From Sphaerolaimus hirsutus (taxonomy: Eukaryota; Nematoda; Chromadorea; Monhysterida; Sphaerolaimidae): a stretch of DNA of 64,000 nt. This document shows, one piece after another, positions 1-64,000 of this stretch. Made by a program: the position numbers and the translations under genes. A model generated the notes under the pieces. That model had not been told where the DNA came from, searched no databases, and saw nothing but the letters and a program-made list of their open reading frames with translations. How positions within the stretch are numbered: the first letter of the stretch is position 1; every line of letters begins with the position of its first letter. Location of the stretch: positions 13,047,147 to 13,111,146 of the forward strand of contig OZ038457.1 in assembly GCA_964036195.1 (NCBI GenBank), read 5' to 3'.

Positions 1-164
1 CAAATACGATATAGGTAGAAGAAAACGCAATACAAAAACAACGGAACGTGCGAGATTCAACTTTACGTTCAGGGTGCTCGACAAAATCTCGGGCCATTTG
101 AATTCCGCCCCTGCTCAAGTCTACTCTGTAGTAGGGCGCATTCAATTTCCCAGCCAGGCGGCGG
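1..164. other. No gene recognised
   Basis: Unique-looking sequence left of the first GGCGCC-rich transposon. Its last eight bases (157-164, GGCGGCGG) are the left target duplication of that element. I see no coding exon. Confidence 0.5.
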
Positions 165-1069
165 TAGTGATGGAAAAGCGCCAGAAAAAATGGCGCCAGG
201 CGCCAAGGGCGCCATGGCGCCATTCGGAACGTGGGCGCCAAGCGCCAAGGGCGCCACAGAAAAAGGGCGCCAGGCGCCAAGGGCGCCATGGCGCCATTCA
301 GAAAGTGGGCGCCAGGCGCCAGGGGCGCCACGGAAAGAGGGCGCCAAGCGCCAAGGGCGCCATGGCGCCATTTGGAAAATAGGGCGCCAGGCGCCAAGGG
401 CGCCAGGATAAAAAAGTGCCTACAACACCATGTGTGTGCTAAAAATGTTTCTACAGCACCATTGTACGCGCATTCACTTCTTAATTCGCGTTCTCCTGGA
501 TGTAATAAAAAAAAAACAAGGCTAGCAACAATTTTTTTGAATAAAATCCACATGATGAATTCAAACGCAATGGAAATTGTCATTTGACAACAATCCATTC
601 ATTACAAATAGACCTTTCCAAACAATGTTTCCTAATTGCAACGATTTAAATCCGTTTATTTATGATTTTGCAAGTCAGACAGTCCATCATTCTTGTCTTC
701 TGATCCGTCAGACAGATCTGATGAACCGTTGGACGAAAGATTTCCACCCACTCACACAACTCCGTCCATTTTTCTGGCGAATTTAGATCATCCACGGATG
801 CGTTTTTCATTTTTTTTCCGTTTACACAGCACTCACCGTGAAACCCTGCTGGCGCCTTTTTGGCGCCCTTCTAAAGCAGGGCGCCAGGCGCCAAGGGCGC
901 CACGGAAAAAGGGCGCCAAGCGCCAAGGGCGCCATGGCGCCTTTCAAAATGTGGGCGCCAGGCGCCAAGGGCGCCACAGAAAAAGGGCGCCAAGCGCCAA
1001 TGGCGCCATGGCGCGGCGCCCTTTGGCGCCCTCAAATGGCGCCAGCGCCATGGCGCCATTCCATCACTA
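165..1069 (+). mobile_element. hAT-like non-autonomous element packed with GGCGCC repeats (copy 1)
   Basis: The 905-bp element begins TAGTGATGG and ends CCATCACTA. It is flanked by an exact 8-bp duplication GGCGGCGG (157-164 and 1070-1077), the target-site length typical of hAT transposons. The two outer thirds (about 170-405 and 850-1060) are dense arrays of GGCGCC hexamers in units such as GGCGCCAAGGGCGCCATGGCGCC-like blocks. The centre (about 410-845) is ordinary sequence. No transposase is encoded. The Arg/Ala/Gly-rich open frames here exist only because of the repeat. A second copy lies inverted at 11908-12803 with a different target duplication, so the two are independent insertions. 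Confidence 0.9.
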
Positions 1070-1323
1070 GGCGGCGGCCACACGCGGCGGAATGCACGGG
1101 CAAGTGCTGCGGGCGCACCAGTGCACCGCTGAGCCCTGAGCGACAATTTCTGCCCCGCCGAGATAAGATTCCGTAAGTGAAAGCACATGCTTTTATTTAG
1201 CCAAGCTGTCTTCGGTGGCCTAAGAGGTTTCAGTTCCCCGACCTATGCAATGCCAGGTCAAGTGTCTCTAACATTTGTGACATTTCCATTTAAAACAGTA
1301 ACTGTTTGTCACAGAAATAAATA
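1070..1323. other. No gene recognised
   Basis: Short unique spacer between the GGCGCC element and the first CCGTATT-type element. No exon with flanking splice sites and family resemblance was found. Confidence 0.4.
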
Positions 1324-1564
1324 CCGTATTTCCTCGAATTACCCCCCGGGGGTTTATTTTTTCAGAGTGACAATTTTGAGAGAAAAACGTGAAAAATGCA
1401 ACAATAACCACCATTTATAAGTTTTTACAGCCTTATATAAGGATGTAGATGGTATAAACGATGTTCAAACGTAACACAGTAAGCGTTTTGAACGTCTGTT
1501 ATGCATTTCCCGGACCACAAATTCATAATGCCCATTTTGAGGGGGGTATTTCGAGGAAAAACGG
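1324..1564. mobile_element. MITE with CCGTATTTCCTCG termini and TA target duplication
   Basis: Starts CCGTATTTCCTCGAATTACC and ends in the inverted form CGAGGAAAAACGG. TA lies immediately outside both ends (1322-1323, 1565-1566). Runs of C or G sit just inside the ends. This belongs to a family repeated at 1631-2006, 49260-49669 and 57125-57203, with decayed members near 22.8, 27.5 and 28.3 kb. TA duplication suggests a Tc1/mariner-type source; this is inference from ends only. Confidence 0.75.
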
Positions 1565-1630
1565 TACATGCATAGTTGCCGTATTTGTTTAAATAATGCT
1601 TGAATTTGCCATCAAGATATGGATTACCTA

Positions 1631-2006
1631 CCGTATTATCTCGAAATACCCCCATGGGGGTTTATTATTTCGCCAGCAAAATTTGAGGGGGGGGTTATTA
1701 TTTCGTCAGAAATTTTCGTAAGGGTCGTAGTAAATAGTAGGCATTTGCGTACCCAAAACAGGTGAAAAATGTGTCCAAACAGGATATATTTGGACATAAA
1801 AACGTAGATAGCTACACAAACTAGTCTATGTGTAGCTGCGATACAAATTAGCAGTAATAAATACATCATGTATTTACATTGCATACATGATGTATATCAT
1901 TCCTGAGGGGGTATTGCGAGGGGGGTTATTATTTCCCCAGCCCATTTTGAGGGGGGCGTAAATTCGAGGGGGGGTAACTCAAGGGGGGATAATTCGAGGT
2001 AATACA
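1631..2006. mobile_element. MITE of the CCGTATT/TA family, second copy
   Basis: Left end CCGTATTATCTCGAAATACC, right end CGAGGTAATACAG, flanked by TA on both sides (1629-1630, 2007-2008). Several internal G-runs repeat the subterminal motif TTCGAGGGGGG, suggesting internal duplication or nesting of related elements. Confidence 0.7.
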
Positions 2007-2009
2007 GTA

Positions 2010-2607
2010 GTTAGTATTCTCTGCTTTCAGTTTGTCCACTGACAGGTCACTTTTCATCGTGCTTTTCTGCCCCTTCACTTGTCACGTGACAAAGGCAGAG
2101 CATTGGCTCCAGGGAAGGTGTCGCCTTTCCGTTTTTACTATCTAGTGGGTGAATGTGGCGAGCTGGTTCAATATAGGTAGTCGATTGCTGTGGTTTACAA
2201 ATGACAGTTACGTTGTATTGCGAGAAAAACATAAATACTGGTTGCCAGCAAAGCGATGGACACTTGATAATGTGTTAGTGAATATAAATATTTTCCATTA
2301 TTTTTCGACTGCAGTATGTGTCGAAGTGACGAAGTACGACAAATATTTTCAATTTTTTACAATCCGTTTACAAATATTTATTCGTTCCACCAAACGCACC
2401 TCACATTGCATGGGTTTATCGTTTTCTAGAGTGTTTGTTTCATCAATGCAAACGCCGAGTGCATGTCAACTATCAAATATAATATTTAAGGTGGGAGAAA
2501 ATTCGTTCTATTTACCTATACCACTCCACATAAATACCATTGTTAGACATGAATACAAATTTTAAAATAGAAATTCTAGGGCACGTTTCGATGGAAAACA
2601 TGAGCCA
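2010..2607. other. No gene recognised; downstream region of the Cys-loop receptor gene
   Basis: AT-rich sequence after the second MITE and beyond the stop codon of the minus-strand channel gene. It would contain the 3' UTR of that gene. I see no further exon. Confidence 0.4.
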
Positions 2608-5600
2608 TTATTGTAAACTGTCGTCCTGCTTCAAATAATACCCCCAGTAAGCGGCGTTGAATGCACCAAAAGCCACCGGAACCACAGCGCGGGCGACCAT
2701 ATCGATCAGGGGGCACTCACGGACACTGCAAAATGCCCTGTAATATTTGAAATGTCATGCAAAGTGTCAAAAGTCATTAAAATGCCATGTCAAATGGCGA
2801 AATTTGTTTGCCTTGAGATTTTGCATGGCATTTGGCATTTCACAGGGCATTTACAGGGTCTGGGAGTGGCACCAGCTCGGGCGTCTCCCGCCAATCGCCG
2901 TTGTCCGTCCGCCAAAACTTCAGTTTGTCCACCTGCGGTGCCAACAGTTTGTTGACGATGTTTGGAGGGCTTTGCGCATCGTTCGCGGGTACCCGCCGCC
3001 GCCGACGCGTTTGCAAGTCTCGCCGGATCTGTGCGCAACGGAGGTTTACTTTACACACACAGCAGCTTACCGAAAGTTTTGAAGTTACAATGAAAGTGAT
3101 GTTTAGGTGGTGAGGGAACCTAGAAGTGTAGGTGACAAATAAAATAGTCGATGGAAGTATACTCCCGTAACTTTACACCTTGCACGCGTGGTTCTCCCTG
3201 GAAGCGTGCCAACAAGTATAACTCATGACACATTCATGAAAACTTCAACAAATTCATTTCTGTTATAACATAAGACATCATCGTGTTCACAGCCATGAAT
3301 CTTTTCATCTTTTTTTTTGCAAAAATCACACGCTTTAATTATCATTGGCACACTTCCAACGTGAGACATAAATCAGTGCGAGTGCAGAGTATCAAGTCCG
3401 CCGAGTATACCTATTTTCTTTTCGCTTGATCTTCAATAAACACAATATACAGCGTTTTTACCTTTTTGTCACGCGATAACCGACTCAACATCCAAAATCG
3501 AACTTGCCCACCGAATTAGTCCAATCCAATTTGAAAGCCGACCCACCATGTGCGGCGTCAACAGCGGATCCGACTCGATCCTCTCGAAGGGGCGCGGGCT
3601 GCGCATGCGCGGCCGCTCAGCCCCGCCGCTGCGCCGCCGCCGCACCTCCATCGACGGCACCGGGAACGGCATCGAGGAGTATTTGGCTTCCTGTTGGCTG
3701 GCTTTCTCCTGGCGCCTGCGTCGTGCACAGACAGGGTAGTATAATAGAGCGATGATGCTTAGCGTTCCAAAAAGTCGGTGTCTTTCAGAAAATAAATACA
3801 ATTGAAAATAATCTCAGAAAAAATTTCAAAATTTAAAACTGAATTAAATCTCTCTGAAAATACGCAGAGAAAAGTTGAATTTATATCAAAGTGATAGATT
3901 ATATTATATTTTTCTCATAAAATAAATATTATTAAATGTCTGCGAAAAAAAAACGGGAGAAAACATAAAAAAATAAAAGATTTTTACATATTTTCGTATC
4001 TTACCAAAAAAAATATCGCGAGATTTTTAGAACGCTAATGACGCTCAAGGCTAGGACCCACTTTCTTTCGTTCATTGCGGCCACGTAATTGACTGCGGCG
4101 TACTCGATGAGCGCACCGAACACGAACATGACGCAGGCGCCGATCCACACGTCGATCGCTTTCGTGTAGCTGACCGGCGGCAAGTTCGCATTGTTCATTT
4201 GCGACGTGGCTATCATCGTGAGCAGGGTGACTATGGCCAGGGGCACGCGCGCGGCTGTCGCCTTGAAGTCGATCCAGTAGCTCACCCAGCTAACTGCTAC
4301 CTGCCCAGGTCGTATACGTCAAAATATTTGAGGCGACCAATTCTAAAAATCAACTAGTCCAAAATATGACAATTTCGAGTTAGGCCCGTAAACACATTTT
4401 TCATTTTTTCCACAAATTTTGGACCTGACATGCCCCTATATGACAGTGTCAAATTTGACATATGTTTGGGGGAAAATGCAAAAGATTTAGGCAAGAAGTC
4501 AACAAATCCATTTAGTTTTGTGCTAAAGGTCGACAAGTCAACCTTCTGCAGCTTCTTTTGTTGGGAAAAACGCAAGAAATGTGACAAGTCCACTATGGAT
4601 ACCAATTTCTAAATGTCTACAAGTCCAAAAATTGCCCAGGGAGCCTCGTCGTCGCCGGGAACAAAAATCTTCTCGCATGCAATTTCATTAAAACCTTATT
4701 TAAATCATCTTACTAAAATAACTGACCAACATTCCAGTAGGCACATACAGCTGTATGAGGAAGTAGGAAAAGACCCTTCCAAGGATCAAGACCACTTGTT
4801 CACAACTGTACCGCCCAGTGGTAGTGTTGCTGGTGCAGGTGTTGTTGTACAGCTTCAAGATTCTGAAGTTCGGCATGCACTCGGTGGCGCCCGGCATCAT
4901 ATAGACCGCGTCCTGCGCCCACACATAGAACAGGTCCTCGGTGGTGTACGCGTCTGCATAGGGTGGAGTATCTCAGGACACTTGTAGAAGTGCACTGCGC
5001 TGCGATTAGCATTGAAAAAAATCATGAATTTTTGGAAAATATAAGTAAATAATATCTCAGAAAATGTCTCAAGAATAAAATAGAATTCTCTCTCTAAGCT
5101 TTCAGCTCTCTCAAAAAAAAACTGAAAAAATAAAAATACCTAAATATAAATATCAGAATTTGAGAGATTTTCTGATATTTTTAAAAATCTCTGGAAAATA
5201 TAATTCAATCTCAGGAAAATCGTGGAAAATATAAATCCCAGAAAATCTTATACTTTTTAGATATTCTGAGATTTTTTATTTTATTCTGAGATTATTCTGA
5301 AATATAAATCGCGCTGATTTTTTCAATGCTAGCTGCGTGTAGCTGTGTAGACCGTACAGCTGGAGAAAGTGATGTAGCAAGATTGGGTATCCATCGGGTA
5401 CTTTCGAAGATTCATCTCACAGAATAGGACCAGAGTCAACCTGCGACATACTTAAAGACAGATATAGATCCAAAACGCTACAATAATCCAAATTTGACCC
5501 AACCTTCTATTGTAAGTGACCCTGCCATCGGAACGAATCCGGACGAACATATTTTCCCTGTCAATGTTGTGGTAGTGTCCATCTCTCTCGTTCTGGAAGA

Positions 5601-6391
5601 AAGTGTCTGGTTGCCAAACGCGCTGGTCTTCCGCCAGTGTGATCTGAAGATGGCTGAAAGTTGGATGATTTACTGTCTGGTTGAAGTATCACAATTGCGT
5701 AATAATGCCTGGTCCCTCATCAATAATGGTCCAGCCAGACTGAATTTCAACCTGCCATCCCACCAGACTTGCTGAAATCTCATTTGCACAGTGAATTCCA
5801 TCCTGGCGGCAGAAACTGAGTTGATTGATTGAACGGATACGGATGTGAACACTTGCACTGGTGGAGCTGCATGGATATCTTAAGTTTTACTTTTTCCAGT
5901 GACTGAATTCAATTAACCGGACGCTGTTCTTTGGGCACCATGATCCATTCTTTTTGAAATAGTGCTCTGCCTATTTCCAAATCGTAAGTACTGTTTGACA
6001 GCCCGCCCAAAAAAGCGTTCAGTTCATAAATTTTGCACCAGATCACAGAGCATTATAAAAATACATTTACCTTTATTTATGTAGCGTGATGCCGCAGTGG
6101 GCAACCGCAATGAGCCATTGGTTGTCTGATGTCCGCTGGGCCTGACCCTGTGCGAGTGCCGTGTTACAAGCAGACAGATAAGCTTTTGTTCCGACCAAGC
6201 CAGGTAGTTTTTGGCTTTGCGAAACAGTCCAGAACGGCCACTGTGTCGAAAAACGTGTGAAAAACAGAAAATTATTTCGTTTGCTTTGGGTTCACTGACC
6301 AGCTGTACCGTTGTTCTTTTGTGTGCACATGTACGAGCATGAAAGCGACCATTACTAGCGCATATTTGTGAAACATAATATGATACAACAT
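2608..6391 (-). CDS. Cys-loop ligand-gated ion channel subunit (anion-channel type), complete, ten exons
   Basis: Pentameric plasma-membrane receptor subunit of the GABA/glycine/glutamate-gated chloride channel group. Exons (minus strand): 6300-6391, 6071-6147, 5752-5866, 5504-5653, 5358-5440, 4727-4953, 4062-4300, 3547-3715, 2873-3028, 2608-2715. All junction phases agree, giving about 471 residues, usual for the family. A hydrophobic signal peptide is in exon 1. The ligand domain has [12 protein letters not shown], and the Cys-loop runs [17 protein letters not shown]1 includes [15 protein letters not shown]2 begins [16 protein letters not shown]3 includes [22 protein letters not shown]4 ends the protein ([20 protein letters not shown]). 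The AAR before TM2 fits anion selectivity. The last intron is an introner-like element. Introns also hold two hAT-like MITEs. The ligand cannot be named from sequence; the exon 3/4 junction is the least certain. Confidence 0.9.
2710..2872 (-). mobile_element. Introner-like inverted-repeat element, copy A (last intron of the channel gene)
   Basis: 163-bp element with inverted ends GGGGCACTCACGGACACTG and (minus strand) GTGCCACTCCCAGACCCTG, flanked by CAG on both sides (2707-2709, 2873-2875). Joining the flanks without the element and one CAG gives an uninterrupted channel reading frame running into TM4, so it was inserted in a coding exon. Read on the gene's strand it starts with GTGCCA directly after codon CTG, which supplies the 5' splice site. 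The only nearby in-frame acceptor is GTGAG|TGCCCC, six bases inside the element, so two extra residues (Cys-Pro) would be retained. Introner identity is inferred; the ends, flanking duplication and frame are seen. Confidence 0.8.
3150..3430. repeat. Dispersed repeat, also present near 63.13-63.42 kb
   Basis: Shares the stretch ACTTTACACCTTGCACGCGT and following GTGGTTC...GTGCCAAC, then CTTCCAAC(G/A)TGAGA and CAGTGCGAGTGCA, in the same order with the copy at 63130-63415. It lies in the channel gene between exons 2873-3028 and 3547-3715. I see no termini that identify its class. Confidence 0.55.
3760..4037. mobile_element. hAT-like AT-rich MITE in channel intron
   Basis: Begins TAGCGTTC and ends GAACGCTA. 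Flanking octamers ATGATGCT (3752-3759) and ATGACGCT (4038-4045) match at seven of eight positions. The interior is very AT-rich with repeated TCTCAGAAAA/TCTCTGAAAAT-type motifs. It sits between exons 3547-3715 and 4062-4300. Confidence 0.65.
4331..4640. repeat. Fragment of the TGAGGCG...CGACAAGTCCA element family
   Basis: Begins TTGAGGCGACCAATTCTAAA and contains repeated CGACAAGTCAACC/GACAAGTCCACT motifs shared with the full-length copy at 41241-41870 and a fragment at 21395-21660. It fills most of the intron between exons 4062-4300 and 4727-4953. Confidence 0.6.
5007..5331. mobile_element. hAT-like AT-rich MITE in channel intron
   Basis: Starts TAGCATTGAAAAAAATCATG and ends GATTTTTTCAATGCTA. 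The octamers outside, GCTGCGAT and GCTGCGTG, share their first six bases. The interior has many TCTCAGAAAAT/ATTTTCTGAGA repeats, similar to the 3760-4037 element. It lies in the intron between exons 4727-4953 and 5358-5440. Confidence 0.65.
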
Positions 6392-9362
6392 TTTGAAATA
6401 ACACGGGAAAAGGTTGAATAATCCAGAGTGAATTAGGTAAAGGCGACTGTCAAATGCCTGCAAAATAGGTGTGTTGCAGTTGACAGACACACAAGGCTGT
6501 TTTAGACCCGTTTCATAGAGAAATTGGCGAGAAGAGTGTCCTGCACCTTTGCTATAAGATATTTTTTTAAGATAAGTTATTTATACCCTGCGTGCACACA
6601 ACTATTTACCTAGTTGCATACTGTTGTGTACTGTTGTATTCATTCTGTTGTGTACTGAAAATTTAGTACGCAAAATCGACTGAAAGTAATGGTTGGTGGG
6701 TTTATTTTAGGCTGCCATTTGCATTTTTTATGAAAAAGAACAATATCAAGTCAACTATGGCTGTCAGCCAGTCTGTCAATATGTACTTCAGCCAGTAATA
6801 ATGCAAATGATGTCACCAAAGGTAATTTGATGAATCAAATCATGCTATTATAAACACCGTACTATAATTAAACTATTCGTAGTGTAACTGATTTACTTTA
6901 GTCATAAAACATTGCTTCAGCATTCAGTTTGAAAGCATATTGTAGCAGTTGATTGAACTTACCACAAGTTTAAACTTGTAGTAAGTTCGAAAAACTACTA
7001 CAATATGGTATAAATATAGTGCAATGTGCAGTCCGTAGACCATAGTGGGAGTACAGTGGCAATTTTTACAGCTTTTAATTTTTCCCAGTTATTTTAGAAG
7101 TACATAGGTACTCTGGTATAGGTAAATAGTCACAATTTTGAAAATGTATTTATGTTTGCATTTACTTTTTTGAAAAATATTTACCACAATTATAACAACT
7201 CTGCAACACAGATGACAACTTTGTTTCATTTTATTATGTGTCAAGTGTCAACTAGTGACGCCTCACCCTGCTGAGCGACATCTGACGCTCAACAGTGTTT
7301 GGCGTCACTAACGTGCAAAAGGCCATTCACACACTTTGTCCAGCAGTGCGCCGAGCGCCACGTCAAACTGATTGGGGCACATCTGACACAGTGATTGATT
7401 TCAAGCAGTACGGCGCAATGTAATTTACCTGTGCAACGGACACACGGGGATGCAATCCATACGCCCACTGGGAAATCAGCGCCAGCTCTTCCCGTTTGAT
7501 GTCGCCTTATTTGAGCCTCCACGCTTCCAAATACCCAGCCCTGCAAACGCAACTGATTGATTTTTGTTTACTGTAACGTGGCCACTGTTTCCGTAGTCAG
7601 TTATTACCGTGGTGCTCGACTGAGTGCATTGATTGACTTTTTGCAGTGGTTGGAATCGCAAAGCGGGCCGACAATTTTGTTTTATGTTATTTTCAATCAA
7701 CTAAATAAATACCACAAAATGTGATCATTGAATATTATCATATTGATGTGATCACAATCGCTCCCTTCTCTAGCCTTAAATGGAATGACAGGTTTTTGCT
7801 CTTTTTTACACTCACGGAAAAAAGAAGTCTCCAATAGAATGGCAGGTAGAAATTGTGTTGGATTTGTGCCAGAAACAAAAATATGCGAAAATCGATGGCG
7901 AGAACGTTACAAAAAAGCGAGCACTCAAAACGATTATTTAAATGATCGATGATCCATTATATCTCACTTTGTTTTGTTTGAAATGATGCTCTGACATAAA
8001 ACGTTGCCCATGTTTCATAAAAAAATATAAAACCTATGTTCAAGTGAAAAATGTGTGAATAAAAAGTTGAAAAATAGAAAAGCAGGCTCCAATTGAACAT
8101 CACCTCCAATAGAATAGCATCTCTAATAGAATGGCAAATAAATGAGTTGACGAAAAAATAGAACGGCGTTCTTTTATAAGAAGAAATAAGGTACGTAAAT
8201 ACAGGCGTATAAATAAAATTATTAAGCGTATAATGCATCATTTTGACATGCAAAAAGTAAACTTTCGTCGCGATATCTTGGCGCCAGTTCTGGCGCTATC
8301 CAACAATAAAGGCGGACGTGAAACTGGCGCCAGTGGAAAAAAACGCGAAGCGCCAATGGCGCCATCAATTTGATTTTTGAATCATAAAACTGAACGTATG
8401 GGAGAGTACTGACTTGAGTTTCTTTAGGGTGCTGACTTGACCGAAGGGATATGCTGACTCGACAACTGTGGGGTTTTGGCGCTGGGCACCAAAACCTTGG
8501 TGTTTTTACATCACTATACAATCGCCAGAGTACATTCGATCGCACAGCATGCACAGTGCTGTATGTTCCCATTAAAAACGTGCTCCAGCTGGTAAATAAT
8601 GATAATACTCAGGACAGGAGCGTAGTCAAACTCATTTGATGTGGTAGGCAACCGTTGCCAGAAACAATCAAGCAAGCACATCTAGAATTTAACAGTCATG
8701 CGTTATAACGCAGAAATGCAAAAGTTACATAGAATATAGAAATCACGCACAACGAAAGATTTCTTCAATCTACCTACCTATTCAAAAATATGCTTTTTAA
8801 TACGATTCCATCTATGATTTTGTTTGGCCACTTCACTGTAACAATGGAAAACTCATTAAGAGGCTCAACCATACTGGCACTAACGATTGCGATGTGCGAC
8901 GGTAAATCAATGCATTCTTTCTGCCACATCGAGCAACTTTTGACTGAGATCGGGCTGAGAAACGGTGCAAACCGGTGTTGAGACAAACCAGGTACAACGG
9001 CCACAAGACACCGGCATCCGGTGGCTGAAAAGTGTGGGGAAAGCTTTTTGACTCAAACACAGCGCTGTCGAGGCCAGCGCGCGCCACACTTTAAAATGCG
9101 ATTTTGAAAAATTCGAAATATGTAGGTATGTGCACTTTTGAAATGAAAGTATTCAAATGTGCATGTGCATTGTCATTTGTGAATGATTACGACTATTCTT
9201 GAACTGTGTATAATGCAGACCGAAACATAACTACATTTTTATCGCAAATGGGTCTTAAATTACAGGAGATTAGGATTACATCAATTTTCTCAAGGTAAAC
9301 ATTGTCGCCAAATCAGAACAGTGCCAGTGCCACTGAATTCAAATTAATTTTACTCAATTCAG
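6392..9362. other. Gene-poor region upstream of the channel and Ly6 genes
   Basis: No coding exon is supported. It contains an element related to the CCAATAGAATGGCA family (about 7820-8190) and a small GGCGCC-rich remnant (about 8277-8362). A short inverted repeat around 6940-7003 pairs GTAGTTTTTCGAACTTAC-like arms. The channel promoter and the missing first exon of the Ly6 gene should be here, but I could not identify either. Confidence 0.4.
7820..8190. repeat. Copy of the CCAATAGAATGGCA repeat family
   Basis: Has TCCAATAGAATGGCAGGTAG near its left end and several ATAGAATGGCA/ATAGAACGGCG motifs near the right, with a spaced copy at 14170-14526 and a fragment at 58733-58792. Exact ends are unclear here. 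Confidence 0.5.
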
Positions 9363-10375
9363 GTTTGAAATGCTACCAATGCAAATCGCCGATGAGTAGC
9401 AAAACCAAAGATGTGATGGGAAAAAGCTTCCAACTCGGTGTGCTGTGGGAGCGAAAGAATTGCGTCAATGAGAGCTTCTTTGAAACTATCTGTCAACATG
9501 GATGTCTGGAGGCTCAGTACTTTTCAAATATTGGTTGGTGTCAATTGTAGTTCTGTCACGAACAACGACAATGTAAATATAAAAAAAAGGTGTGTTATGA
9601 AGTGAACGCTTCAATTGCGGTATGTTGCAAACGCAAACATGGAATATTGCAAAGTTGTCAAACGTTTTGAAATATAAAACTTTAATCGGAAGATTTACAG
9701 TGAATTGGCCATAAAACCAATAAAAATATTCTTTCCTGCACAGGTGGGTGGCAAGGTCTGCGAGGCTGCGCAGAGCACATTTTGTCAACCCAACTACAAA
9801 AATTATATGTGAACTCGGCTTCCGACCTTCCCTCACAATGTTTCAATTCATACACTGGTTAGTTCGAAAAGTTGTTTCAAAATAATGATGAGAAAAATCA
9901 TCGTATTAGACTGACAATATTTTACAACGTTGATTTATTTGATGAAAAACTGACAGCAGCATAACGATTGCGTTTACAGTGGTAGTGTAAATCATAGTTG
10001 TTCAAGCGTATTTACGTTTACTCAAAAAGTACATATACTCATGTACAGAGTAAATACGTTTACGTATGCTTTGAAAAAAGTACCTGTACTCGATGTGTTT
10101 TAACACCACTGCGTCGCCAGACGCGAATTATCACCACGACACTGGCAGGTTCAACATCGACCAATGTGCCAGCAGCGTCGCGTCTGTGCATCTGCCGGAC
10201 GGACTCGTGCAACGGCAACTCGTGGCACGGAATGGCCGCGCCCAGTGTGAATTATGCTCAACAAGATAAAAATGCCGCCAGTTTGACCCTGGCGCCAGTT
10301 TTTGGCTGGATTCTGACACTTTATCTACTTTTTAAGAACTTAGGCTTGTATTGTGGTAGCTATTCAATTCTCTAG
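9363..10375 (+). CDS. Ly6/uPAR (three-finger) GPI-anchored protein, 5' exon not found
   Basis: Exons 9363-9533, 9744-9857 and 10149-10375 join in phase 1 at both junctions. The mature domain starts LKCYQCKSP, the classic Ly6 N-terminal CxxC. A middle RGCAEH segment follows, and it ends LCICRTDSCNGNS, the terminal C-CN motif. After this comes a small-residue region and a hydrophobic tail (APVFGWILTLYLLF), which fits GPI-anchor replacement. Such proteins sit on the outer cell surface; no ligand or partner can be inferred. The signal-peptide exon should end in phase consistent with GT|TTG at 9363, but I could not identify it upstream. The first donor is GTTGGT, a form recurring in several genes here. 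The second intron holds a repeat with CAGTGGT...ACCACTG ends (9977-10111). Confidence 0.75.
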
Positions 10376-10901
10376 AAATTAGAATTTGGTGGCGTATGCA
10401 TTTCTGTCTCTTTCGTGATATTGTGATAAAACAAAATGTTAATGCATCCATAAGTAAACCAGTCAACGGCAGCGGCTGTAGAGACAAAATGAAACCCATA
10501 ATTAGAAAACGTCGCCTGATTTCGTCACTAAAAGATGTGTTCATATGTTACCCGGTGGTAAAAGTGAAAAACAAATTAAAGGAGGGAGATAAATATATCA
10601 GCAGTATTTATAAAACGCGATTTATAGATTAATTCAGTTTAAAGCTGTGCAGCGGCGAATCGAGAGCCGATTACTGAGTAAATTTGTGAGATTTCACAAC
10701 AGAATGATCGAAGGTGGAAGTAGGGGTAGTACAAAAAAATTAACTCCGACACGTGAAGTGTTGTTCAAATGAAATGAAATGTACTTTTACCGGTAATCTG
10801 GGTTAATTTTCAAGCACCCACATTTTGTGCGCGTCCGCCGACGTCGCATCCAACCTTATTATCTACCGTAAGTAAAAGCCCATCAGCCTGACCCGAACCG
10901 A

Positions 10902-10908
10902 TATAAAA
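10902..10908 (+). promoter_or_regulatory. TATA box of the cysteine-rich secreted peptide gene
   Basis: TATAAAA about 80 bases before the start codon at 10990, a usual distance for a core promoter plus short 5' UTR. Confidence 0.5.
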
Positions 10909-10989
10909 ACGAACGGGACTTTCGGGAAAACAGGCAAACTTTGCGCAGAGTTGAACTTTGAAACTTTGAAGAGCGAGTTCAACTACAAA

Positions 10990-11755
10990 ATGAATACAGC
11001 AGCAGTACTCATACAGTTAATGCTGATGATCGCGTTGGCATTATCCACAAACGGTAAGACATTCATGAAGAACGCTTTCTGGTAATAACAGGTGCCAATC
11101 CCAGTACGGCGATGATTTACTCACGAGCATGACGCACCCAGGCCAAACGGAGGCCAGGCCACTTTACATCCTGGACAGTTCACATTCTTCCATAAAGCGA
11201 CAGTTTACATCCTGTGGTACATTCTGTACGAAATTGTGCTGTCTGTTGTGTGTACTTAAAGATTATCATTTCGATTTCAATTCATTTCGCACTTGCCGCA
11301 CAAATCGAATTCCGGTGGATGCCAATGTGCCTTTGTGCTGATGCTGATTTTGTGGAGCCATGCACTTTTCATAAATTTTTCACGTCTGTTGCATGACCCT
11401 TGAATGTAAAGTGTGCGAAAAGCACAGATGATACATTGTTTTACATGATGTACTGTGGAATGTAAAGTGTCCAAATACAGAGAATGTAAACTGTCCAGGA
11501 TGTGAAGTGACGCTAGCTCGGCCAAACGTGCGCGACGCACATGAACGCCAAAAAGAGTAACTTGTGCCGCCGCCGCAGCTGGGACCAGACAAAGCGCGAC
11601 ACGTGGTGCACGGAGCAGTGCGGCGCGCTCCTGCCGACCGGCAGTGCAGTCGAGCTCATGGGCGCCTGCGACCCGGACAGTTACATCTGTGCTTGTGAAC
11701 TGCCCACCGATGCAGAGTGTGCTTCTGTTAGTTGTAAATATTTACATAACTCCTG
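10990..11755 (+). CDS. Secreted cysteine-rich peptide with CS-alpha-beta (defensin-like) spacing
   Basis: Exon 1 (10990-11053) encodes a typical signal peptide, Met followed by a Leu/Met/Ile/Ala-rich core, and ends at a GTAAGA donor. The cysteine-rich exon covers about 11510-11755, with LCRRRSW, then WCTEQC (CxxxC), GAC, and ICAC (CxC). That C...CxxxC...C...CxC order is the hallmark of CS-alpha-beta peptides such as invertebrate defensins. Two more cysteines follow before the stop. The junction is not resolved: exon 1 ends in phase 1, but the obvious acceptor (GCTAG at about 11513) would need phase 0. The intron between contains an inverted repeat (11160-11190 against 11485-11510) that may have disturbed it. 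An antimicrobial role is only an inference from the motif. Confidence 0.5.
11125..11535. repeat. Inverted-repeat insertion inside the cysteine-rich peptide gene
   Basis: CACTTTACATCCTGGACAGT near 11160 is mirrored by ACTGTCCAGGATGTGAAGTG near 11490-11510. Flanks carry similar (T/C)GACGCAC octamers near 11131 and 11533. Class uncertain. Confidence 0.5.
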
Positions 11756-11907
11756 ATGGGTGGTCATTGTGTTAACGGTTTGGTCATGGTGCAAGCCGCA
11801 ACTATTTATTTGTATTTATGTTAAGTGCAGCGTTTTGTAGCGGTGATACAGCGATAATCACAAAAAATTAACCAAGGAAACTGTACAAAATCATGATAAT
11901 AGCCACC

Positions 11908-12803
11908 TAGTGATGGAATGGCGCCATGGCGCTGGCGCCATTTGAGGGCGCCAAAGGGCGCCGCGCCATGGCGCCATTGGCGCTTGGCGCCCTTTTTCTG
12001 TGGCGCCCTTGGCGCCTGGCGCCCACATTCTGAAAGGCGCCATGGCGCCCTTGGCGCTTGGCGCCCTTTTTCCGTGGCGCCCTTGGCGCCTGGCGCCCTG
12101 CTTTAGAAGGGCGCCAAAAAGGCGCCAGCAGGGTTTCACGGTGAGTGCTGTGTAAACGAAAAAAAAATGAAAAACGCATCCGTGGATGATCTAAATTCGC
12201 CAGAAAAATGGACGGAGTTGTGTGAGTGGGTGGAAATCTTTCGTCCAACGGTTCATCAGATCTGTCTGACGGATCAGAAGACAAGAATGATGGACCGTCT
12301 GACTTGCAAAATCATAAATAAACTGATTTAAATCGTTGCAATTAGGAAACATTGTTTGGAAAGGTCTATTTGTAATGAATGGATTGTTGTCAAATGACAA
12401 TTTCCATTGCGTTTGAATTCATCATGTGGATTTTATTCAAAAAAAAATTGTTGCTAGCCTTGTTTTTTTTCATTACATCCAGGAGAACGCGAATTACGAA
12501 GTGAATGAGTGAATGGTGCTGTAGAAACATTTTTAGCACACACATGGTCTTGTAGGCACTTTTTTATCCTGGCGCCCTTGGCGCCTGGCGCCCTATTTTC
12601 CAAATGGCGCCATGGCGCCCTTGGCGCTTGGCGCCCTCTTTCCGTGGCGCCCCTGGCGCCCACTTTCTGAATGGCGCCATGGCGCCCTTGGCGCCTGGCG
12701 CCCTTTTTCTGTGGCGCCCTTGGCGCTTGGCGCCCACTTTCCGAATGGCGCCATGGCGCCCTTGGCGCCTGGCGCCATTTTTTCTGGCGCTTTTCCATCA
12801 CTA
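11908..12803 (-). mobile_element. hAT-like non-autonomous element packed with GGCGCC repeats (copy 2, inverted)
   Basis: The 896-bp element has ends TAGTGATGG and CCATCACTA and an exact 8-bp duplication TAGCCACC (11900-11907, 12804-12811). It is nearly identical to the reverse complement of 165-1069, including the unique centre. Different target duplications show separate insertion events rather than one inverted duplication. It lies just upstream of the first visible exon of the unrecognised gene at 12868, probably in an intron. Confidence 0.9.
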
Positions 12804-12867
12804 TAGCCACCTCACCATTTACTTCAGTCTTTTTTATTATAACCTTCCCATTTTTATGTTGTGAAAG

Positions 12868-14638
12868 GAAATATGCCAACAACCAAATGCTGCAGGCTTC
12901 TGGCAGTGTGCCAGCAGTCACCATGTGGGGCGGCGACACACATGAAATCTCGATGGATATGTTCGAGACATTTGGCCTAATTATAGCGCATGCCTTAGTG
13001 GAACAGCAGAAATATATCGTTGCCAGGAGTACCAGAGATGCCACACTTGACCACTTCACATTGTGGTTTGACATCACGTGAGCATCGTTTCCAAGTATAG
13101 GTATGCACAAATTCAACAGCCACAAGCGGGAATCGAACCGGAAGATGAGCGCCCTAGCCGTTGGATTCAATTTTGATATTTTTAACGATGACGTAATGAT
13201 AGAGTGTTTCCTTCAGAAAAATGCATAGCATGCGGTCCGCGGATTATACACATTACAACGATTAAACTTGCAGGTGCAGTACACTGAAGAGAGTAAGGCT
13301 GCCAGCATCGGTGGACATCGATGACATTTTTGGATTTGGCGCCACGGTGACAGATCCCTCCCTTCTGTTTCCCGACTACGATGCCATCACCGGTCAAATT
13401 GATCAGTGTCTACAGACATTCCAATGCACAGTTGGGTTGCAGATTTTCCGCAAGACAATCGAAGTCACATATTCATTGAGCTTCGATGACCAAGGGGTAT
13501 TCTCTGCCGAATATGTAAACTTCAAGGTAGAATAACCGCATCAACATTTCCCACCAGAAAAGAAACAGGAAAAATATCGTTAAGCATGAACTCAGGTGAA
13601 TCGACGCGCACAGCAGCTACCATTTGAATACAAGCATCCCAGGGGATGGTCGCTCGAAATACGGGAGGAAAGTCCAGGATCCCTCGGTTTCACCGCAAGT
13701 AATGGGATTGCCGGTTTGATTGCCGCCGACCAGGTGCCACTCCCGGACCCTGTAAAATGCCCTGCAAAATGTCAAATGTCATGCAAAGTGTCGAAAGTCA
13801 TTGAAAATCCTGGTAAAATGGCAAACGCTGTGTCAAAAGTCATGTAAAATGCCCGGTAAAATGGCAAACGTTGCATGACATTTGACATTTTACAGGGCAT
13901 TTTACAGGGTCTGGGACTGCCCCCAGATCAGACTAGATGTTCCGAAGGTAAAATAAAAAAGTATACACATGGCAGAATAAGTGTCACTCGGTTTCTAACT
14001 ATCAGTACATTGTCTCGCAGAGTGATCGTTTCCTGGAGAAAATCGAAGGCATAGTCGGCTTCATGAGCGCCGATGCGTCGCAGGAATTTCGCAAGCCAGA
14101 TAAAACGGTGGAAGAACTGCCGCTCTACGATTGGATGCAGCTGTGGCGCGCGCACAAGTGAGATGCATACCGTATTCCTTCCAATAAAATGGCATACCTC
14201 CAATAGAATGGCATGTTTTGGCTCTTTTTTTCTGAAACCAATAGAACGGCAGCCTCCAATAGAACGGCAGGTAGAAATTACATTCGATGAGTCCCAAAAC
14301 AAAAGCATAAAAATCGATGGTGTTGTCCAAAAGCATTGAAATATTGATACTAAATTTCCAATTAATTATTCAAATGTTGCTCCAGTTTCAATACAAAAAC
14401 TGTGTTCAAACAAAAAATGTGTGAAAAAAATAGGTGAAAACAATAGAATGGCACTTCAAATAGAACGGCAGGTAAAAATATTGGACGAAAAAATAGAACG
14501 ACGCCCTTCTATTAGAATAAATACGGTATTGGTAAATCTCTTGGCATACGGCATCTAACACAACAAGAATACTTTCATTTTTTGCGCAGGAGACGATGCG
14601 GCAGTCCTGACCGCTTTTGTACACACACTGGGGATTGA
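12868..14638 (+). CDS. Unrecognised protein, 3' part (six exons)
   Basis: Exons 12868-13077, 13274-13526, 13596-13733, 13927-13947, 14021-14157 and 14590-14638 join with matching phases to a stop TGA at 14636. I do not recognise the protein. It is soluble-looking, about 250 residues here, with Trp and acidic residues spread through and no evident transmembrane segment, e.g. TMWGGDTHEISMDMF, FDDQGVFSAEYVNFK and LPLYDWMQLWRAHK. It starts inside a codon, so earlier exons exist; none was found before the GGCGCC element at 11908-12803. Intron 3 is an introner-like element removed exactly. The last intron holds a CCAATAGAATGGCA element. The final exon is the least sure: reading through the last donor also gives an immediate TGA at 14159. 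Confidence 0.65.
13119..13165 (-). repeat. tRNA-derived fragment (B box), possible SINE remnant
   Basis: On the minus strand GGTTCGATTCCCGC is a perfect Pol III B box, preceded by GGCTAGGGCGCTC, which resembles a tRNA D-arm. The spacing is too short for a complete tRNA with anticodon stem, so it is a fragment or short-element remnant within an intron. Confidence 0.35.
13734..13923 (+). mobile_element. Introner-like inverted-repeat element, copy B (exactly spliced)
   Basis: 190-bp element, left end GTGCCACTCCCGGACCCTG, right end GGGTCTGGGACTGCCCC, flanked by CAG (13731-13733, 13924-13926). The coding frame before insertion, ...GCC GAC CAG ATC AGA..., is continuous. The element plus the second CAG forms an intron GTGCCA...CCCCAG, so splicing restores the ancestral message exactly. 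The interior repeats GTCAAATGTCATGCAAAGTG and its inverse, and can fold into a long hairpin. The same element occurs at 2710, 16535, 45184 and, decayed, at about 48951. Confidence 0.85.
14170..14526. mobile_element. MITE, CCAATAGAATGGCA family, TA target duplication
   Basis: Left end CCGTATTCCTTCCAATAAAA, right end CTATTAGAATAAATACGG, TA outside both ends (14168-14169, 14527-14528). Termini resemble the CCGTATTTCCTCG family although the interiors differ, suggesting mobilisation by the same transposase. Lies in the last intron of the gene at 12868-14638. Confidence 0.7.
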
Positions 14639-14946
14639 GGAATGACATAGTTACCCGAAGATGTAATACTGAATGACGAAGAATATTTTATGCATACATA
14701 CAAAATACATAAATACATACATAACAAATACATAACACACAAGTAAGATTCTAGAGGGGGGCAGCACCCCCCATTCATCAAACCCACATAAATACTCCCC
14801 TGTGAAAAAATTCCGGATATAATATTGTGTAGATATTATCTGGTGCCAATTTCAGTGTTGTATTGAGTGCACATCTGCATACGGTAATTAGACTTTAGAA
14901 ATACATACATAGTACATAAACGCTTGTCATATTATTTTAACCCATA

Positions 14947-15393
14947 CAAGGACGTAGCCAGGGGGGGGCGGGGGGGGCGGCCGCCCCCCCCCCCTTCCCG
15001 GGCCGGACCAAAAAATGTGCCAGAAATGGCACTTTCAGACGACGATTTTGGCGACAGTTTGAAAAATTTTTGCGCGCAAGCGCGCTTTCTCCCTTCAAAA
15101 CATCCCTTTTTGGCTGACCAGTCTCCGCGGCCTAAAAGCCAGTGAAAATGGACTCAATTTATGTCCATGTCGCTGTATATGCCTGTAAAATACAGACGTA
15201 TACTGCTGTTTTGGCGCCAATGCCAACACCAGTGGCGCCATGGCGTGGCGCCTACGAATGGCGCCAGCGCCATGGCGCCATTCCCCTACAACAGGGGTAA
15301 AATTTTAGGGGGGGGGGCGCCGCCCCCCCCCCCGTTCGCCGGGCTCCGTATACAATCCGCCCCCCCCGCTCAAAAATCCTGGCTACGTCCCTG
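14947..15393. mobile_element. hAT-like MITE with CAAGGACGTAGCC ends
   Basis: 447 bp, left end CAAGGACGTAGCCAGG, right end CCTGGCTACGTCCCTG, exact 8-bp duplication AACCCATA (14939-14946, 15394-15401). Contains G/C homopolymer blocks and an internal GGCGCC-rich patch (15212-15283). A truncated relative lies at about 24985-25135. Confidence 0.85.
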
Positions 15394-15488
15394 AACCCAT
15401 ATGTAGATCATCAATTACGTGGGAAAAATATACTTTCTCCCACATCATAGAAAAATGACGCCAAATTAACTGACTTTCATGATAAATA

Positions 15489-18400
15489 TTATGTCGCCTC
15501 GCCTCTGCGCCTCTTGTTGATGGGATGTCTGGGATCGGTGATGTCATACCAGTCTTCATCGTTGCGCATATTCGCGTCCTTGGCCGGCCGCAGCGTTGGT
15601 TCGGTGGGTTCGAATTTGACCGCCATCCTGCACGAGTCAGACCTTGGCATTGTGGGGTGGGAAAAATACGGATGGAACGGTAAGTTTTCACATTCAAACA
15701 GTAGCGCTTAGGTAATCACACTTAGATACATACAATGTGAAAGCATGCGGGTTAAAACTGACCAATTGTCACCCTTCTCATCGTCCACATCCAATCTGGC
15801 AGATATGCTTTCGGGTGGTTCGGCTTTCGGTGCGGGTTCAGCATCGGGCCGCGTCTTTTTAGCCGAATGTAAGCGTGACTTGAATTTTTCCAACAAAGCC
15901 AACGTCTGCGCATATCGATTTGAAAGCGTTGAAAACGAAAATTACGAATGCAAATCGAAAATAGTGTCAATATCCAACCTGAGCTTCCCTACCGCCTGCT
16001 TTCCTCCCTATGCTTTTCTTTGTTTCTTCCACATATTTGGCCCGCTGCGCGCGGTAAGTCGCGATCGCAGGTGGCAATTTTACCTCAGCCTCTGCGGGTG
16101 TAATTCCAGTTATTTGTCATCGCAATCCTCAATTATTTCCAAGTGAGAAAGCTACCTTCATCAGACACTACTTTGTCATCTTTCCTACGCGATTTGAGCA
16201 GCTCCTTTCTGAGACGGGCGCTCTCCTCTCGCAGCTTCTCACTGCGTGGATATCGATGTAAATATATCACATATTTACCACGGGTTCCAGTTGACGCCGT
16301 CAATTCAATACATACGTCCGACGGCGAACAGCGTAAACGTGTCAACTCACGCTTCTTCAATGTGTTCCCGCCTTCTTTCCTTGGCAATGATGCCATCCAA
16401 ATCATCCTCCTCCTCCCCATCGGCCGCGTCGCTGACTATTTTCCTTTTCCGTCCATCTCCATCCAGATCGAGTTCCTTTTTCTTGGCTCTCAATCTCTCC
16501 CGTACTCTAAGCGCCAGTTGACTGTCTCCACCAGGGAGCAGTTCCAGTCCCTGTAAAACGCCCTGTAGAATGTCAAATGTCATGCAAAGTGTCAAAAGTC
16601 ATGGAAAATGCCCTGTAAAACTTTGGGGGATATTTTCCATGACTTTTGATACTATGCATGACATTCGACATTTGACAGGGCATTTCACAGGGTCTGGGAC
16701 TGGCACCAGGTTCGCCGTCCGGACCAGTGTGATCAGCGCTCTGTGAGCCGGACGCGTCGTAGGCGGGCTGCTCGGACAGCCTGTCGTCTGCGTCGAGCAG
16801 GTCGTGCGCCGATTTGCTCTTGGATTTCGAGTGCACTTTCTGAAATGGATGTGTTTTCCAATTTATGATTTATTTGTGCTGGAAAACGGAAAGGTAAAAA
16901 AAATTTCAGCTGCCGGAAAACGGAATGGTAAAAAATATTTTGGCTGCCGGAAACGGTGAGGTAAAATTTTCAGCTACTGGAGAACAAAAAGCGAAAACAT
17001 AAAAAAATTCCTGCGCAAACGGAACATGGAAAACGGAAAGTTGAAGTGAGTGTGTCACTCGTTTTTTCCTGAACTATGTAGTTTTGATCTATTGGCCCTA
17101 CACACACTAGTTTTCACCGTGACTGATGTGAAAACTGAAATGGCGACATGGCGACATCCAGCCTACTCATTTTGTATGCTTTATGTGTTTTAGTTTTCAA
17201 ATTTTCAAAGTTTAACTATCTTTTATTTTAACTCAAATTTAAATCAAATCAAATCATTCAACCGTGATTTTTAATTTGCATTTGAAAAAATTTCAGTTTT
17301 CACACGAAGTCACGGTGAAAACTAGTGTGTGTAGGCACATTGAATTGACGAGTTATTCAAAGCTCGAAATTTTTTTAATATTTTACAATCCCTTTGCCAC
17401 GCATCAAACACCCACCTCGTTGAATTTTTGCAATTCCGTGTCTTCCTCCTCCACCTCGTCACCAAACGACAAAACGGTGAAATCGCTGCAAATACAGTAA
17501 ACAACTGACAATTTGATAAATTTTTTATGGATTACAAAAAAACGTAAGATCAAACCGCTTTGCCTTCGCTTTAGATTCCTTCACCTCTTTCTTTTTAGAC
17601 TTTTTCTCCTTGCCTGTTTTCCTGGGCACGATATCGTCGAAAGGATTTTTCAGTATCTGCACATAAATTTAACATCAGCATATCATGGTGATGGGGAAAC
17701 AGGGGTTAAAGAAAAACGCTTTGTTAACACCCAGTTTGTTAAACAATGTCAAAAACAAAATGCTGATTTCTGCAAAAAAGATCCATTTTTGTCTATTTGC
17801 CGATACTCCGGTTATCCTGAGCGTAAAATGTAAAATGTTTGAGTTTTTCTCACCTCTGTTGAGACAACCTTATGAGGACTGAAGGGGCGCTCATCTTTGT
17901 CAATACTTCCGTCGCCAATTTTAAGCATATTGAACAGCGTGTTGCCGACAATCTGACAAGACGTACAAATGTAAGTAAATATATCACATACATACAAAGA
18001 AGGACAAACAACAAAAGACAAAACAAACAGTGCCAAATATGGTGTGCTTTCCTTGAAGTTCAGGGGTTGGACCCAATGTGAAGAAAAACTGGCTGGCGTT
18101 GTCATCTGCACCCCCGTTCGCCATGGCCACCAGGCCGCGCCGCGAGAAACGCAGACGCGAGTGGAACTCGTCCTGGCAAGGTATTGCATGGTAGCTAAGC
18201 TATAGAGTAAAAATTATGGCGAAATTCCAGCTTTCTAGACATGGGGCGTCCAAATTGTTTCCATTACTAGGAAGATCATTGCAATAACAAATCGCTTGCT
18301 GCCCAGCAAAGACATAAAAAACTGTAAATTCGCCCGACACACCTTGAATGGCTTTCCATAGATAGATTCCCCTCCAGTGCCTGTTCCAGTGGGGTCGCCG

Positions 18401-19069
18401 CCCTGCACTATGAATCCCTTGACGACACGATGAAAAATCGTTCCGTCATAGTAACCCTGAGTATTTAAGTAGCAACGTCAGGGGTATTCAAAGGGGTAAC
18501 ACCCCCCCCCCCAAACTGCCCAGCTATCTGTCCCTGGGACCGCTCAGCTATCCATCTATCCCGAGGCAAATTTTTTGGTCACTATCCCTGGAACAACTCC
18601 CCCGTCCCCAATCGCCCAGCTATCTCGAACAATTTTAGAGAAATTTTTACAACATTGACTAAAAATCGCTAATTTGCATACAATTTTATACATTTTCACC
18701 TTCAAAATCACTACTTTTTGTGTTTTATTCCACTTGATTCCAGCTAACGTTTCTACTATGTGCTTATACACCTATTTTCACCCACTTTTAGCGATTTCGC
18801 TCCCTTCTACACCTCTTGTAACTGCTGTCTTGCTAACTACTCAACCACCGGAGGGCCAAAATCTAAAACACCACTAAGCAGCAAATTCACGGGCCGCCAC
18901 TCTCCACAAACAACTCAGCAATGCGCCCAACCTCCATACACAGCTGGACAAAATTCCTGCACGCCTTGGGACACTCTTTAGGCCACAGCTCGATATCGAT
19001 GTCGCCCACTGTGGTGTGCAGGCACACTTTGCCACTGGTGATCGGCTCTTGGATATAATTGCTACTCAT
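15489..19069 (-). CDS. Spliceosome-associated cyclophilin CWC27, complete, twelve exons
   Basis: Component of the activated spliceosome with an N-terminal cyclophilin fold. Exons: 18932-19069, 18343-18456, 18029-18172, 17854-17952, 17544-17656, 17416-17485, 16707-16839, 16351-16525, 16156-16241, 15979-16091, 15763-15905, 15489-15627. Phases agree and give about 488 residues; the human protein is about 470. It starts [15 protein letters not shown], then [48 protein letters not shown] and GKHTIFG. The active-site Trp position of cyclophilin A is occupied by Glu (TPELQGKH), as in other CWC27 proteins, so isomerase activity is probably weak or absent. The C-terminal half is charged and coiled ([37 protein letters not shown]) and ends [15 protein letters not shown]. 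One intron is an introner-like element; another carries a GGCCCTACACAC MITE. Confidence 0.95.
16535..16706 (-). mobile_element. Introner-like inverted-repeat element, copy C (in CWC27)
   Basis: 172 bp with CAG on both sides (16532-16534, 16707-16709). On the gene's strand it begins GTGCCAGTCCCAGACCCTG right after the phase-1 base of a Gly codon, giving the 5' splice site. The frame before insertion (Glu-Pro-Gly-Gly-Asp-Ser) is continuous across the flanks. The ends of the element itself give acceptors that break the frame. The in-frame acceptor is GTGGAG|AC in the adjacent exon, so about two codons of host exon would have become intron. Seen: ends, duplication, frame. Inferred: splice choice. 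Confidence 0.8.
17094..17338. mobile_element. MITE with CCTACACACACTAG ends and ATT duplication
   Basis: Left GGCCCTACACACACTAG, right CTAGTGTGTGTAGGCAC, flanked by ATT on both sides. Subterminal GTTTTCACCGTGACT is inverted at the other end. Three-base AT-rich duplications and these ends are shared with 48337-48564 and 53550-53780, suggesting a PIF/Harbinger-type source. In a CWC27 intron. Confidence 0.7.
18478..18870. repeat. Decayed element of the TATCTATC/GGGGG family
   Basis: Begins TCAGGGGTATTCAAAGGGG, then a C-run and repeated CAGCTATC(T/C)ATC motifs, as in 20520-20921, 54036-54445 and 44695-45182. Right end not defined. In the first intron of CWC27. Confidence 0.5.
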
Positions 19070-19684
19070 ACTGAATGCTTCCTATGCAGGTTCGGAAAAT
19101 GGTTGAGGTCATTATGGACACTGGAAACCGCACACGGGAAATTCTGTTACAGGCTGCAGGTAAGTACGGATAGCTGCAACAAAACCATTCTCTAGATGTG
19201 AATACAAAACTATTATATTCATGTTTATTAAAATTCATTGACTCATTAAAATGACAATTTGTTGACAACATCTCAAACTGCAAACATTTTACAACAACCA
19301 TGCAAATGTGTAGGGAATCACTAAACTGTACTACGGTGCTAAAAACGCCACACATCGCATTTAGCGTAGATCACCGAAGGAATACACACGACTAGCATGG
19401 CCCTTCACAGTAAGTAATATAATCAAATGTGAGATACACAAATAAACAAATGCTGATCAAATTTACTATTCGAAAAACAATCCCTGAAAAGTGGAATGCT
19501 CTTATAAAGATGTATCTAGAAATAAATAACTGCAGCAAAGAGGCTGCCAAAAAGTGCCAGTTAGCGCCAAAAAAAAACGAGGACAACACAAGAGACATGA
19601 GATGCTTTAATTTAGAAAACAACAACAACGTGGAGAAAATGTAAGTATCAACTTATAAGTGGCAGTGACGTGACCGAATAACAA

Positions 19685-22608
19685 TCACTCAGTGACATCC
19701 CTGACATTTGCTGGCAGTGCTAAATTGTAGGTGACCCTGCACACGCGCTCCGCAGCCAAGCCACCGAAAAACCACAATGGCGCGTACTCCAACGTTATCC
19801 AACCGTTCAGGTGAAAACTGTGAAAAAAATTGAAACATTAAAATAAACGGAATTTCACACTAAAAATGACAGCATTAGACTGCGCATTTGAAAATTATTA
19901 AATACCTAAACCCTTGTTTACCTCGATCCGGATGGTTGTGAATTTTAAAAAAACGTTTCGTTCACGCCCCCCTGTAAAGTTTTCGGGAAAATTGACCCGA
20001 CTAAAAAAATAGCCCAAAGAGTTGTCTACATAATGTATGGATCCCCAACATAACGCCGCGTGGCCCGCTTACACGGCCCACGCGGCGTTATGTTGGGGAT
20101 CCATACATTATGTAGACAACTCTTTGGGCTATTTTTTTAGTCGGGTCAATTTTCCCGAAAACTTTACAGGGGGGCGTGAACGAAACGTTTTTTTAAAATT
20201 CACAACCATCCGGATCGAGGTAAACAGGGGTTTAGGCATCGGGAGGGTTTTGAGAACGGGACGAGACTGTAGAGAATTACTGTAGAGCATTGCAATAGCA
20301 TGCAAGTGGGTATTTTTAAATTTTAGATGTAAGTGATTTGTCATAAAAATGTTGTGTTTATCAAATCAATACATCGACCATCTCATCGACCATCTTGATG
20401 CAAACACTGGCAATTTTTTTGGGATTGAATGTGAATACATTTGCAAAATTCAACGATTTTTTTAAATCGAATCTTCTATAAAAAAATCGCTTGCCAACTT
20501 TAACATAGACTGTTCAGGCCAGGGGTCTCCAGGATTTTGGCCCTAGCGGGGGCTGGATAGATAACAAATCGCTCCTCCGGAGCGATAGATAGCTGAAAAA
20601 ATTTCTGGGGGGGGGCTTGGGGGGGCTGGCGGGGGCACAATATATAGACTTTTCAAGGTTAAGAAGGCAGAAAGGGGAAAAATCATTAATAATCAGTTAA
20701 AAGTAGCCAAAAGTTGGGGGCAAAATTGGGCGAAAATTGGGGCAATATTTCTCAAAAACCACTCCAGATAGATAGATAGCTGAGCGATTTGGGGGGGGGG
20801 GGGTCTTTGGATGTAGTAGCCAAAAATTTTGCCTCGGGATAGATAGATAGCTGAGCGGCCTCCGGGATAGATAGATAGCCGGCCGATTTGGGGGGGCAGC
20901 CCCCCCCCTTGGAGACCCCTGGTTCAGGCATGCCCCGGCCATCCTAATCCTTAAAATTGAAATATAAACCTCGTTTGAACGCTGTTCGCACATACACGGA
21001 TCTATTCGAAAACCAAAACCAATCCACACTCACCGAAAATAGGTGCTGTAATCCCAAGGGCACGCTTTGAACTTGTTCAACAAAACTGCGCAGCTGAGTT
21101 CCCAACAAAAAGCCAGAGATCCGTACACAAATCCCCTCTCCAGCAAACGCTGCTTTCCGAGCGCAGTTTTGTGATATAGATATTCAACACCGAATAGAAA
21201 CAGGCCGTATATGAGGCTGGCGTAGATGCTGGACACGCCCAGAGTGGTGATGTTGCCCCTTTCGATCAGGTCCCACAGACCAGTGAATATCACCTGGAAA
21301 ATTGGGAGCAATTTGGTTCCGACGTCTACTTTATATGTGACTATTTATACGTATAAATATATATATATTGTATTACACACCGTGTTGAATACATTTGAGG
21401 CGTATAATTCTAAAAGTCGACAAGTCCAAAATATGAAAATGTCGAGTTAGGCCTGGAAACGTCATCTACTTCCGCACATTTATCACTATTTTCCATCAAT
21501 TTTCTTACCTCCCATGCCCCTATAGGATAGTGTCAAATTTGACATTTTTATGGACAAGAAGTCGACAAGTCCACTTAGTTTTGGGCTACAAGTCCACATT
21601 CTGCTACTTCTTTTGTACGGGAAAAAGCAAGAAATGTGGTAAGTCCATCGAATTCTAAAAGTACTTCACCAAAACAGTTTTGACCAAATTGAATTTTATG
21701 GACACCCATTTTTTCACATATACGTTGAGAGCATGGGCTAAAAATTTGACACTTTATTGTAAACATATGGAACTTAATGGTAGGCAAGAGATCGTGATAC
21801 AATTCATCGGCATTCTTTTCACGAATTTTTATATAAAGTGCCAAAAATAAGATTTGAACACTCTTTGTAATTTTGATTCAAATACGGTTTGTACTTCGCA
21901 TACACATACTTTACATACAAATTTGTGATATTTTCACTATATTTTAGGCTCTGCTTAGGCTTAGGTCTGAGTGTTTTGGTGACACGCTTATTCTCTGGAA
22001 GGAGGTACAAGTGTCACGTGGACCTAAGCCAATTAGTAAACGAATACTGACAAATTGTTTGCCTGAAAGAGCCAAATTGGACATGCACCACTGATCTGAA
22101 ATTGGATCTGAAACTTGGATTTACTCAAAACCATAATTTGTGGACTCGTCGACTTTTTGAATCAGACGTCTCACTTGTTATGGTATTTACACGCCTAAGG
22201 CATACACATGTAAAATGGATTATGGGAATTGCGCGCTCGCGCGCAAAATTTTGCAAAGCGCCTAAAGAATCGTTTCACGTATTTAAGTGGGTAAAATAGC
22301 TTTACATAAGTCTATTGACCCCAATCCTGAGATTCAAGGTTGTAATGAACGATGGATTCGATAGAGATTACTGCTGTGGTACTTTGCCAAAAGCAGACAA
22401 ACTCTGACGAGTCCATCAACGAGAACATATGTGGTACATAAACTCTTGGCAACATTCCAAAACGTAAAAAACACAAAGAGCACACACACACCTCAACACA
22501 AGGACCAATTATCATGTATGCACAGAGGCGCTCCCACCAGCACAGAAAGCGCATGTCGCACAGCGTCCGCCTGTCCGGCCACACCGCCGTCAACTTCGCC
22601 GGCCGCAT
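19685..22608 (-). CDS. TMEM229-like multi-pass membrane protein, complete, three exons
   Basis: Exons 22492-22608, 21034-21293 and 19685-19817 join (phases 0 and 2) into 169 residues; vertebrate TMEM229B is of similar length. Recognisable family segments are VIFTGLWDLIERGN, SSIYASLIYGLFLFGVEYLY, LERGFVYGSLAFCWELS, FKACPWDYS and WITLEYAPLWFFGG, in the family's order. About four hydrophobic segments are predicted. No biochemical function is established for the family as far as I know. The first Met is taken at 22608; the frame stays open upstream and Met at 22554 is an alternative. Intron 2 (19818-21033) contains a perfect foldback and a hAT-like MITE. Confidence 0.85.
19905..20236. repeat. Near-perfect foldback (long inverted repeat) in TMEM229-like intron
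   Basis: Two arms of roughly 160 bases, starting CCTAAACCC and ending GGGTTTAGG, are almost exact reverse complements with a loop of about 14 bases near 20070. Transcribed within the intron, it would form one long hairpin RNA. Confidence 0.9.
20520..20921. mobile_element. hAT-like MITE with CAGGGGTCTCC ends
   Basis: 402 bp, CAGGGGTCTCCAGG at left and CTTGGAGACCCCTG at right, exact 8-bp duplication GTTCAGGC (20512-20519, 20922-20929). Interior has G-runs and repeated GATAGATAGATAGCTGAGCG. Sits in the TMEM229-like intron 2. Confidence 0.9.
21395..21660. repeat. Fragment of the TGAGGCG...CGACAAGTCCA family
   Basis: Contains TTTGAGGCGTATAATTCTAA, then CGACAAGTCCA and CTACAAGTCCACATTCTG motifs shared with 41241-41870. 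Confidence 0.6.
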
Positions 22609-24590
22609 CCTCCGCCGCCCGCGAACTATCGCTTTTCGATTTTGATTGTTGAAAAAAGTTTTGGATACATTTTTTTCTTGGCATGCGGCTGTGACGCATT
22701 TCCGCGAGCGAACGCTTGCATACCATACGTAATTGTAAACTTTAGTTTATGTGCCCATTTATTGTTTATTTCGGGGTAAACTCGAAATACCCTCTCCTTC
22801 GATAAACCCACTCTCAAAATTTGCACTCTGAATAAATAACCCCATTAAAACATTCCTCCCTCGATTAACCCCCCTCAAAATTTGCACCCTGAAGAATAAA
22901 CGCCGTGGGATATTTCGAGGAAATACGGTGGATGGTATAAGGACGGGTGAAAAGGCATGGACGGGTGAAAAGGATGACAAAAGGCTAAAAACAGAAAAAT
23001 ACCCAAAAAATTGGTACGACCATATTTATAGCCAAAAGGCTGAACATAGGCGAAATTAAAGGTGAAAATGGGCCAAAAAATATAAAAAATATAAAAAATA
23101 GTGATTTTGAGTGAAAATTGGCGCAAAACTTCTGAAAAATACTCACTTTTACGTTTGGCAATTACATTATCGTTACACTCATTTCGGGTGAGGGTATTTC
23201 GAGGGTGATATTTTTTCATAAGCTCGCTCAGACCTGAGGGTAATCCGACAGTGGGTGTATTTATGTCGACGTTTGTTTATATGTATATTTTTGTAAAGAG
23301 ACTTTGAGTGATATATTTTCCAGAAAATTGGTCATTTTTCAATGCTAATGGGCGCCACTTTTCCAAGTCCTAATACGCAGTAGTTTATGGAGCTTTTCAC
23401 TGCTGCTTCTATTGCCATATTTTCTTTGCAACGGTGGCATCGTCATATTAGCTGTTGCTTCTTTTCTTGATGCTTTTCTTTCACTTTTTCAGTTTTGCTG
23501 TTATGTGAATAAATGTACGACAGCTCAGCGCCGCTCATTGATAAATCGACCGCACAAAAGTATTGAAATCAGGTAAAGTGGTCGTTGTGACAAATTTGTG
23601 CGGAATGGCTTTGTCGCGGAAGACAAGTTCCCGTTGACGTATTTACAATTTCCCGAATAAACTCCATTTTGAAATCTTCGGCAAAATCACACTATTATGT
23701 GTTTGAGTGGAAATGAGCGCAAACGGTGAAAACGACGGGTTCTCTAGATTCAACGAATTACTGCAGGTTACTGTAGCGACAACTCAAAGTAAAGTATGCG
23801 CGAAAAAAACGGGTCTGGATATCATAATTGGTCTTTTGTACGTAAGTGCGCCACTTTTGTGGACCACTTGTGTAGCGACGCGGCCACACGCGAAATTTCG
23901 CACCTCTTTTTATAACAACGATCATGATATACGTAACGCCAATGCGCCAAAAGCCAGCGCTGGGAATGTGGCAATGGTGTTGGCGCTCAAATGTGAACTT
24001 GTGTGTTTGGGGTGGAAAACTTTGGGGAATCACTTTGCCCAAAATGTTTCTACCTATCTGCTGCTTTTGACACTTTTCCAATTTGTTTACGCAAACATTT
24101 TTCCAGCACTTTGAGTCAAGGATAGAACAGCGAAAGCAACATAAATATTTACTTTTCTCGAAATCTAATCGAAATTTACCGAAACCTATTCTTCGTGTAT
24201 TCAAAATGTTTGTGTTGTTTACCGAAAGCGTGAAAATTTATACAAAAGAATTGACAACGACGAAAAATTACTCCAACGCCACTGCACAAAATAGCAAATT
24301 CTTTTGCCATCGCACCATGGCGTCAAAAAAATGAACAGACCGCACTGTCTCCTTTTCCACAATGACTGCGCGCGTACATGTAAATATGTAGAAGGAGGAA
24401 AAAAGAACCCTTTTGTAAATGTATTAGCGCCGACCACAGGTGTGCACTTGACCTTCTTGCTGGAATTTTCGTACGCGCACTTGGAACACCGAGGCACAAT
24501 GGAAAAAATCTGGAATTTGCACTGATAGCCGCGCCGCAGCGTGCCTGTGCAACTCTCGAAAGCGGCCACCAAAACTGGTTAATTTAGCCA
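22609..24590. other. No gene recognised
   Basis: Contains a decayed CCGTATT-family element (about 22766-22928, right end CGAGGAAATACGG) and otherwise unique AT-rich sequence. An open frame at 23707-24114 has no recognisable domain, no splice context and ordinary base composition, so I do not call it. Confidence 0.4.
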
Positions 24591-24622
24591 TGCAGAATGA
24601 CACTCGACGCGTTGCCGGCCGG

Positions 24623-24630
24623 TATATAAA
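24623..24630 (+). promoter_or_regulatory. TATA box, Gly/Tyr/His-rich gene copy 1
   Basis: TATATAAA 90 bases before the ATG at 24713, within a block of about 150 bases upstream that is almost identical before copy 2 (TATA at 42419). Confidence 0.7.
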
Positions 24631-24712
24631 GGGGGCGCCCGGCTCAGGTAGATCATTCACAACTCCAACTGTCTTCTCAACTACAACTGAAACCGAACAA
24701 AGTCGAGTCAGC

Positions 24713-25979
24713 ATGCAGACTTCAGTGGCTCTGGTTGGCGCCGTGGTCGCCGCGCTGTTCGTGATCGCCGAGGCCGGCGTCAGCAGATACGGTGAGGTTC
24801 AGCGCACACTGCTGCACATGCACTGCACACCCGCAGGACAGGCTCTATCACTCATCATGACCATTCCATTGACAAGCTCCATCCCTGACCATATGAGTAT
24901 AAATAAAGACCTTTGCAAATGTACTCAACATGGTCCTAGCATTTTACCATAAATTTAAATACAAATAGGTACCTACATAGTAGACGTTGGCGCAAACGCC
25001 AACGCCAATACTGTAATGGCGCGGCGCGTAAAAATACCGCCAGAGCCATGACTCCATTCCGCCATTTAAGGCGAAATTTCAGAGGGGCGCTCCATACACA
25101 ACCCCCCCCCACTCAAAACCCTGGGTACGTCCTGGTAATAGTACATACATCGACGTTGAAAAACGAGCAAGCAAATTGAAACGCAACTCACTCGAGTGCA
25201 CACGCGCAGGCCACGGAGACGGCTACGGGCACGGCGTGGGCCACGGCTACGGTGGACATGGCGGCTACGGCCACGGCGGCTACGGTGCCGGATACGGTCA
25301 CGGTGGATACGGCCATGGCGGATATGGAAATGCCGGCTATGGACATGGCGGATATGGCCATGGAGGATATGGACATGGTGAGCTGGGTGCCCATAGTGGT
25401 CTCGCGTGTGCTCGGGTTGGGGTTGATGCATATAACTAATTTCTAACACTGTGAATTTTGACGCTAACAGAGGTGCTTTAACATACCTACCTATACTGAG
25501 TGTTGTAACTGAGTGGGCTTGCGTTGTTTATTATGCCGATAACTTGAATACTAAAACCGTTCACTTGATCGGTTGTGGCAGGCGCCCAACGAAGCGAGGA
25601 ACAATCATCACTTAGATAATTAATTCAGTACTAATTGACTCAGTTTGGACTCTGCAGTTCGTGTGCACATGGCCACAGAAACACACTAACACCTCCAGGC
25701 CATGTGCACGCGTTCGAGAGATACCGCGAAAGCGGCAAAGAGTTCGGCTACTACTTTAAGACGCGGTCAACCACCAACTCAGATGGGCACGGCTACGGCA
25801 ACGGCTATGGCAATGACGGATACGGACACGGCGGCTATGGCCATGGCGGATATGGACATGGCGGCTATGGACATGGCGGCTATGGACATGGTGGCCATGG
25901 TGGATACGGCCACGGCAACGGCTACGGCAGCCACGGCGGATACAAGATGGCCGCCAAAGCCACCGCCGCCAAGAACTAA
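24713..25979 (+). CDS. Secreted Gly/Tyr/His-rich repeat protein, copy 1
   Basis: Exons 24713-24791 (signal peptide, ending SRYG), 25210-25377 (tandem GYGHGGYGHG-type repeats) and 25699-25979 join in phase 1, giving 175 residues. The third exon begins GHVHAFERYRESGKEFGYYF, a non-repetitive charged/aromatic block, then more repeats, and ends KMAAKATAAKN. Secreted Gly/Tyr-rich proteins of this kind are usually structural (cuticle, shell, adhesive or silk-like), but no domain proves which; function is inferred from composition and signal peptide only. Copy 2 lies at 42512-43338 on the same strand with conserved promoter, introns and 3' flank. Confidence 0.85.
24985..25135. repeat. Truncated relative of the 14947-15393 hAT-like MITE
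   Basis: Has the internal GGCGCC-like patch, a C-run and the right end CAAAACCCTGGGTACGTCCTG-like terminus, but no matching left end. In intron 1 of the Gly/Tyr/His-rich gene copy 1; absent from copy 2. Confidence 0.55.
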
Positions 25980-26668
25980 GTGCGCTCTGGCCGCCCGCGT
26001 GTGATTTTCCATCCCACACCCGTGAACTAGCTATGCGTATTCTACACGTGCCACAATTTCTATTCAATCTTTCCATCGCGAAAGCACCGCATTTATATTT
26101 CCGAAGAATTCTATAAATGTAATCACTGGATGTTATCTATTGTGAATCACAATTTGTGATATTTTTCTCGTTTATGTGTATGCATATTTCGACGACACGA
26201 GAACGAACTGCAGAATGACCAATAAAAATGCAGACAAATCAACTAAATTGAATTTTCTAATTATGTTTTCAACACCCCTCGAAGAACAAGAAAATAATGT
26301 ACTAAACAAGCTCGACATTAGCTGTGAAAATGAATGACTGCTGGACTGGACTGCACTGCACACAAATACCTAATTGATTTACTCGATTTTTAGGTCTCGT
26401 CTCCTGTCATCACAAAGAAACATTTGCTTCTGCTGATTGCGTCGGCTTGTATACTCGGCGAACATGATACTCTACCACCGCAAATATTTATGTACCTTTT
26501 TTATCAAAATCAAATATCTGAGTCAAATTGAAAACTTTAAGGACCGACCTTTCACAAAAAAATTGAGAAATGAATAGATTTGCCGATATGCCGGCCAACC
26601 CTACGATTTTCAAGTAAATATGTCACGTTTCCGGAGCCAGAAATATTGCTATAGCGGAACTTATGGAG

Positions 26669-27152
26669 CGATTACAGCTCGGGCGTAAAATTCCAGCGTA
26701 AAATTCCATCGCAAAATTGATTACATAAAAGTGGATGATGATACAGGTCTGCAATTTTTCATGGAGAATATGTTTATCAATACCTTCATTGTGTCCAAGA
26801 GTCATCATCCACAGTCACTGCAATTTGATTGTGGAAATTCAAAAATTTCTATTTTACGCTGGAATTTTACGCCAGCTGAAGAAAAGTCAATTCTACGCCA
26901 GGTGATTGCATGCAATGACATAGCGTAGAATTGATTTTTCTTCAGCTGGCGTAAAATTCCAGTGTAAAATAGAAATTTTTGAATTTCCACAATCAAATTG
27001 CAGTGACTGTGGATGATGACTCTCGGACACAATGAAGGTATTGATAAACATATTCTCCATGAAAAATTGCAGACCTGTATCATCATCCACTTTTATGTAA
27101 TCAATTTTGCGATGGAATTTTACGCTGGAATTTTACGCCCGAGCTGTAATCG
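26669..27152. repeat. Near-perfect foldback of about 230-base arms
   Basis: Left arm starts CGATTACAGCTCGGGCGTAA and the right arm ends with its reverse complement; the loop is about 30 bases near 26897-26927. Arms contain repeated TAAAATTCCAGCG units. It interrupts the 3' flank of copy 1 relative to copy 2, so it inserted after the gene duplication. Confidence 0.9.
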
Positions 27153-29540
27153 TAGCATTATAGCAGGCTATTTCACCGTGCGGTGAAACGTTTAGAAAAT
27201 TGCCTTTAGAATCAGGAAATATTCCGTTCCGCCTACGCATCGAACCCGCGCATTACACAATATCGAATCGATCGATCAAATATTCCAGATTATTGTTTCT
27301 GTATTTCACACTGGAACGAGTTGGACAGCGGCGAAACTTTACACCGCTGGAGTGTTTCCTCGGGAAAAATGTACGGCATAAAGTAACCCGAGTATATCAT
27401 TGATTGCACTTGCCAGCTGAAAGTCACACCAACAAGTGCATTTCAGTAGGTATCTGTCTACGTGTCTAAATTAAATTGCGTAAAGAGAAAAACCGACCGG
27501 TCGTCCACACGGTATCTTTAATTGAATATACCGCATTTCCTCGAAATACCCCCCTTGAATTAACCGCACCTCGAAATGCCTCCAGGTGTTTTCGAGCTGA
27601 GGAAAAAATAAAAAATCCCTCGAAATACCCCCGTCTGGACGTATAAGGTAGGTCATGCATGTAATGAACATGATCTATTAATTGATGTCCACAGGGTGCG
27701 GCAATTTAGACGCCCCCTCTAGTTTTCGAATAACTTGCCACTGGGTGGTCGGATTAACGTCAAATTGTAGGTCAACATTAACAATTATATAGGAATAAAT
27801 CCCTGAATTTATTGCTGCGGTAGCTCCACTCGTTCTCAAGTTATTCACGCAAACACCAAAATTGTCGCTTTACCACCACCTCGTGGCAATACAAATTGAC
27901 AAAACAGAAGCTGCAGATGAAACCCAGATCGGTTGCAGTTGGCTATTCATAAGAGTGGTGGTTATATTGAGTGATCATTTGTTGCATTTTGTGAGTCGGT
28001 GCACATCACTCCTTCATAATAAAATTTTTGCACTGGTTATCGTGTTTTTATTGCTCAATGCCTATCGTCACGAGGTGTTGGTAGTGACAATTACGCGTTT
28101 GCATGAAAAACTTGAGAACGAGTGGAGCTATCGCAGCCATATTTTCAGGGATCCTCTCCTATTTAGTTGTTAATGTTGACCTCAAATTTGACGTTGATCC
28201 GACTACCCACTGACAAGTTATTCGAAATCTAGTGGGGGCGTCCAAATTGCCGCACCCTGTATGTTATGTCTTAAAATATCGTGTTCGGTCACGTTCATTA
28301 TCAGTTTTAGGGTATTTCGAGCCGCCCTCGAATAAGCCCCCCTTGAAATACCTCCCCCTCAAAATTTCCAGTCAGAAAAAATAAAACTACTGGGGGTATT
28401 TCGAGGAAATACGTACTCGGACAGGGAGAGCACGATAATGTGGTAGGGAGGCGGTAAATCGGGGGTTGTGTCGTCCATCCGCACCCCAAATTTCATTGAA
28501 TTTGGTCGTAGCCGCCTTAAGTTATAAGCAATTTTCTTAGGCATAGTTTTTTTCCTGTAAACTATGACCGCAAAGAAAGAAACCGACCGTCATGACAAAT
28601 TTGGCTGTGGGGTGGACTATACAATTCCTACGATTTTGCTGGCCCACAGCCAAGTTATTGAGGTCGATCCGATATCATATTCATGCATTTTGTCATTTTT
28701 TCACAATTTTTTTACTACAGAATGTTTTTTTCACATACAAAATAAGCCAATAGGTAAGATTTCATTGAGCATGCTAAGACATTCTGCTAAATATCGGTGG
28801 ACTGAGATTTCCACAGGGCAGTTTACGGACTACAAACACATTTACGAAGATGTATCAATAGGATTTTCTATTAACAGAAGGATCACATTCCTTTTCGCGA
28901 CACACCAACACGCTGAGCTCTGATGATCTAATTTTTCAATACAACTTAATTTTGATGGGTAAATGTGTGAATCTCTATTTTCTGTGAGAAGCAATATGAA
29001 GCACCAGATCGCAAATTTGATGAATCCACTTTCTGAACAATTTAGACAATTCCACGAACTTCCAAAATTCTGAATTCTGAAAATTGGAAATTTTTTGAAG
29101 TACAATACCTATCCAAATATGAAACTGTGAAACGGTGTAGCAATGGTAAGACAGAGAACAGAAAATGATAGATAAGAAAAATTTCTCACTTTGCAATACT
29201 TTTATGTGATTTCTTTTGTTACTCATGCTGTTTGCTCAATGTTTTTCAAGCTGTCAAACCCAGGTCGTGGGGTTCTAGGATGTTATTTTCGGTGTTATTG
29301 GCAATGTTGTCTGATGCCTTCCCTACAATCACGTAATTAGGACTTGTTTTATTTCTTTCTCTCTCAAGGCTAGGTTTGTTACTCTACACAAAACAATGTG
29401 CTTTGCGCCACACAATCTCACCTATTAGGACCTCAAATAAGGGTAGACGATGGTTGTTCAATGTTGACAAATATTTTACTTGCATTTGACTTTCGAAGTC
29501 CAAATTTAACAAACATTATTATTTTTATTTTTATATAAAC
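27153..29540. other. Gene-free repeat-containing stretch
   Basis: The end of the duplicated flank (to about 27450, matching about 43910) is followed by a decayed CCGTATT-family piece (27531-27650), the mariner-like element at 27691-28260, and another CCGTATT-family piece (28308-28412). From 28413 to 29540 I see unique AT-rich sequence with no supported exon. Confidence 0.45.
27691..28260. mobile_element. Non-autonomous element with ACAGGGTGCGGC ends
   Basis: ACAGGGTGCGGCAATTTAGA at left and CAAATTGCCGCACCCTGT at right; subterminal GACGCCCCC and GAACGAGTGGAGCTA are also inverted at the other end. A CAGGGTG...CACCCTG end next to TA is typical of the IS630/Tc1/mariner group; here the right side has TA and the left CA. 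Confidence 0.65.
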
Positions 29541-30590
29541 ACTTTCCCAGACAGACCCGGCACCCTATTTTTGATTTCACTTCTGGTGCCTTAACTCCCG
29601 CTGCGCTGGTTGTAGAAAGCTGAATATGCAGGGTTAGGGATGGCCACCGCTTTTTTTTAAAAACGCCGCTTTTTTTAAAAAAAGCGCAAGGGTCCCAGCA
29701 CTTTTTTTAAAAAGAGCGCTGGCAAAATTTTTTGTACCTATGCACTAAGTATTTTGTAATTTTTTTGCGTGCAAGCGCGCAATTTCACATGCACCTTACC
29801 ACTGGTGGTTGTTTTCATTGGTTTTGTATATTTTTAGCATCATTGCTTCTATTCCTGCAAGCTTTCATATAATAAAAAGCCGTGATGAGTTAGTGTCATA
29901 AAATATCCAGCCAATGTGCTTCCACATAATCCTACAGTGGGAAACATCAGTCTCAATGTAATAGCCTTCTAACCTTCAAACTCATGACCATTTGACAAAT
30001 AGCAATTTACATAACGAGCCAACATAAAAAGTGGATTTTTTGGCATAAAACCCCACTTATAATGCCATCCCATGGCTCTACAGCCATTCTATGGCTATAT
30101 ATAATCACAAGTACTGCCACTTGTAAGATATACCTGTATATATTGACTTAGAACCATATTTGGGAGCTTTCTAGGAAATGTCTTGACATTTTTTGAAAAA
30201 AAGCGAAAAAAGCGCTTTTTTAAAAAAGCGGGGCCGTTAAAAAAAGCGCTTTTTATCCATCCCTATGCAGGGTTATATAGTTGGAACCCCCCTCTACACA
30301 GCATCAATAGGGGAGGCCACTGCGACTCACTACAGGGTGGGTCGCGGTATACACAAAGTTTTTTTCATGTGTTTTTTTTCAGTGTCCCACTCAGATCCGG
30401 CATCCATCTGATTTGGTTACACTATGGGTGCAGTATCTCCAGCTGTGTGGGGGGTAGAGAGCTGAAATTTTGGGGGACTGTTGCCCACACCCCGTCTACT
30501 ATACACCAGTGGGGCGACTCCCTAGCGACTTACTATAGTGCTGGTCACTGCATTTTGATTTTGTTTGTAAAATCCCTATCAGGTCCCACC
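29541..30590. repeat. Repeat related to 40410-40830, carrying a nested hAT-like MITE
   Basis: Sequence on both sides of the insertion (29541-29634, 30266-30590) matches the reverse complement of 40410-40830: CAGACCCGGCACC, CTTTCTA/TAGAAAGC, ACTATAGTAAGTCGC. The nested element is 29635-30265. Confidence 0.6.
29635..30265. mobile_element. hAT-like MITE with AAAAAAGCGC ends, copy 1
   Basis: 631 bp, TAGGGATGG...CCATCCCTA, exact duplication TGCAGGGT (29627-29634, 30266-30273). T-run/A-run blocks with GCGC lie just inside both ends. Internal AATTTC(A)CATGC...GCGCGC motif is shared with 45790-46413, 61750-62424 and a fragment at 62600-62875. Confidence 0.9.
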
Positions 30591-31271
30591 TAGGGTGTCA
30601 AATTTCCGTTTTCCGTTTTCGTTTTCCGCAGGCAATTTTTTTCCGTTTTCCGTTCCGTTTTCCGGCTGCTGAAATTTTTTTTCCGTTTTCCGGCAACTTT
30701 TTTTTCCGTTTCCGTTTTTCCGGCTCATTTTCCATTTTCCGGCTAAATTTTCAGTTTTTCCGCCTTTTTTCCGTTTTCCGCCTCAATTTCCAGTTTTTCC
30801 GCCTTTTTTCCATTTTCCGCCTCAATTTCCAGTTTTTCCGCCTTTTTTCCATTTTCCGCCTCAATTTTCCATTTTTCCGCCTCATTTTACCTTTTTGTGG
30901 CTCAACTTTCTGTTTTATGATCAGCCAAACTGGTGAAAATTCATGCAGATTGTCAATGATGTAAATTTTTTTCCGTTTCCAGCAAAATTACTGCAAATTT
31001 TTTCCACTTCCAGCAAAATTTCAGCAAATTTTATCCAATTTCTGGCAAAATTTCAGCAAGTTTTTCTATTTCCGTGCAAATTTGATTTTTCCGTTTCCGT
31101 TTTTCCGGCCTCTTTTTCCGTTTTCTGGCTGCTGAATTTTTTTTTCCGTTTCCGTTTCCGTTTTCCGCCAAGTGCAAATTTTTTTCCATTTTCCGTTCCG
31201 TTTTCCGGCCTCTGAAAATTTTTTTCCGTTTCCGTTTCCGTTTTCCGTCAAAAAATTGTTTTGACACCCTA
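30591..31271. mobile_element. hAT-like element made of TTTTCCG repeats
   Basis: 681 bp, starts TAGGGTGTCAAA and ends TTTTGACACCCTA, exact 8-bp duplication GTCCCACC (30583-30590, 31272-31279). The interior is almost entirely degenerate TTTTCCGTTTTCCG repeats, all on one strand. Shorter relatives are at 60331-60525 and 40013-40200. Confidence 0.9.
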
Positions 31272-31279
31272 GTCCCACC

Positions 31280-31649
31280 ACTCGCTCAAGTCTCTGACAA
31301 AAAATTGACATTAAGCAACTTTTTTGTCAGACAGTTGGAATGTCGATTTACAGTGATGTAAAGAGGATGGTTTAAGGTTGTGTAAAGAACATAACCTTTA
31401 AAATTCCTCTTTTACAAAATTGTATGGGGTACATTTAAAAGTTATGTTTTTGTCAAATTTTGTTCCTGCAATGATGTCATAACATCATAAAATTGACCCC
31501 AAGTAAATTTTATGTAGGAGGCATTTTAAAGGTTATGTTCTTCATGCAACTTTAAACCTTGAACCCTCCCCTGTAAATCAACATTTCAAGTGTCTAACAA
31601 AAACTTGCTTAAAGTTAATTTCTGTCTGACACTTAGGTAGTGGGTGTAC
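31280..31649. other. No gene recognised
   Basis: Contains an imperfect inverted repeat (TTGTCAGACAGTTGGAATGT near 31324 against its inverse near 31580) around AACATAACCTTTAAA blocks, likely a decayed element. The LTR retrotransposon inserted at GTAC (31646-31649). Confidence 0.4.
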
Positions 31650-32067
31650 TGTTGCACGCACGGGGGTTGCGCAAAAGGGGGTTGCCTTCCCACCGGCGTA
31701 CAGAACCGTGTGCAAAGAACCGTTCAAAGCGGACCAGCGGTGTGACCCTCAACTGGCAAGTGTTGAGGTCACAAAGCTGGGGCGATCGGATGGAGTTTGC
31801 GGAGCGTTCGTGGTGTGATGGTGTGTTTATTTTAGGTGACCGTCGCCGAGCGACAAGTGTCAAAAGGTTTTCATCTCAGTTTCATGAACGTGTCGAGACA
31901 CCGAATGAAATGAGGGAACAGTAAAAGAACTTGAACTGAAAAATACACACGCTGCTTTCCTACTCGATATTGCTCGAAACAATAATGCTACGGGTTACAG
32001 CGAGCGGCGCATGCGATGCGCCGCGACACGAAAAATAACGCGAACTCGCCCATGCATCTGGGCGACA
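31650..32067 (-). repeat. 3' LTR of the Ty3/gypsy element
   Basis: 418 bases, identical to 39544-39961 except for one transition seen at 31773. Outer side GTAC; inner side a G-rich (minus strand) polypurine tract. Confidence 0.95.
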
Positions 32068-32407
32068 CCCCCCCCATGCCGCGTGGCGGGGGCAGAAAAA
32101 ACAAGCAAAAATAAAAACGGAATCGAACCCGTGTCTCATCATACCCGTTAAAAAAGGAAAAAAATACCCGTTAGAAGGAAAAAACCTGAGCAAATGCAGT
32201 AAATAAAAATAAATAGGGATAAGTGAAAAATTTTTCTGAACAAATAACTGAAAAAAAAAACCCGTGCCACCGAAATTAGTTCGTTTTTTACAAATAGGTA
32301 TTAAAACTAAAAATTCGCTTTTACAAATATTCAGGTGAACCTTCTTTTACAAATCAAAACTTCGTAAAAATATCAACCAAAAATACGTTGCAAAATCAAA
32401 ACTGTCC

Positions 32408-35400
32408 TTATTTTTTCTTGTTAAATCGCGGTTTTTTGAAGCTGGTAGACGGCACGTCGGGCTGCTCCTCCTCCTCGGAGCTGTCGCCCAGCGGCGTGGG
32501 CGCCCGCGGCTGCGATTTGCGGCTGGCTCTCGGCTGTAGTGGCGATAGTAGTGGGGGCAGCCGAGTGAACGGGAAAAAAGGCATATTCCCGTTCCGTCCT
32601 ACCGGTGGGCTGGCGGGCAGCAAATCGTCCCCGCTCAGGTACGGCGACGTGCTGCCGTAGTCCAACTCCGGCTCCGGCGTCACCTTTGGTTCCGGCGTGG
32701 GCGCCGGCGTGGGCTGCTGCGGGGGTCCGGTGACCGTTAACAAACGCGCCACCTCACTGGCTAACTTCTGGCTGCGCTGATGTTCTGTGGCAGTGGCTTC
32801 CTGCTGGCGCGTGAGCTGGTCTTGCAGGGCGTTCCGCTCGTTTCGCAGCCTCGCCTCCGCGTTCAGCGACCACCTTAGCATAGGTAGCGCTTCCCGCGGG
32901 TGCAACGTGAGCGTCTCCAGGGCGGACGAGAGCAGGTTGACGCAGTTGCGCAAGTCGGCCATTTCGTTGGACACTGCGTTTGAATTTGCGTTTTTTACGA
33001 ATCTGTGGCCATCGACACTTTTGACCGTCTCACCATTTTTGTTGGCAGGGACTTTCGGCGTCGGCAGCAGAGACTTCGTGGCGCCAGAATTCGCGTTGCT
33101 GTTGGCTGCAAACGCGTGAAATTTAGTTATGTTACGATTCCAAAAAACGCGTGTTCTCGGCTTACGTTTATTCTCTTTTGGGGGCGCGGCCGCGGCCTTG
33201 CGGTCGGCGCTCGGCAGTGCCATTGGTCGCTGTCCGCCCGGAATCGATTTGTGCGTTTCTGCGGATTTTTGGCACTGTGTCAATTTTCTATTTTTTACTT
33301 CTCTCCCCGTAACTCCAACTTCCGGCTTCGCTATTTCACCTGTATTGCGTGGTTCGGGTGCGGCGTTGCTGCGGGCCCGGGCCGGCGCCGGCACCGCCGC
33401 CCGGCTGAGCGCCCTGTTTGCGTTGGCGACCACCGCCACCGTGTCGGACTGCTCCTGATTTTGGCCGTCCGCCGGCGGTGTCTGTGTGGTGGGGAGTGTC
33501 AGGAGTGGTTCGGTGTCGTGCCCTACCGTTTGCACGCGTCTCGCGTAACCGACCCAGTGAACCGGCGTGTGCTGCCTGCGCACTTCCGGCCGCGGTACGC
33601 GCGACGCCGGGCGCTGCTGCCCATTCGTTGCGGCCCATGCCACTGCCGACGTTGGGGGCCGTCTGGTTGCGCTGCTGTCGTTTCGCTCCGTGCTGTTGTT
33701 GTTCCGTGACGCCATTTTATCTGCCGGGTCGGGGATCGTGTTTGCAGTGTCAATGGATTTTTTATTTTTTTCGATTTCAGTCTCATTTGCATACGTTAGT
33801 GTATTTACAGGTGCTCTTTGGATATGGTTTCCCATATCCAATAGAGCAATCGATTTGTCCATCCCGATGATGGTGTGTGGTCCTGTTCGTAGGGGCCGAA
33901 TTTTTTGTTCTACCGACATCCCCCATTTTGTGTCTTTGTAGATTTTGTCCCCTATTTTGAATTGTATTCCCGAGTTTCGTTTGTCATACGTTTTTTTGTA
34001 TCTTTCTTGGGCGTTTTGCAATTGCATTCTGGCTTGTTGCCAAGAATTTTGCATTTTCCCTGGTCGCTGTGCTACTTCTGGGATGTGGGTTATCAGTGCT
34101 CTTAGCGTGGTTTGCAGTCTTGTGTTACTACTTGGCGGGCTCTGTTGAGCCTCTTCACTGTTTATTTGGTACTTTGAACTATCTCCACTGAGCAATGCTG
34201 GCATGTAGCCAAAAAGTAGCTCAAACAGTGCGTGTGCTACGTCCCTGTTGTACGCGACATTCATTCTCAACGCGATCTCTGGTAATGCTGAGGGCCAGTC
34301 CCTTGACCCTTCGTTTCGCTGTGTCCATTGTCGCGTCAATTGTTCTACGCTGCGTATTGCTCTCTCCGCCAGCCCGTTTGATTGGGAGTGGTAGGGTGTG
34401 GTTGTTCGTAACTTTATTCCCCATTTTTGGGCCATTTGGGTTATGTCTCTGTTGACAAATTCTGTCCCGTTGTCGCTGACTAGCTCTGCTGGCGGCCCGA
34501 ATCGATGGATCACGTGTTTTTCTAGTGCTTGCGTTATTGCCTTGCCTGATAATTGCCGTATTGGCGCCAGGGCAATCGACCGAGTGAGGTAATCTACTGC
34601 CACTAGTATGTGTCTGTGCCCTTTGAACTCAGGCATGGGTGTTGTGTCTACGGCCACTTTTTGCCATGGTTGTGTCCCCGGGCTAACTGGGAATAGTGGG
34701 CTGAATCCCTTGCGCTGGCCGTCTTTTGTGATTTTGCAAATTTGACATTTTTTGACCCATTTTTCTGCATCCTGGCGCATCCCAGGCCAGGCTGCCGCTC
34801 GGCTGATTTGCTGCACTATTCTTTCGGCGCCTCCGTGTGTGCCTAGTAGTCCTGCGTGCGCTCTGTCCAGGATCCATTCTCGCATGTGTTTCGGAGCCAG
34901 TGGCTGGGGGCCATGTGGCCCTTCATAGTGGATTGTGCCGTTGGGAATGGTGTATTGTGCCGCCCCTATCTCGTTGTTCCTAATTCTCTCTTTTAATTTT
35001 GCGCATTCGGGATCTTTGTTCTGTTCTCTTTCCCAGTCCACTGTTGTTTGTGTGCAGCGAGCCATGTGCGGGCATAGTTTTTCGATTGGGACTCTGATGC
35101 TTTCACTTGCTCTGTGGAAAGCCGCCGTGTCTGTGTCGTCAATTGGGTTCCGGCTGAGTGCGTCTGCCACGACGTTTTGCTCTCCTGGGCAGTATTCTAT
35201 CGATAGGTCTTTTAGTGACAATCTCATTGCCCAGCGGTGTGTCCACCGCTCGATTTTTCCGTGAGCAGGTTTTATCAGCGCGTTGACTAATGCTTTGTGA
35301 TCTGTTCTTAGTATCACTTTTTGCCCATCAATGTAGTCCCCTAGTCTATCTAATGCCCATGTGCATGCTAGTGCTTCCTTCTCGATTGTGGACCAGTTTT

Positions 35401-35650
35401 TGTGTGTCGTGGGTAATTTTTTGGAAATAAACGAGATTGGTCGGAGTTGGTTTGGGTCCTTGCTGTCTTTTTGCATTAGTACTGCCCCTAATCCGATGTT
35501 GCATGCATCTGTGTACAAATAGTACTCTTTGGTCCTGTCTGGGTGTGCCAGGACTGGCGTTTTGCTGAGTTTTTGTTTCAGCGTTTCGTATGCGTCTTTG
35601 GCTTCAGCCGTCCAATTGCTGTGTGGCGGTATTGGGTCGTTCCCTTTCAC
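32408..35650 (-). pseudogene. Retrotransposon pol, 3' part: RNase H, integrase and long C-terminal extension
   Basis: In the same frame as the upstream pol segment, separated from it only by the TGA at 35651-35653. RNase H is shown by YLYTDACNIGLGAVL, KEALACTWALD and TDHKAL. Integrase has its zinc-binding HAGLLGTHGG...KCQIC, then the catalytic core with DTTPMPEF, VSDNGTEF and the Glu in NGLAERAIRS. About 450 residues follow the integrase: Ser/Pro/Asn/Arg-rich sequence with a predicted coiled coil near the end (EARLRNERNALQDQLTRQQE). There is no chromodomain or envelope-like membrane protein that I recognise. Classed as broken because of the stop codon. Confidence 0.85.
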
Positions 35651-38170
35651 TCAGTACTTTCCTTTTGCCATTTCGTTTAGTGGCGCCGCCAATCGGTGAA
35701 ATCCCGGTATGTGCTGGCTGAAATAGCCCGCCTTTCCTAGGAAGGTTTTAATTTCCTGCTTGGTTTTGGGTGTCGACATTTCCAGGATTGCTGCGATGTT
35801 GCTGCGCTTTGGTGCGATGCCTTTTTTGCTTAGTTCGAACCCTAGGAATTTTACTTCCGTGCAAAAAAAGTGGCATTTTTCTGGTTTGAGTCTAATTCCA
35901 GCCCATTGCAGTCTGTGGAATAGCTGCACTAGGTGTCGCAGATGTTCCTCCGGTTCATTGCTTGTCACCAGGCAGTCGTCTATGTATGCAAAAAATGCTG
36001 GTCGTTCTGGTTCGTAATTTAGTCCTGTCAGGACACAATCCATCAGTCTCTGGAAACTCGCGCCCGCGTTTTTTAACCCCAGCGGCATGCGCGTGTAGCT
36101 GTATTGCCCTCTGCTACATACGAACGACACCATGTCCCTAGTGGCCGGGTCCGAGATGGTCACGTTGTAGTATCCGAAACTGGCGTCCATTGTCGAAAAT
36201 ATCTCGCGTCCACTCATTTGTTGGAACATGTCTGCTATTCGCGGGAGTGGGTACGCGTCTCGTACTGTGACGTCATTTAATTTCCGGAAGTCCAGGCATA
36301 ATCGGTAGTCGGATTTTCCCTTTGGCACGATAACCAGTGGGAATGCCCACGGTGATGAGGATGGTACAATTAGTTTCTTTTTTAGCATTTCGTCAATTGT
36401 GCGCCATACGAATGCTCTTTTGGGCGGTGTCTCGAAGCGGGCTGCGCATTTGATTGGTTCGGCGCCTGGGATTAGTTCGATTGTGTGCTCCGTGACTTGT
36501 GTTTCCCCTATGTCATACTCGCTGAGGCTGAATAAGCCTTTCTGCTGGGCCAACAGGTTTTTAAACCTTCCTTCCAATTCCTTAGGGAGGGCATTTTGGC
36601 TGTACTTTGGAAATCGTGCCCAAATTTTGTCAATTCGGTGTTCTTCGTCTTTGGTCAGTTCCCTTTCTATCGGGATGTCTTGCGCTGGTGCTGGGGGTGT
36701 TGGTAACTCCCTGGTTCCTTGGGCTTTCCCTTCATTTGGTTCTTCTGCCACTAGGGCTTGAGTTGTTGTAAAAATTTCTGCAATTTTCGTGTGCGCTGGG
36801 ATGTATTGATCGTATCCCGTGGTGTTTGTGACAAATATGGGGAAATCTGCTTCCGTCAGCCACTCGCTTGATGTGCGAAAGATCGCGTCGCATGTGATTC
36901 CTGGTACTCTTTCTCTTAGTGTGCCATCCCATTCTCGGGTAAATGGGTCGATTGCGTACGCGATTTGTGCACCGTCTTCCGCGTGCGTGGGTAGTTTCAC
37001 CTGTTTGTCTATCCCCACTTTGACTTGGTACTGTTGGCCTGCCGGGATGGTGACACTTTGCAGTGTGTGTACATCTGCTGTACATGTTGTCTCGTCTTCC
37101 GTTTCTTCTGTTTTTCGCACTTCTGCGATGCCCGAAAACGCTTGCGATAGTCGTTCTAATTCCTGATGGGCTGTCTGCACTATTTGCAAGTTGCCCCAAA
37201 TTGCGGCTCGTCCGATCAGTAGTGGGTCGGCTGGTGGTAGGAATTCTGCTAACTTTACCACTGCTGGTAACGTGTCTTTGCGCGTGACTCCGTCTGGTGT
37301 CCTGTGCGTTGCCGTGATATCATAAATTCTCAGCCATTCCCCTTTTATGATGTTTCCCGATGTGCGGATGTGACTGCCCGTGTATGGGCGGAATTTTCCC
37401 CGTTCTGTGTCTGGATTTATACCCGCTTCTGCCCATACTGCCTCAAGCGTTGTGTCTTCAATGAATAGGCCGATGTTGCAGCCTGTATCGATGTGTCCCC
37501 TGACGGGGATTCCGTGAATAGTGATGGTGGCTATGGGGTCTGGGTCAATGGTCGACCTGCTGCACTCCATGTCTTCTGTTTTTGTGCTTGCGATTCCGGG
37601 TACCCAGTCCTCGACGTCGCCCCAGTCGTCTTTGGGCTCGTCGTCCGACCATTCATCATCGTCGTTCTGCGTCGTGTAGCGACTTGCGAGCTCTGGTTCC
37701 CCGTTCATGGGGATTCCTAATTCTGCGCACTTGCGGGCCATGACGCGTTTTGTGTCCTCCTCGGTTCTCCCCTGTTTTTCCATGTTCTGCCTGATGTTCC
37801 GTTCTCTTTCTGGCTTGAATTCGGGGGACGCTGGGTTAACGAAACACTTGCTGGGATGGTGCGCCATTGGATTTCTGTGCAAGTGATATGTGCACCATGG
37901 GCCCTTGTAGTCTTTGGGGTCTAGTGTTGCTCGGACCTGATCTGGGGTCTCTTCCGTGCTGTAGCTTTTCTGCTCTGTCTGCCATTTCTGGTCTGGGCCG
38001 CGTCGCTCTCCTTGCCAATTTCTGTTCCAGCCGTACCGCTGCCGGCTTTTCTGGCTCTGTTCTTCTTTGCGTTGCATGCGTGTTCTCTCTACTTCGATGC
38101 GCGCGGCATCCATTTGCGTCACTGCTCTGTTCAATGTGCATGCTTTGTCCATCCAGCGAGTTCGCCACAT
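35651..38170 (-). pseudogene. Retrotransposon gag C-terminus, protease and reverse transcriptase
   Basis: The first part contains a short Cys/His segment (WCTYHLHRNPMAHHPSKC), probably nucleocapsid. Protease follows with the DTG active-site triad in HIDTGCNIGLF. The reverse transcriptase domain has LDFRKLNDVTVRDAYPLPR, FSTMDASFGYYNV, MPLGLKNAGASFQ and the catalytic YIDD. It is in the +1 frame relative to gag and overlaps it by about 330 bases; whether expression uses programmed frameshifting or the shift is a mutation cannot be told. It ends at a TGA that splits the polyprotein. Confidence 0.9.
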
Positions 38171-39404
38171 ACCAGCATGACGAGGGTACTAATTTTGGGA
38201 CTTCTGAAAACAGCTTGTCACCAATCATTTGTTCTCGGTCCTCGTCCGACATGGTTTCGCTGATGTGGTAGAATTCTGCGCTCAGTCTGGTGTGCAGGGA
38301 TGACACCGATTCCCCTTGTGTGGCTTTCAAATTGTACCAGTCTGCCACTGAGTACACCTGGTGTTCCTGTCTGTAGATTTCGATCAATTTATCTACTACG
38401 TACAAAATGTCGTGGCGTCTGGAGATGCGAATCCCCATGTATTTTTCTTGGGCCTTTCCCGTTAGGCACTGCATGAACACGCTGTTCCAAAATAGTTGCT
38501 GCATGCTTTCTGGGACGCCCATTGATTGTTGCATCACCATGTGCAGCCAGAATTTGAATGGGCCTGTGGTGCCTTTTTGGTCGCCGTCAAATTTGATTTG
38601 CTTGCTTGCGGCTGACGCGACGTGTCCTACACTCATTTTATCCTGCGGGACCCTCAATGTGCTCAATTGTTGCAGCCCGTCGTTGGGTGACAGTGCGTAC
38701 TGTTCCATATATGCGATCATCCGCTCCTGGATGGATCCGGGCGGGAGCGCTGCCAGCCGTTCGTCTGTTTTCCATGCCCATGGATCGTCCGGGCGTTGTG
38801 GCTGATTATTTGAGCAGCTTGCGGGTGGGTTCATTTTTTGCTGCAGTTTCTGGTGTGTCAATTGGTCGATTTGCTGCTGCATTTGGCCTTGGTCGTGTCT
38901 CATGTCTTGCAACATGTCCATTATGGCTGCCAATTCTGTTGACGGTTTCTGCCCTTTGATGTCTCTCCGTGGCGTGGGCGCATACACCGTGTGTGGCCTC
39001 CTGCCCGGTTGGATGAGTGGCGTACTGCCAATGTCGGCTTCTTCGTCCAGTTCTGCTTCTGGGTTTTCCATTGTGATGCGGTCGGACGAGATTGCGCTGA
39101 AATATCTCTCCGCCATTTTGAGTACTTTTTTCGCCATTGTGTCTGTTTTGTCTTTCCATGGCGAGTTAAATTTTGGCCATTTCTTTTTGGCTTCGGTGAT
39201 TGTATCGTCTCTGAATTGGTTGAGGGTATTACCCGTGTTCAACAGCGCCCATCTGTTTCCCGTGGCGCTCCATTCGTTTATTTTTTCGGTGAGCTCGCGC
39301 TCCGTGTACGTGATTTGCACAGTGGGTTTCGGGGGTTTTGCCTGCCCTGAACCCGACTGCGCCGGGGTGTCACTGTCTGACATTTTTGTGTGCTTTTCTT
39401 GCAC
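37836..39404 (-). CDS. Retrotransposon Gag (N-terminal and capsid part)
   Basis: Starts 139 bases inside the 5' LTR. The N-terminal region is charged with a Gln-rich coiled stretch; the capsid-like part has IKFDGDQKGTTGPFKFWLHM and ends near MSDEDREQMIGDKL, the end of a typical Ty3/gypsy capsid. After about 38190 the natural continuation lies in the pol frame, so the last 110 or so residues of this frame are probably not meaningful. Confidence 0.8.
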   Translation of the reverse strand: MQEKHTKMSDSDTPAQSGSGQAKPPKPTVQITYTERELTEKINEWSATGNRWALLNTGNTLNQFRDDTITEAKKKWPKFNSPWKDKTDTMAKKVLKMAERYFSAISSDRITMENPEAELDEEADIGSTPLIQPGRRPHTVYAPTPRRDIKGQKPSTELAAIMDMLQDMRHDQGQMQQQIDQLTHQKLQQKMNPPASCSNNQPQRPDDPWAWKTDERLAALPPGSIQERMIAYMEQYALSPNDGLQQLSTLRVPQDKMSVGHVASAASKQIKFDGDQKGTTGPFKFWLHMVMQQSMGVPESMQQLFWNSVFMQCLTGKAQEKYMGIRISRRHDILYVVDKLIEIYRQEHQVYSVADWYNLKATQGESVSSLHTRLSAEFYHISETMSDEDREQMIGDKLFSEVPKLVPSSCWYVANSLDGQSMHIEQSSDANGCRAHRSRENTHATQRRTEPEKPAAVRLEQKLARRATRPRPEMADRAEKLQHGRDPRSGPSNTRPQRLQGPMVHISLAQKSNGAPSQQVFR

Positions 39405-39523
39405 GCCGCCTTAATGCGGTGACCGTTGCCGGAACCGGAAAAAATTTTTTTTTTTTTTTTTTTGCGCGTGACGTTTTGCGGGGGTCGCTGCTTGACACCC
39501 GGTTTGGTTCTCGAGTTCTCTTT

Positions 39524-39543
39524 ATTTTACTGTACAGTCACCA
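39524..39543 (-). promoter_or_regulatory. Primer binding site of the LTR retrotransposon
   Basis: Directly after the 5' LTR on the minus strand the sequence reads TGGTGACTGTACAG; TGG pairs with the CCA end of a tRNA primer. The tRNA cannot be named with confidence. Confidence 0.6.
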
Positions 39544-39961
39544 TGTTGCACGCACGGGGGTTGCGCAAAAGGGGGTTGCCTTCCCACCGGCGTACAGAAC
39601 CGTGTGCAAAGAACCGTTCAAAGCGGACCAGCGGTGTGACCCTCAACTGGCAAGTGTTGAGGTCACGAAGCTGGGGCGATCGGATGGAGTTTGCGGAGCG
39701 TTCGTGGTGTGATGGTGTGTTTATTTTAGGTGACCGTCGCCGAGCGACAAGTGTCAAAAGGTTTTCATCTCAGTTTCATGAACGTGTCGAGACACCGAAT
39801 GAAATGAGGGAACAGTAAAAGAACTTGAACTGAAAAATACACACGCTGCTTTCCTACTCGATATTGCTCGAAACAATAATGCTACGGGTTACAGCGAGCG
39901 GCGCATGCGATGCGCCGCGACACGAAAAATAACGCGAACTCGCCCATGCATCTGGGCGACA
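39544..39961 (-). repeat. 5' LTR of the Ty3/gypsy element
   Basis: 418 bases, TG...CA ends, would carry the promoter and polyadenylation signals of the element. Confidence 0.95.
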
Positions 39962-40012
39962 GTACCGTACCACACAAGTATTATATGGTTCAAAAACGTG
40001 ATGGATTTTTTG

Positions 40013-40200
40013 TAGGGTGTAAAAAAATTCGTGACAGAGAACAGAACAGAAAGGTTGAACGTTCGAGAACAGAAAGGCTGAAAAATTTTACTTGGCGTTA
40101 AATGGAAAATGGAAATAAAATAAAATGGAAACTAAAATTATCAGCTGGAAATAGGAAAGGTAAAAATTTGTCATGTGGAAAATGGAAAATTGGTACCCTA
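40013..40200. mobile_element. hAT-like MITE, relative of the TTTTCCG element
   Basis: TAGGGTGTAAAA...GGTACCCTA with GGAAAATGGAAA-type repeats inside; flanking octamers ATTTTTTG and CGTTTTTG match at six positions. Confidence 0.6.
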
Positions 40201-40409
40201 CGTTTTTGGGATCAGAATCACCATTGTTTTTTTAGTTTTCTGGATCAGGATTGGGATCAGGATTGAGGCCGGGGTCGGGCAATCTGGATGGGATCGGGAT
40301 CAGGATCGTTTTTGGTTTGGGTTTTTTTACAACTTGAAAGGTTGTGAAAAAATAATTCTAAGCTTGGCATGTGGTTCGCTCAGGTGTGCTATTTCTAAAT
40401 TTTGACCTT

Positions 40410-40830
40410 AATAAAGACAATTAAAACACAGATGTGTGCACTATAGTAAGTCGCCGGTGGTTGTCCCACTGGTCTATAGTAGAGGGGGTGTTGGCTACAC
40501 TCCCCCTAAATTTCAGCTCTCAACCCCCTACACAGCTGGAGATGCTGTACCCATAGTGCCTAACCAAATCAGATGGGTGCCAGATCAGAGTGGGATACCA
40601 AAAAAGGCAAAAAAAATTTTTGCATATACCGCGACCCACCCTATAGTAAGTCGCCATGGCCTCCCCCATTGATGCGGCATAGAGTACAGTATTTACAAGA
40701 GGTTACAAGTATTTACCCCCCATTTTCAGCTTTCTATGCCCCCGCAGCGCAAGTTAGGGCACCCGACGAGATATAAAAAATTAGGTGCCGGGTCTGACTG
40801 GGAAGGTGTATACATCCCAGCAAAGTTTTA
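40410..40830. repeat. Repeat related (inverted) to 29541-30590
   Basis: Contains CACTATAGTAAGTCGCC, CCTATAGTAAGTCGCC, TCAGCTTTCTATGCC and GGTGCCGGGTCTGACTGG, which recur inverted around the MITE at 29635-30265. Confidence 0.6.
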
Positions 40831-41240
40831 CGTAATTGGAACACTCCAAAAGGTGTGGCGAGGTGTGGGAGGTCCCTTAAAGTGAAATTGAATGGCACAA
40901 TTACTGGGTGGATTTTGCAAACATGCACACATGTGGTAAATTTTGATTTTCAGTGGGAATTTGTACCCTACCCCCAATTTTAAAAAATGTATCCAGGGGC
41001 TAGTTCCGCTAAATGAGAAGTGAGCAGTGAAATGGCAAAGGCGAAGTAAACGCGCAAAGGCAAAGTGAAACGGCAAGTGAATTTGTAAAAGCGAAGTAAA
41101 AAAGTAAAAAAAGTTATTTGCACATTAAATGAGTTATTGGTTTCAGAGAAAAGTATGTGACGCCATGGGTTGCAGTTTTTTTTGCGTTTTTTTCTCATTT
41201 TGCGGAACTGGCATCAGAGTCACCGCTTGCGCATTCTAAA

Positions 41241-41870
41241 TGAGGCGTCTAATTCTAAAAGTCGACAAGTCCACAAAATGCGATTTTGAGTAAATCGCAT
41301 TTTAAGTTTCAGACCCAATTCCAGGCCCGTGGTGCGTGTCCAATTTGGCTCTCTCATGTTTTCCATTAAGTTCCATATGTTGACAATAAAGTGTCAAATT
41401 TTCAGCCCCTGCTCTCAACCTATATGTGAAAAATGGGGTGTCCATAAAATTCCATCAGTCAGAGCAAAACTTTTTCGGGAGGGAAATGGACTTGTCGCCT
41501 TCTTGAACATTTTTGTTCTCGGCGACGAGGATGCTGCCTTATGGGAAATTTATGGACTTTCAACTTTTAGAAATCGGTGTCCACAGTGGACTTATCACAT
41601 TTCTTGTGTTTTTCCCATAAACAAGGATGCGGAGGATGGACTTGTCGACTTTTAGCCCAAAACTAAGTGGACTTGTCGACTTCTTGCCCAAACTTTTTGT
41701 ATTTTTCCCAAAAAAATGTCAAATTTGGCACTTTCCATATGGGCATGTGAGGTCAAAAAATTTATGGAAACTGATGAAAAATGTGCAGAAGTAGCCCCAG
41801 ATGACGTTTCCGGGCCTAACTCGAAATTTTCATATTTTGGACTTGTCAACTTTTAGAATTGGACGCCTCA
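41241..41870. mobile_element. Inverted-repeat element with TGAGGCGTCTAATTC ends
   Basis: TGAGGCGTCTAATTCTAAAA at left and TTTTAGAATTGGACGCCTCA at right; many GACTTGTCGACTT/AAGTCGACAAGTC motifs inside. No clear target duplication. Confidence 0.75.
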
Positions 41871-42418
41871 AATATTGAATCAGTCCGCAAATCATAACTC
41901 ACAACACCATTTTCTTGTGTGATGATTGACAAGAAACAGATACCTACTTCATATTTTACCCTCAATCAGTCACAATGTGCATTTTCAACCAAAAATACTG
42001 AAAAACTTCGGAATAATCTTTCGAATTTCCGAATTTTGCCAGAAAAATAAATATTTACGTGTGTTTTTCTCATGGTGGAACAAAAATTCATTAATTCTGC
42101 AAAAATAGAAAATTATATAACGTTTTAGAAACTTTGTTTGCCATCGTCATCATCAGCGAATGTGAACGTTGCAAAAATTTGAATTATACAAGTTTATTTC
42201 GAGCAGAATAGCATGGTTATACTTATGCACTTATATTGGAATCACTTTGGAGTAATTTTTGTACGCGCGCACTTGGAACACCGCGGCACAATGGAAAAAA
42301 TCTGGAATTTGCACTGATAGCCAGCCGCGCCGCAGCGTGCCTGTGCAACTCTCGAAAGCGGCCACCAAAACTGGTTAATTTAGCCATGCAGAATGACACT
42401 CGACGCGTTGCCGGCCGG

Positions 42419-42426
42419 TATATAAA
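42419..42426 (+). promoter_or_regulatory. TATA box, Gly/Tyr/His-rich gene copy 2
   Basis: TATATAAA 93 bases before the ATG at 42512 in a conserved promoter block (from about 42258). Confidence 0.7.
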
Positions 42427-42511
42427 GGGGGCGCCCGGCTCAGGTAGATCATTCACAACTCCAACTGTCTTCTCAACTACAACTGAAACCGAACAAAGTC
42501 GAGCAGTCAGC

Positions 42512-43338
42512 ATGCAGACTTCAGTGGCTCTGGTTGGCGCCGTGGTCGCCGCGCTGTTCGTGATCGCCGAGGCCGGCGTCAGCAGATACGGTGAGGTTCA
42601 GTGCACAGCACGTCCGCAGGACATGCTTAGCACACCCACAGGACATGCCCCATCACTGAATTGACAAGCTCCATCCCTGACTACCGGTACCGAATTTCAA
42701 AAGCACGGCCGCTAAAATTCCCGTTCAATTTCATGCACCAAGGCCACCAGTACGCCACTTGCCCATATTTTCAACACATACTTTCCATAAATATTTATAT
42801 AGATATAAATTTACTAAATTTGCCTAATATGTGAAAGTGAAATGCAATACAGTCGGGTGTCACGCGCGCAGGCCATGGCGACGGCTACGGGCACGGCGTG
42901 GGCCACGGCTACGGCGGACATGGCGGCTACGGCGATGGCGGCTACGGTGCCGGATACGGTCATGGCGGCCACGGTGGATACGGCCATGGCGGCTATGGAC
43001 ATGGCGGCTACGGACATGGCGGCTACGGACATGGCGGATATGGACATGGTGAGCCGGGTGCCCATCGTGGCCTTGCGTGTAGTCGGGTTGGGCTTGCACA
43101 TAACCAATTGCTCACACCGTGAATTGCTTCCACCAACTCAGATGGGCACGGCTACGGCAACGGCTATGGCCATGACGGATACGGACACGGCGGCTATGGC
43201 CATGGCGGATATGGACATGGCGGCTATGGACATGGCGGCTATGGACATGGTGGCCATGGTGGATACGGCCACGGCAACGGCTACGGCAGCCACGGCGGAT
43301 ACAAGATGGCCGCCAAAGCCACCGCCGCCAAGAACTAA
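42512..43338 (+). CDS. Secreted Gly/Tyr/His-rich repeat protein, copy 2
   Basis: Exons 42512-42590 (signal peptide identical to copy 1), 42872-43048 (GYGHGG repeats) and 43142-43338 join in phase 1, giving 150 residues. Compared with copy 1 the charged block starting GHVHAFERYR is missing together with the end of intron 2. The present acceptor, CCAACTCAG|AT, is sequence that is coding in copy 1 (Asn-Ser-Asp), so exonic bases appear to have become a splice site while keeping the frame. The C-terminus KMAAKATAAKN is the same. Structural role inferred as for copy 1. Confidence 0.8.
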
Positions 43339-45183
43339 GTGCGCTCTGGCCGCCCGCGTGTGATTTTCCACCCCACACCCGTGAACTAGCTATGCGTATT
43401 CAACACGTGCCACAATTTCTATTCAATCTTTACATCGCGAAAGCACCGCATTTATATTTCCGGAGAATTCTATAAATGTAATCATTGGAGGTTATCTATT
43501 GTGATATTATTTCTCGTTTATGTGTATACATATTTCGAAGACACGAGAACGAACTGCCAAATGATCAATGAAAATGCAGACAAATCAATCAAATTGAATT
43601 TGTTAACTATTGTGTTTTAGTAGTTGATTGAACTTGTAGTATTGAATCAAAACTACTACACTATGTTTTCCCTACTCCTCGAAGAACACTAAATAACGTA
43701 CACAAAAAGCTCGATATTGACAGCTCTGAAAATGAATGACTGCTGGGCTGCACTGCACATAAATAATTACTTAAGTTAATTTTTTATGTCCTGTAATGTG
43801 ATGACAAAGAAACATCTGCTTCAGTTGATTGCATTGGCTCTATCGTTGATTGCACTTGCGAGTTGAAAACCACCACAACAAGTGCATTTCAGTAGGTTCT
43901 GTCTAGGTATAATATCTAAAGATTGAAGTCATCGCTTGCACATCCTAAATATTGAATCCGTCCACATTTGCAGATCATAATTAGCATTCGAATTAGAATT
44001 TTTTCTATAAATAGTTGTCGAATTTTCAAACAGACATGCTGCAGACAACATTTGCAGATTTTTGGTTTGACACTACAAATAGCTAGACTAGGTATGGAAA
44101 ATTTATAATTTTTATATGTTTCTGCTATTGTATCCATGCATTTTCAATCAAAAATACTGAAAATCTTCGGAAAAACTTTTGCCTGGATTTTGCCAGAAAA
44201 AAATTATCGATTGATTGATGAAAAAATTGGATTTTCACCTTATTTCTAGTGGTGGAACAAACATTCGATGATTCCACCGAAAGTGAAAATTCTAAAACTT
44301 TCTAATTATCAAATTTTTGTTTGCTATCGTCACGAAAAGATGAATTATAACAGTATCAGCGAATGTGAAGTTTCGAAAATTTGAATTATGTAGGTAAGTA
44401 GAGACATTTCGAGCAGAATAGCATGGTTATACTTTATTTGAGTCATTTTTAATTATCACAGTTGGGCACAAACAGCGAGATCATTTTGCAGATACAGATC
44501 TTGAATCTCTCGCTGAAAGGGCCGCCAAAACATTTATTTCCTGAAGTAAGCCGTCACCCACAGGCAGACCTGCGCGAATAAATTGGTATGCAAGTAAACA
44601 GCTATTCTGCTAAGAGTTGCCCACAGTTGCCCACTGGTCAACTGAGCTAGCCTCAATTGTAGTGACTAGCAGGTTTCTAGTAGGGAGGGTAGCTGGGGGA
44701 GGGTTACGCAACCCCCAAACGCTCCAGCTGTGTAACCCAGGCTGAGTAATAGCTAAGCTATTTATATAGGTATACCCCCAAAAGCTTAAGTTTTAGCTAC
44801 TATCACCCCCCCCCCCCCCCGCAAATGATCCATCCATCTATCCATCTGGAATAACTTTTGCATTTATTGTCGCTCAAAATAGCTAATTTTCATACATTTT
44901 GCCCATTTTCATAAATAAACTAGTTTGTGATTTTCCACCATTTAAAAAAAGTATTTGTGGCTATGTAATTTTTTTCCTCTTTCTAGCTAGGTATCTATCC
45001 CCTATTTTGGCGATTTTTCGCCCTTTCTACCTCTACTTCTCTACATCTATTGAACCTCCGCGAAGCGCTCCGCAATCCCATCCCAAAGAAACTTTTTATT
45101 TACCGCTGTGTATCTCTTCTGAGGAGCAATTTACTATCTACCTATTTGAACGCCCCCGGCGGTCCAAATCTACAAGAACCCTG
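43339..45183. other. Duplicated 3' flank, then gene-free sequence
   Basis: To about 43910 it matches the 3' flank of copy 1 (25980-26380 and 27400-27450) without the foldback insertion. Beyond that I see AT-rich sequence and, from about 44695 to 45182, a decayed element with a C-run and CTATCCATCTATCCATCTGG motifs like those at 18478 and 20520. Confidence 0.45.
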
Positions 45184-45314
45184 GGGGCAGCCCCAGACCC
45201 TGTAAAATGTCGAATTCATGCAAAATGCTATGAAAAATGGCAAACGTACGTGATGACGTTGTCCATTTTCTAAGTCATTTCACATCTTACAGGTTTTGGG
45301 GCTGGCCCTGGCAC
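45184..45314 (-). mobile_element. Introner-like inverted-repeat element, copy D
   Basis: 131 bp. On the minus strand it starts GTGCCAGGGCCAGCCCC after CTG and ends GGGGCTGCCCC followed by CAG. The flanks are CTG and CAG rather than a clean duplication, so the site is rearranged or hit an older repeat. The GT end again directly follows the coding sequence of the ORF at 45315-45567. Confidence 0.65.
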
Positions 45315-45567
45315 CAGCCGAATGAACCACAATATCGCGAGAAAGCTCACTAGACAAATGCGAAGCGTACTGCGCTTTTCTTCTCAATTTGGTGATGCTG
45401 ATCAGCGCGTGGGTGAGCGCCACGCCAGCCGCCCTCTCGGACAGCGCCTTCTTGTCCACCCTCGATTCGCTGCCATAACACTGGGCTGGGTAAGTGAGCA
45501 GGTTCAGCAATAGCACAACCACCACGCTTCTCTCGATCAACTGGGCACTGGCCAAGTGGCAGGACAT
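45315..45567 (-). CDS. Short secreted or membrane-anchored protein, unrecognised
   Basis: Starts MSCHLASAQLIERSVVVVLL, a good signal peptide or anchor with a likely cleavage after AQC, then a charged region with LRRKAQYASHLSSELSRD. It reaches the introner-like copy D at GCTG|GTGCCA in phase 1. The acceptor at the other end of that element leads to a stop after two codons, so the protein may end there (about 87 residues) or the true next exon lies elsewhere. No family recognised. Confidence 0.45.
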
Positions 45568-45789
45568 TTTGGCGGGCTCTCACAGGTTTTATCAATGCAG
45601 CGGCGCCCATGGGGCACAGGTGCCATTTTATAAGCTGCGGCCGCTCGGATTGTCGAGGGATAGACAATTCAAAATGGAACCGGAGACATTTTTAGCCCTT
45701 GTTTGTTTAAATGTGACGCGCTACGTGCGGTCATCGCACGGCGTGTCGTTTCTATGTTAAACGCGGATGTTACAACGTTACGTCATTTC

Positions 45790-46413
45790 TAGGGATGGAT
45801 AGAAAGCGCTTTTTTCAACGGCCCCGCTTTTTTTAAAAAAAGCACTTATAAAAATACGCACTTTTTTCGCTTTTTCTCTTAAAATGTCCAGATAATTCCT
45901 TAAAAGCTCCCAAATATGGTTCTAGTCAATAAATACAGGTATATTAGACAAGTGGCAGTACTTGTGATGTTTTTGATATATTACCATAGAATGGCTGTGG
46001 GGCCATTGGATAGCATTATAAGTGGCGATTTCTGCCAAAAAATCCACTTTTTATGTTGACTCGTTATGTAAATCGCCATTTGTCAAATGTTCGTGAGTTC
46101 AAGTGAACTTAGGCATGGAATAATGATAAAATACGGTGATAAGAGAGTATGCTAATACATGAGACTGATGTTTCACACTGTAGAAGTATGTGGGAGCATA
46201 TTGGCTGGATATTATACACTACACTAACATATCACAGCTTATTATTATATGAATAGAAACAATGGAACTAAAAATGCCTCAAAACCAATGATAACAACAA
46301 CCAGCGCTAATCTGCATGTGAAATTGCGCGCTTGCGCGCAAAACCTACTGCATAAGTACTGAAAACAGCGGCGTTTAAAAAAAGCGCTTGAAAAACAGCG
46401 CTGGCCATCCCTA
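45790..46413. mobile_element. hAT-like MITE with AAAAAAGCGC ends, copy 2
   Basis: 624 bp, TAGGGATGG...CCATCCCTA, exact duplication GTCATTTC (45782-45789, 46414-46421). Inverted relative to 29635-30265. Confidence 0.9.
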
Positions 46414-47638
46414 GTCATTTCGGCAAACACGACGTCACGTCAGCAATATTTATATCCGCGAGCGGACGGGCGCGAAAATACGCGGCATCATTATTCGCGC
46501 GAAAATATTTGCTTTGGGATTGGCTACTGTATTGTTCGGATGCGATCGGATTGAGTGCCTCAATGACGTGAAAAATGTTTTCTTTATTTATGTTAGCGGC
46601 GGGTGTCGTTGGGTTGGATTAACACGGCTTTGTGACAAAGTGGCAATTCCCTCTTTCATTTGGTTCACATATTTCAAATGCATGTATACGAATATAGAAA
46701 CACCTGGGCAATGATGTATATCACGCCTGGGATCATTTTGGCGTTGTTAAACTACTCAAAATTTTCATATATATTTAGTTTTGGCAAATATCCAAAAGAA
46801 AAGTTATGCAATTCAGTGATTATTTGTACTAGGCACAGAAACTTTGCCGATATGGTGTCAGAGGTAAAGCTTAACAAACAACAATTCGATACAAAATCAT
46901 TCAGATACACAAGTATCATTATTTTCTAGGCAGGCATCCTTAAGGACAGCCATAACTTTCATAAAACGCATATAATAGTTGAATTAACAAAATGACAAAG
47001 AGCGACCCAAAGGAGGTGTATCGTGAACCAAAGAGAACCAGACATTGATAAATAACATGGACATATTCAGTGTTGACAAAAAATAGTAAATTACGCGAAA
47101 TTAGCGCAGTGCAAACTGAAATGTCCTACATAAACCTTCTTGGCACTGGGCCAGCGTAATTGGATAATCGTGAAGCGCAGCATACATAAATTATTTGACC
47201 GAGCAAAACAAAACAAAAAACTGGTCCATGCATATGGCGAAGTTCACCTGTATAGTTGCGAAAAAAATGGCTCAAAGCGCCCGAAACATGGGCTGGCCAT
47301 TGCGGACACGAAAATCATCTAAAAATCGTCAAAATGGTCAATGACAAAAAAAGCAAAGTATAAGGCAGTCACGAACATTTATCGTAGTACCGCACCTTCT
47401 GCAGTAGGTCAGCCACAACAGTCCATGGTGGTTGAGACAGAATAATCCGTTCTAAACTCTGATAATTTACATCCCGGTGACTTGCTACACGATTCGGATG
47501 ATGGTACCATGACCAGATCTATTCGTGAAAAAAAAATCCGCGAAATGTAAATAAATTAGGTATTATAAAAAGCAGTTACATCGCTGATAGAGCACAACGG
47601 AATACTCTTCTCAGACCAACATGTACAGTACTCGGAAG
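46414..47638. other. No gene recognised
   Basis: Unique AT-rich sequence; a few open frames of about 60-90 codons have no domain, splice or composition support. Confidence 0.4.
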
Positions 47639-47784
47639 TAGTGATAGAAAGGCACCAAGGCACCGATGCCCCGGTGATGGGCACCGGAGGGCATCAACAC
47701 CGGTGCTGGTTCGGTGCCAGTTTTCGAGGATGCCCTGCCGGTGCCGGTGCGGTGCCATATTTCACGGTGCCTTTTCCATCACTA
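47639..47784. mobile_element. Small hAT-like element with GGTGCC hexamers
   Basis: 146 bp, TAGTGATAG...CCATCACTA, duplication CTCGGAA(G/A) on each side. It has the ends of the GGCGCC elements at 165 and 11908, but its repeated hexamer is GGTGCC/GGCACC. Confidence 0.8.
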
Positions 47785-48196
47785 CTCGGAAATAGGGTCA
47801 TCAACTTTCTGCACACCATGGACTAGCGATAGCAGGAGTTTTTTAAACAGTTTTATTCTTAAGAAGTTCCTTTAAATGGAAGAATCAAGACCGTTTTATA
47901 TTTCAGACCGTTTCGCGCAAGCATTAAATTTCGCATATAAAAATACATATTTAGCTATCACTTACTGATACCATATGTGGTAGGTTTTGAAGAAAAATAC
48001 GTCTTATTTAAAAATAGCATTTTGAAACAGGGTCGTCAAAAAAGTTTTTTTTTACACACCCACAACTACACACAGAAAAACATTTTCGCGGCATATTACC
48101 ATTCGAAAATTCGCCAAAACCAGCTGCATAACTTGCGACAAAGCGACGAAATACCCTTAATTGTCTATCTGCAATAAATAGTAATCTGTTTAATTA

Positions 48197-48283
48197 TCAT
48201 TTTGACAACTTGGATATAACTCTGATCAGGGCGCCGTTCTCCTCTTTCAACCGCACGTTGTCCGACCGCAATTTTTCCCAGTT
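48197..48283 (-). CDS. MYPT alternative terminal exon, canonical leucine zipper
   Basis: Acceptor TTTTCAG, then NWEKLRSDNVRLKEENGALI, RVISKLSK and stop TGA (48197-48199), starting in phase 0 as the exon at 55550 requires. The last residues are those of vertebrate MYPT1. In vertebrates this zipper binds cGMP-dependent protein kinase I and its inclusion is regulated by splicing; a similar role here is inference. The exon lies about 7.3 kb beyond the exon it would be spliced to, across a gene on the other strand. Confidence 0.8.
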   Translation of the reverse strand, partial: NWEKLRSDNVRLKEENGALIRVISKLSK

Positions 48284-51200
48284 CTGAAAAAAATTTTTTT
48301 AGACAATAAATTAATTAACATTGATACCGCGGAATAGGGCCCACACACACACTAGTTGACATCGCAAATAAATGTCAACTGAATGTCAACTAAACAACAC
48401 AAAAAATTCAAAATGCAAAAATTCAAAACAGAAACAATGAAAATTAAGTGTCACGATATAAAATAAACTAAGATAAATATGTCCTATCACATACATAGTT
48501 GAAATAACACAATTAACCAAAATTTAGTTGACACTAATTTTGATGTCAACTAGTGTGTGGGCCCATAGAGGCGAGAAACACATCCCATTCCAGGAAACCC
48601 GAAACACTCCGTAAATAAATACATTATTAAAAGTAGATTTGTTTTCGGCAGAGACATGTGGGTGGAGGCAGCGTTACGGGTAACGAACGAATTAACTTTT
48701 CAGATACGATATTCCACATTCGGTACTTCTTCAACATTTTCGATAAAGATACTCGATATGAAAAATGTACACGATATTTGTCAAAACATCCCGGTATAGA
48801 TAGCTTAGAATGAAAAATTTTTTTGGAGGGGGTTCAGGGGGTTGGGTTCGCGAAGTTCAATATATAGGCTTTTCCTAGATGTGGGAGGCAGAAATGGATG
48901 AAAAATAGCTTTAACAAATTTGTTAAAGCATCAAGGGTCTTCTACATCATTTTTTACATTTTAAGGGAATTTGACATTTTAAAGGGCATTTTACATGACT
49001 TTTCACATTTTACAGTGTGTGGGAGTGGCACCTGGATACCCGAACGAAAGCCCAAGTATTTACATACGTGCATGCGGACCCCACAAACTCATGCCCATAT
49101 TTAGTGTAACAATCTTATCGTTATTATCTATTAACTATTATTATTATTATTATTTATTTATTGACTGTTTCGGGTTAGATTCACGACACTGTAGTTAGGT
49201 TTTCCGGTTGATTGTGAGTTCACGTAAAAATACATTTACCCCGTCGCCGAGTATACCTACCGTAAATCCTCGAATAAGTCCCCGGGTAGTTATTTTTTCG
49301 TCAGACTTTTTTGAGGGAGAACTTATTCGAGAGGGGAGTTATTCGAGGGGGTTATTAATTCGTCGGATTATTGAGTAAAATGCATGATCAATATATTGTC
49401 GGAATGGGGTTTAATTAGTTGCAAAAACGTGTAAGTCAGAATCGAAATCCCGTAATTCGTGCAATGAAATCAATGCTAGTGTGCATTAACTGCAAAATAA
49501 ACAATATTTTTAATGAAAATATACATTACATGCGTTTTTTATACATGGACATATTTCGCAAACGTCAAAGAGGGGGGGGGGAGTTTTTCGAGGGGGAGTT
49601 ATTTTTTTCTCAGTCAGCTTACAGGGGGAGTTATTCGAGGCGGGAGGGGGGTTATTCGAGGATTTACGGTACTTATAAATGATGCACAATTTTGGTCTAG
49701 ATGGTACTCTTATCACTTACCAGAGTACAAAGTAACCTTTGATAATATCTACTTCTCATTAAGAATAATTCTCTGTTGTTTTAAACAATTTTACCATGGC
49801 TGAGAAAACATTCTACGAGAGTTACGTGTAAGTTTTTCAACATCAAAATGCCTATTTTAAGACAAAATCATGTGTGACTTTGCCGTACTTTTATTTTACG
49901 GCAAAGTCACATTCTAGACCATTTCAAAACATTTACATAGAATTTAGGTATAAGGATTTCACCTCGCAGAAAAAACAAGCAATCAATAGAGACACCAGAG
50001 CAAATAGCCAATTTGTATGACAACTGGGCGCCGACATACAACAAAGAACTTGCCAGCGACCACGGAAAATGGCCAGCCCCAGGAATTTTGGCAGAAAAAT
50101 TGAATGATGTCATGGAAAAGGATGGAAACTTGCACAATGAAAATATCAGGATTCTGGACATTTGCGGTGGTACCGGGAAGGTATTTTCATGGCAAATGGC
50201 GTGACAATTTATCAATGTGAAATTGATATTTCGAATTGTTTCTGCATTTTTATGAATTGAAACTAAAAATACTGAATGTCTTTTTATTTAAGCCGTTAAC
50301 CACAAGATTTAGACGAAATATAGATTCAATTTGAATAAAGCGTAAAAATTAATGTTAAAATCCTAGCACTTAAATTTTTTTCACCCCTAGTTGAGCCAGT
50401 GTTGTTAATATGACTACACTTTAATGCAGCTAGCACAAGAAGTCCGAAAGCGAGGTATTTCGAAGGCTAAAATCGATGGGCACGATGGATCCATGGAAAT
50501 GCTCAAAGTAGCGCAGGAGAACAAAATATACGATAATATTTTCCAGGTAAAGGAGATTTCATGGCACTTCATTACTTTTTCCAACCCGACTTACTATTGA
50601 AATAATTGTAGTGTTATAACTCATCTCATCATAAGTATTGTAAACATATTTTGAGTCCACTGGCCATTAAATAAAACTGTCCGTGTAAATACATCAAAAG
50701 CGACGCAAAATGAATTGCTCACAAATATAACTAAATATACGCAGGCCCTACTGTATGGAGATCGTGACGCATCAGAGTTGCTAAGCTGCACCTACGATTA
50801 TGTGATAGCCGTGGGCTGTTTCAACAACGGCGGCCTGGACAGGGAATGCTTCAGACATCTCTACAACGCAGCAAAGGTTGAAATAACCCTAAAATCGCTT
50901 CTAAAATCACCAATGGCGACCCAAACACTAGTTGACACACGTGTGTCCACTGGTCTGTGTCAACTCAGATTTCGGCTTCACGTGTCGCAGAGCGATCTTC
51001 CAATGCACTTGCCGTAATATTTATTTGTCAACATTGCCGCATGTGCACTTAGAGATCGCTCTGCGACACATGAAGCCGAAATCAGAGTTGACACAAACCA
51101 GTTGACATACGTGTCAACTATCTGGTTTGAGGGACGCAAATATTGCAATGTTCCAATTTCCACAAGGAAAAAACGAAATCAAAAGTGACTTTCAACCTTT

Positions 51201-54200
51201 TTCCAGGCGGGTGGCAAAATAATATTCGCAGTCACTATCAACTACTACGATGTGCGCTTTGATCAGGTGCTGGAGCGCTACGAGTCAGCCGGAAAAATAA
51301 AAATTATGCAGAAGACACTGATGCCAGAATATATAAAAATGATGGATTCTGAAGATCCTCGCGGAATGATGGTTGTCGTGGAGAAAATTGCCTGATTTTT
51401 CATACTTGATATGTGAACACGGGACATCTTAAACTCGATTAGCGTATCAACTTCTAGCAATAATTTATCAAAATAAATAAATAAATCTTGGATGATTTGA
51501 AAAGAGAAATTTTTTAACTTAAGCTGACAATGACATTAGCCGTCAACTGGACCGACAGGTTTCGATAAGATTTTAGTCGATCGGTTCAAATTCACATACC
51601 AATTTTTATTCATTTTCGACATTGCCAAAAGTGTACTTGAAAGTTGTACTGCGACACGTCAACAAAAATCTGAATAGACATGGAAACCAGTTGACACTAA
51701 GGCGCTCCACACGGTGGTTGACGCTACTTTTTAGAAGTCGATTGAGTCAACTCAGAGTCAACTGTTTTTTTTAAGTTGACCCCAGAACCTATTTAGTTGA
51801 AAACGTGCACACTTTTTTTGTGTCAACTGAAAAATTTGGACAGTTGACAATTTTGAGAAAGTGACAAGTCAATTAAAATGACATGTGTGCACTAAAAAGT
51901 GTACGTTTTTCATTCAGTTGACATTTCTTGATGATTACCTTTGTCAATTGGGTGATTTTATTAGGCAAAAATCAACTTTAGTTGACATTTTTGCTGCACT
52001 CAAATAACAGATTTTTATAGTGAAAATGTCAACTAGTGAAAAGTGTGTATGTAGTGCATGCAAGTGTACGTTTTTAGTTGACATTTTCATTTTACAGAAA
52101 TTCAATTGACACAAGTAGTTGCTCTTCATTGTCAACTGCCCAAAATAGTGCAAAAAAGTATGTTTTTTCGCTAGTTGACACAGCACTCGCCGACTTTCTA
52201 AAAGTACCTTTATTAATTCATTTTTAATTGAAAATGTATGAAATTTGAGACTCTGATAGAGAAAAATTTACTCCATCTTTCATAGAAGAACTTTTTCCAT
52301 GAAAAATTTAAATAAAGTTTTGAAAAACATTTTTGTCCAAATTTTTCACTTGAGTTGACATCAAGTTTTTGTACTGATCGTACGCGCACGCTCACTTGAC
52401 AACCATGAATTTTTAACTTTGTCAACTTCAAAAAAAGTTTTATCACAAAACTTACTAAAAATGTAATTTGATGCTGTAGTAGTGAGGGAAAAGGTGAAAA
52501 AGTCGATAAAGACTGGTGAATGCAGACTGTCATAGATAAAATGACCAAATTGCTCAATTGACATATCATTGTGATTGTATTTGTCAAATTCATGAATTCA
52601 TGCTCAACTTCACTCATTTTCAAAAATGTTTCCATTCTTAACAATTAAAAAATATATGTTTGAATATTTTTCCTCTATCAAATGACATGTATTACACAAT
52701 TTAAATTTAGTAAAGCATAACTTTGAAATATTTATACATAGAATTTTCTAAAAATCATATATTTTGCAATCATGCATTTCTTTTTGTTCGGTGATCACTA
52801 TGTTCCAAATTTTTTTATCTTTCTGCTGGTACTGTTTGCAATATGATATACATTTGTTGTGTTAAATGAAAAATAAATTTTGGTTTGATACAAAATAATT
52901 TTTTCATCTATCATTAAGGCATCATTTAAACATGTTGATATATCAAAAAATTGCCCTATATTAATACTACATGAATACCCAAAACAATTTTCACACAATT
53001 ACACATGTCACAAATTAAAAATTTTTCAATGTGAAACAAGAAAATAAATTTTAAAATTATCATACTTTACTTTAACATGAATAATTGAGTGTCACAATAT
53101 CAAATGGATTTTGCTTAACAACATAGGAACATTTAAATCACACAAATAGCATCAAAGAAGGCTGGGTCAACTCATTTCTGAAAATGTATTTTTTGCAGTT
53201 GACAATATCGTTTAACAGTCAGACCTAACTACCCAAAACATAACAAAAAACAGGTTAACACATACGCAGTTGCGTAAATGTCTACTAAGAAATAGGTTGT
53301 GTCAACTAAATGGAGTTGACTCTGAGTTGACGCTGGAATCTATGTCAACTAGCGTGTGCAGCGCCTAAGTGCGTGTACCGCCATTGACATTTGATGCCAA
53401 TGATGTAACACAGATACATAAAAGTCCATACACGTTGAGTACTCTAACCAGAAGCAGTTGCCAAAACTAAACTGTCAATACATAAAATAAAATATTATAT
53501 AAAAATGAAAATTTAAATTTTAAAATAAAATTATGATATTCGGCACAATGGGTCCACACACACTAGTTGACATCGCAAGTTCGCGTCAACTCAGTGTCAA
53601 TTGAATAAAACAAGAAGTTTGTAAAAAGCATCACACTTAACAGGAACAATGAAAATGAAGTGTCATGATGTAAAATTAACTATGCTCTATCAGATAGATA
53701 AGTTGAAATCACAGTATCACTTAAATTCAGTTGACATTTAGTTGACACGAATTCAGTTGACATCCAGTGTGTGGGGGCCCATTATCCCAAATATTATGTA
53801 AAAGTGTCGGTTGTTTACGGTCCATCATTTATCCAACATCTATCTGTCTTCCATCATTCACTATATAAACTGTTCAAGCAGTATTTTTAAAAGCATTGTG
53901 TGGTTAGGAGCATTTTGCAAGGCATTCGCAGTTTATAGTGTGCCCAGTCTGTAAATCGATTTATACATGACAGAAACTTTTGAACAATCATGAATTTCAT
54001 AAGTTATATAGTTAACTGAAAAATGTTCTTGGCGTTAGGGGGTTGGGACGGGGGGGGGGGGGGTTTCGACATATACGCATTTTAAGGTGTGTAGAGAACA
54101 AAAAAAAAATCGTTGAAAGTCGGGGAAAACAGCAAAAAATAGGTAAATATTTAAGCACTTAATTAGCCAAAAATAGCTGAAATTAACAATAAGACAGATG

Positions 54201-57200
54201 AACTAGTGAAGACGAAAATGAGCAGAAAGATATTATTTACAATTAGCATGGGGCAAAGTTTCTCAAAAAATTGCTTTAGACAGATAGCTGGCCGATTTGG
54301 GGAAGGGGGTGCTCAGGGGATAGTAGCCAACATCTTTTCCTCGGGATAGATAGAAAGCTGAGCGGCGCCTGAGAATTGGGATAGACAGATAAATAGCTGG
54401 TGCGTATGCGGACCCACCCCCCCCCCCCCCACTAGACCCCTGGTTAGAAACCACACGCTTAGAGATCAAAATGTGACATCGTCAAATCCCTCAACCCGAT
54501 TTTCACATCAAGGAAACACTCACACAGAAAAAATACAAAGACGAGAAATTCGACGATGCCACGCAGCCATACGATTCAGTGCAGCGCACGGCAAGCGGTC
54601 ACAGGGGTTGGAGGCACACGTGAAATGCAGCACAGTGCAGCGCTTACGGGGGGCGGGGGCGCCGGAGTCACTGCGCGCCGTGCGCCTGCTTGTGCGCAAA
54701 GCGGGCCGTGTTGTGCCGCTGCGCCATCTTGGACAGGACGCGCACCAGCGCCGCGTTCTCCGTCCGCAGGCGCTCCGCCTCCGACGAGACCCTCGTCAGG
54801 TCCTACGCGCGGCTGTCAGTGCCCCACTTGGACTACTCACGGCATACGGCGGCTTTATTGCCAGTCACATTAGATCTACTCTCTACTAAGCAGGGTTGGT
54901 TTGAGTAAAATTCGTTTTACCAAAATTGTAGTAAAATTGTATTTTATTTTATTCATTTCAGTTTATTTTATTCTTCAATTTTCCATTTTATTTTATTTTT
55001 AAATTTAGTTTCTGACCAGGATTGCATTTAAGTGAAATTCTTTTTACTAAAATTGTATAAAAATTGTGTCTTAGTTCAATTTTATTCATGTTTCATTTTA
55101 TTTTATTTTATTCTTCAATTTTCCATTTTATTTAAATTTTATTTTTATTCTGAGATTTTGCCAACCCTGCTACTAAGTCACTGTTGTACAATAAAACGCG
55201 ACAAAGGCAGTTTGTAAAGGTCGTCGATAGGGACAAGCCCGGCGCTATCCACATCTTTCCCTAACCTACTTTGGTGTTATGCTGCTACAGAGTTCGGAAA
55301 ACATTCCAAGCAACTACGGTAACATCAGATAAAAAGACTAAATGTCAAAAAAACACCTGTCTTTTCAGAAATGTGTGCGTATGGTACGGAAATGTGTAAA
55401 AATTGCCGCGCCTTCACCACAGATGAAATACAAAATCATAATCGGCAAGGTCTTCCTATCAGATTTAAACAACTCAAGTAAAATACTTTCTAAGCAGCAC
55501 ATACCAAGGACAGTGCAACACAAAATCCCAACCCAAATTCCCGACCAACTTTGGCCTCCTCTTCCAGTTCGGCAATGCGCCGTTCATACTGTCTGCGCTG
55601 GCGCTCGTCCACCGGACTGTCGGCGGTCTTGTTCAATACGCCGTTTTGCGTGGCGGACTGCAATTGTTGGGATGTTGATTTTTCGGCAATTTGATATTTT
55701 AGAGAAATTTGGAGCAGTAATTAGATTTATTAATTATTTTAATTGCGGGTGATCTCCCAGAGTGATAATAGACTATTCCGCGCTTACTAATTTTCAGAGC
55801 TCAAAAAATAACTAATATCGCAGGGTTACCGCTCAAAAATAACTAATATCGGGGACAGGCAGCTGAATACATCAACTTGTTAGTATCAACTCGCCTGCTG
55901 GGTGCAGAAAAATCAAATATCCAAAAACCACCCGAACCTGTCTGTTATCCGCGTCCACTTTGAGCCTGCGCAACTGCTGCTCCAACTCGGCCACCCTCTT
56001 GCTCAACTTTATTCGTTCGCCCTTCTCCCGTTCGTACAATCGTTCGAAATCGACCGTGGTTCCCTTTGGCGCAGTGCCAACAGCGGTCGGCGCGGAAATG
56101 TGCTGCTTTGATGTGGCCGATGTGCTGTTCGTGGACAGGGCGGATGTGCAGGCTGGGCTACTTGTTGATGTTGACGTTGACGTGGCGGTGGAGGTGCGCG
56201 CCTGCGATGCGTGAGTTTTTGTTTTGTTTTTGAATAAAGATAACAATATTAGCATAGTTTTCAATCGTGGCCGTCGCAACTCGCCGAAAGAATTTTCTCT
56301 TAGATTATGCACGCAACAATGCGACCACTCTGTCCATTGCCAAATATATGGACAGAACGATCAGAATTCCAATAAAACAATTGTAAGCCGACTCAGCCCA
56401 TCGCTCCACGACGGTTTTTTCGCGGTAAATTCCCACATCATCCGAAGAATCCACCGCGGGTTTGCAAACTTTATGCCTATTTTTCGGCATTTTAGTAAAT
56501 ACTAGTTTTGAACGTTGCAAGCGTGAAATGAACGTGCAAACGAACGGAGTTCGGAATGGAAATGATTTTTGAAAAATTAACCCTCTAATGCGAACCACGT
56601 CATCCATCAATTGAGCAGCTGGCACCAATGTGGGTGTCGCTGGGTGAGCCAGAACTCAGCGTCAATTTTACCTCACCGGAAGAAAATGTTTATTTATACG
56701 AGCAGAATTTACTTAGAATTTAAAGTGAAGATGTTCCGATCGAGTAGAAAATATATTTTTAGAATTAGAGAAATGATTGTTCCACAAATTTGTTCCATAA
56801 ATGAGTACCATTTTATGATGGATATCACTAAAACGTAATGACCAAAAACCGTCGAACAAGTGTGGAGGCTCGTGCGGAACGAGAAAAATAAATAAGCTTT
56901 TGGGTGAGATAATAATGGATGAGCCCAGCATATGCTCGCACAATTACGTGCATCTACCTATGGAACAGAAAATTCACATTTGAACACAGTTGACGCTGTT
57001 GAGATGAGACACAACACAAAAATAGGCACAGCGTAAAAAATAGCACAAATTACGTATCTAGGTAAGTATTACCTATTCTTTTTAGCAAATAAATACTATC
57101 GGAAAAATGGCAGGGATCTGAATACCGTACTTCCTCGAATTTTCCCCCGTTGGATTAACCTCCCCGAAATAATAACCCCTGGGGGTATTTAGAGGAAATA

Positions 57201-60200
57201 CGGTAGTCAGGAACGAAATTGCCAGTGTCTGTATACTAATTCGAGACAACACAAGCTGATAGGGTGAAAATTGTGCTCGCACCTGCCAACTGCTGGAACG
57301 CCTCCTTTTGTAGGTTTCAGAGCCGCTTCTACTGTTTCTGGAATTTTGCTCGATTTGAAAAGAACCCCAGAGCCAATAATCGCGCGGCGAATAATCCGAC
57401 CCGACTCCGATCAGAAGTTGGTTAGAATTCAGGCGGGGCAGCGATTCACATTTCCACACGTGATGGTGGGGATAGAATGTGTACATTTTCAGATTTGTAA
57501 ATCTATCGATATTTACGAGTGAAGCTACTCGATTATTCGCCGGTGCTAGTTCGAAATAAATTTAGACTGAAATAGAAATCATGCGTCTGTTGGATTTGGA
57601 TCATGGAAATCATGTGCATTCGTAAAAAGAAACCTGTCACTTCCTCAACACGATTGAAAGAAAAGTATAACACGTATTACTCGAAATGTAATCAGTGATT
57701 TGAAACTGATTTGACAATTCCATCACAATCCACACACTTTGATGAAAAATTGACCTTGCACGATGATACCCTCATCTCTGATCACCACACAAAAACCATT
57801 GTCATGGCAAATTGCTTCCATGCTGAGCCAATTTGCAAGGTCAAAGTGGATACATTCTACTACAATGAAATATTTACATTCAAACGTGTTTTAGTGCCGT
57901 ATTTACGACAGTGAAAAAATGGTTGCACAAATATGCAACGCTCTCGTTGCATCAAGACGTTTGTTGTCTCTGATATTTTAGCACACGTAACAAAAAAACA
58001 TTCTGGCCGTGGCAGAATTAACAGACTATTATTTCCGTATGAGCAGAAGAAAAGTTTGGTCATGAACTAAAGAACCGAAAAGTAATGCAACTCAATATTG
58101 TGAAAGCACAACAATAACATGAACAAAAAGAATTCCAACAAAAATTTTTTTCTCAAAATTCTGTGACACCCATCCACATTCATGGATGCACCTAAGTAAT
58201 ACATTTACGTATGTATTTACACAAGCAATGGAATTACAATGCAGAACTATAAAATTTGCACTTCATTCCGTTCCAACGCTGAGCAATCTTCGAGTGCACT
58301 GAAGAACGAATTTATAACAAAAACAAATTGCAAAAGCACACGCCCCATGCCCTTTATTCCCGCCACACTTTACAACCGCACTTGGTAAAGTGTTTGTTAT
58401 TACAATGAGCAAACGCCCGGTGCGGTTATTACACATTGGCGGCGTGAAAATACCAAAAACACTTCTCACTCTTAGAAGCTGAATCAATAGCACCATGTAA
58501 AGGGTAGTAAAAACGCATGCGTAACGTGATTTAGCAGCTTCACACTGCTAAACATCTTACAGATATCATATGCTTCACTGTTGGATAAATAGGAATACTA
58601 TTAAAGTTAATGTTTTACCTAATCAGTCACTTTCAGTGCACCAAAAACACAAATCCATGTGCTTGGGCCATGGAGAAAAACCAACCTAGTGCAGGTCCGA
58701 TAAAGTATTGAAATTATCGTAGTTCTACTTATAGAAGGGCGCCCTTCTATTTCTTTCGTCAACTTTTTTACCTGCCCTTCTATTGGAGACCCGCCGGATT
58801 GTGAAAAACATCGAATGTCGATTTAAAAAGTCAACCTGTATGCAGAGTGACAGTCGATATGCAACCACGCATGTCCTACGGTGTTGCCATCTTTGACAAC
58901 AAATCTGAGACACACATAACACACGCCCACTGAAACCATTGAAAAATTCCAATTTGCGCGAAGGCGGCAGCAAATTTAATTGAAATGAAATCATCATAAC
59001 CACGCACTTCTTTCCAATTCGACGCGACACAATAGAATTGAAAACCGAGAACGCAATTGACGCTTATGAATCATAAATATTTTTACACACAAGCAAAATT
59101 TAAGGGTTCGATGTAGTCTTTTTTCTAAATACAAAATAAACATGTCAACAACCGGTGACAGCAGTCGATGTATAGCATGTATGATAGCTTAATGGGGAAA
59201 ACGTGCTATCGTTAGACACAGGTACACACGAGCCAGCAACAAATTTAACTATTTATAATTTGATTTTAAAATTAAAATACGTTCTCAAAAACAACAAATA
59301 CAAATTTATATCTTAACACTTTTAAAATTTTATTGTTTGTTCCATTGTTGAAGTTGAAATTTGTGTTCATGTGAAAATAAAAAACTTCGGATTCGCTTCA
59401 AGTTGGAACTAAACACAGGCCCCAATTCGAGGCGTCCGACACGCGAGTAAGGCGCCCAAAGTTACCCTAAAAGGTGCCTAAAGTAGTGTTTACGAATGAA
59501 CAGTTCAGGCGCCCTACTCTCGCGTCGGGCGCCCTACTGGGAACACACATAGCCAGCGCAGGCGAGGTGCAAAGCGTTCATGCGTACTAATATTATTGAA
59601 CTAACAGCAGTAGCAAGCCGCAGCTCGGGCGTCGATTCACGCGTGTCCGAAGACGAACCGCCGGCCACTGCGTTCTGCAGCGAGAATAGCCCAACTCACC
59701 CGGATGACAAAAGGCGAAGACTCCGTGCGCATGTAGACCAGTGCGCATGTACAGTTGAACAAGGTACGCACTGGGTTTACATGGGCACCCGGTAGAAATA
59801 AATGGGCACCGAGCCTACATGCGCACCGAGTTTACATGCGCACTGGCACAGACCCTGACAAAAGCACTAGCCGATGATAGGGCGATAGGGCCTACTAATG
59901 ATAAATGCCGCGGACACGTCGCTAGCAGAAGTGCACACCAACCAGATATCTCTGAGCCAAACTGCCCGACCCTTGGCCCGTCTCCGGATCCGAGGGCACG
60001 TTATTGTCCTCGCTATTGCTGCTGGCTATGGGCGCGTGTCCGGTTGGCGCTTTACCACTGCTACTAGCGTTCGAGTGCGGCGCCGAACTAGCGTTGGTAA
60101 CGGTTGAAGTCGCCGCCGTAGACTGCGCCAGGGCGCGGCTGCGCCATGGTGTGAATGGAGCCGCGTTGGCGCTCGAAGGCGTGCCTGATGACGGCGGCGT

Positions 60201-60943
60201 ATTGGAGCCACTGGCCTGGCGCCACTCTGCGGATTAAAAGAAGCCGAATTTATTAACAGTGTAATGAAGTTTATCTAAAGTCTATGTGGATTAGAAGTGG
60301 ATTATGATGTGGATTAGAAACGGTCAAGATCAGGGTATCAAAAAAAATTTATGGAAAACGGAAACGGAATTTTGTTGCACTTTTCCAGCAACCGGAAACG
60401 GACATTTTCTTTCAGTGAGAAATTTAGAAAAACGGAAATTTTCAAAGTTAAAAAATGGAAAAATTAACGGCCGGAATCGGAAACGGAGAACATTTAGCTT
60501 TCGGAAAACGGAAGTTGACACCCTAGTCAAGATGCAAGTAGGCGCAGCCACTGAGAATGACAAAACCACCTTTTCTGTCGTCATTGGAGGGCATAGCGAT
60601 GACGGGCTTAGCGGCGACCACCGCCGCCTTGCCGCCACTGTCGCTCGTTTCCACACGACTCTGCAAGAATGAGAAAACCTCAACAAAGCAGCCAAGCGGT
60701 TGCATCAAACCTCGACGCTAACCAACCGCGCCAATTGCGGCCATAATCTGCTCGTGGGTAACGCCCTGAGTGGATCGTCTATTAGCGCGTTCCCTCTTGG
60801 ACTTTGCCTTCCTCTCCGCCTCGGCCTCGTCGCGCAGCGTGTCCGACAGCTGCGACTGCAACTGCACGCCGTCCGTTTTGATCGCTGGCACGGGCGTCGT
60901 GCTGTCGCTGCTGCCGCCGGTGGAGTTCTCCAAACACACGCGT
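48197..60943 (-). CDS. Myosin phosphatase targeting subunit (MYPT/PPP1R12), 3' part
   Basis: MYPT proteins target PP1 catalytic subunit to myosin; the N-terminal PP1-binding and ankyrin region is not in the window. Exons: 60727-60943, 60570-60660, 59943-60226, 59606-59674, 55938-56201, 55550-55657, then 54668-54802 or 48197-48283. All phases agree. Exon 60727-60943 has LRDEAEAERKAKSKR and NRRSTQGVT, the conserved segment of MYPT family members around the inhibitory phosphorylation region. The middle is Ser/Thr-rich linker. DFERLYEREKGERIKLSKRV and YERRIAELEEEAK form the C-terminal coiled coil, followed by a leucine zipper in either last exon. Three donors read GTTGGT. Assignment to MYPT is firm; which paralog is not. 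Confidence 0.88.
48337..48564. mobile_element. MITE with GGGCCCACACACACACTAG ends
   Basis: Ends GGGCCCACACACAC and GTGTGTGGGCCC, exact 3-bp duplication ATA (48334-48336, 48565-48567). Repeated AGTTGACAT/ATGTCAACT motifs inside. Confidence 0.75.
48951..49031 (-). repeat. Decayed introner-like element, copy E
   Basis: Only one half is recognisable: the minus strand starts GTGCCACTCCCACACACTG, then ATGTGAAAAGTCATGTAAAA and AAAATGTCAAATTCCCTT. Lies in a MYPT intron. Confidence 0.5.
49260..49669. mobile_element. MITE of the CCGTATT/TA family
   Basis: CCGTAAATCCTCGAATAAG at left, CGAGGATTTACGG at right, TA on both sides (49258-49259, 49670-49671). Internal repeats of GAGTTATTCGAGGGGG type. Confidence 0.8.
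49796..51395 (+). CDS. METTL27-like SAM-dependent methyltransferase, complete, five exons
   Basis: Exons 49796-49827, 49970-50180, 50430-50546, 50745-50876 and 51207-51395 give 226 residues with matching phases. Family features are LYDNWAPTYNKEL near the N-terminus, motif I RILDICGGTGK (SAM-binding glycine loop), IDGHDGSMEML (acidic residue pairing with SAM ribose region), YDYVIAVGCFNNGGLD, and AGGKIIFAVTINYYD. The WAP-YD start and overall order match METTL27 (WBSCR27), a class I methyltransferase of unknown substrate. The gene lies inside the MYPT locus on the opposite strand, between its two alternative last exons. Its fourth intron holds an AGTTGACAC-rich inverted-repeat element (about 50920-51140). 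Confidence 0.85.
50920..51140. mobile_element. Inverted-repeat MITE in METTL27-like intron 4
   Basis: GACCCAAACACTAGTTGACAC at left is mirrored at right by GTCAACTATCTGGTTTGAGGG-like sequence; CGCAGAGCGATCTTC is inverted in the centre. Relative of the AGTTGACA families. Confidence 0.6.
51701..53365. mobile_element. 1.67-kb AT-rich element with GGCGCTCCACACG ends
   Basis: Left GGCGCTCCACACG, right CGTGTGCAGCGCC, exact 3-bp duplication TAA (51698-51700, 53366-53368), the PIF/Harbinger pattern. Dozens of AGTTGACA/TGTCAACT motifs are concentrated toward both ends. No transposase-length ORF, so non-autonomous. Confidence 0.75.
53550..53780. mobile_element. MITE with GGGTCCACACACACTAG ends
   Basis: Ends GGGTCCACACACAC and GTGTGTGGGGGCCC, flanked by AAT and ATT. 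Same internal AGTTGACAT motif family as 48337-48564. Confidence 0.65.
54036..54445. repeat. Element of the GATAGATAGCTGAGCGG / G-run family
   Basis: G-run near 54050, then GATAGATAGAAAGCTGAGCGG and CCCACTAGACCCCTG near the right end; resembles 20520-20921. Target duplication not clear. Confidence 0.5.
54668..54802 (-). CDS. MYPT alternative terminal exon, divergent leucine zipper
   Basis: Acceptor CGCGTAG, phase 0, encoding DLTRVSSEAERLRTENAALV, RVLSKM, then a His/Ala-rich tail and TGA at 54668-54670. The zipper heptads and the RV(L/I)SK core correspond to the exon at 48197-48283, so the two are diverged duplicates. Very GC-rich compared with the distal one. Confidence 0.8.
   Translation of the reverse strand, partial: DLTRVSSEAERLRTENAALVRVLSKMAQRHNTARFAHKQAHGAQ
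54891..55169. mobile_element. hAT-like AT-rich MITE in MYPT intron
   Basis: CAGGGTTGG...CCAACCCTG, exact 8-bp duplication CTACTAAG (54883-54890, 55170-55177). Interior is TTTTATTTTA repeats. Confidence 0.85.
56305..56487 (-). CDS. Small single-pass membrane protein, unrecognised, nested in a MYPT intron
   Basis: Starts MPKNRHKVCKPAVDSSDDVG, then a charged turn and a hydrophobic helix, CFIGILIVLSIYLAM, ending DRVVALLRA: about 60 residues in one exon. The compact ORF with charged N-terminus, one membrane segment and short tail looks genuine. It ends about 100 bases before the MYPT exon at 55938-56201 on the same strand, so it could also be an alternative promoter product. The family is not recognised. 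Confidence 0.5.
   Translation of the reverse strand, partial: PKNRHKVCKPAVDSSDDVGIYREKTVVERWAESAYNCFIGILIVLSIYLAMDRVVALLRA
57125..57203. mobile_element. 79-bp minimal MITE of the CCGTATT/TA family
   Basis: CCGTACTTCCTCG...GAGGAAATACGG with TA on both sides; only termini and short subterminal blocks remain. Confidence 0.75.
57204..59605. other. MYPT intron, no further exon recognised
   Basis: A GATTATTGGCTC...GGCGTTCCAGCAGTTGGCAG segment at 57285-57338 ends in a possible donor (GTGCGA) and encodes Ser/Arg-rich sequence, but its phase does not fit the neighbours. A piece of the CCAATAGAATGGCA family is at 58733-58792. Confidence 0.4.
60331..60525. mobile_element. hAT-like MITE, short relative of the TTTTCCG element, in MYPT intron
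   Basis: 195 bp, CAGGGTATCAAAAA...TTGACACCCTA, exact duplication GTCAAGAT (60323-60330, 60526-60533). GGAAACGGAAAA repeats inside. Lies between exons 59943-60226 and 60570-60660. Confidence 0.85.
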
Positions 60944-61131
60944 CTGAATCGAGTGAGTGGTCGGTGGACATCCGATGGGCATTTGTGTATATTTATATGA
61001 TAATTGGGGGTCAGAAATCCTCAAGTATTTAAACGATTCAAGCTAATGTGTTTTTTATCACGTTACAACGTTGCTAAGCAAAATATTTAGGATATCAGAG
61101 GATGTCTGCAGTCTCAGAAACAGTACAAATT

Positions 61132-62496
61132 AAGGGTGTGCTTCTAAAAGTACCGATCTACAAATTTTTTCAAATTTGAGTTAGGACCATTTTTGGGGTC
61201 CCGATAAAAATGCGCTTCAAAAATATATATAATATGTGGGGGTGCGAAATTCAATTTTGAGATATGGGGGGTCGAAAAACTCAAAAAAATCGCAAAATAC
61301 AGTTTTTGAAATTTTAAAAGTACCGATCTACAAGCTTTTTCAGCTTTTGTATTTTTTTAAGTACCGATCTACACACATTTTTCAAAATTGTACTTCTAAA
61401 TGTACCGATCTGCACTTTATTTTTTGTGCTTCTAAAAGTACCGATGTCAGCTCGGCATCATCAGCAGCAAAACCTCAATTTGTGCTTTTTTACTATGGGT
61501 AGAAGTACCGATCTACATCTATCTGATTTTGTGCTTTAAAAGGTACCGATCTACATGCTATTACCAATTTGTTCCTTAAAAATGTACTGTACCACAAAAA
61601 ATAAGATTCACTAAATATTATATAGCTAGTGTTATATGTATAAACAATGATTATACCCATGCATGTGGATACCCAACAATATGGCCGAAATACCCATACC
61701 CAGAATTCCCATACTCAATACCCATGTATGGGTATTGCATACTCCAAACTAGGGTTGGAAAAAAACGTTTTTTTTTAACTCGATGTTTTTTTAAAAAAAC
61801 AACGTTTTTTTTTAATAAAAAACGTTTTTTTTAAAAGCTCCCAGATATGACCTTGTGTCAACATATATAGGTATATCAGACAGTGGCAATACTCTGTGAT
61901 GTTATATATGACCATATAATGGCTGTGGAGCCATGGGATAGCATTATAAGTGGTGATTTGTGTCAAAAATATCCATTTTTCGTCGACATATCGTTCGTAT
62001 ATCGCCTTATAGTCGAATGTTCGTGACTTCAGGTAAAGTTTGGCACGGAATAGTGATCAAACAAGGTTATAAAAGGAGGTTGTTACTTTGGGAGTGAAGT
62101 TACACACTGTTGAGGTACATGGAAGCACATTACCTCAATAGTATATAGTACAGCAACATATGACGGCTTATTAACCCATGGTAGCACATAGAAATGGATA
62201 CTTTGATACTAAAAATGCCACAAAACCAATGAAAACAACCACCAATGTCAATTTGTGTGTGAAATTGCACGCTTGCGCGCAAAATTTTTGCAAAATACCT
62301 AGTGCTTAGTACTCAAAATTTCTGTCGATGTTTTTAAAAAAAAAACATTTCGGACGTCATGTTTTAAAAAAACAACGTTTTTTTATATAAAAAAAACGTT
62401 TAAAAAAAACATCGGCCAACCCTACTCCAAACTTTCAATTGCGGTTATCTCAAAATCGATTTTTTTGTAGATCGGTACATTTAGAAGCACACCCTT
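61132..62496. mobile_element. Element with AAGGGTGTGCTTCTAAA ends and GTACCGATCTACA repeats
   Basis: AAGGGTGTGCTTCTAAAAG at left, TTTAGAAGCACACCCTT at right. GTACCGATCTACA-like motifs repeat about eight times in the left half. CAAAT occurs just outside each end. A hAT-like MITE (61750-62424) is nested inside. Confidence 0.75.
61750..62424. mobile_element. hAT-like MITE with AAAAAACGTTTTTT ends, nested
   Basis: 675 bp, TAGGGTTGG...CCAACCCTA, exact duplication CTCCAAAC (61742-61749, 62425-62432). Interior homologous to 29635-30265 and 45790-46413, but the end blocks carry AACGTT instead of AGCGCT. Confidence 0.9.
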
Positions 62497-62599
62497 CAAA
62501 TAGAAGTATAGATTGTGTAGTGCAGTTAAATTAGTTGCTCAATGGCATAGTGTAGAAAAAAATTAGAGGCAGGGGGGGGGCAAGTTTGCTTCTGACTAA

Positions 62600-62875
62600 A
62601 GCCACGTTTGCAAGCGCTATCAGGCGCTATACTACACTAACATATCATGGATTACTATATTATTATATGGTAGCATGCAGAAATGAAGGATTGTCGCTAA
62701 AAAATACAACAAAACCAATGAAAACAACCCCAGCGTCAATTGGCACCTGAAATTGCGCGCCTGCGCAGAAAATTAACATCAAATTTTAGCAAGTTTTTTT
62801 TTTAAACGGTTTCAACGCTTGCGTTTTTTAAAACGTCGTTTTGAAACTAAAACGTTTAACAACGCCGGCCGGCCA
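62600..62875. repeat. Truncated member of the A-run/GCGC hAT-like family
   Basis: Has ACAAAACCAATGAAAACAAC and TGAAATTGCGCGCCTGCGC, then AACGTTTAACAACG near the right end; left end missing. Confidence 0.55.
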
Positions 62876-63129
62876 CCCTTATTGCCATTATAAAATGCGG
62901 GGGTGATATGCGTGGGGGGACTAATTGAGCTACCAGCGGAAATATTCATGGTCAAAAAGCACGGGCACCTCGCGTGGACGAGAGAAACGCCGACGTCATT
63001 CTGTTGGCTCGTGCTCGGCCGCGGCTCGGCTCGGTGTTCGCAGCGCAGCGGAGATTCGCTGCTGCCGTTTGAAATGGGTGTCACGTAAAGATGGTAAGCG
63101 ATATGGGGGAAGGAGTGGCACAGTTGCTA

Positions 63130-63415
63130 TTGTATACTCCAGTGACTTTACACCTTGCACGCGTGGTTCACGTTGGAAACGTGCCAACTAGGGCTGGCCG
63201 ATGTTTTTTTTTCAAACCCTAGTGCCAACCATATTAAAATATCGTGATTTTCATTTCAAGTTGAAAAAAATCATTGCTGAAATGACATCATACGTTCACG
63301 TTTTCGCTACACTAATTTTTTTCATCTTGTAACAAAAATCGCATGCTTTAACAATTATTGGCATGCTTCCAACATGAGATCAGTGCGAGTGCATATTAAG
63401 TCTGTCGAGTATACA
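63130..63415. repeat. Second copy of the dispersed repeat at 3150-3430
   Basis: Same ordered blocks (ACTTTACACCTTGCACGCGT, GTGCCAAC, GCATGCTTTAA, CAGTGCGAGTGCA, GTCGAGTATAC). Interrupted by a 33-bp hAT-like element. Confidence 0.55.
63189..63221. mobile_element. 33-bp minimal hAT-like element
   Basis: TAGGGCTGG...AACCCTA with exact 8-bp duplication GTGCCAAC (63181-63188, 63222-63229); the uninterrupted site is seen at the repeat copy near 3211. Confidence 0.75.
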
Positions 63416-63608
63416 GATAAAATGGTGAAGGTTTTCGAGTTGGTAGAAAAACTATGTAGTAGAAAACTATAATGGAAGGTTATTTTTTCAGAATGAAAGA
63501 GTGAGTCATTGGCAAGCTGCGCGAAACTAACTAATTGTACATAATGCGATTTGGTAACAACACGCGACCGAAAAGAACGCACCTGGTGGGAACGTGTCTG
63601 TCTACAGG

Positions 63609-63754
63609 CAAAACCACTTTCGGAATATCGATCTGAAAACGGACACAAAATCAACAGTGCACTGTGCAAAAAATATGGACACTCAGAGTTCGGGATCGTG
63701 ACCGTATCTACTTGTCATCCAGACCACTCCATCACGGATACGCAAGTTATGTAG
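63609..63754 (+). CDS. Possible terminal exon of an unrecognised gene
   Basis: A good acceptor (TGTCTGTCTACAG at 63596-63608) precedes KPLSEYRSENGHKINSALCK, KYGHSEFGIVTVS and a stop TAG at 63752. Coding-like composition, no family recognised, no partner exon found. Confidence 0.3.
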
Positions 63755-64000
63755 CCAATGAATTTAGCTGTGTCTACTGCAACTCTACGTAAATATAATT
63801 TAATTTTTGAAGGAAAATTTTTATTTTTTAATGGATGATTCTTGATAGAAAATTTTCGAAACTAAGAACGAAAATTTTACAAACTACAAAACGTGTGCCA
63901 TGATTTCAAGATGCAAAACTCCGATACATACCCAAACTATATGGCCACAAGAAATAGAAAATCCACTGCACCCTTGCGGCCGCAAAACCAGACCAAAACG
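63755..64000. other. No gene recognised
   Basis: AT-rich sequence to the window end; no exon supported. Confidence 0.4.

Follow-up and report, generated by a model that had tools for sequence, protein, structure and literature searches.

The window, i.e. the whole 64-kb stretch of DNA analysed, carries three insertions with shared ends, each within the coding sequence of a gene (Table 1). A sequence-only reading had previously proposed these copies; they proved to be real and to have the ends that it described, and the reading frame of every host is continuous when the element is left out, as it had claimed. Copy 1 lies in the last coding part of a Cys-loop receptor gene, where a Neur_chan_memb match over the insertion site is weak (E 0.0095, below the curated cut-off). 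The host of copy 2 gave no match to Pfam. The host of copy 3, labelled MYPT by the sequence-only reading, is instead CWC27, encoding a spliceosome-associated cyclophilin. The frames of the first two hosts were read in the pieces adjoining the element, and only CWC27 was assembled as a full protein; its remaining ten introns are GT-AG throughout. Among 120 matches listed, the best full-length matches to CWC27 are ~51% identical, and a one-gene tree drawn without tardigrade, priapulid or nematomorph rows places it beside nematodes (95/97). For COX1, the 120 matches listed of 7999 include no named one above 67%, alongside unnamed Logan matches at 89% and 79%.

Table 1. Positions of the candidate introner copies, their target duplications, host genes and degenerate relatives in the 64-kb window.
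Feature	Position	Strand	Details
Cys-loop receptor, last coding pieces	2608..3028	-	2873-3028 before copy 1; 2608-2706 after it (TM4 and stop)
Copy 1 target duplication	2707..2709 and 2873-2875		CAG on plus strand, CTG on coding strand
Putative introner copy 1, 163 bp	2710..2872	-	Coding strand CTG/GTGCCACTCCC...GTGCCCC/CTG; phase 0
Host 2, exons near copy 2	13596..14161	+	13596-13733, 13927-13947, 14021-14161 with stop
Copy 2 target duplication	13731..13733 and 13924-13926		CAG
Putative introner copy 2, 190 bp	13734..13923	+	CAG/GTGCCACTCCC...CTGCCCC/CAG; phase 0; exact GT-AG
CWC27 gene, host of copy 3	15489..19069	-	12 coding pieces, 486 residues
Copy 3 target duplication	16532..16534 and 16707-16709		CAG on plus strand, CTG on coding strand
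Putative introner copy 3, 172 bp	16535..16706	-	Coding strand CTG/GTGCCAGTCCC...CTGCTCC/CTG; phase 1
Degenerate element relative	45180..45317		
Degenerate, partial element relative	48925..49035		One GTGCCACTCCC end intact

With at most one mismatch, GTGCCACTCCC occurs six times in the window (0.40 expected), and GACCCTGTAAAATGCCCTG with up to three mismatches occurs five times (0.03 expected). The inverted ends reported earlier are present but not the same, one reading GTGCCA and the other GGGGCA or GGAGCA. Because its ends differ, the element has an orientation. The CAG flank described on both sides holds for all three copies on the plus strand, but the hosts of copies 1 and 3 are encoded on the minus strand and hence the coding-strand flank of these two copies is CTG. 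The final 11 bases of copy 3 include no AG.

The element family and its target site

A search of the 348-Mb genome with the element termini, as had been suggested, found thousands of ends, with 4064 exact left ends and 2800 exact right ends; exact GTGCCACTCCCNGACCCTG was found 1563 times, and its reversed control 0 times. The consensus is ~190 bp from end to end and forms a near-palindrome, for which very stable hairpins are predicted (-97.7 and -112.2 kcal/mol; z -10.8 and -13.6). In many copies, the similarity reaches the predicted exon boundary on both sides. The left end starts with GTGCC, a splice donor sequence, and its GT is retained in all ten copies that were fetched via the right end. 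A 3-bp CWG duplication adjoins the right end, which is rich in C.

The main sample consisted of 68 loci with 69 of the first 72 listed places, three near C1:3.43 Mb being left out and 28 later listed places lying outside it. To this were added 40 places from the CTG-left list (two suspected duplicates omitted, others not fetched) and ten from the CTG-right list (two already sampled omitted). Eight segmental duplicates were dropped before counting, as were 23 left ends for which no right end could be recognised, and five further duplicates were removed in a separate tally. Identical CAG or CTG trinucleotides flank both sides in 54 of 97 copies, including 30 with CTG/CTG, while 16 are CTG/CAG or CAG/CTG and 27 have other flanks. 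As judged by this tally, the target is CWG and not CAG as first proposed.

Coding location, orientation and frame

Coding exons hold 24 of 69 copies as compared with 96 of 2000 random flank positions (odds ratio 10.6), as called by a simple codon model that was trained on CWC27 only and misses true exons. The remaining 45 copies were not classed as coding by this model, so the possibility that most copies lie at random outside introns, which the sequence-only reading had named as counting against it, is half answered. Using the same model, 31 copies were placed in sense and 4 in antisense orientation (107 copies; antisense thus being called for 4 of 35 classed copies), and the frame was coherent in 23 of 25 scorable copies; copy 3 sits in the training gene and is not independent of these counts. 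The antisense calls of the model for the L119 and L020 loci were rejected, as Pfam makes both sense.

Domain searches were made across the empty sites. Of the 36 genomic sense frames searched, 11 gave a Pfam domain above the curated cut-off that lies over or at the empty site. Among frames taken systematically, matches came from 4 of 20 sense frames and from none of 20 antisense frames; the 16 sense frames without a match include several that are the longest, rather than the true, frames. An NHL match in L116 fell below the curated cut-off, and a Cullin alignment of L076 passes the site by three residues only; neither was accepted.

Given the coding enrichment and the mostly sense orientation, the element is very probably an introner, i.e. 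an element whose insertion would create an intron, with splicing predicted from sequence. The thousands of ends, the frame coherence and the Pfam domains over empty sites likewise support the introner family proposed by the sequence-only reading; however, in two of the three copies that it gave, the element ends do not make a GT-AG intron.

The acceptor and the proposed mechanism

Under the proposed mechanism, the left end of the element would supply the 5' splice site (the GT of GTGCCACTCCC), and within the element a T-rich stretch ending in TTTTACAG and then the C-rich right end (TGCCCC) would lead to a 3' splice site formed by the end of the duplicated target. Where the coding strand of the target reads CAG, a GT-AG intron would arise and the message would be restored exactly; where it reads CTG, the exact intron would be GT-TG and would be accepted by the spliceosome. 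An AG 19 nt upstream, belonging to the element itself, possibly defines the intron, with the exons joined at the downstream TG. Some GT-TG introns would later become GT-AG through T-to-A changes at the acceptor. We place at about three in four the probability that the family consists of non-autonomous, near-palindromic miniature elements (MITEs) that insert at CWG and make an intron in one step, with GT-TG accepted for CTG.

The flanks are in keeping with this scheme. Copies with CAG on the right would give introns that are exactly GT-AG, as in copy 2, and those with CTG on the right would give exact introns ending in TG, as in copies 1 and 3. CTG copies interrupt conserved domains in frame, namely Oscp1 in L113, where 42 residues that enclose the site match 42 profile positions, and CHGN in L019:3045-3208 and Aa_trans in L119, where the matches span the empty site. 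All seven scorable CTG/CTG copies without an AG in the right end are frame-coherent. In the 69-copy set, CTG/CAG copies outnumber CAG/CTG copies by 9 to 1. The CAG share is 60.0% at right ends versus 53.7% at left ends. The excess of CTG/CAG copies is compatible with selection for AG, which would favour CAG at the acceptor.

Nearly all CTG/CTG copies have an AG that precedes the exact TG junction by 19 nt. Special retention of this AG in CTG copies was not supported: in a test that accepted any AG lying 13 to 25 nt short of the element end, 38 of 39 CTG copies and 35 of 39 CAG-right copies had one (p 0.36). We lean slightly towards a picture in which hundreds of introns are spliced GT-TG, a CWG-targeting introner meeting CTG about as often as CAG, and in which the spliceosome would commit at the helper AG brought by the element and join at the TG.

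It is unlikely that the family obeys GT-AG strictly, with CTG copies being broken alleles or being spliced either at a nearby AG, which would add 9 nt if in the right end or cause small in-frame losses if in the following exon, or from an alternative donor. In-frame AGs are available in copy 1 (9 nt before the junction, +9 nt), copy 3 (-6 nt), L117 (-9 nt) and others (-15 to -57 nt), the frame would survive use of a downstream AG, at a loss of 6 to 57 nt, in eight of ten CTG/CTG copies, and a preference for AG is seen in the CTG/CAG excess. GTAAAA inside the left end is a second possible donor and adds in-frame pairs, for example with a net change of 0 nt in L019. However, seven of the ten CTG/CTG copies examined have no frame-keeping AG within the element, and the losses would take matched-domain residues from L019, L113 and L116. 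Use of the right-end AG by CTG copies predicts that GGGAG should be commoner in them, but it is rarer (389/1121 versus 690/1679), and this route was rejected.

The other explanations fare considerably worse. The exact restoration with either CAG or CTG, and a palindrome with short direct repeats, would suit excision from somatic DNA by cutting at the CWG repeat, as for the eliminated sequences of ciliates, but this is highly improbable: it predicts no orientation bias, and neither the constant left-end GT nor the confinement of the CTG-to-CAG excess to one side agrees with it. Removal from RNA without the spliceosome, guided by a hairpin, has been proposed for the nonconventional introns of euglenids, and the very stable hairpins predicted here would draw the ends close. 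As a palindrome folds alike either way, no sense bias would be expected, yet one is seen, and copy 2 has an exact GT-AG; there is little to recommend such a route. Insertions of an ordinary MITE, present in exons by chance or as recent harmful alleles that are not removed, would agree with the copies outside recognised coding sequence. Such an account is hardly credible in view of the coding enrichment, sense bias and frame coherence, and of a CWC27 gene that is intact in every other exon; moreover, copy 3 is not brand new, as several of its bases differ from the consensus right end.

Comparison with known systems

How new introns arise has long been asked, and few animals are reported to have introners. 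If the introner reading is correct, the genome of an animal near nematodes holds a large set of new introns, whose acceptor, AG or TG as set by the target, would be a natural experiment on the 3'-end requirements of the spliceosome. GT-TG splicing, if true, would double the usable targets and leave a trail of acceptor-side CTG-to-CAG repairs. No report of such introners in nematodes or their near relatives was found in the open-licence literature.

The systems below are compared as described in extracts of the sources cited. Introners are transposon-like introns found in many genes, with terminal inverted repeats (TIRs) and duplications; within animals and land plants, the extract of this source gives no more than two groups that have them, naming copepods (Gozashti et al. 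2022, PMC9860276). In the introner of Chrysochromulina, the 5' splice site lies within the element and the 3' site is supplied by the target duplication (PMC9860276), the same logic of donor and acceptor as here. That introner has a 4-bp duplication and no TIRs, whereas the present family has a 3-bp CWG duplication and a full palindrome. The host here, in contrast to the introners of that source, is an animal near nematodes, and the acceptor would be AG or TG.

The MITE is probably of the NuwaI type of PHIS/Harbinger, elements that are described, so far in animals only, as having 5'-CWG-3' duplications and TIRs that usually start with GGG (PMC4482050). The CWG duplication and the right end, which reads GGGGCA inward, resemble NuwaI, but the left end starts with GTG (GTGCCA). 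No autonomous element sharing these ends turned up. Of 163 DDE_Tnp_4 matches, those on C1 did not lie, by eye, near the element ends listed, at most 100 places per list.

The introner elements of Amoebophrya have inverted repeats, short direct repeats and hairpins (PMC7789003), as do the present elements, and Fritillaria has large-scale non-GT-AG splicing in an animal (PMC13326754), as the sequences would imply here. The boundaries in those systems vary widely or accompany a duplicated U2AF, according to these extracts, whereas here it is mainly the W of CWG that varies and, unlike those boundaries, the ten other CWC27 introns keep GT-AG. Szafranski et al. 2007 (PMC2374985) described human TG 3' splice sites in 36 genes, only as an alternative to an AG no more than 28 nt away. 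The use of TG for exon joining with an AG nearby is similar to that proposed here, where the AG is 19 nt upstream. The new point would thus be the acceptor: where the target reads CTG, TG would be the frame-restoring site of many introns, in contrast to its role in the human genes.

Window copies and the probable introner family

The termini and the CAG on both sides that the sequence-only reading had described were seen in all three introner copies in the window, where the terminal words of the element occur far above the number expected by chance. Each copy comes close to being its own reverse complement, so that the copies align end to end in either direction; the predicted RNA fold of copies 2 and 3 is a long hairpin, far stabler than those of shuffled sequences. 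The host of copy 3, previously taken for MYPT, is CWC27; the named matches of its protein are CWC27 proteins. All ten other CWC27 introns are GT-AG. As judged by alignment, copy 3 lies in a poorly conserved linker of the protein, so the alignment tells little about the exact junction.

Introner copies and other repeats (positions in the window unless prefixed; L019, a sampled genome locus)
Feature	Position	Strand	Remarks
Copy 1	2710-2872	minus (host)	Cys-loop receptor, between last two coding pieces
Copy 2	13734-13923	plus (host)	host without Pfam match
Copy 3	16535-16706	minus (host)	CWC27, 12 exons giving an intact 486-residue protein
Degenerate relative	45180-45317		
Degenerate relative	48925-49035		
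Inverted arms	532-1075, 11902-12445		544 nt, 99% complementary, GGCGCC-rich, ~10.8 kb apart; copy 1 between them
Palindrome	26669-27152		two arms of 242 nt, 98% complementary, no spacer between them
Duplicated stretches	25295-26070, 42966-43429		encode Gly/His/Tyr-rich repeats
LTR retrotransposon	31650-39843		300-nt repeats 31650-31949 and 39544-39843 identical
Its frames	32408-35650, 35651-38188	minus	RVT_1, RNase H and integrase domains
Chondroitin synthase-like locus	L019:2001-2266, 3045-3208		introner copies, one CTG/CAG, one CTG/CTG
DDE_Tnp_4 match (example)	C1:2186255-2186878		

In the genome (348,482,957 bases, window included), the exact left ends GTGCCACTCCCNGACCCTG and GTGCCARTCCCAGACCCTG occur 1563 and 2501 times, and the right end GGTCTGGGASTGCCCC is followed by CAG 1679 times and by CTG 1121 times; reversed control words gave 0 for every one of these counts. 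CAG precedes 674 and CTG 580 of the 1563 GTGCCACTCCCNGACCCTG ends. Thirty-four copies yield a consensus of 190 bp (GTGCCACTCCCAGACCCTGTAAAATGCCC...GGGCATTTTACAGGGTCTGGGAGTGCCCC), both ends of which are palindromic except near the tips, the left being GTGCC and the right, read inward, GGGGC. GT is present at the left end and absent from the right end, which is C-rich. All of ten copies fetched via the right end also begin the left end with GT.

Location of copies in coding sequence

With the sense of the element defined as left end first, the 180 bases surrounding each empty site were scored by a codon model that had CWC27 as its only training gene. In a set of 69 copies, taken from the first listed left-end places and from the window, 22 scored as sense-coding and 2 as antisense, with 45 left unclassified; among 2000 positions drawn at random from these loci, 46 scored as sense and 50 as antisense. 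For the full set of 107 copies, 72 stayed unclassified and the rest split into 31 sense and 4 antisense (p 3.5e-6), or 30:4 without copy 3, which belongs to the training gene. With self-training, the model called 29 of 74 sense and 3 antisense. The codon model overlooks true exons, including that of copy 2. Reading frames on the two sides of the site agree in 23 of 25 scorable copies, the chance expectation being one third.

Frames were also submitted to Pfam. Of 36 different sense frames taken from the genome, part picked by eye and part belonging to a systematic set of 20 copies, 11 had a match above the curated cut-off crossing or starting at the site. These matches are to Oscp1 (L113), Aa_trans (L119), Cullin (L076 and L077, the L076 alignment passing the site by three residues only), Patched (L087), Abhydro_lipase (L050), CHGN (L019, two copies in one locus), 7tm_2 (L020), AA_permease (L032) and, barely above the cut-off, COMM (L064). 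NHL (L116) and PI-PLC-Y/C2 (L055) fell below it. The 20 systematic copies, taken in order and the only set with antisense frames submitted, gave matches in 4/20 sense and 0/20 antisense frames. Pfam makes L119 and L020, two of the codon model's four antisense calls, sense. That this transposon makes introns is about as certain as sequence alone permits (probability roughly 0.9).

Flanks and the splice acceptor

Among 97 deduplicated copies, for which 40 sampled places had been picked for a left CTG, the flanks were CAG/CAG in 24, CTG/CTG in 30, CTG/CAG in 15, CAG/CTG in 1 and other in 27. The exact intron would be GT-AG for copies with CAG on the right and GT-TG for CTG/CTG copies. In eighteen CTG/CTG copies the final 11 bases of the element contain no AG. 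The codon model takes 6 of these as sense and leaves 11 unclassified; it calls one, L119, antisense, which Pfam makes sense. Frame coherence holds for all 7 that could be scored. In L113, 42 residues occupy 42 Oscp1 profile positions, with the site after frame residue 36, and the CHGN and Aa_trans matches also span the site.

Splicing might instead be strictly GT-AG, with CTG copies using neighbouring AGs. AGs were listed for ten CTG/CTG copies, from 75 bases before the element end to 60 past the duplication. A frame-keeping AG inside the element is absent in seven, the exceptions being L113 (+45 nt), L119 (+18 nt) and L015 (+69 nt, which brings in a stop). In 8/10, an AG of the exon downstream would keep the frame at a cost of 6 to 57 nt, and a GTAAAA donor inside the left end supplies more in-frame pairs. 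Domain-matched residues would be deleted by such downstream losses in L019, L113 and L116. An in-frame AG lies 9 nt before the junction of copy 1 and another 6 nt after that of copy 3, so neither copy proves TG alone. Strict GT-AG splicing is considered unlikely, and GT-TG splicing on a genome scale, the bolder proposal, slightly better than an even bet. Use of the AG in GGGAG by CTG copies was rejected, as it predicts more GGGAG among them and fewer were seen (389/1121 vs 690/1679, p 8e-4).

According to a study of human TG acceptors, these occur only with an AG nearby, within 28 nt, and its authors propose that the first step requires AG, with TG selectable later (PMC2374985). An AG lies 13 to 25 nt before the element end in 38/39 CTG/CTG copies vs 35/39 CAG-right copies (19 nt before the junction in the consensus); a helper AG is available, yet it is not special to CTG copies. 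CTG copies may be committed at the upstream AG and joined at TG. Within the set of 69, CTG/CAG copies outnumber CAG/CTG copies 9:1 (p 0.02). The genome-wide CAG share is 60.0% at right ends vs 53.7% at left ends (p 2e-4), these counts being based on different exact words, with a subfamily effect possible. Both excesses would fit selection at the acceptor, most simply read as CTG insertions acquiring a T-to-A change there that restores AG and leaves the protein unaltered.

Host relationship and kinship of the family

A tree built from 33 CWC27 rows makes the window protein the sister of those from nematodes (support 95/97), and the source animal is taken to lie near nematodes. The protein's full-length identity reached ~51% among the 120 matches listed, none a transcript of the source species. 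For COX1, no named animal exceeded 67% among the 120 matches listed, and two Logan contigs reached 89% and 79%.

DDE_Tnp_4 genes are present in the genome (163 matches); comparison by eye of those on C1 with the listed introner ends, up to 100 places per list, linked none of them to the family. Most listed matches are nearly equal in score and have four in-frame TGA and some 190 nt beyond the profile's need; an intron inside these genes is likely. No description of this introner family was found in the literature searched, in which PMC9860276 reports animal introners for two groups only. NuwaI transposons, as described in PMC4482050, have CWG duplications and terminal inverted repeats usually starting with GGG and are given there for animals only; a NuwaI-type MITE is the probable source of the introner family.
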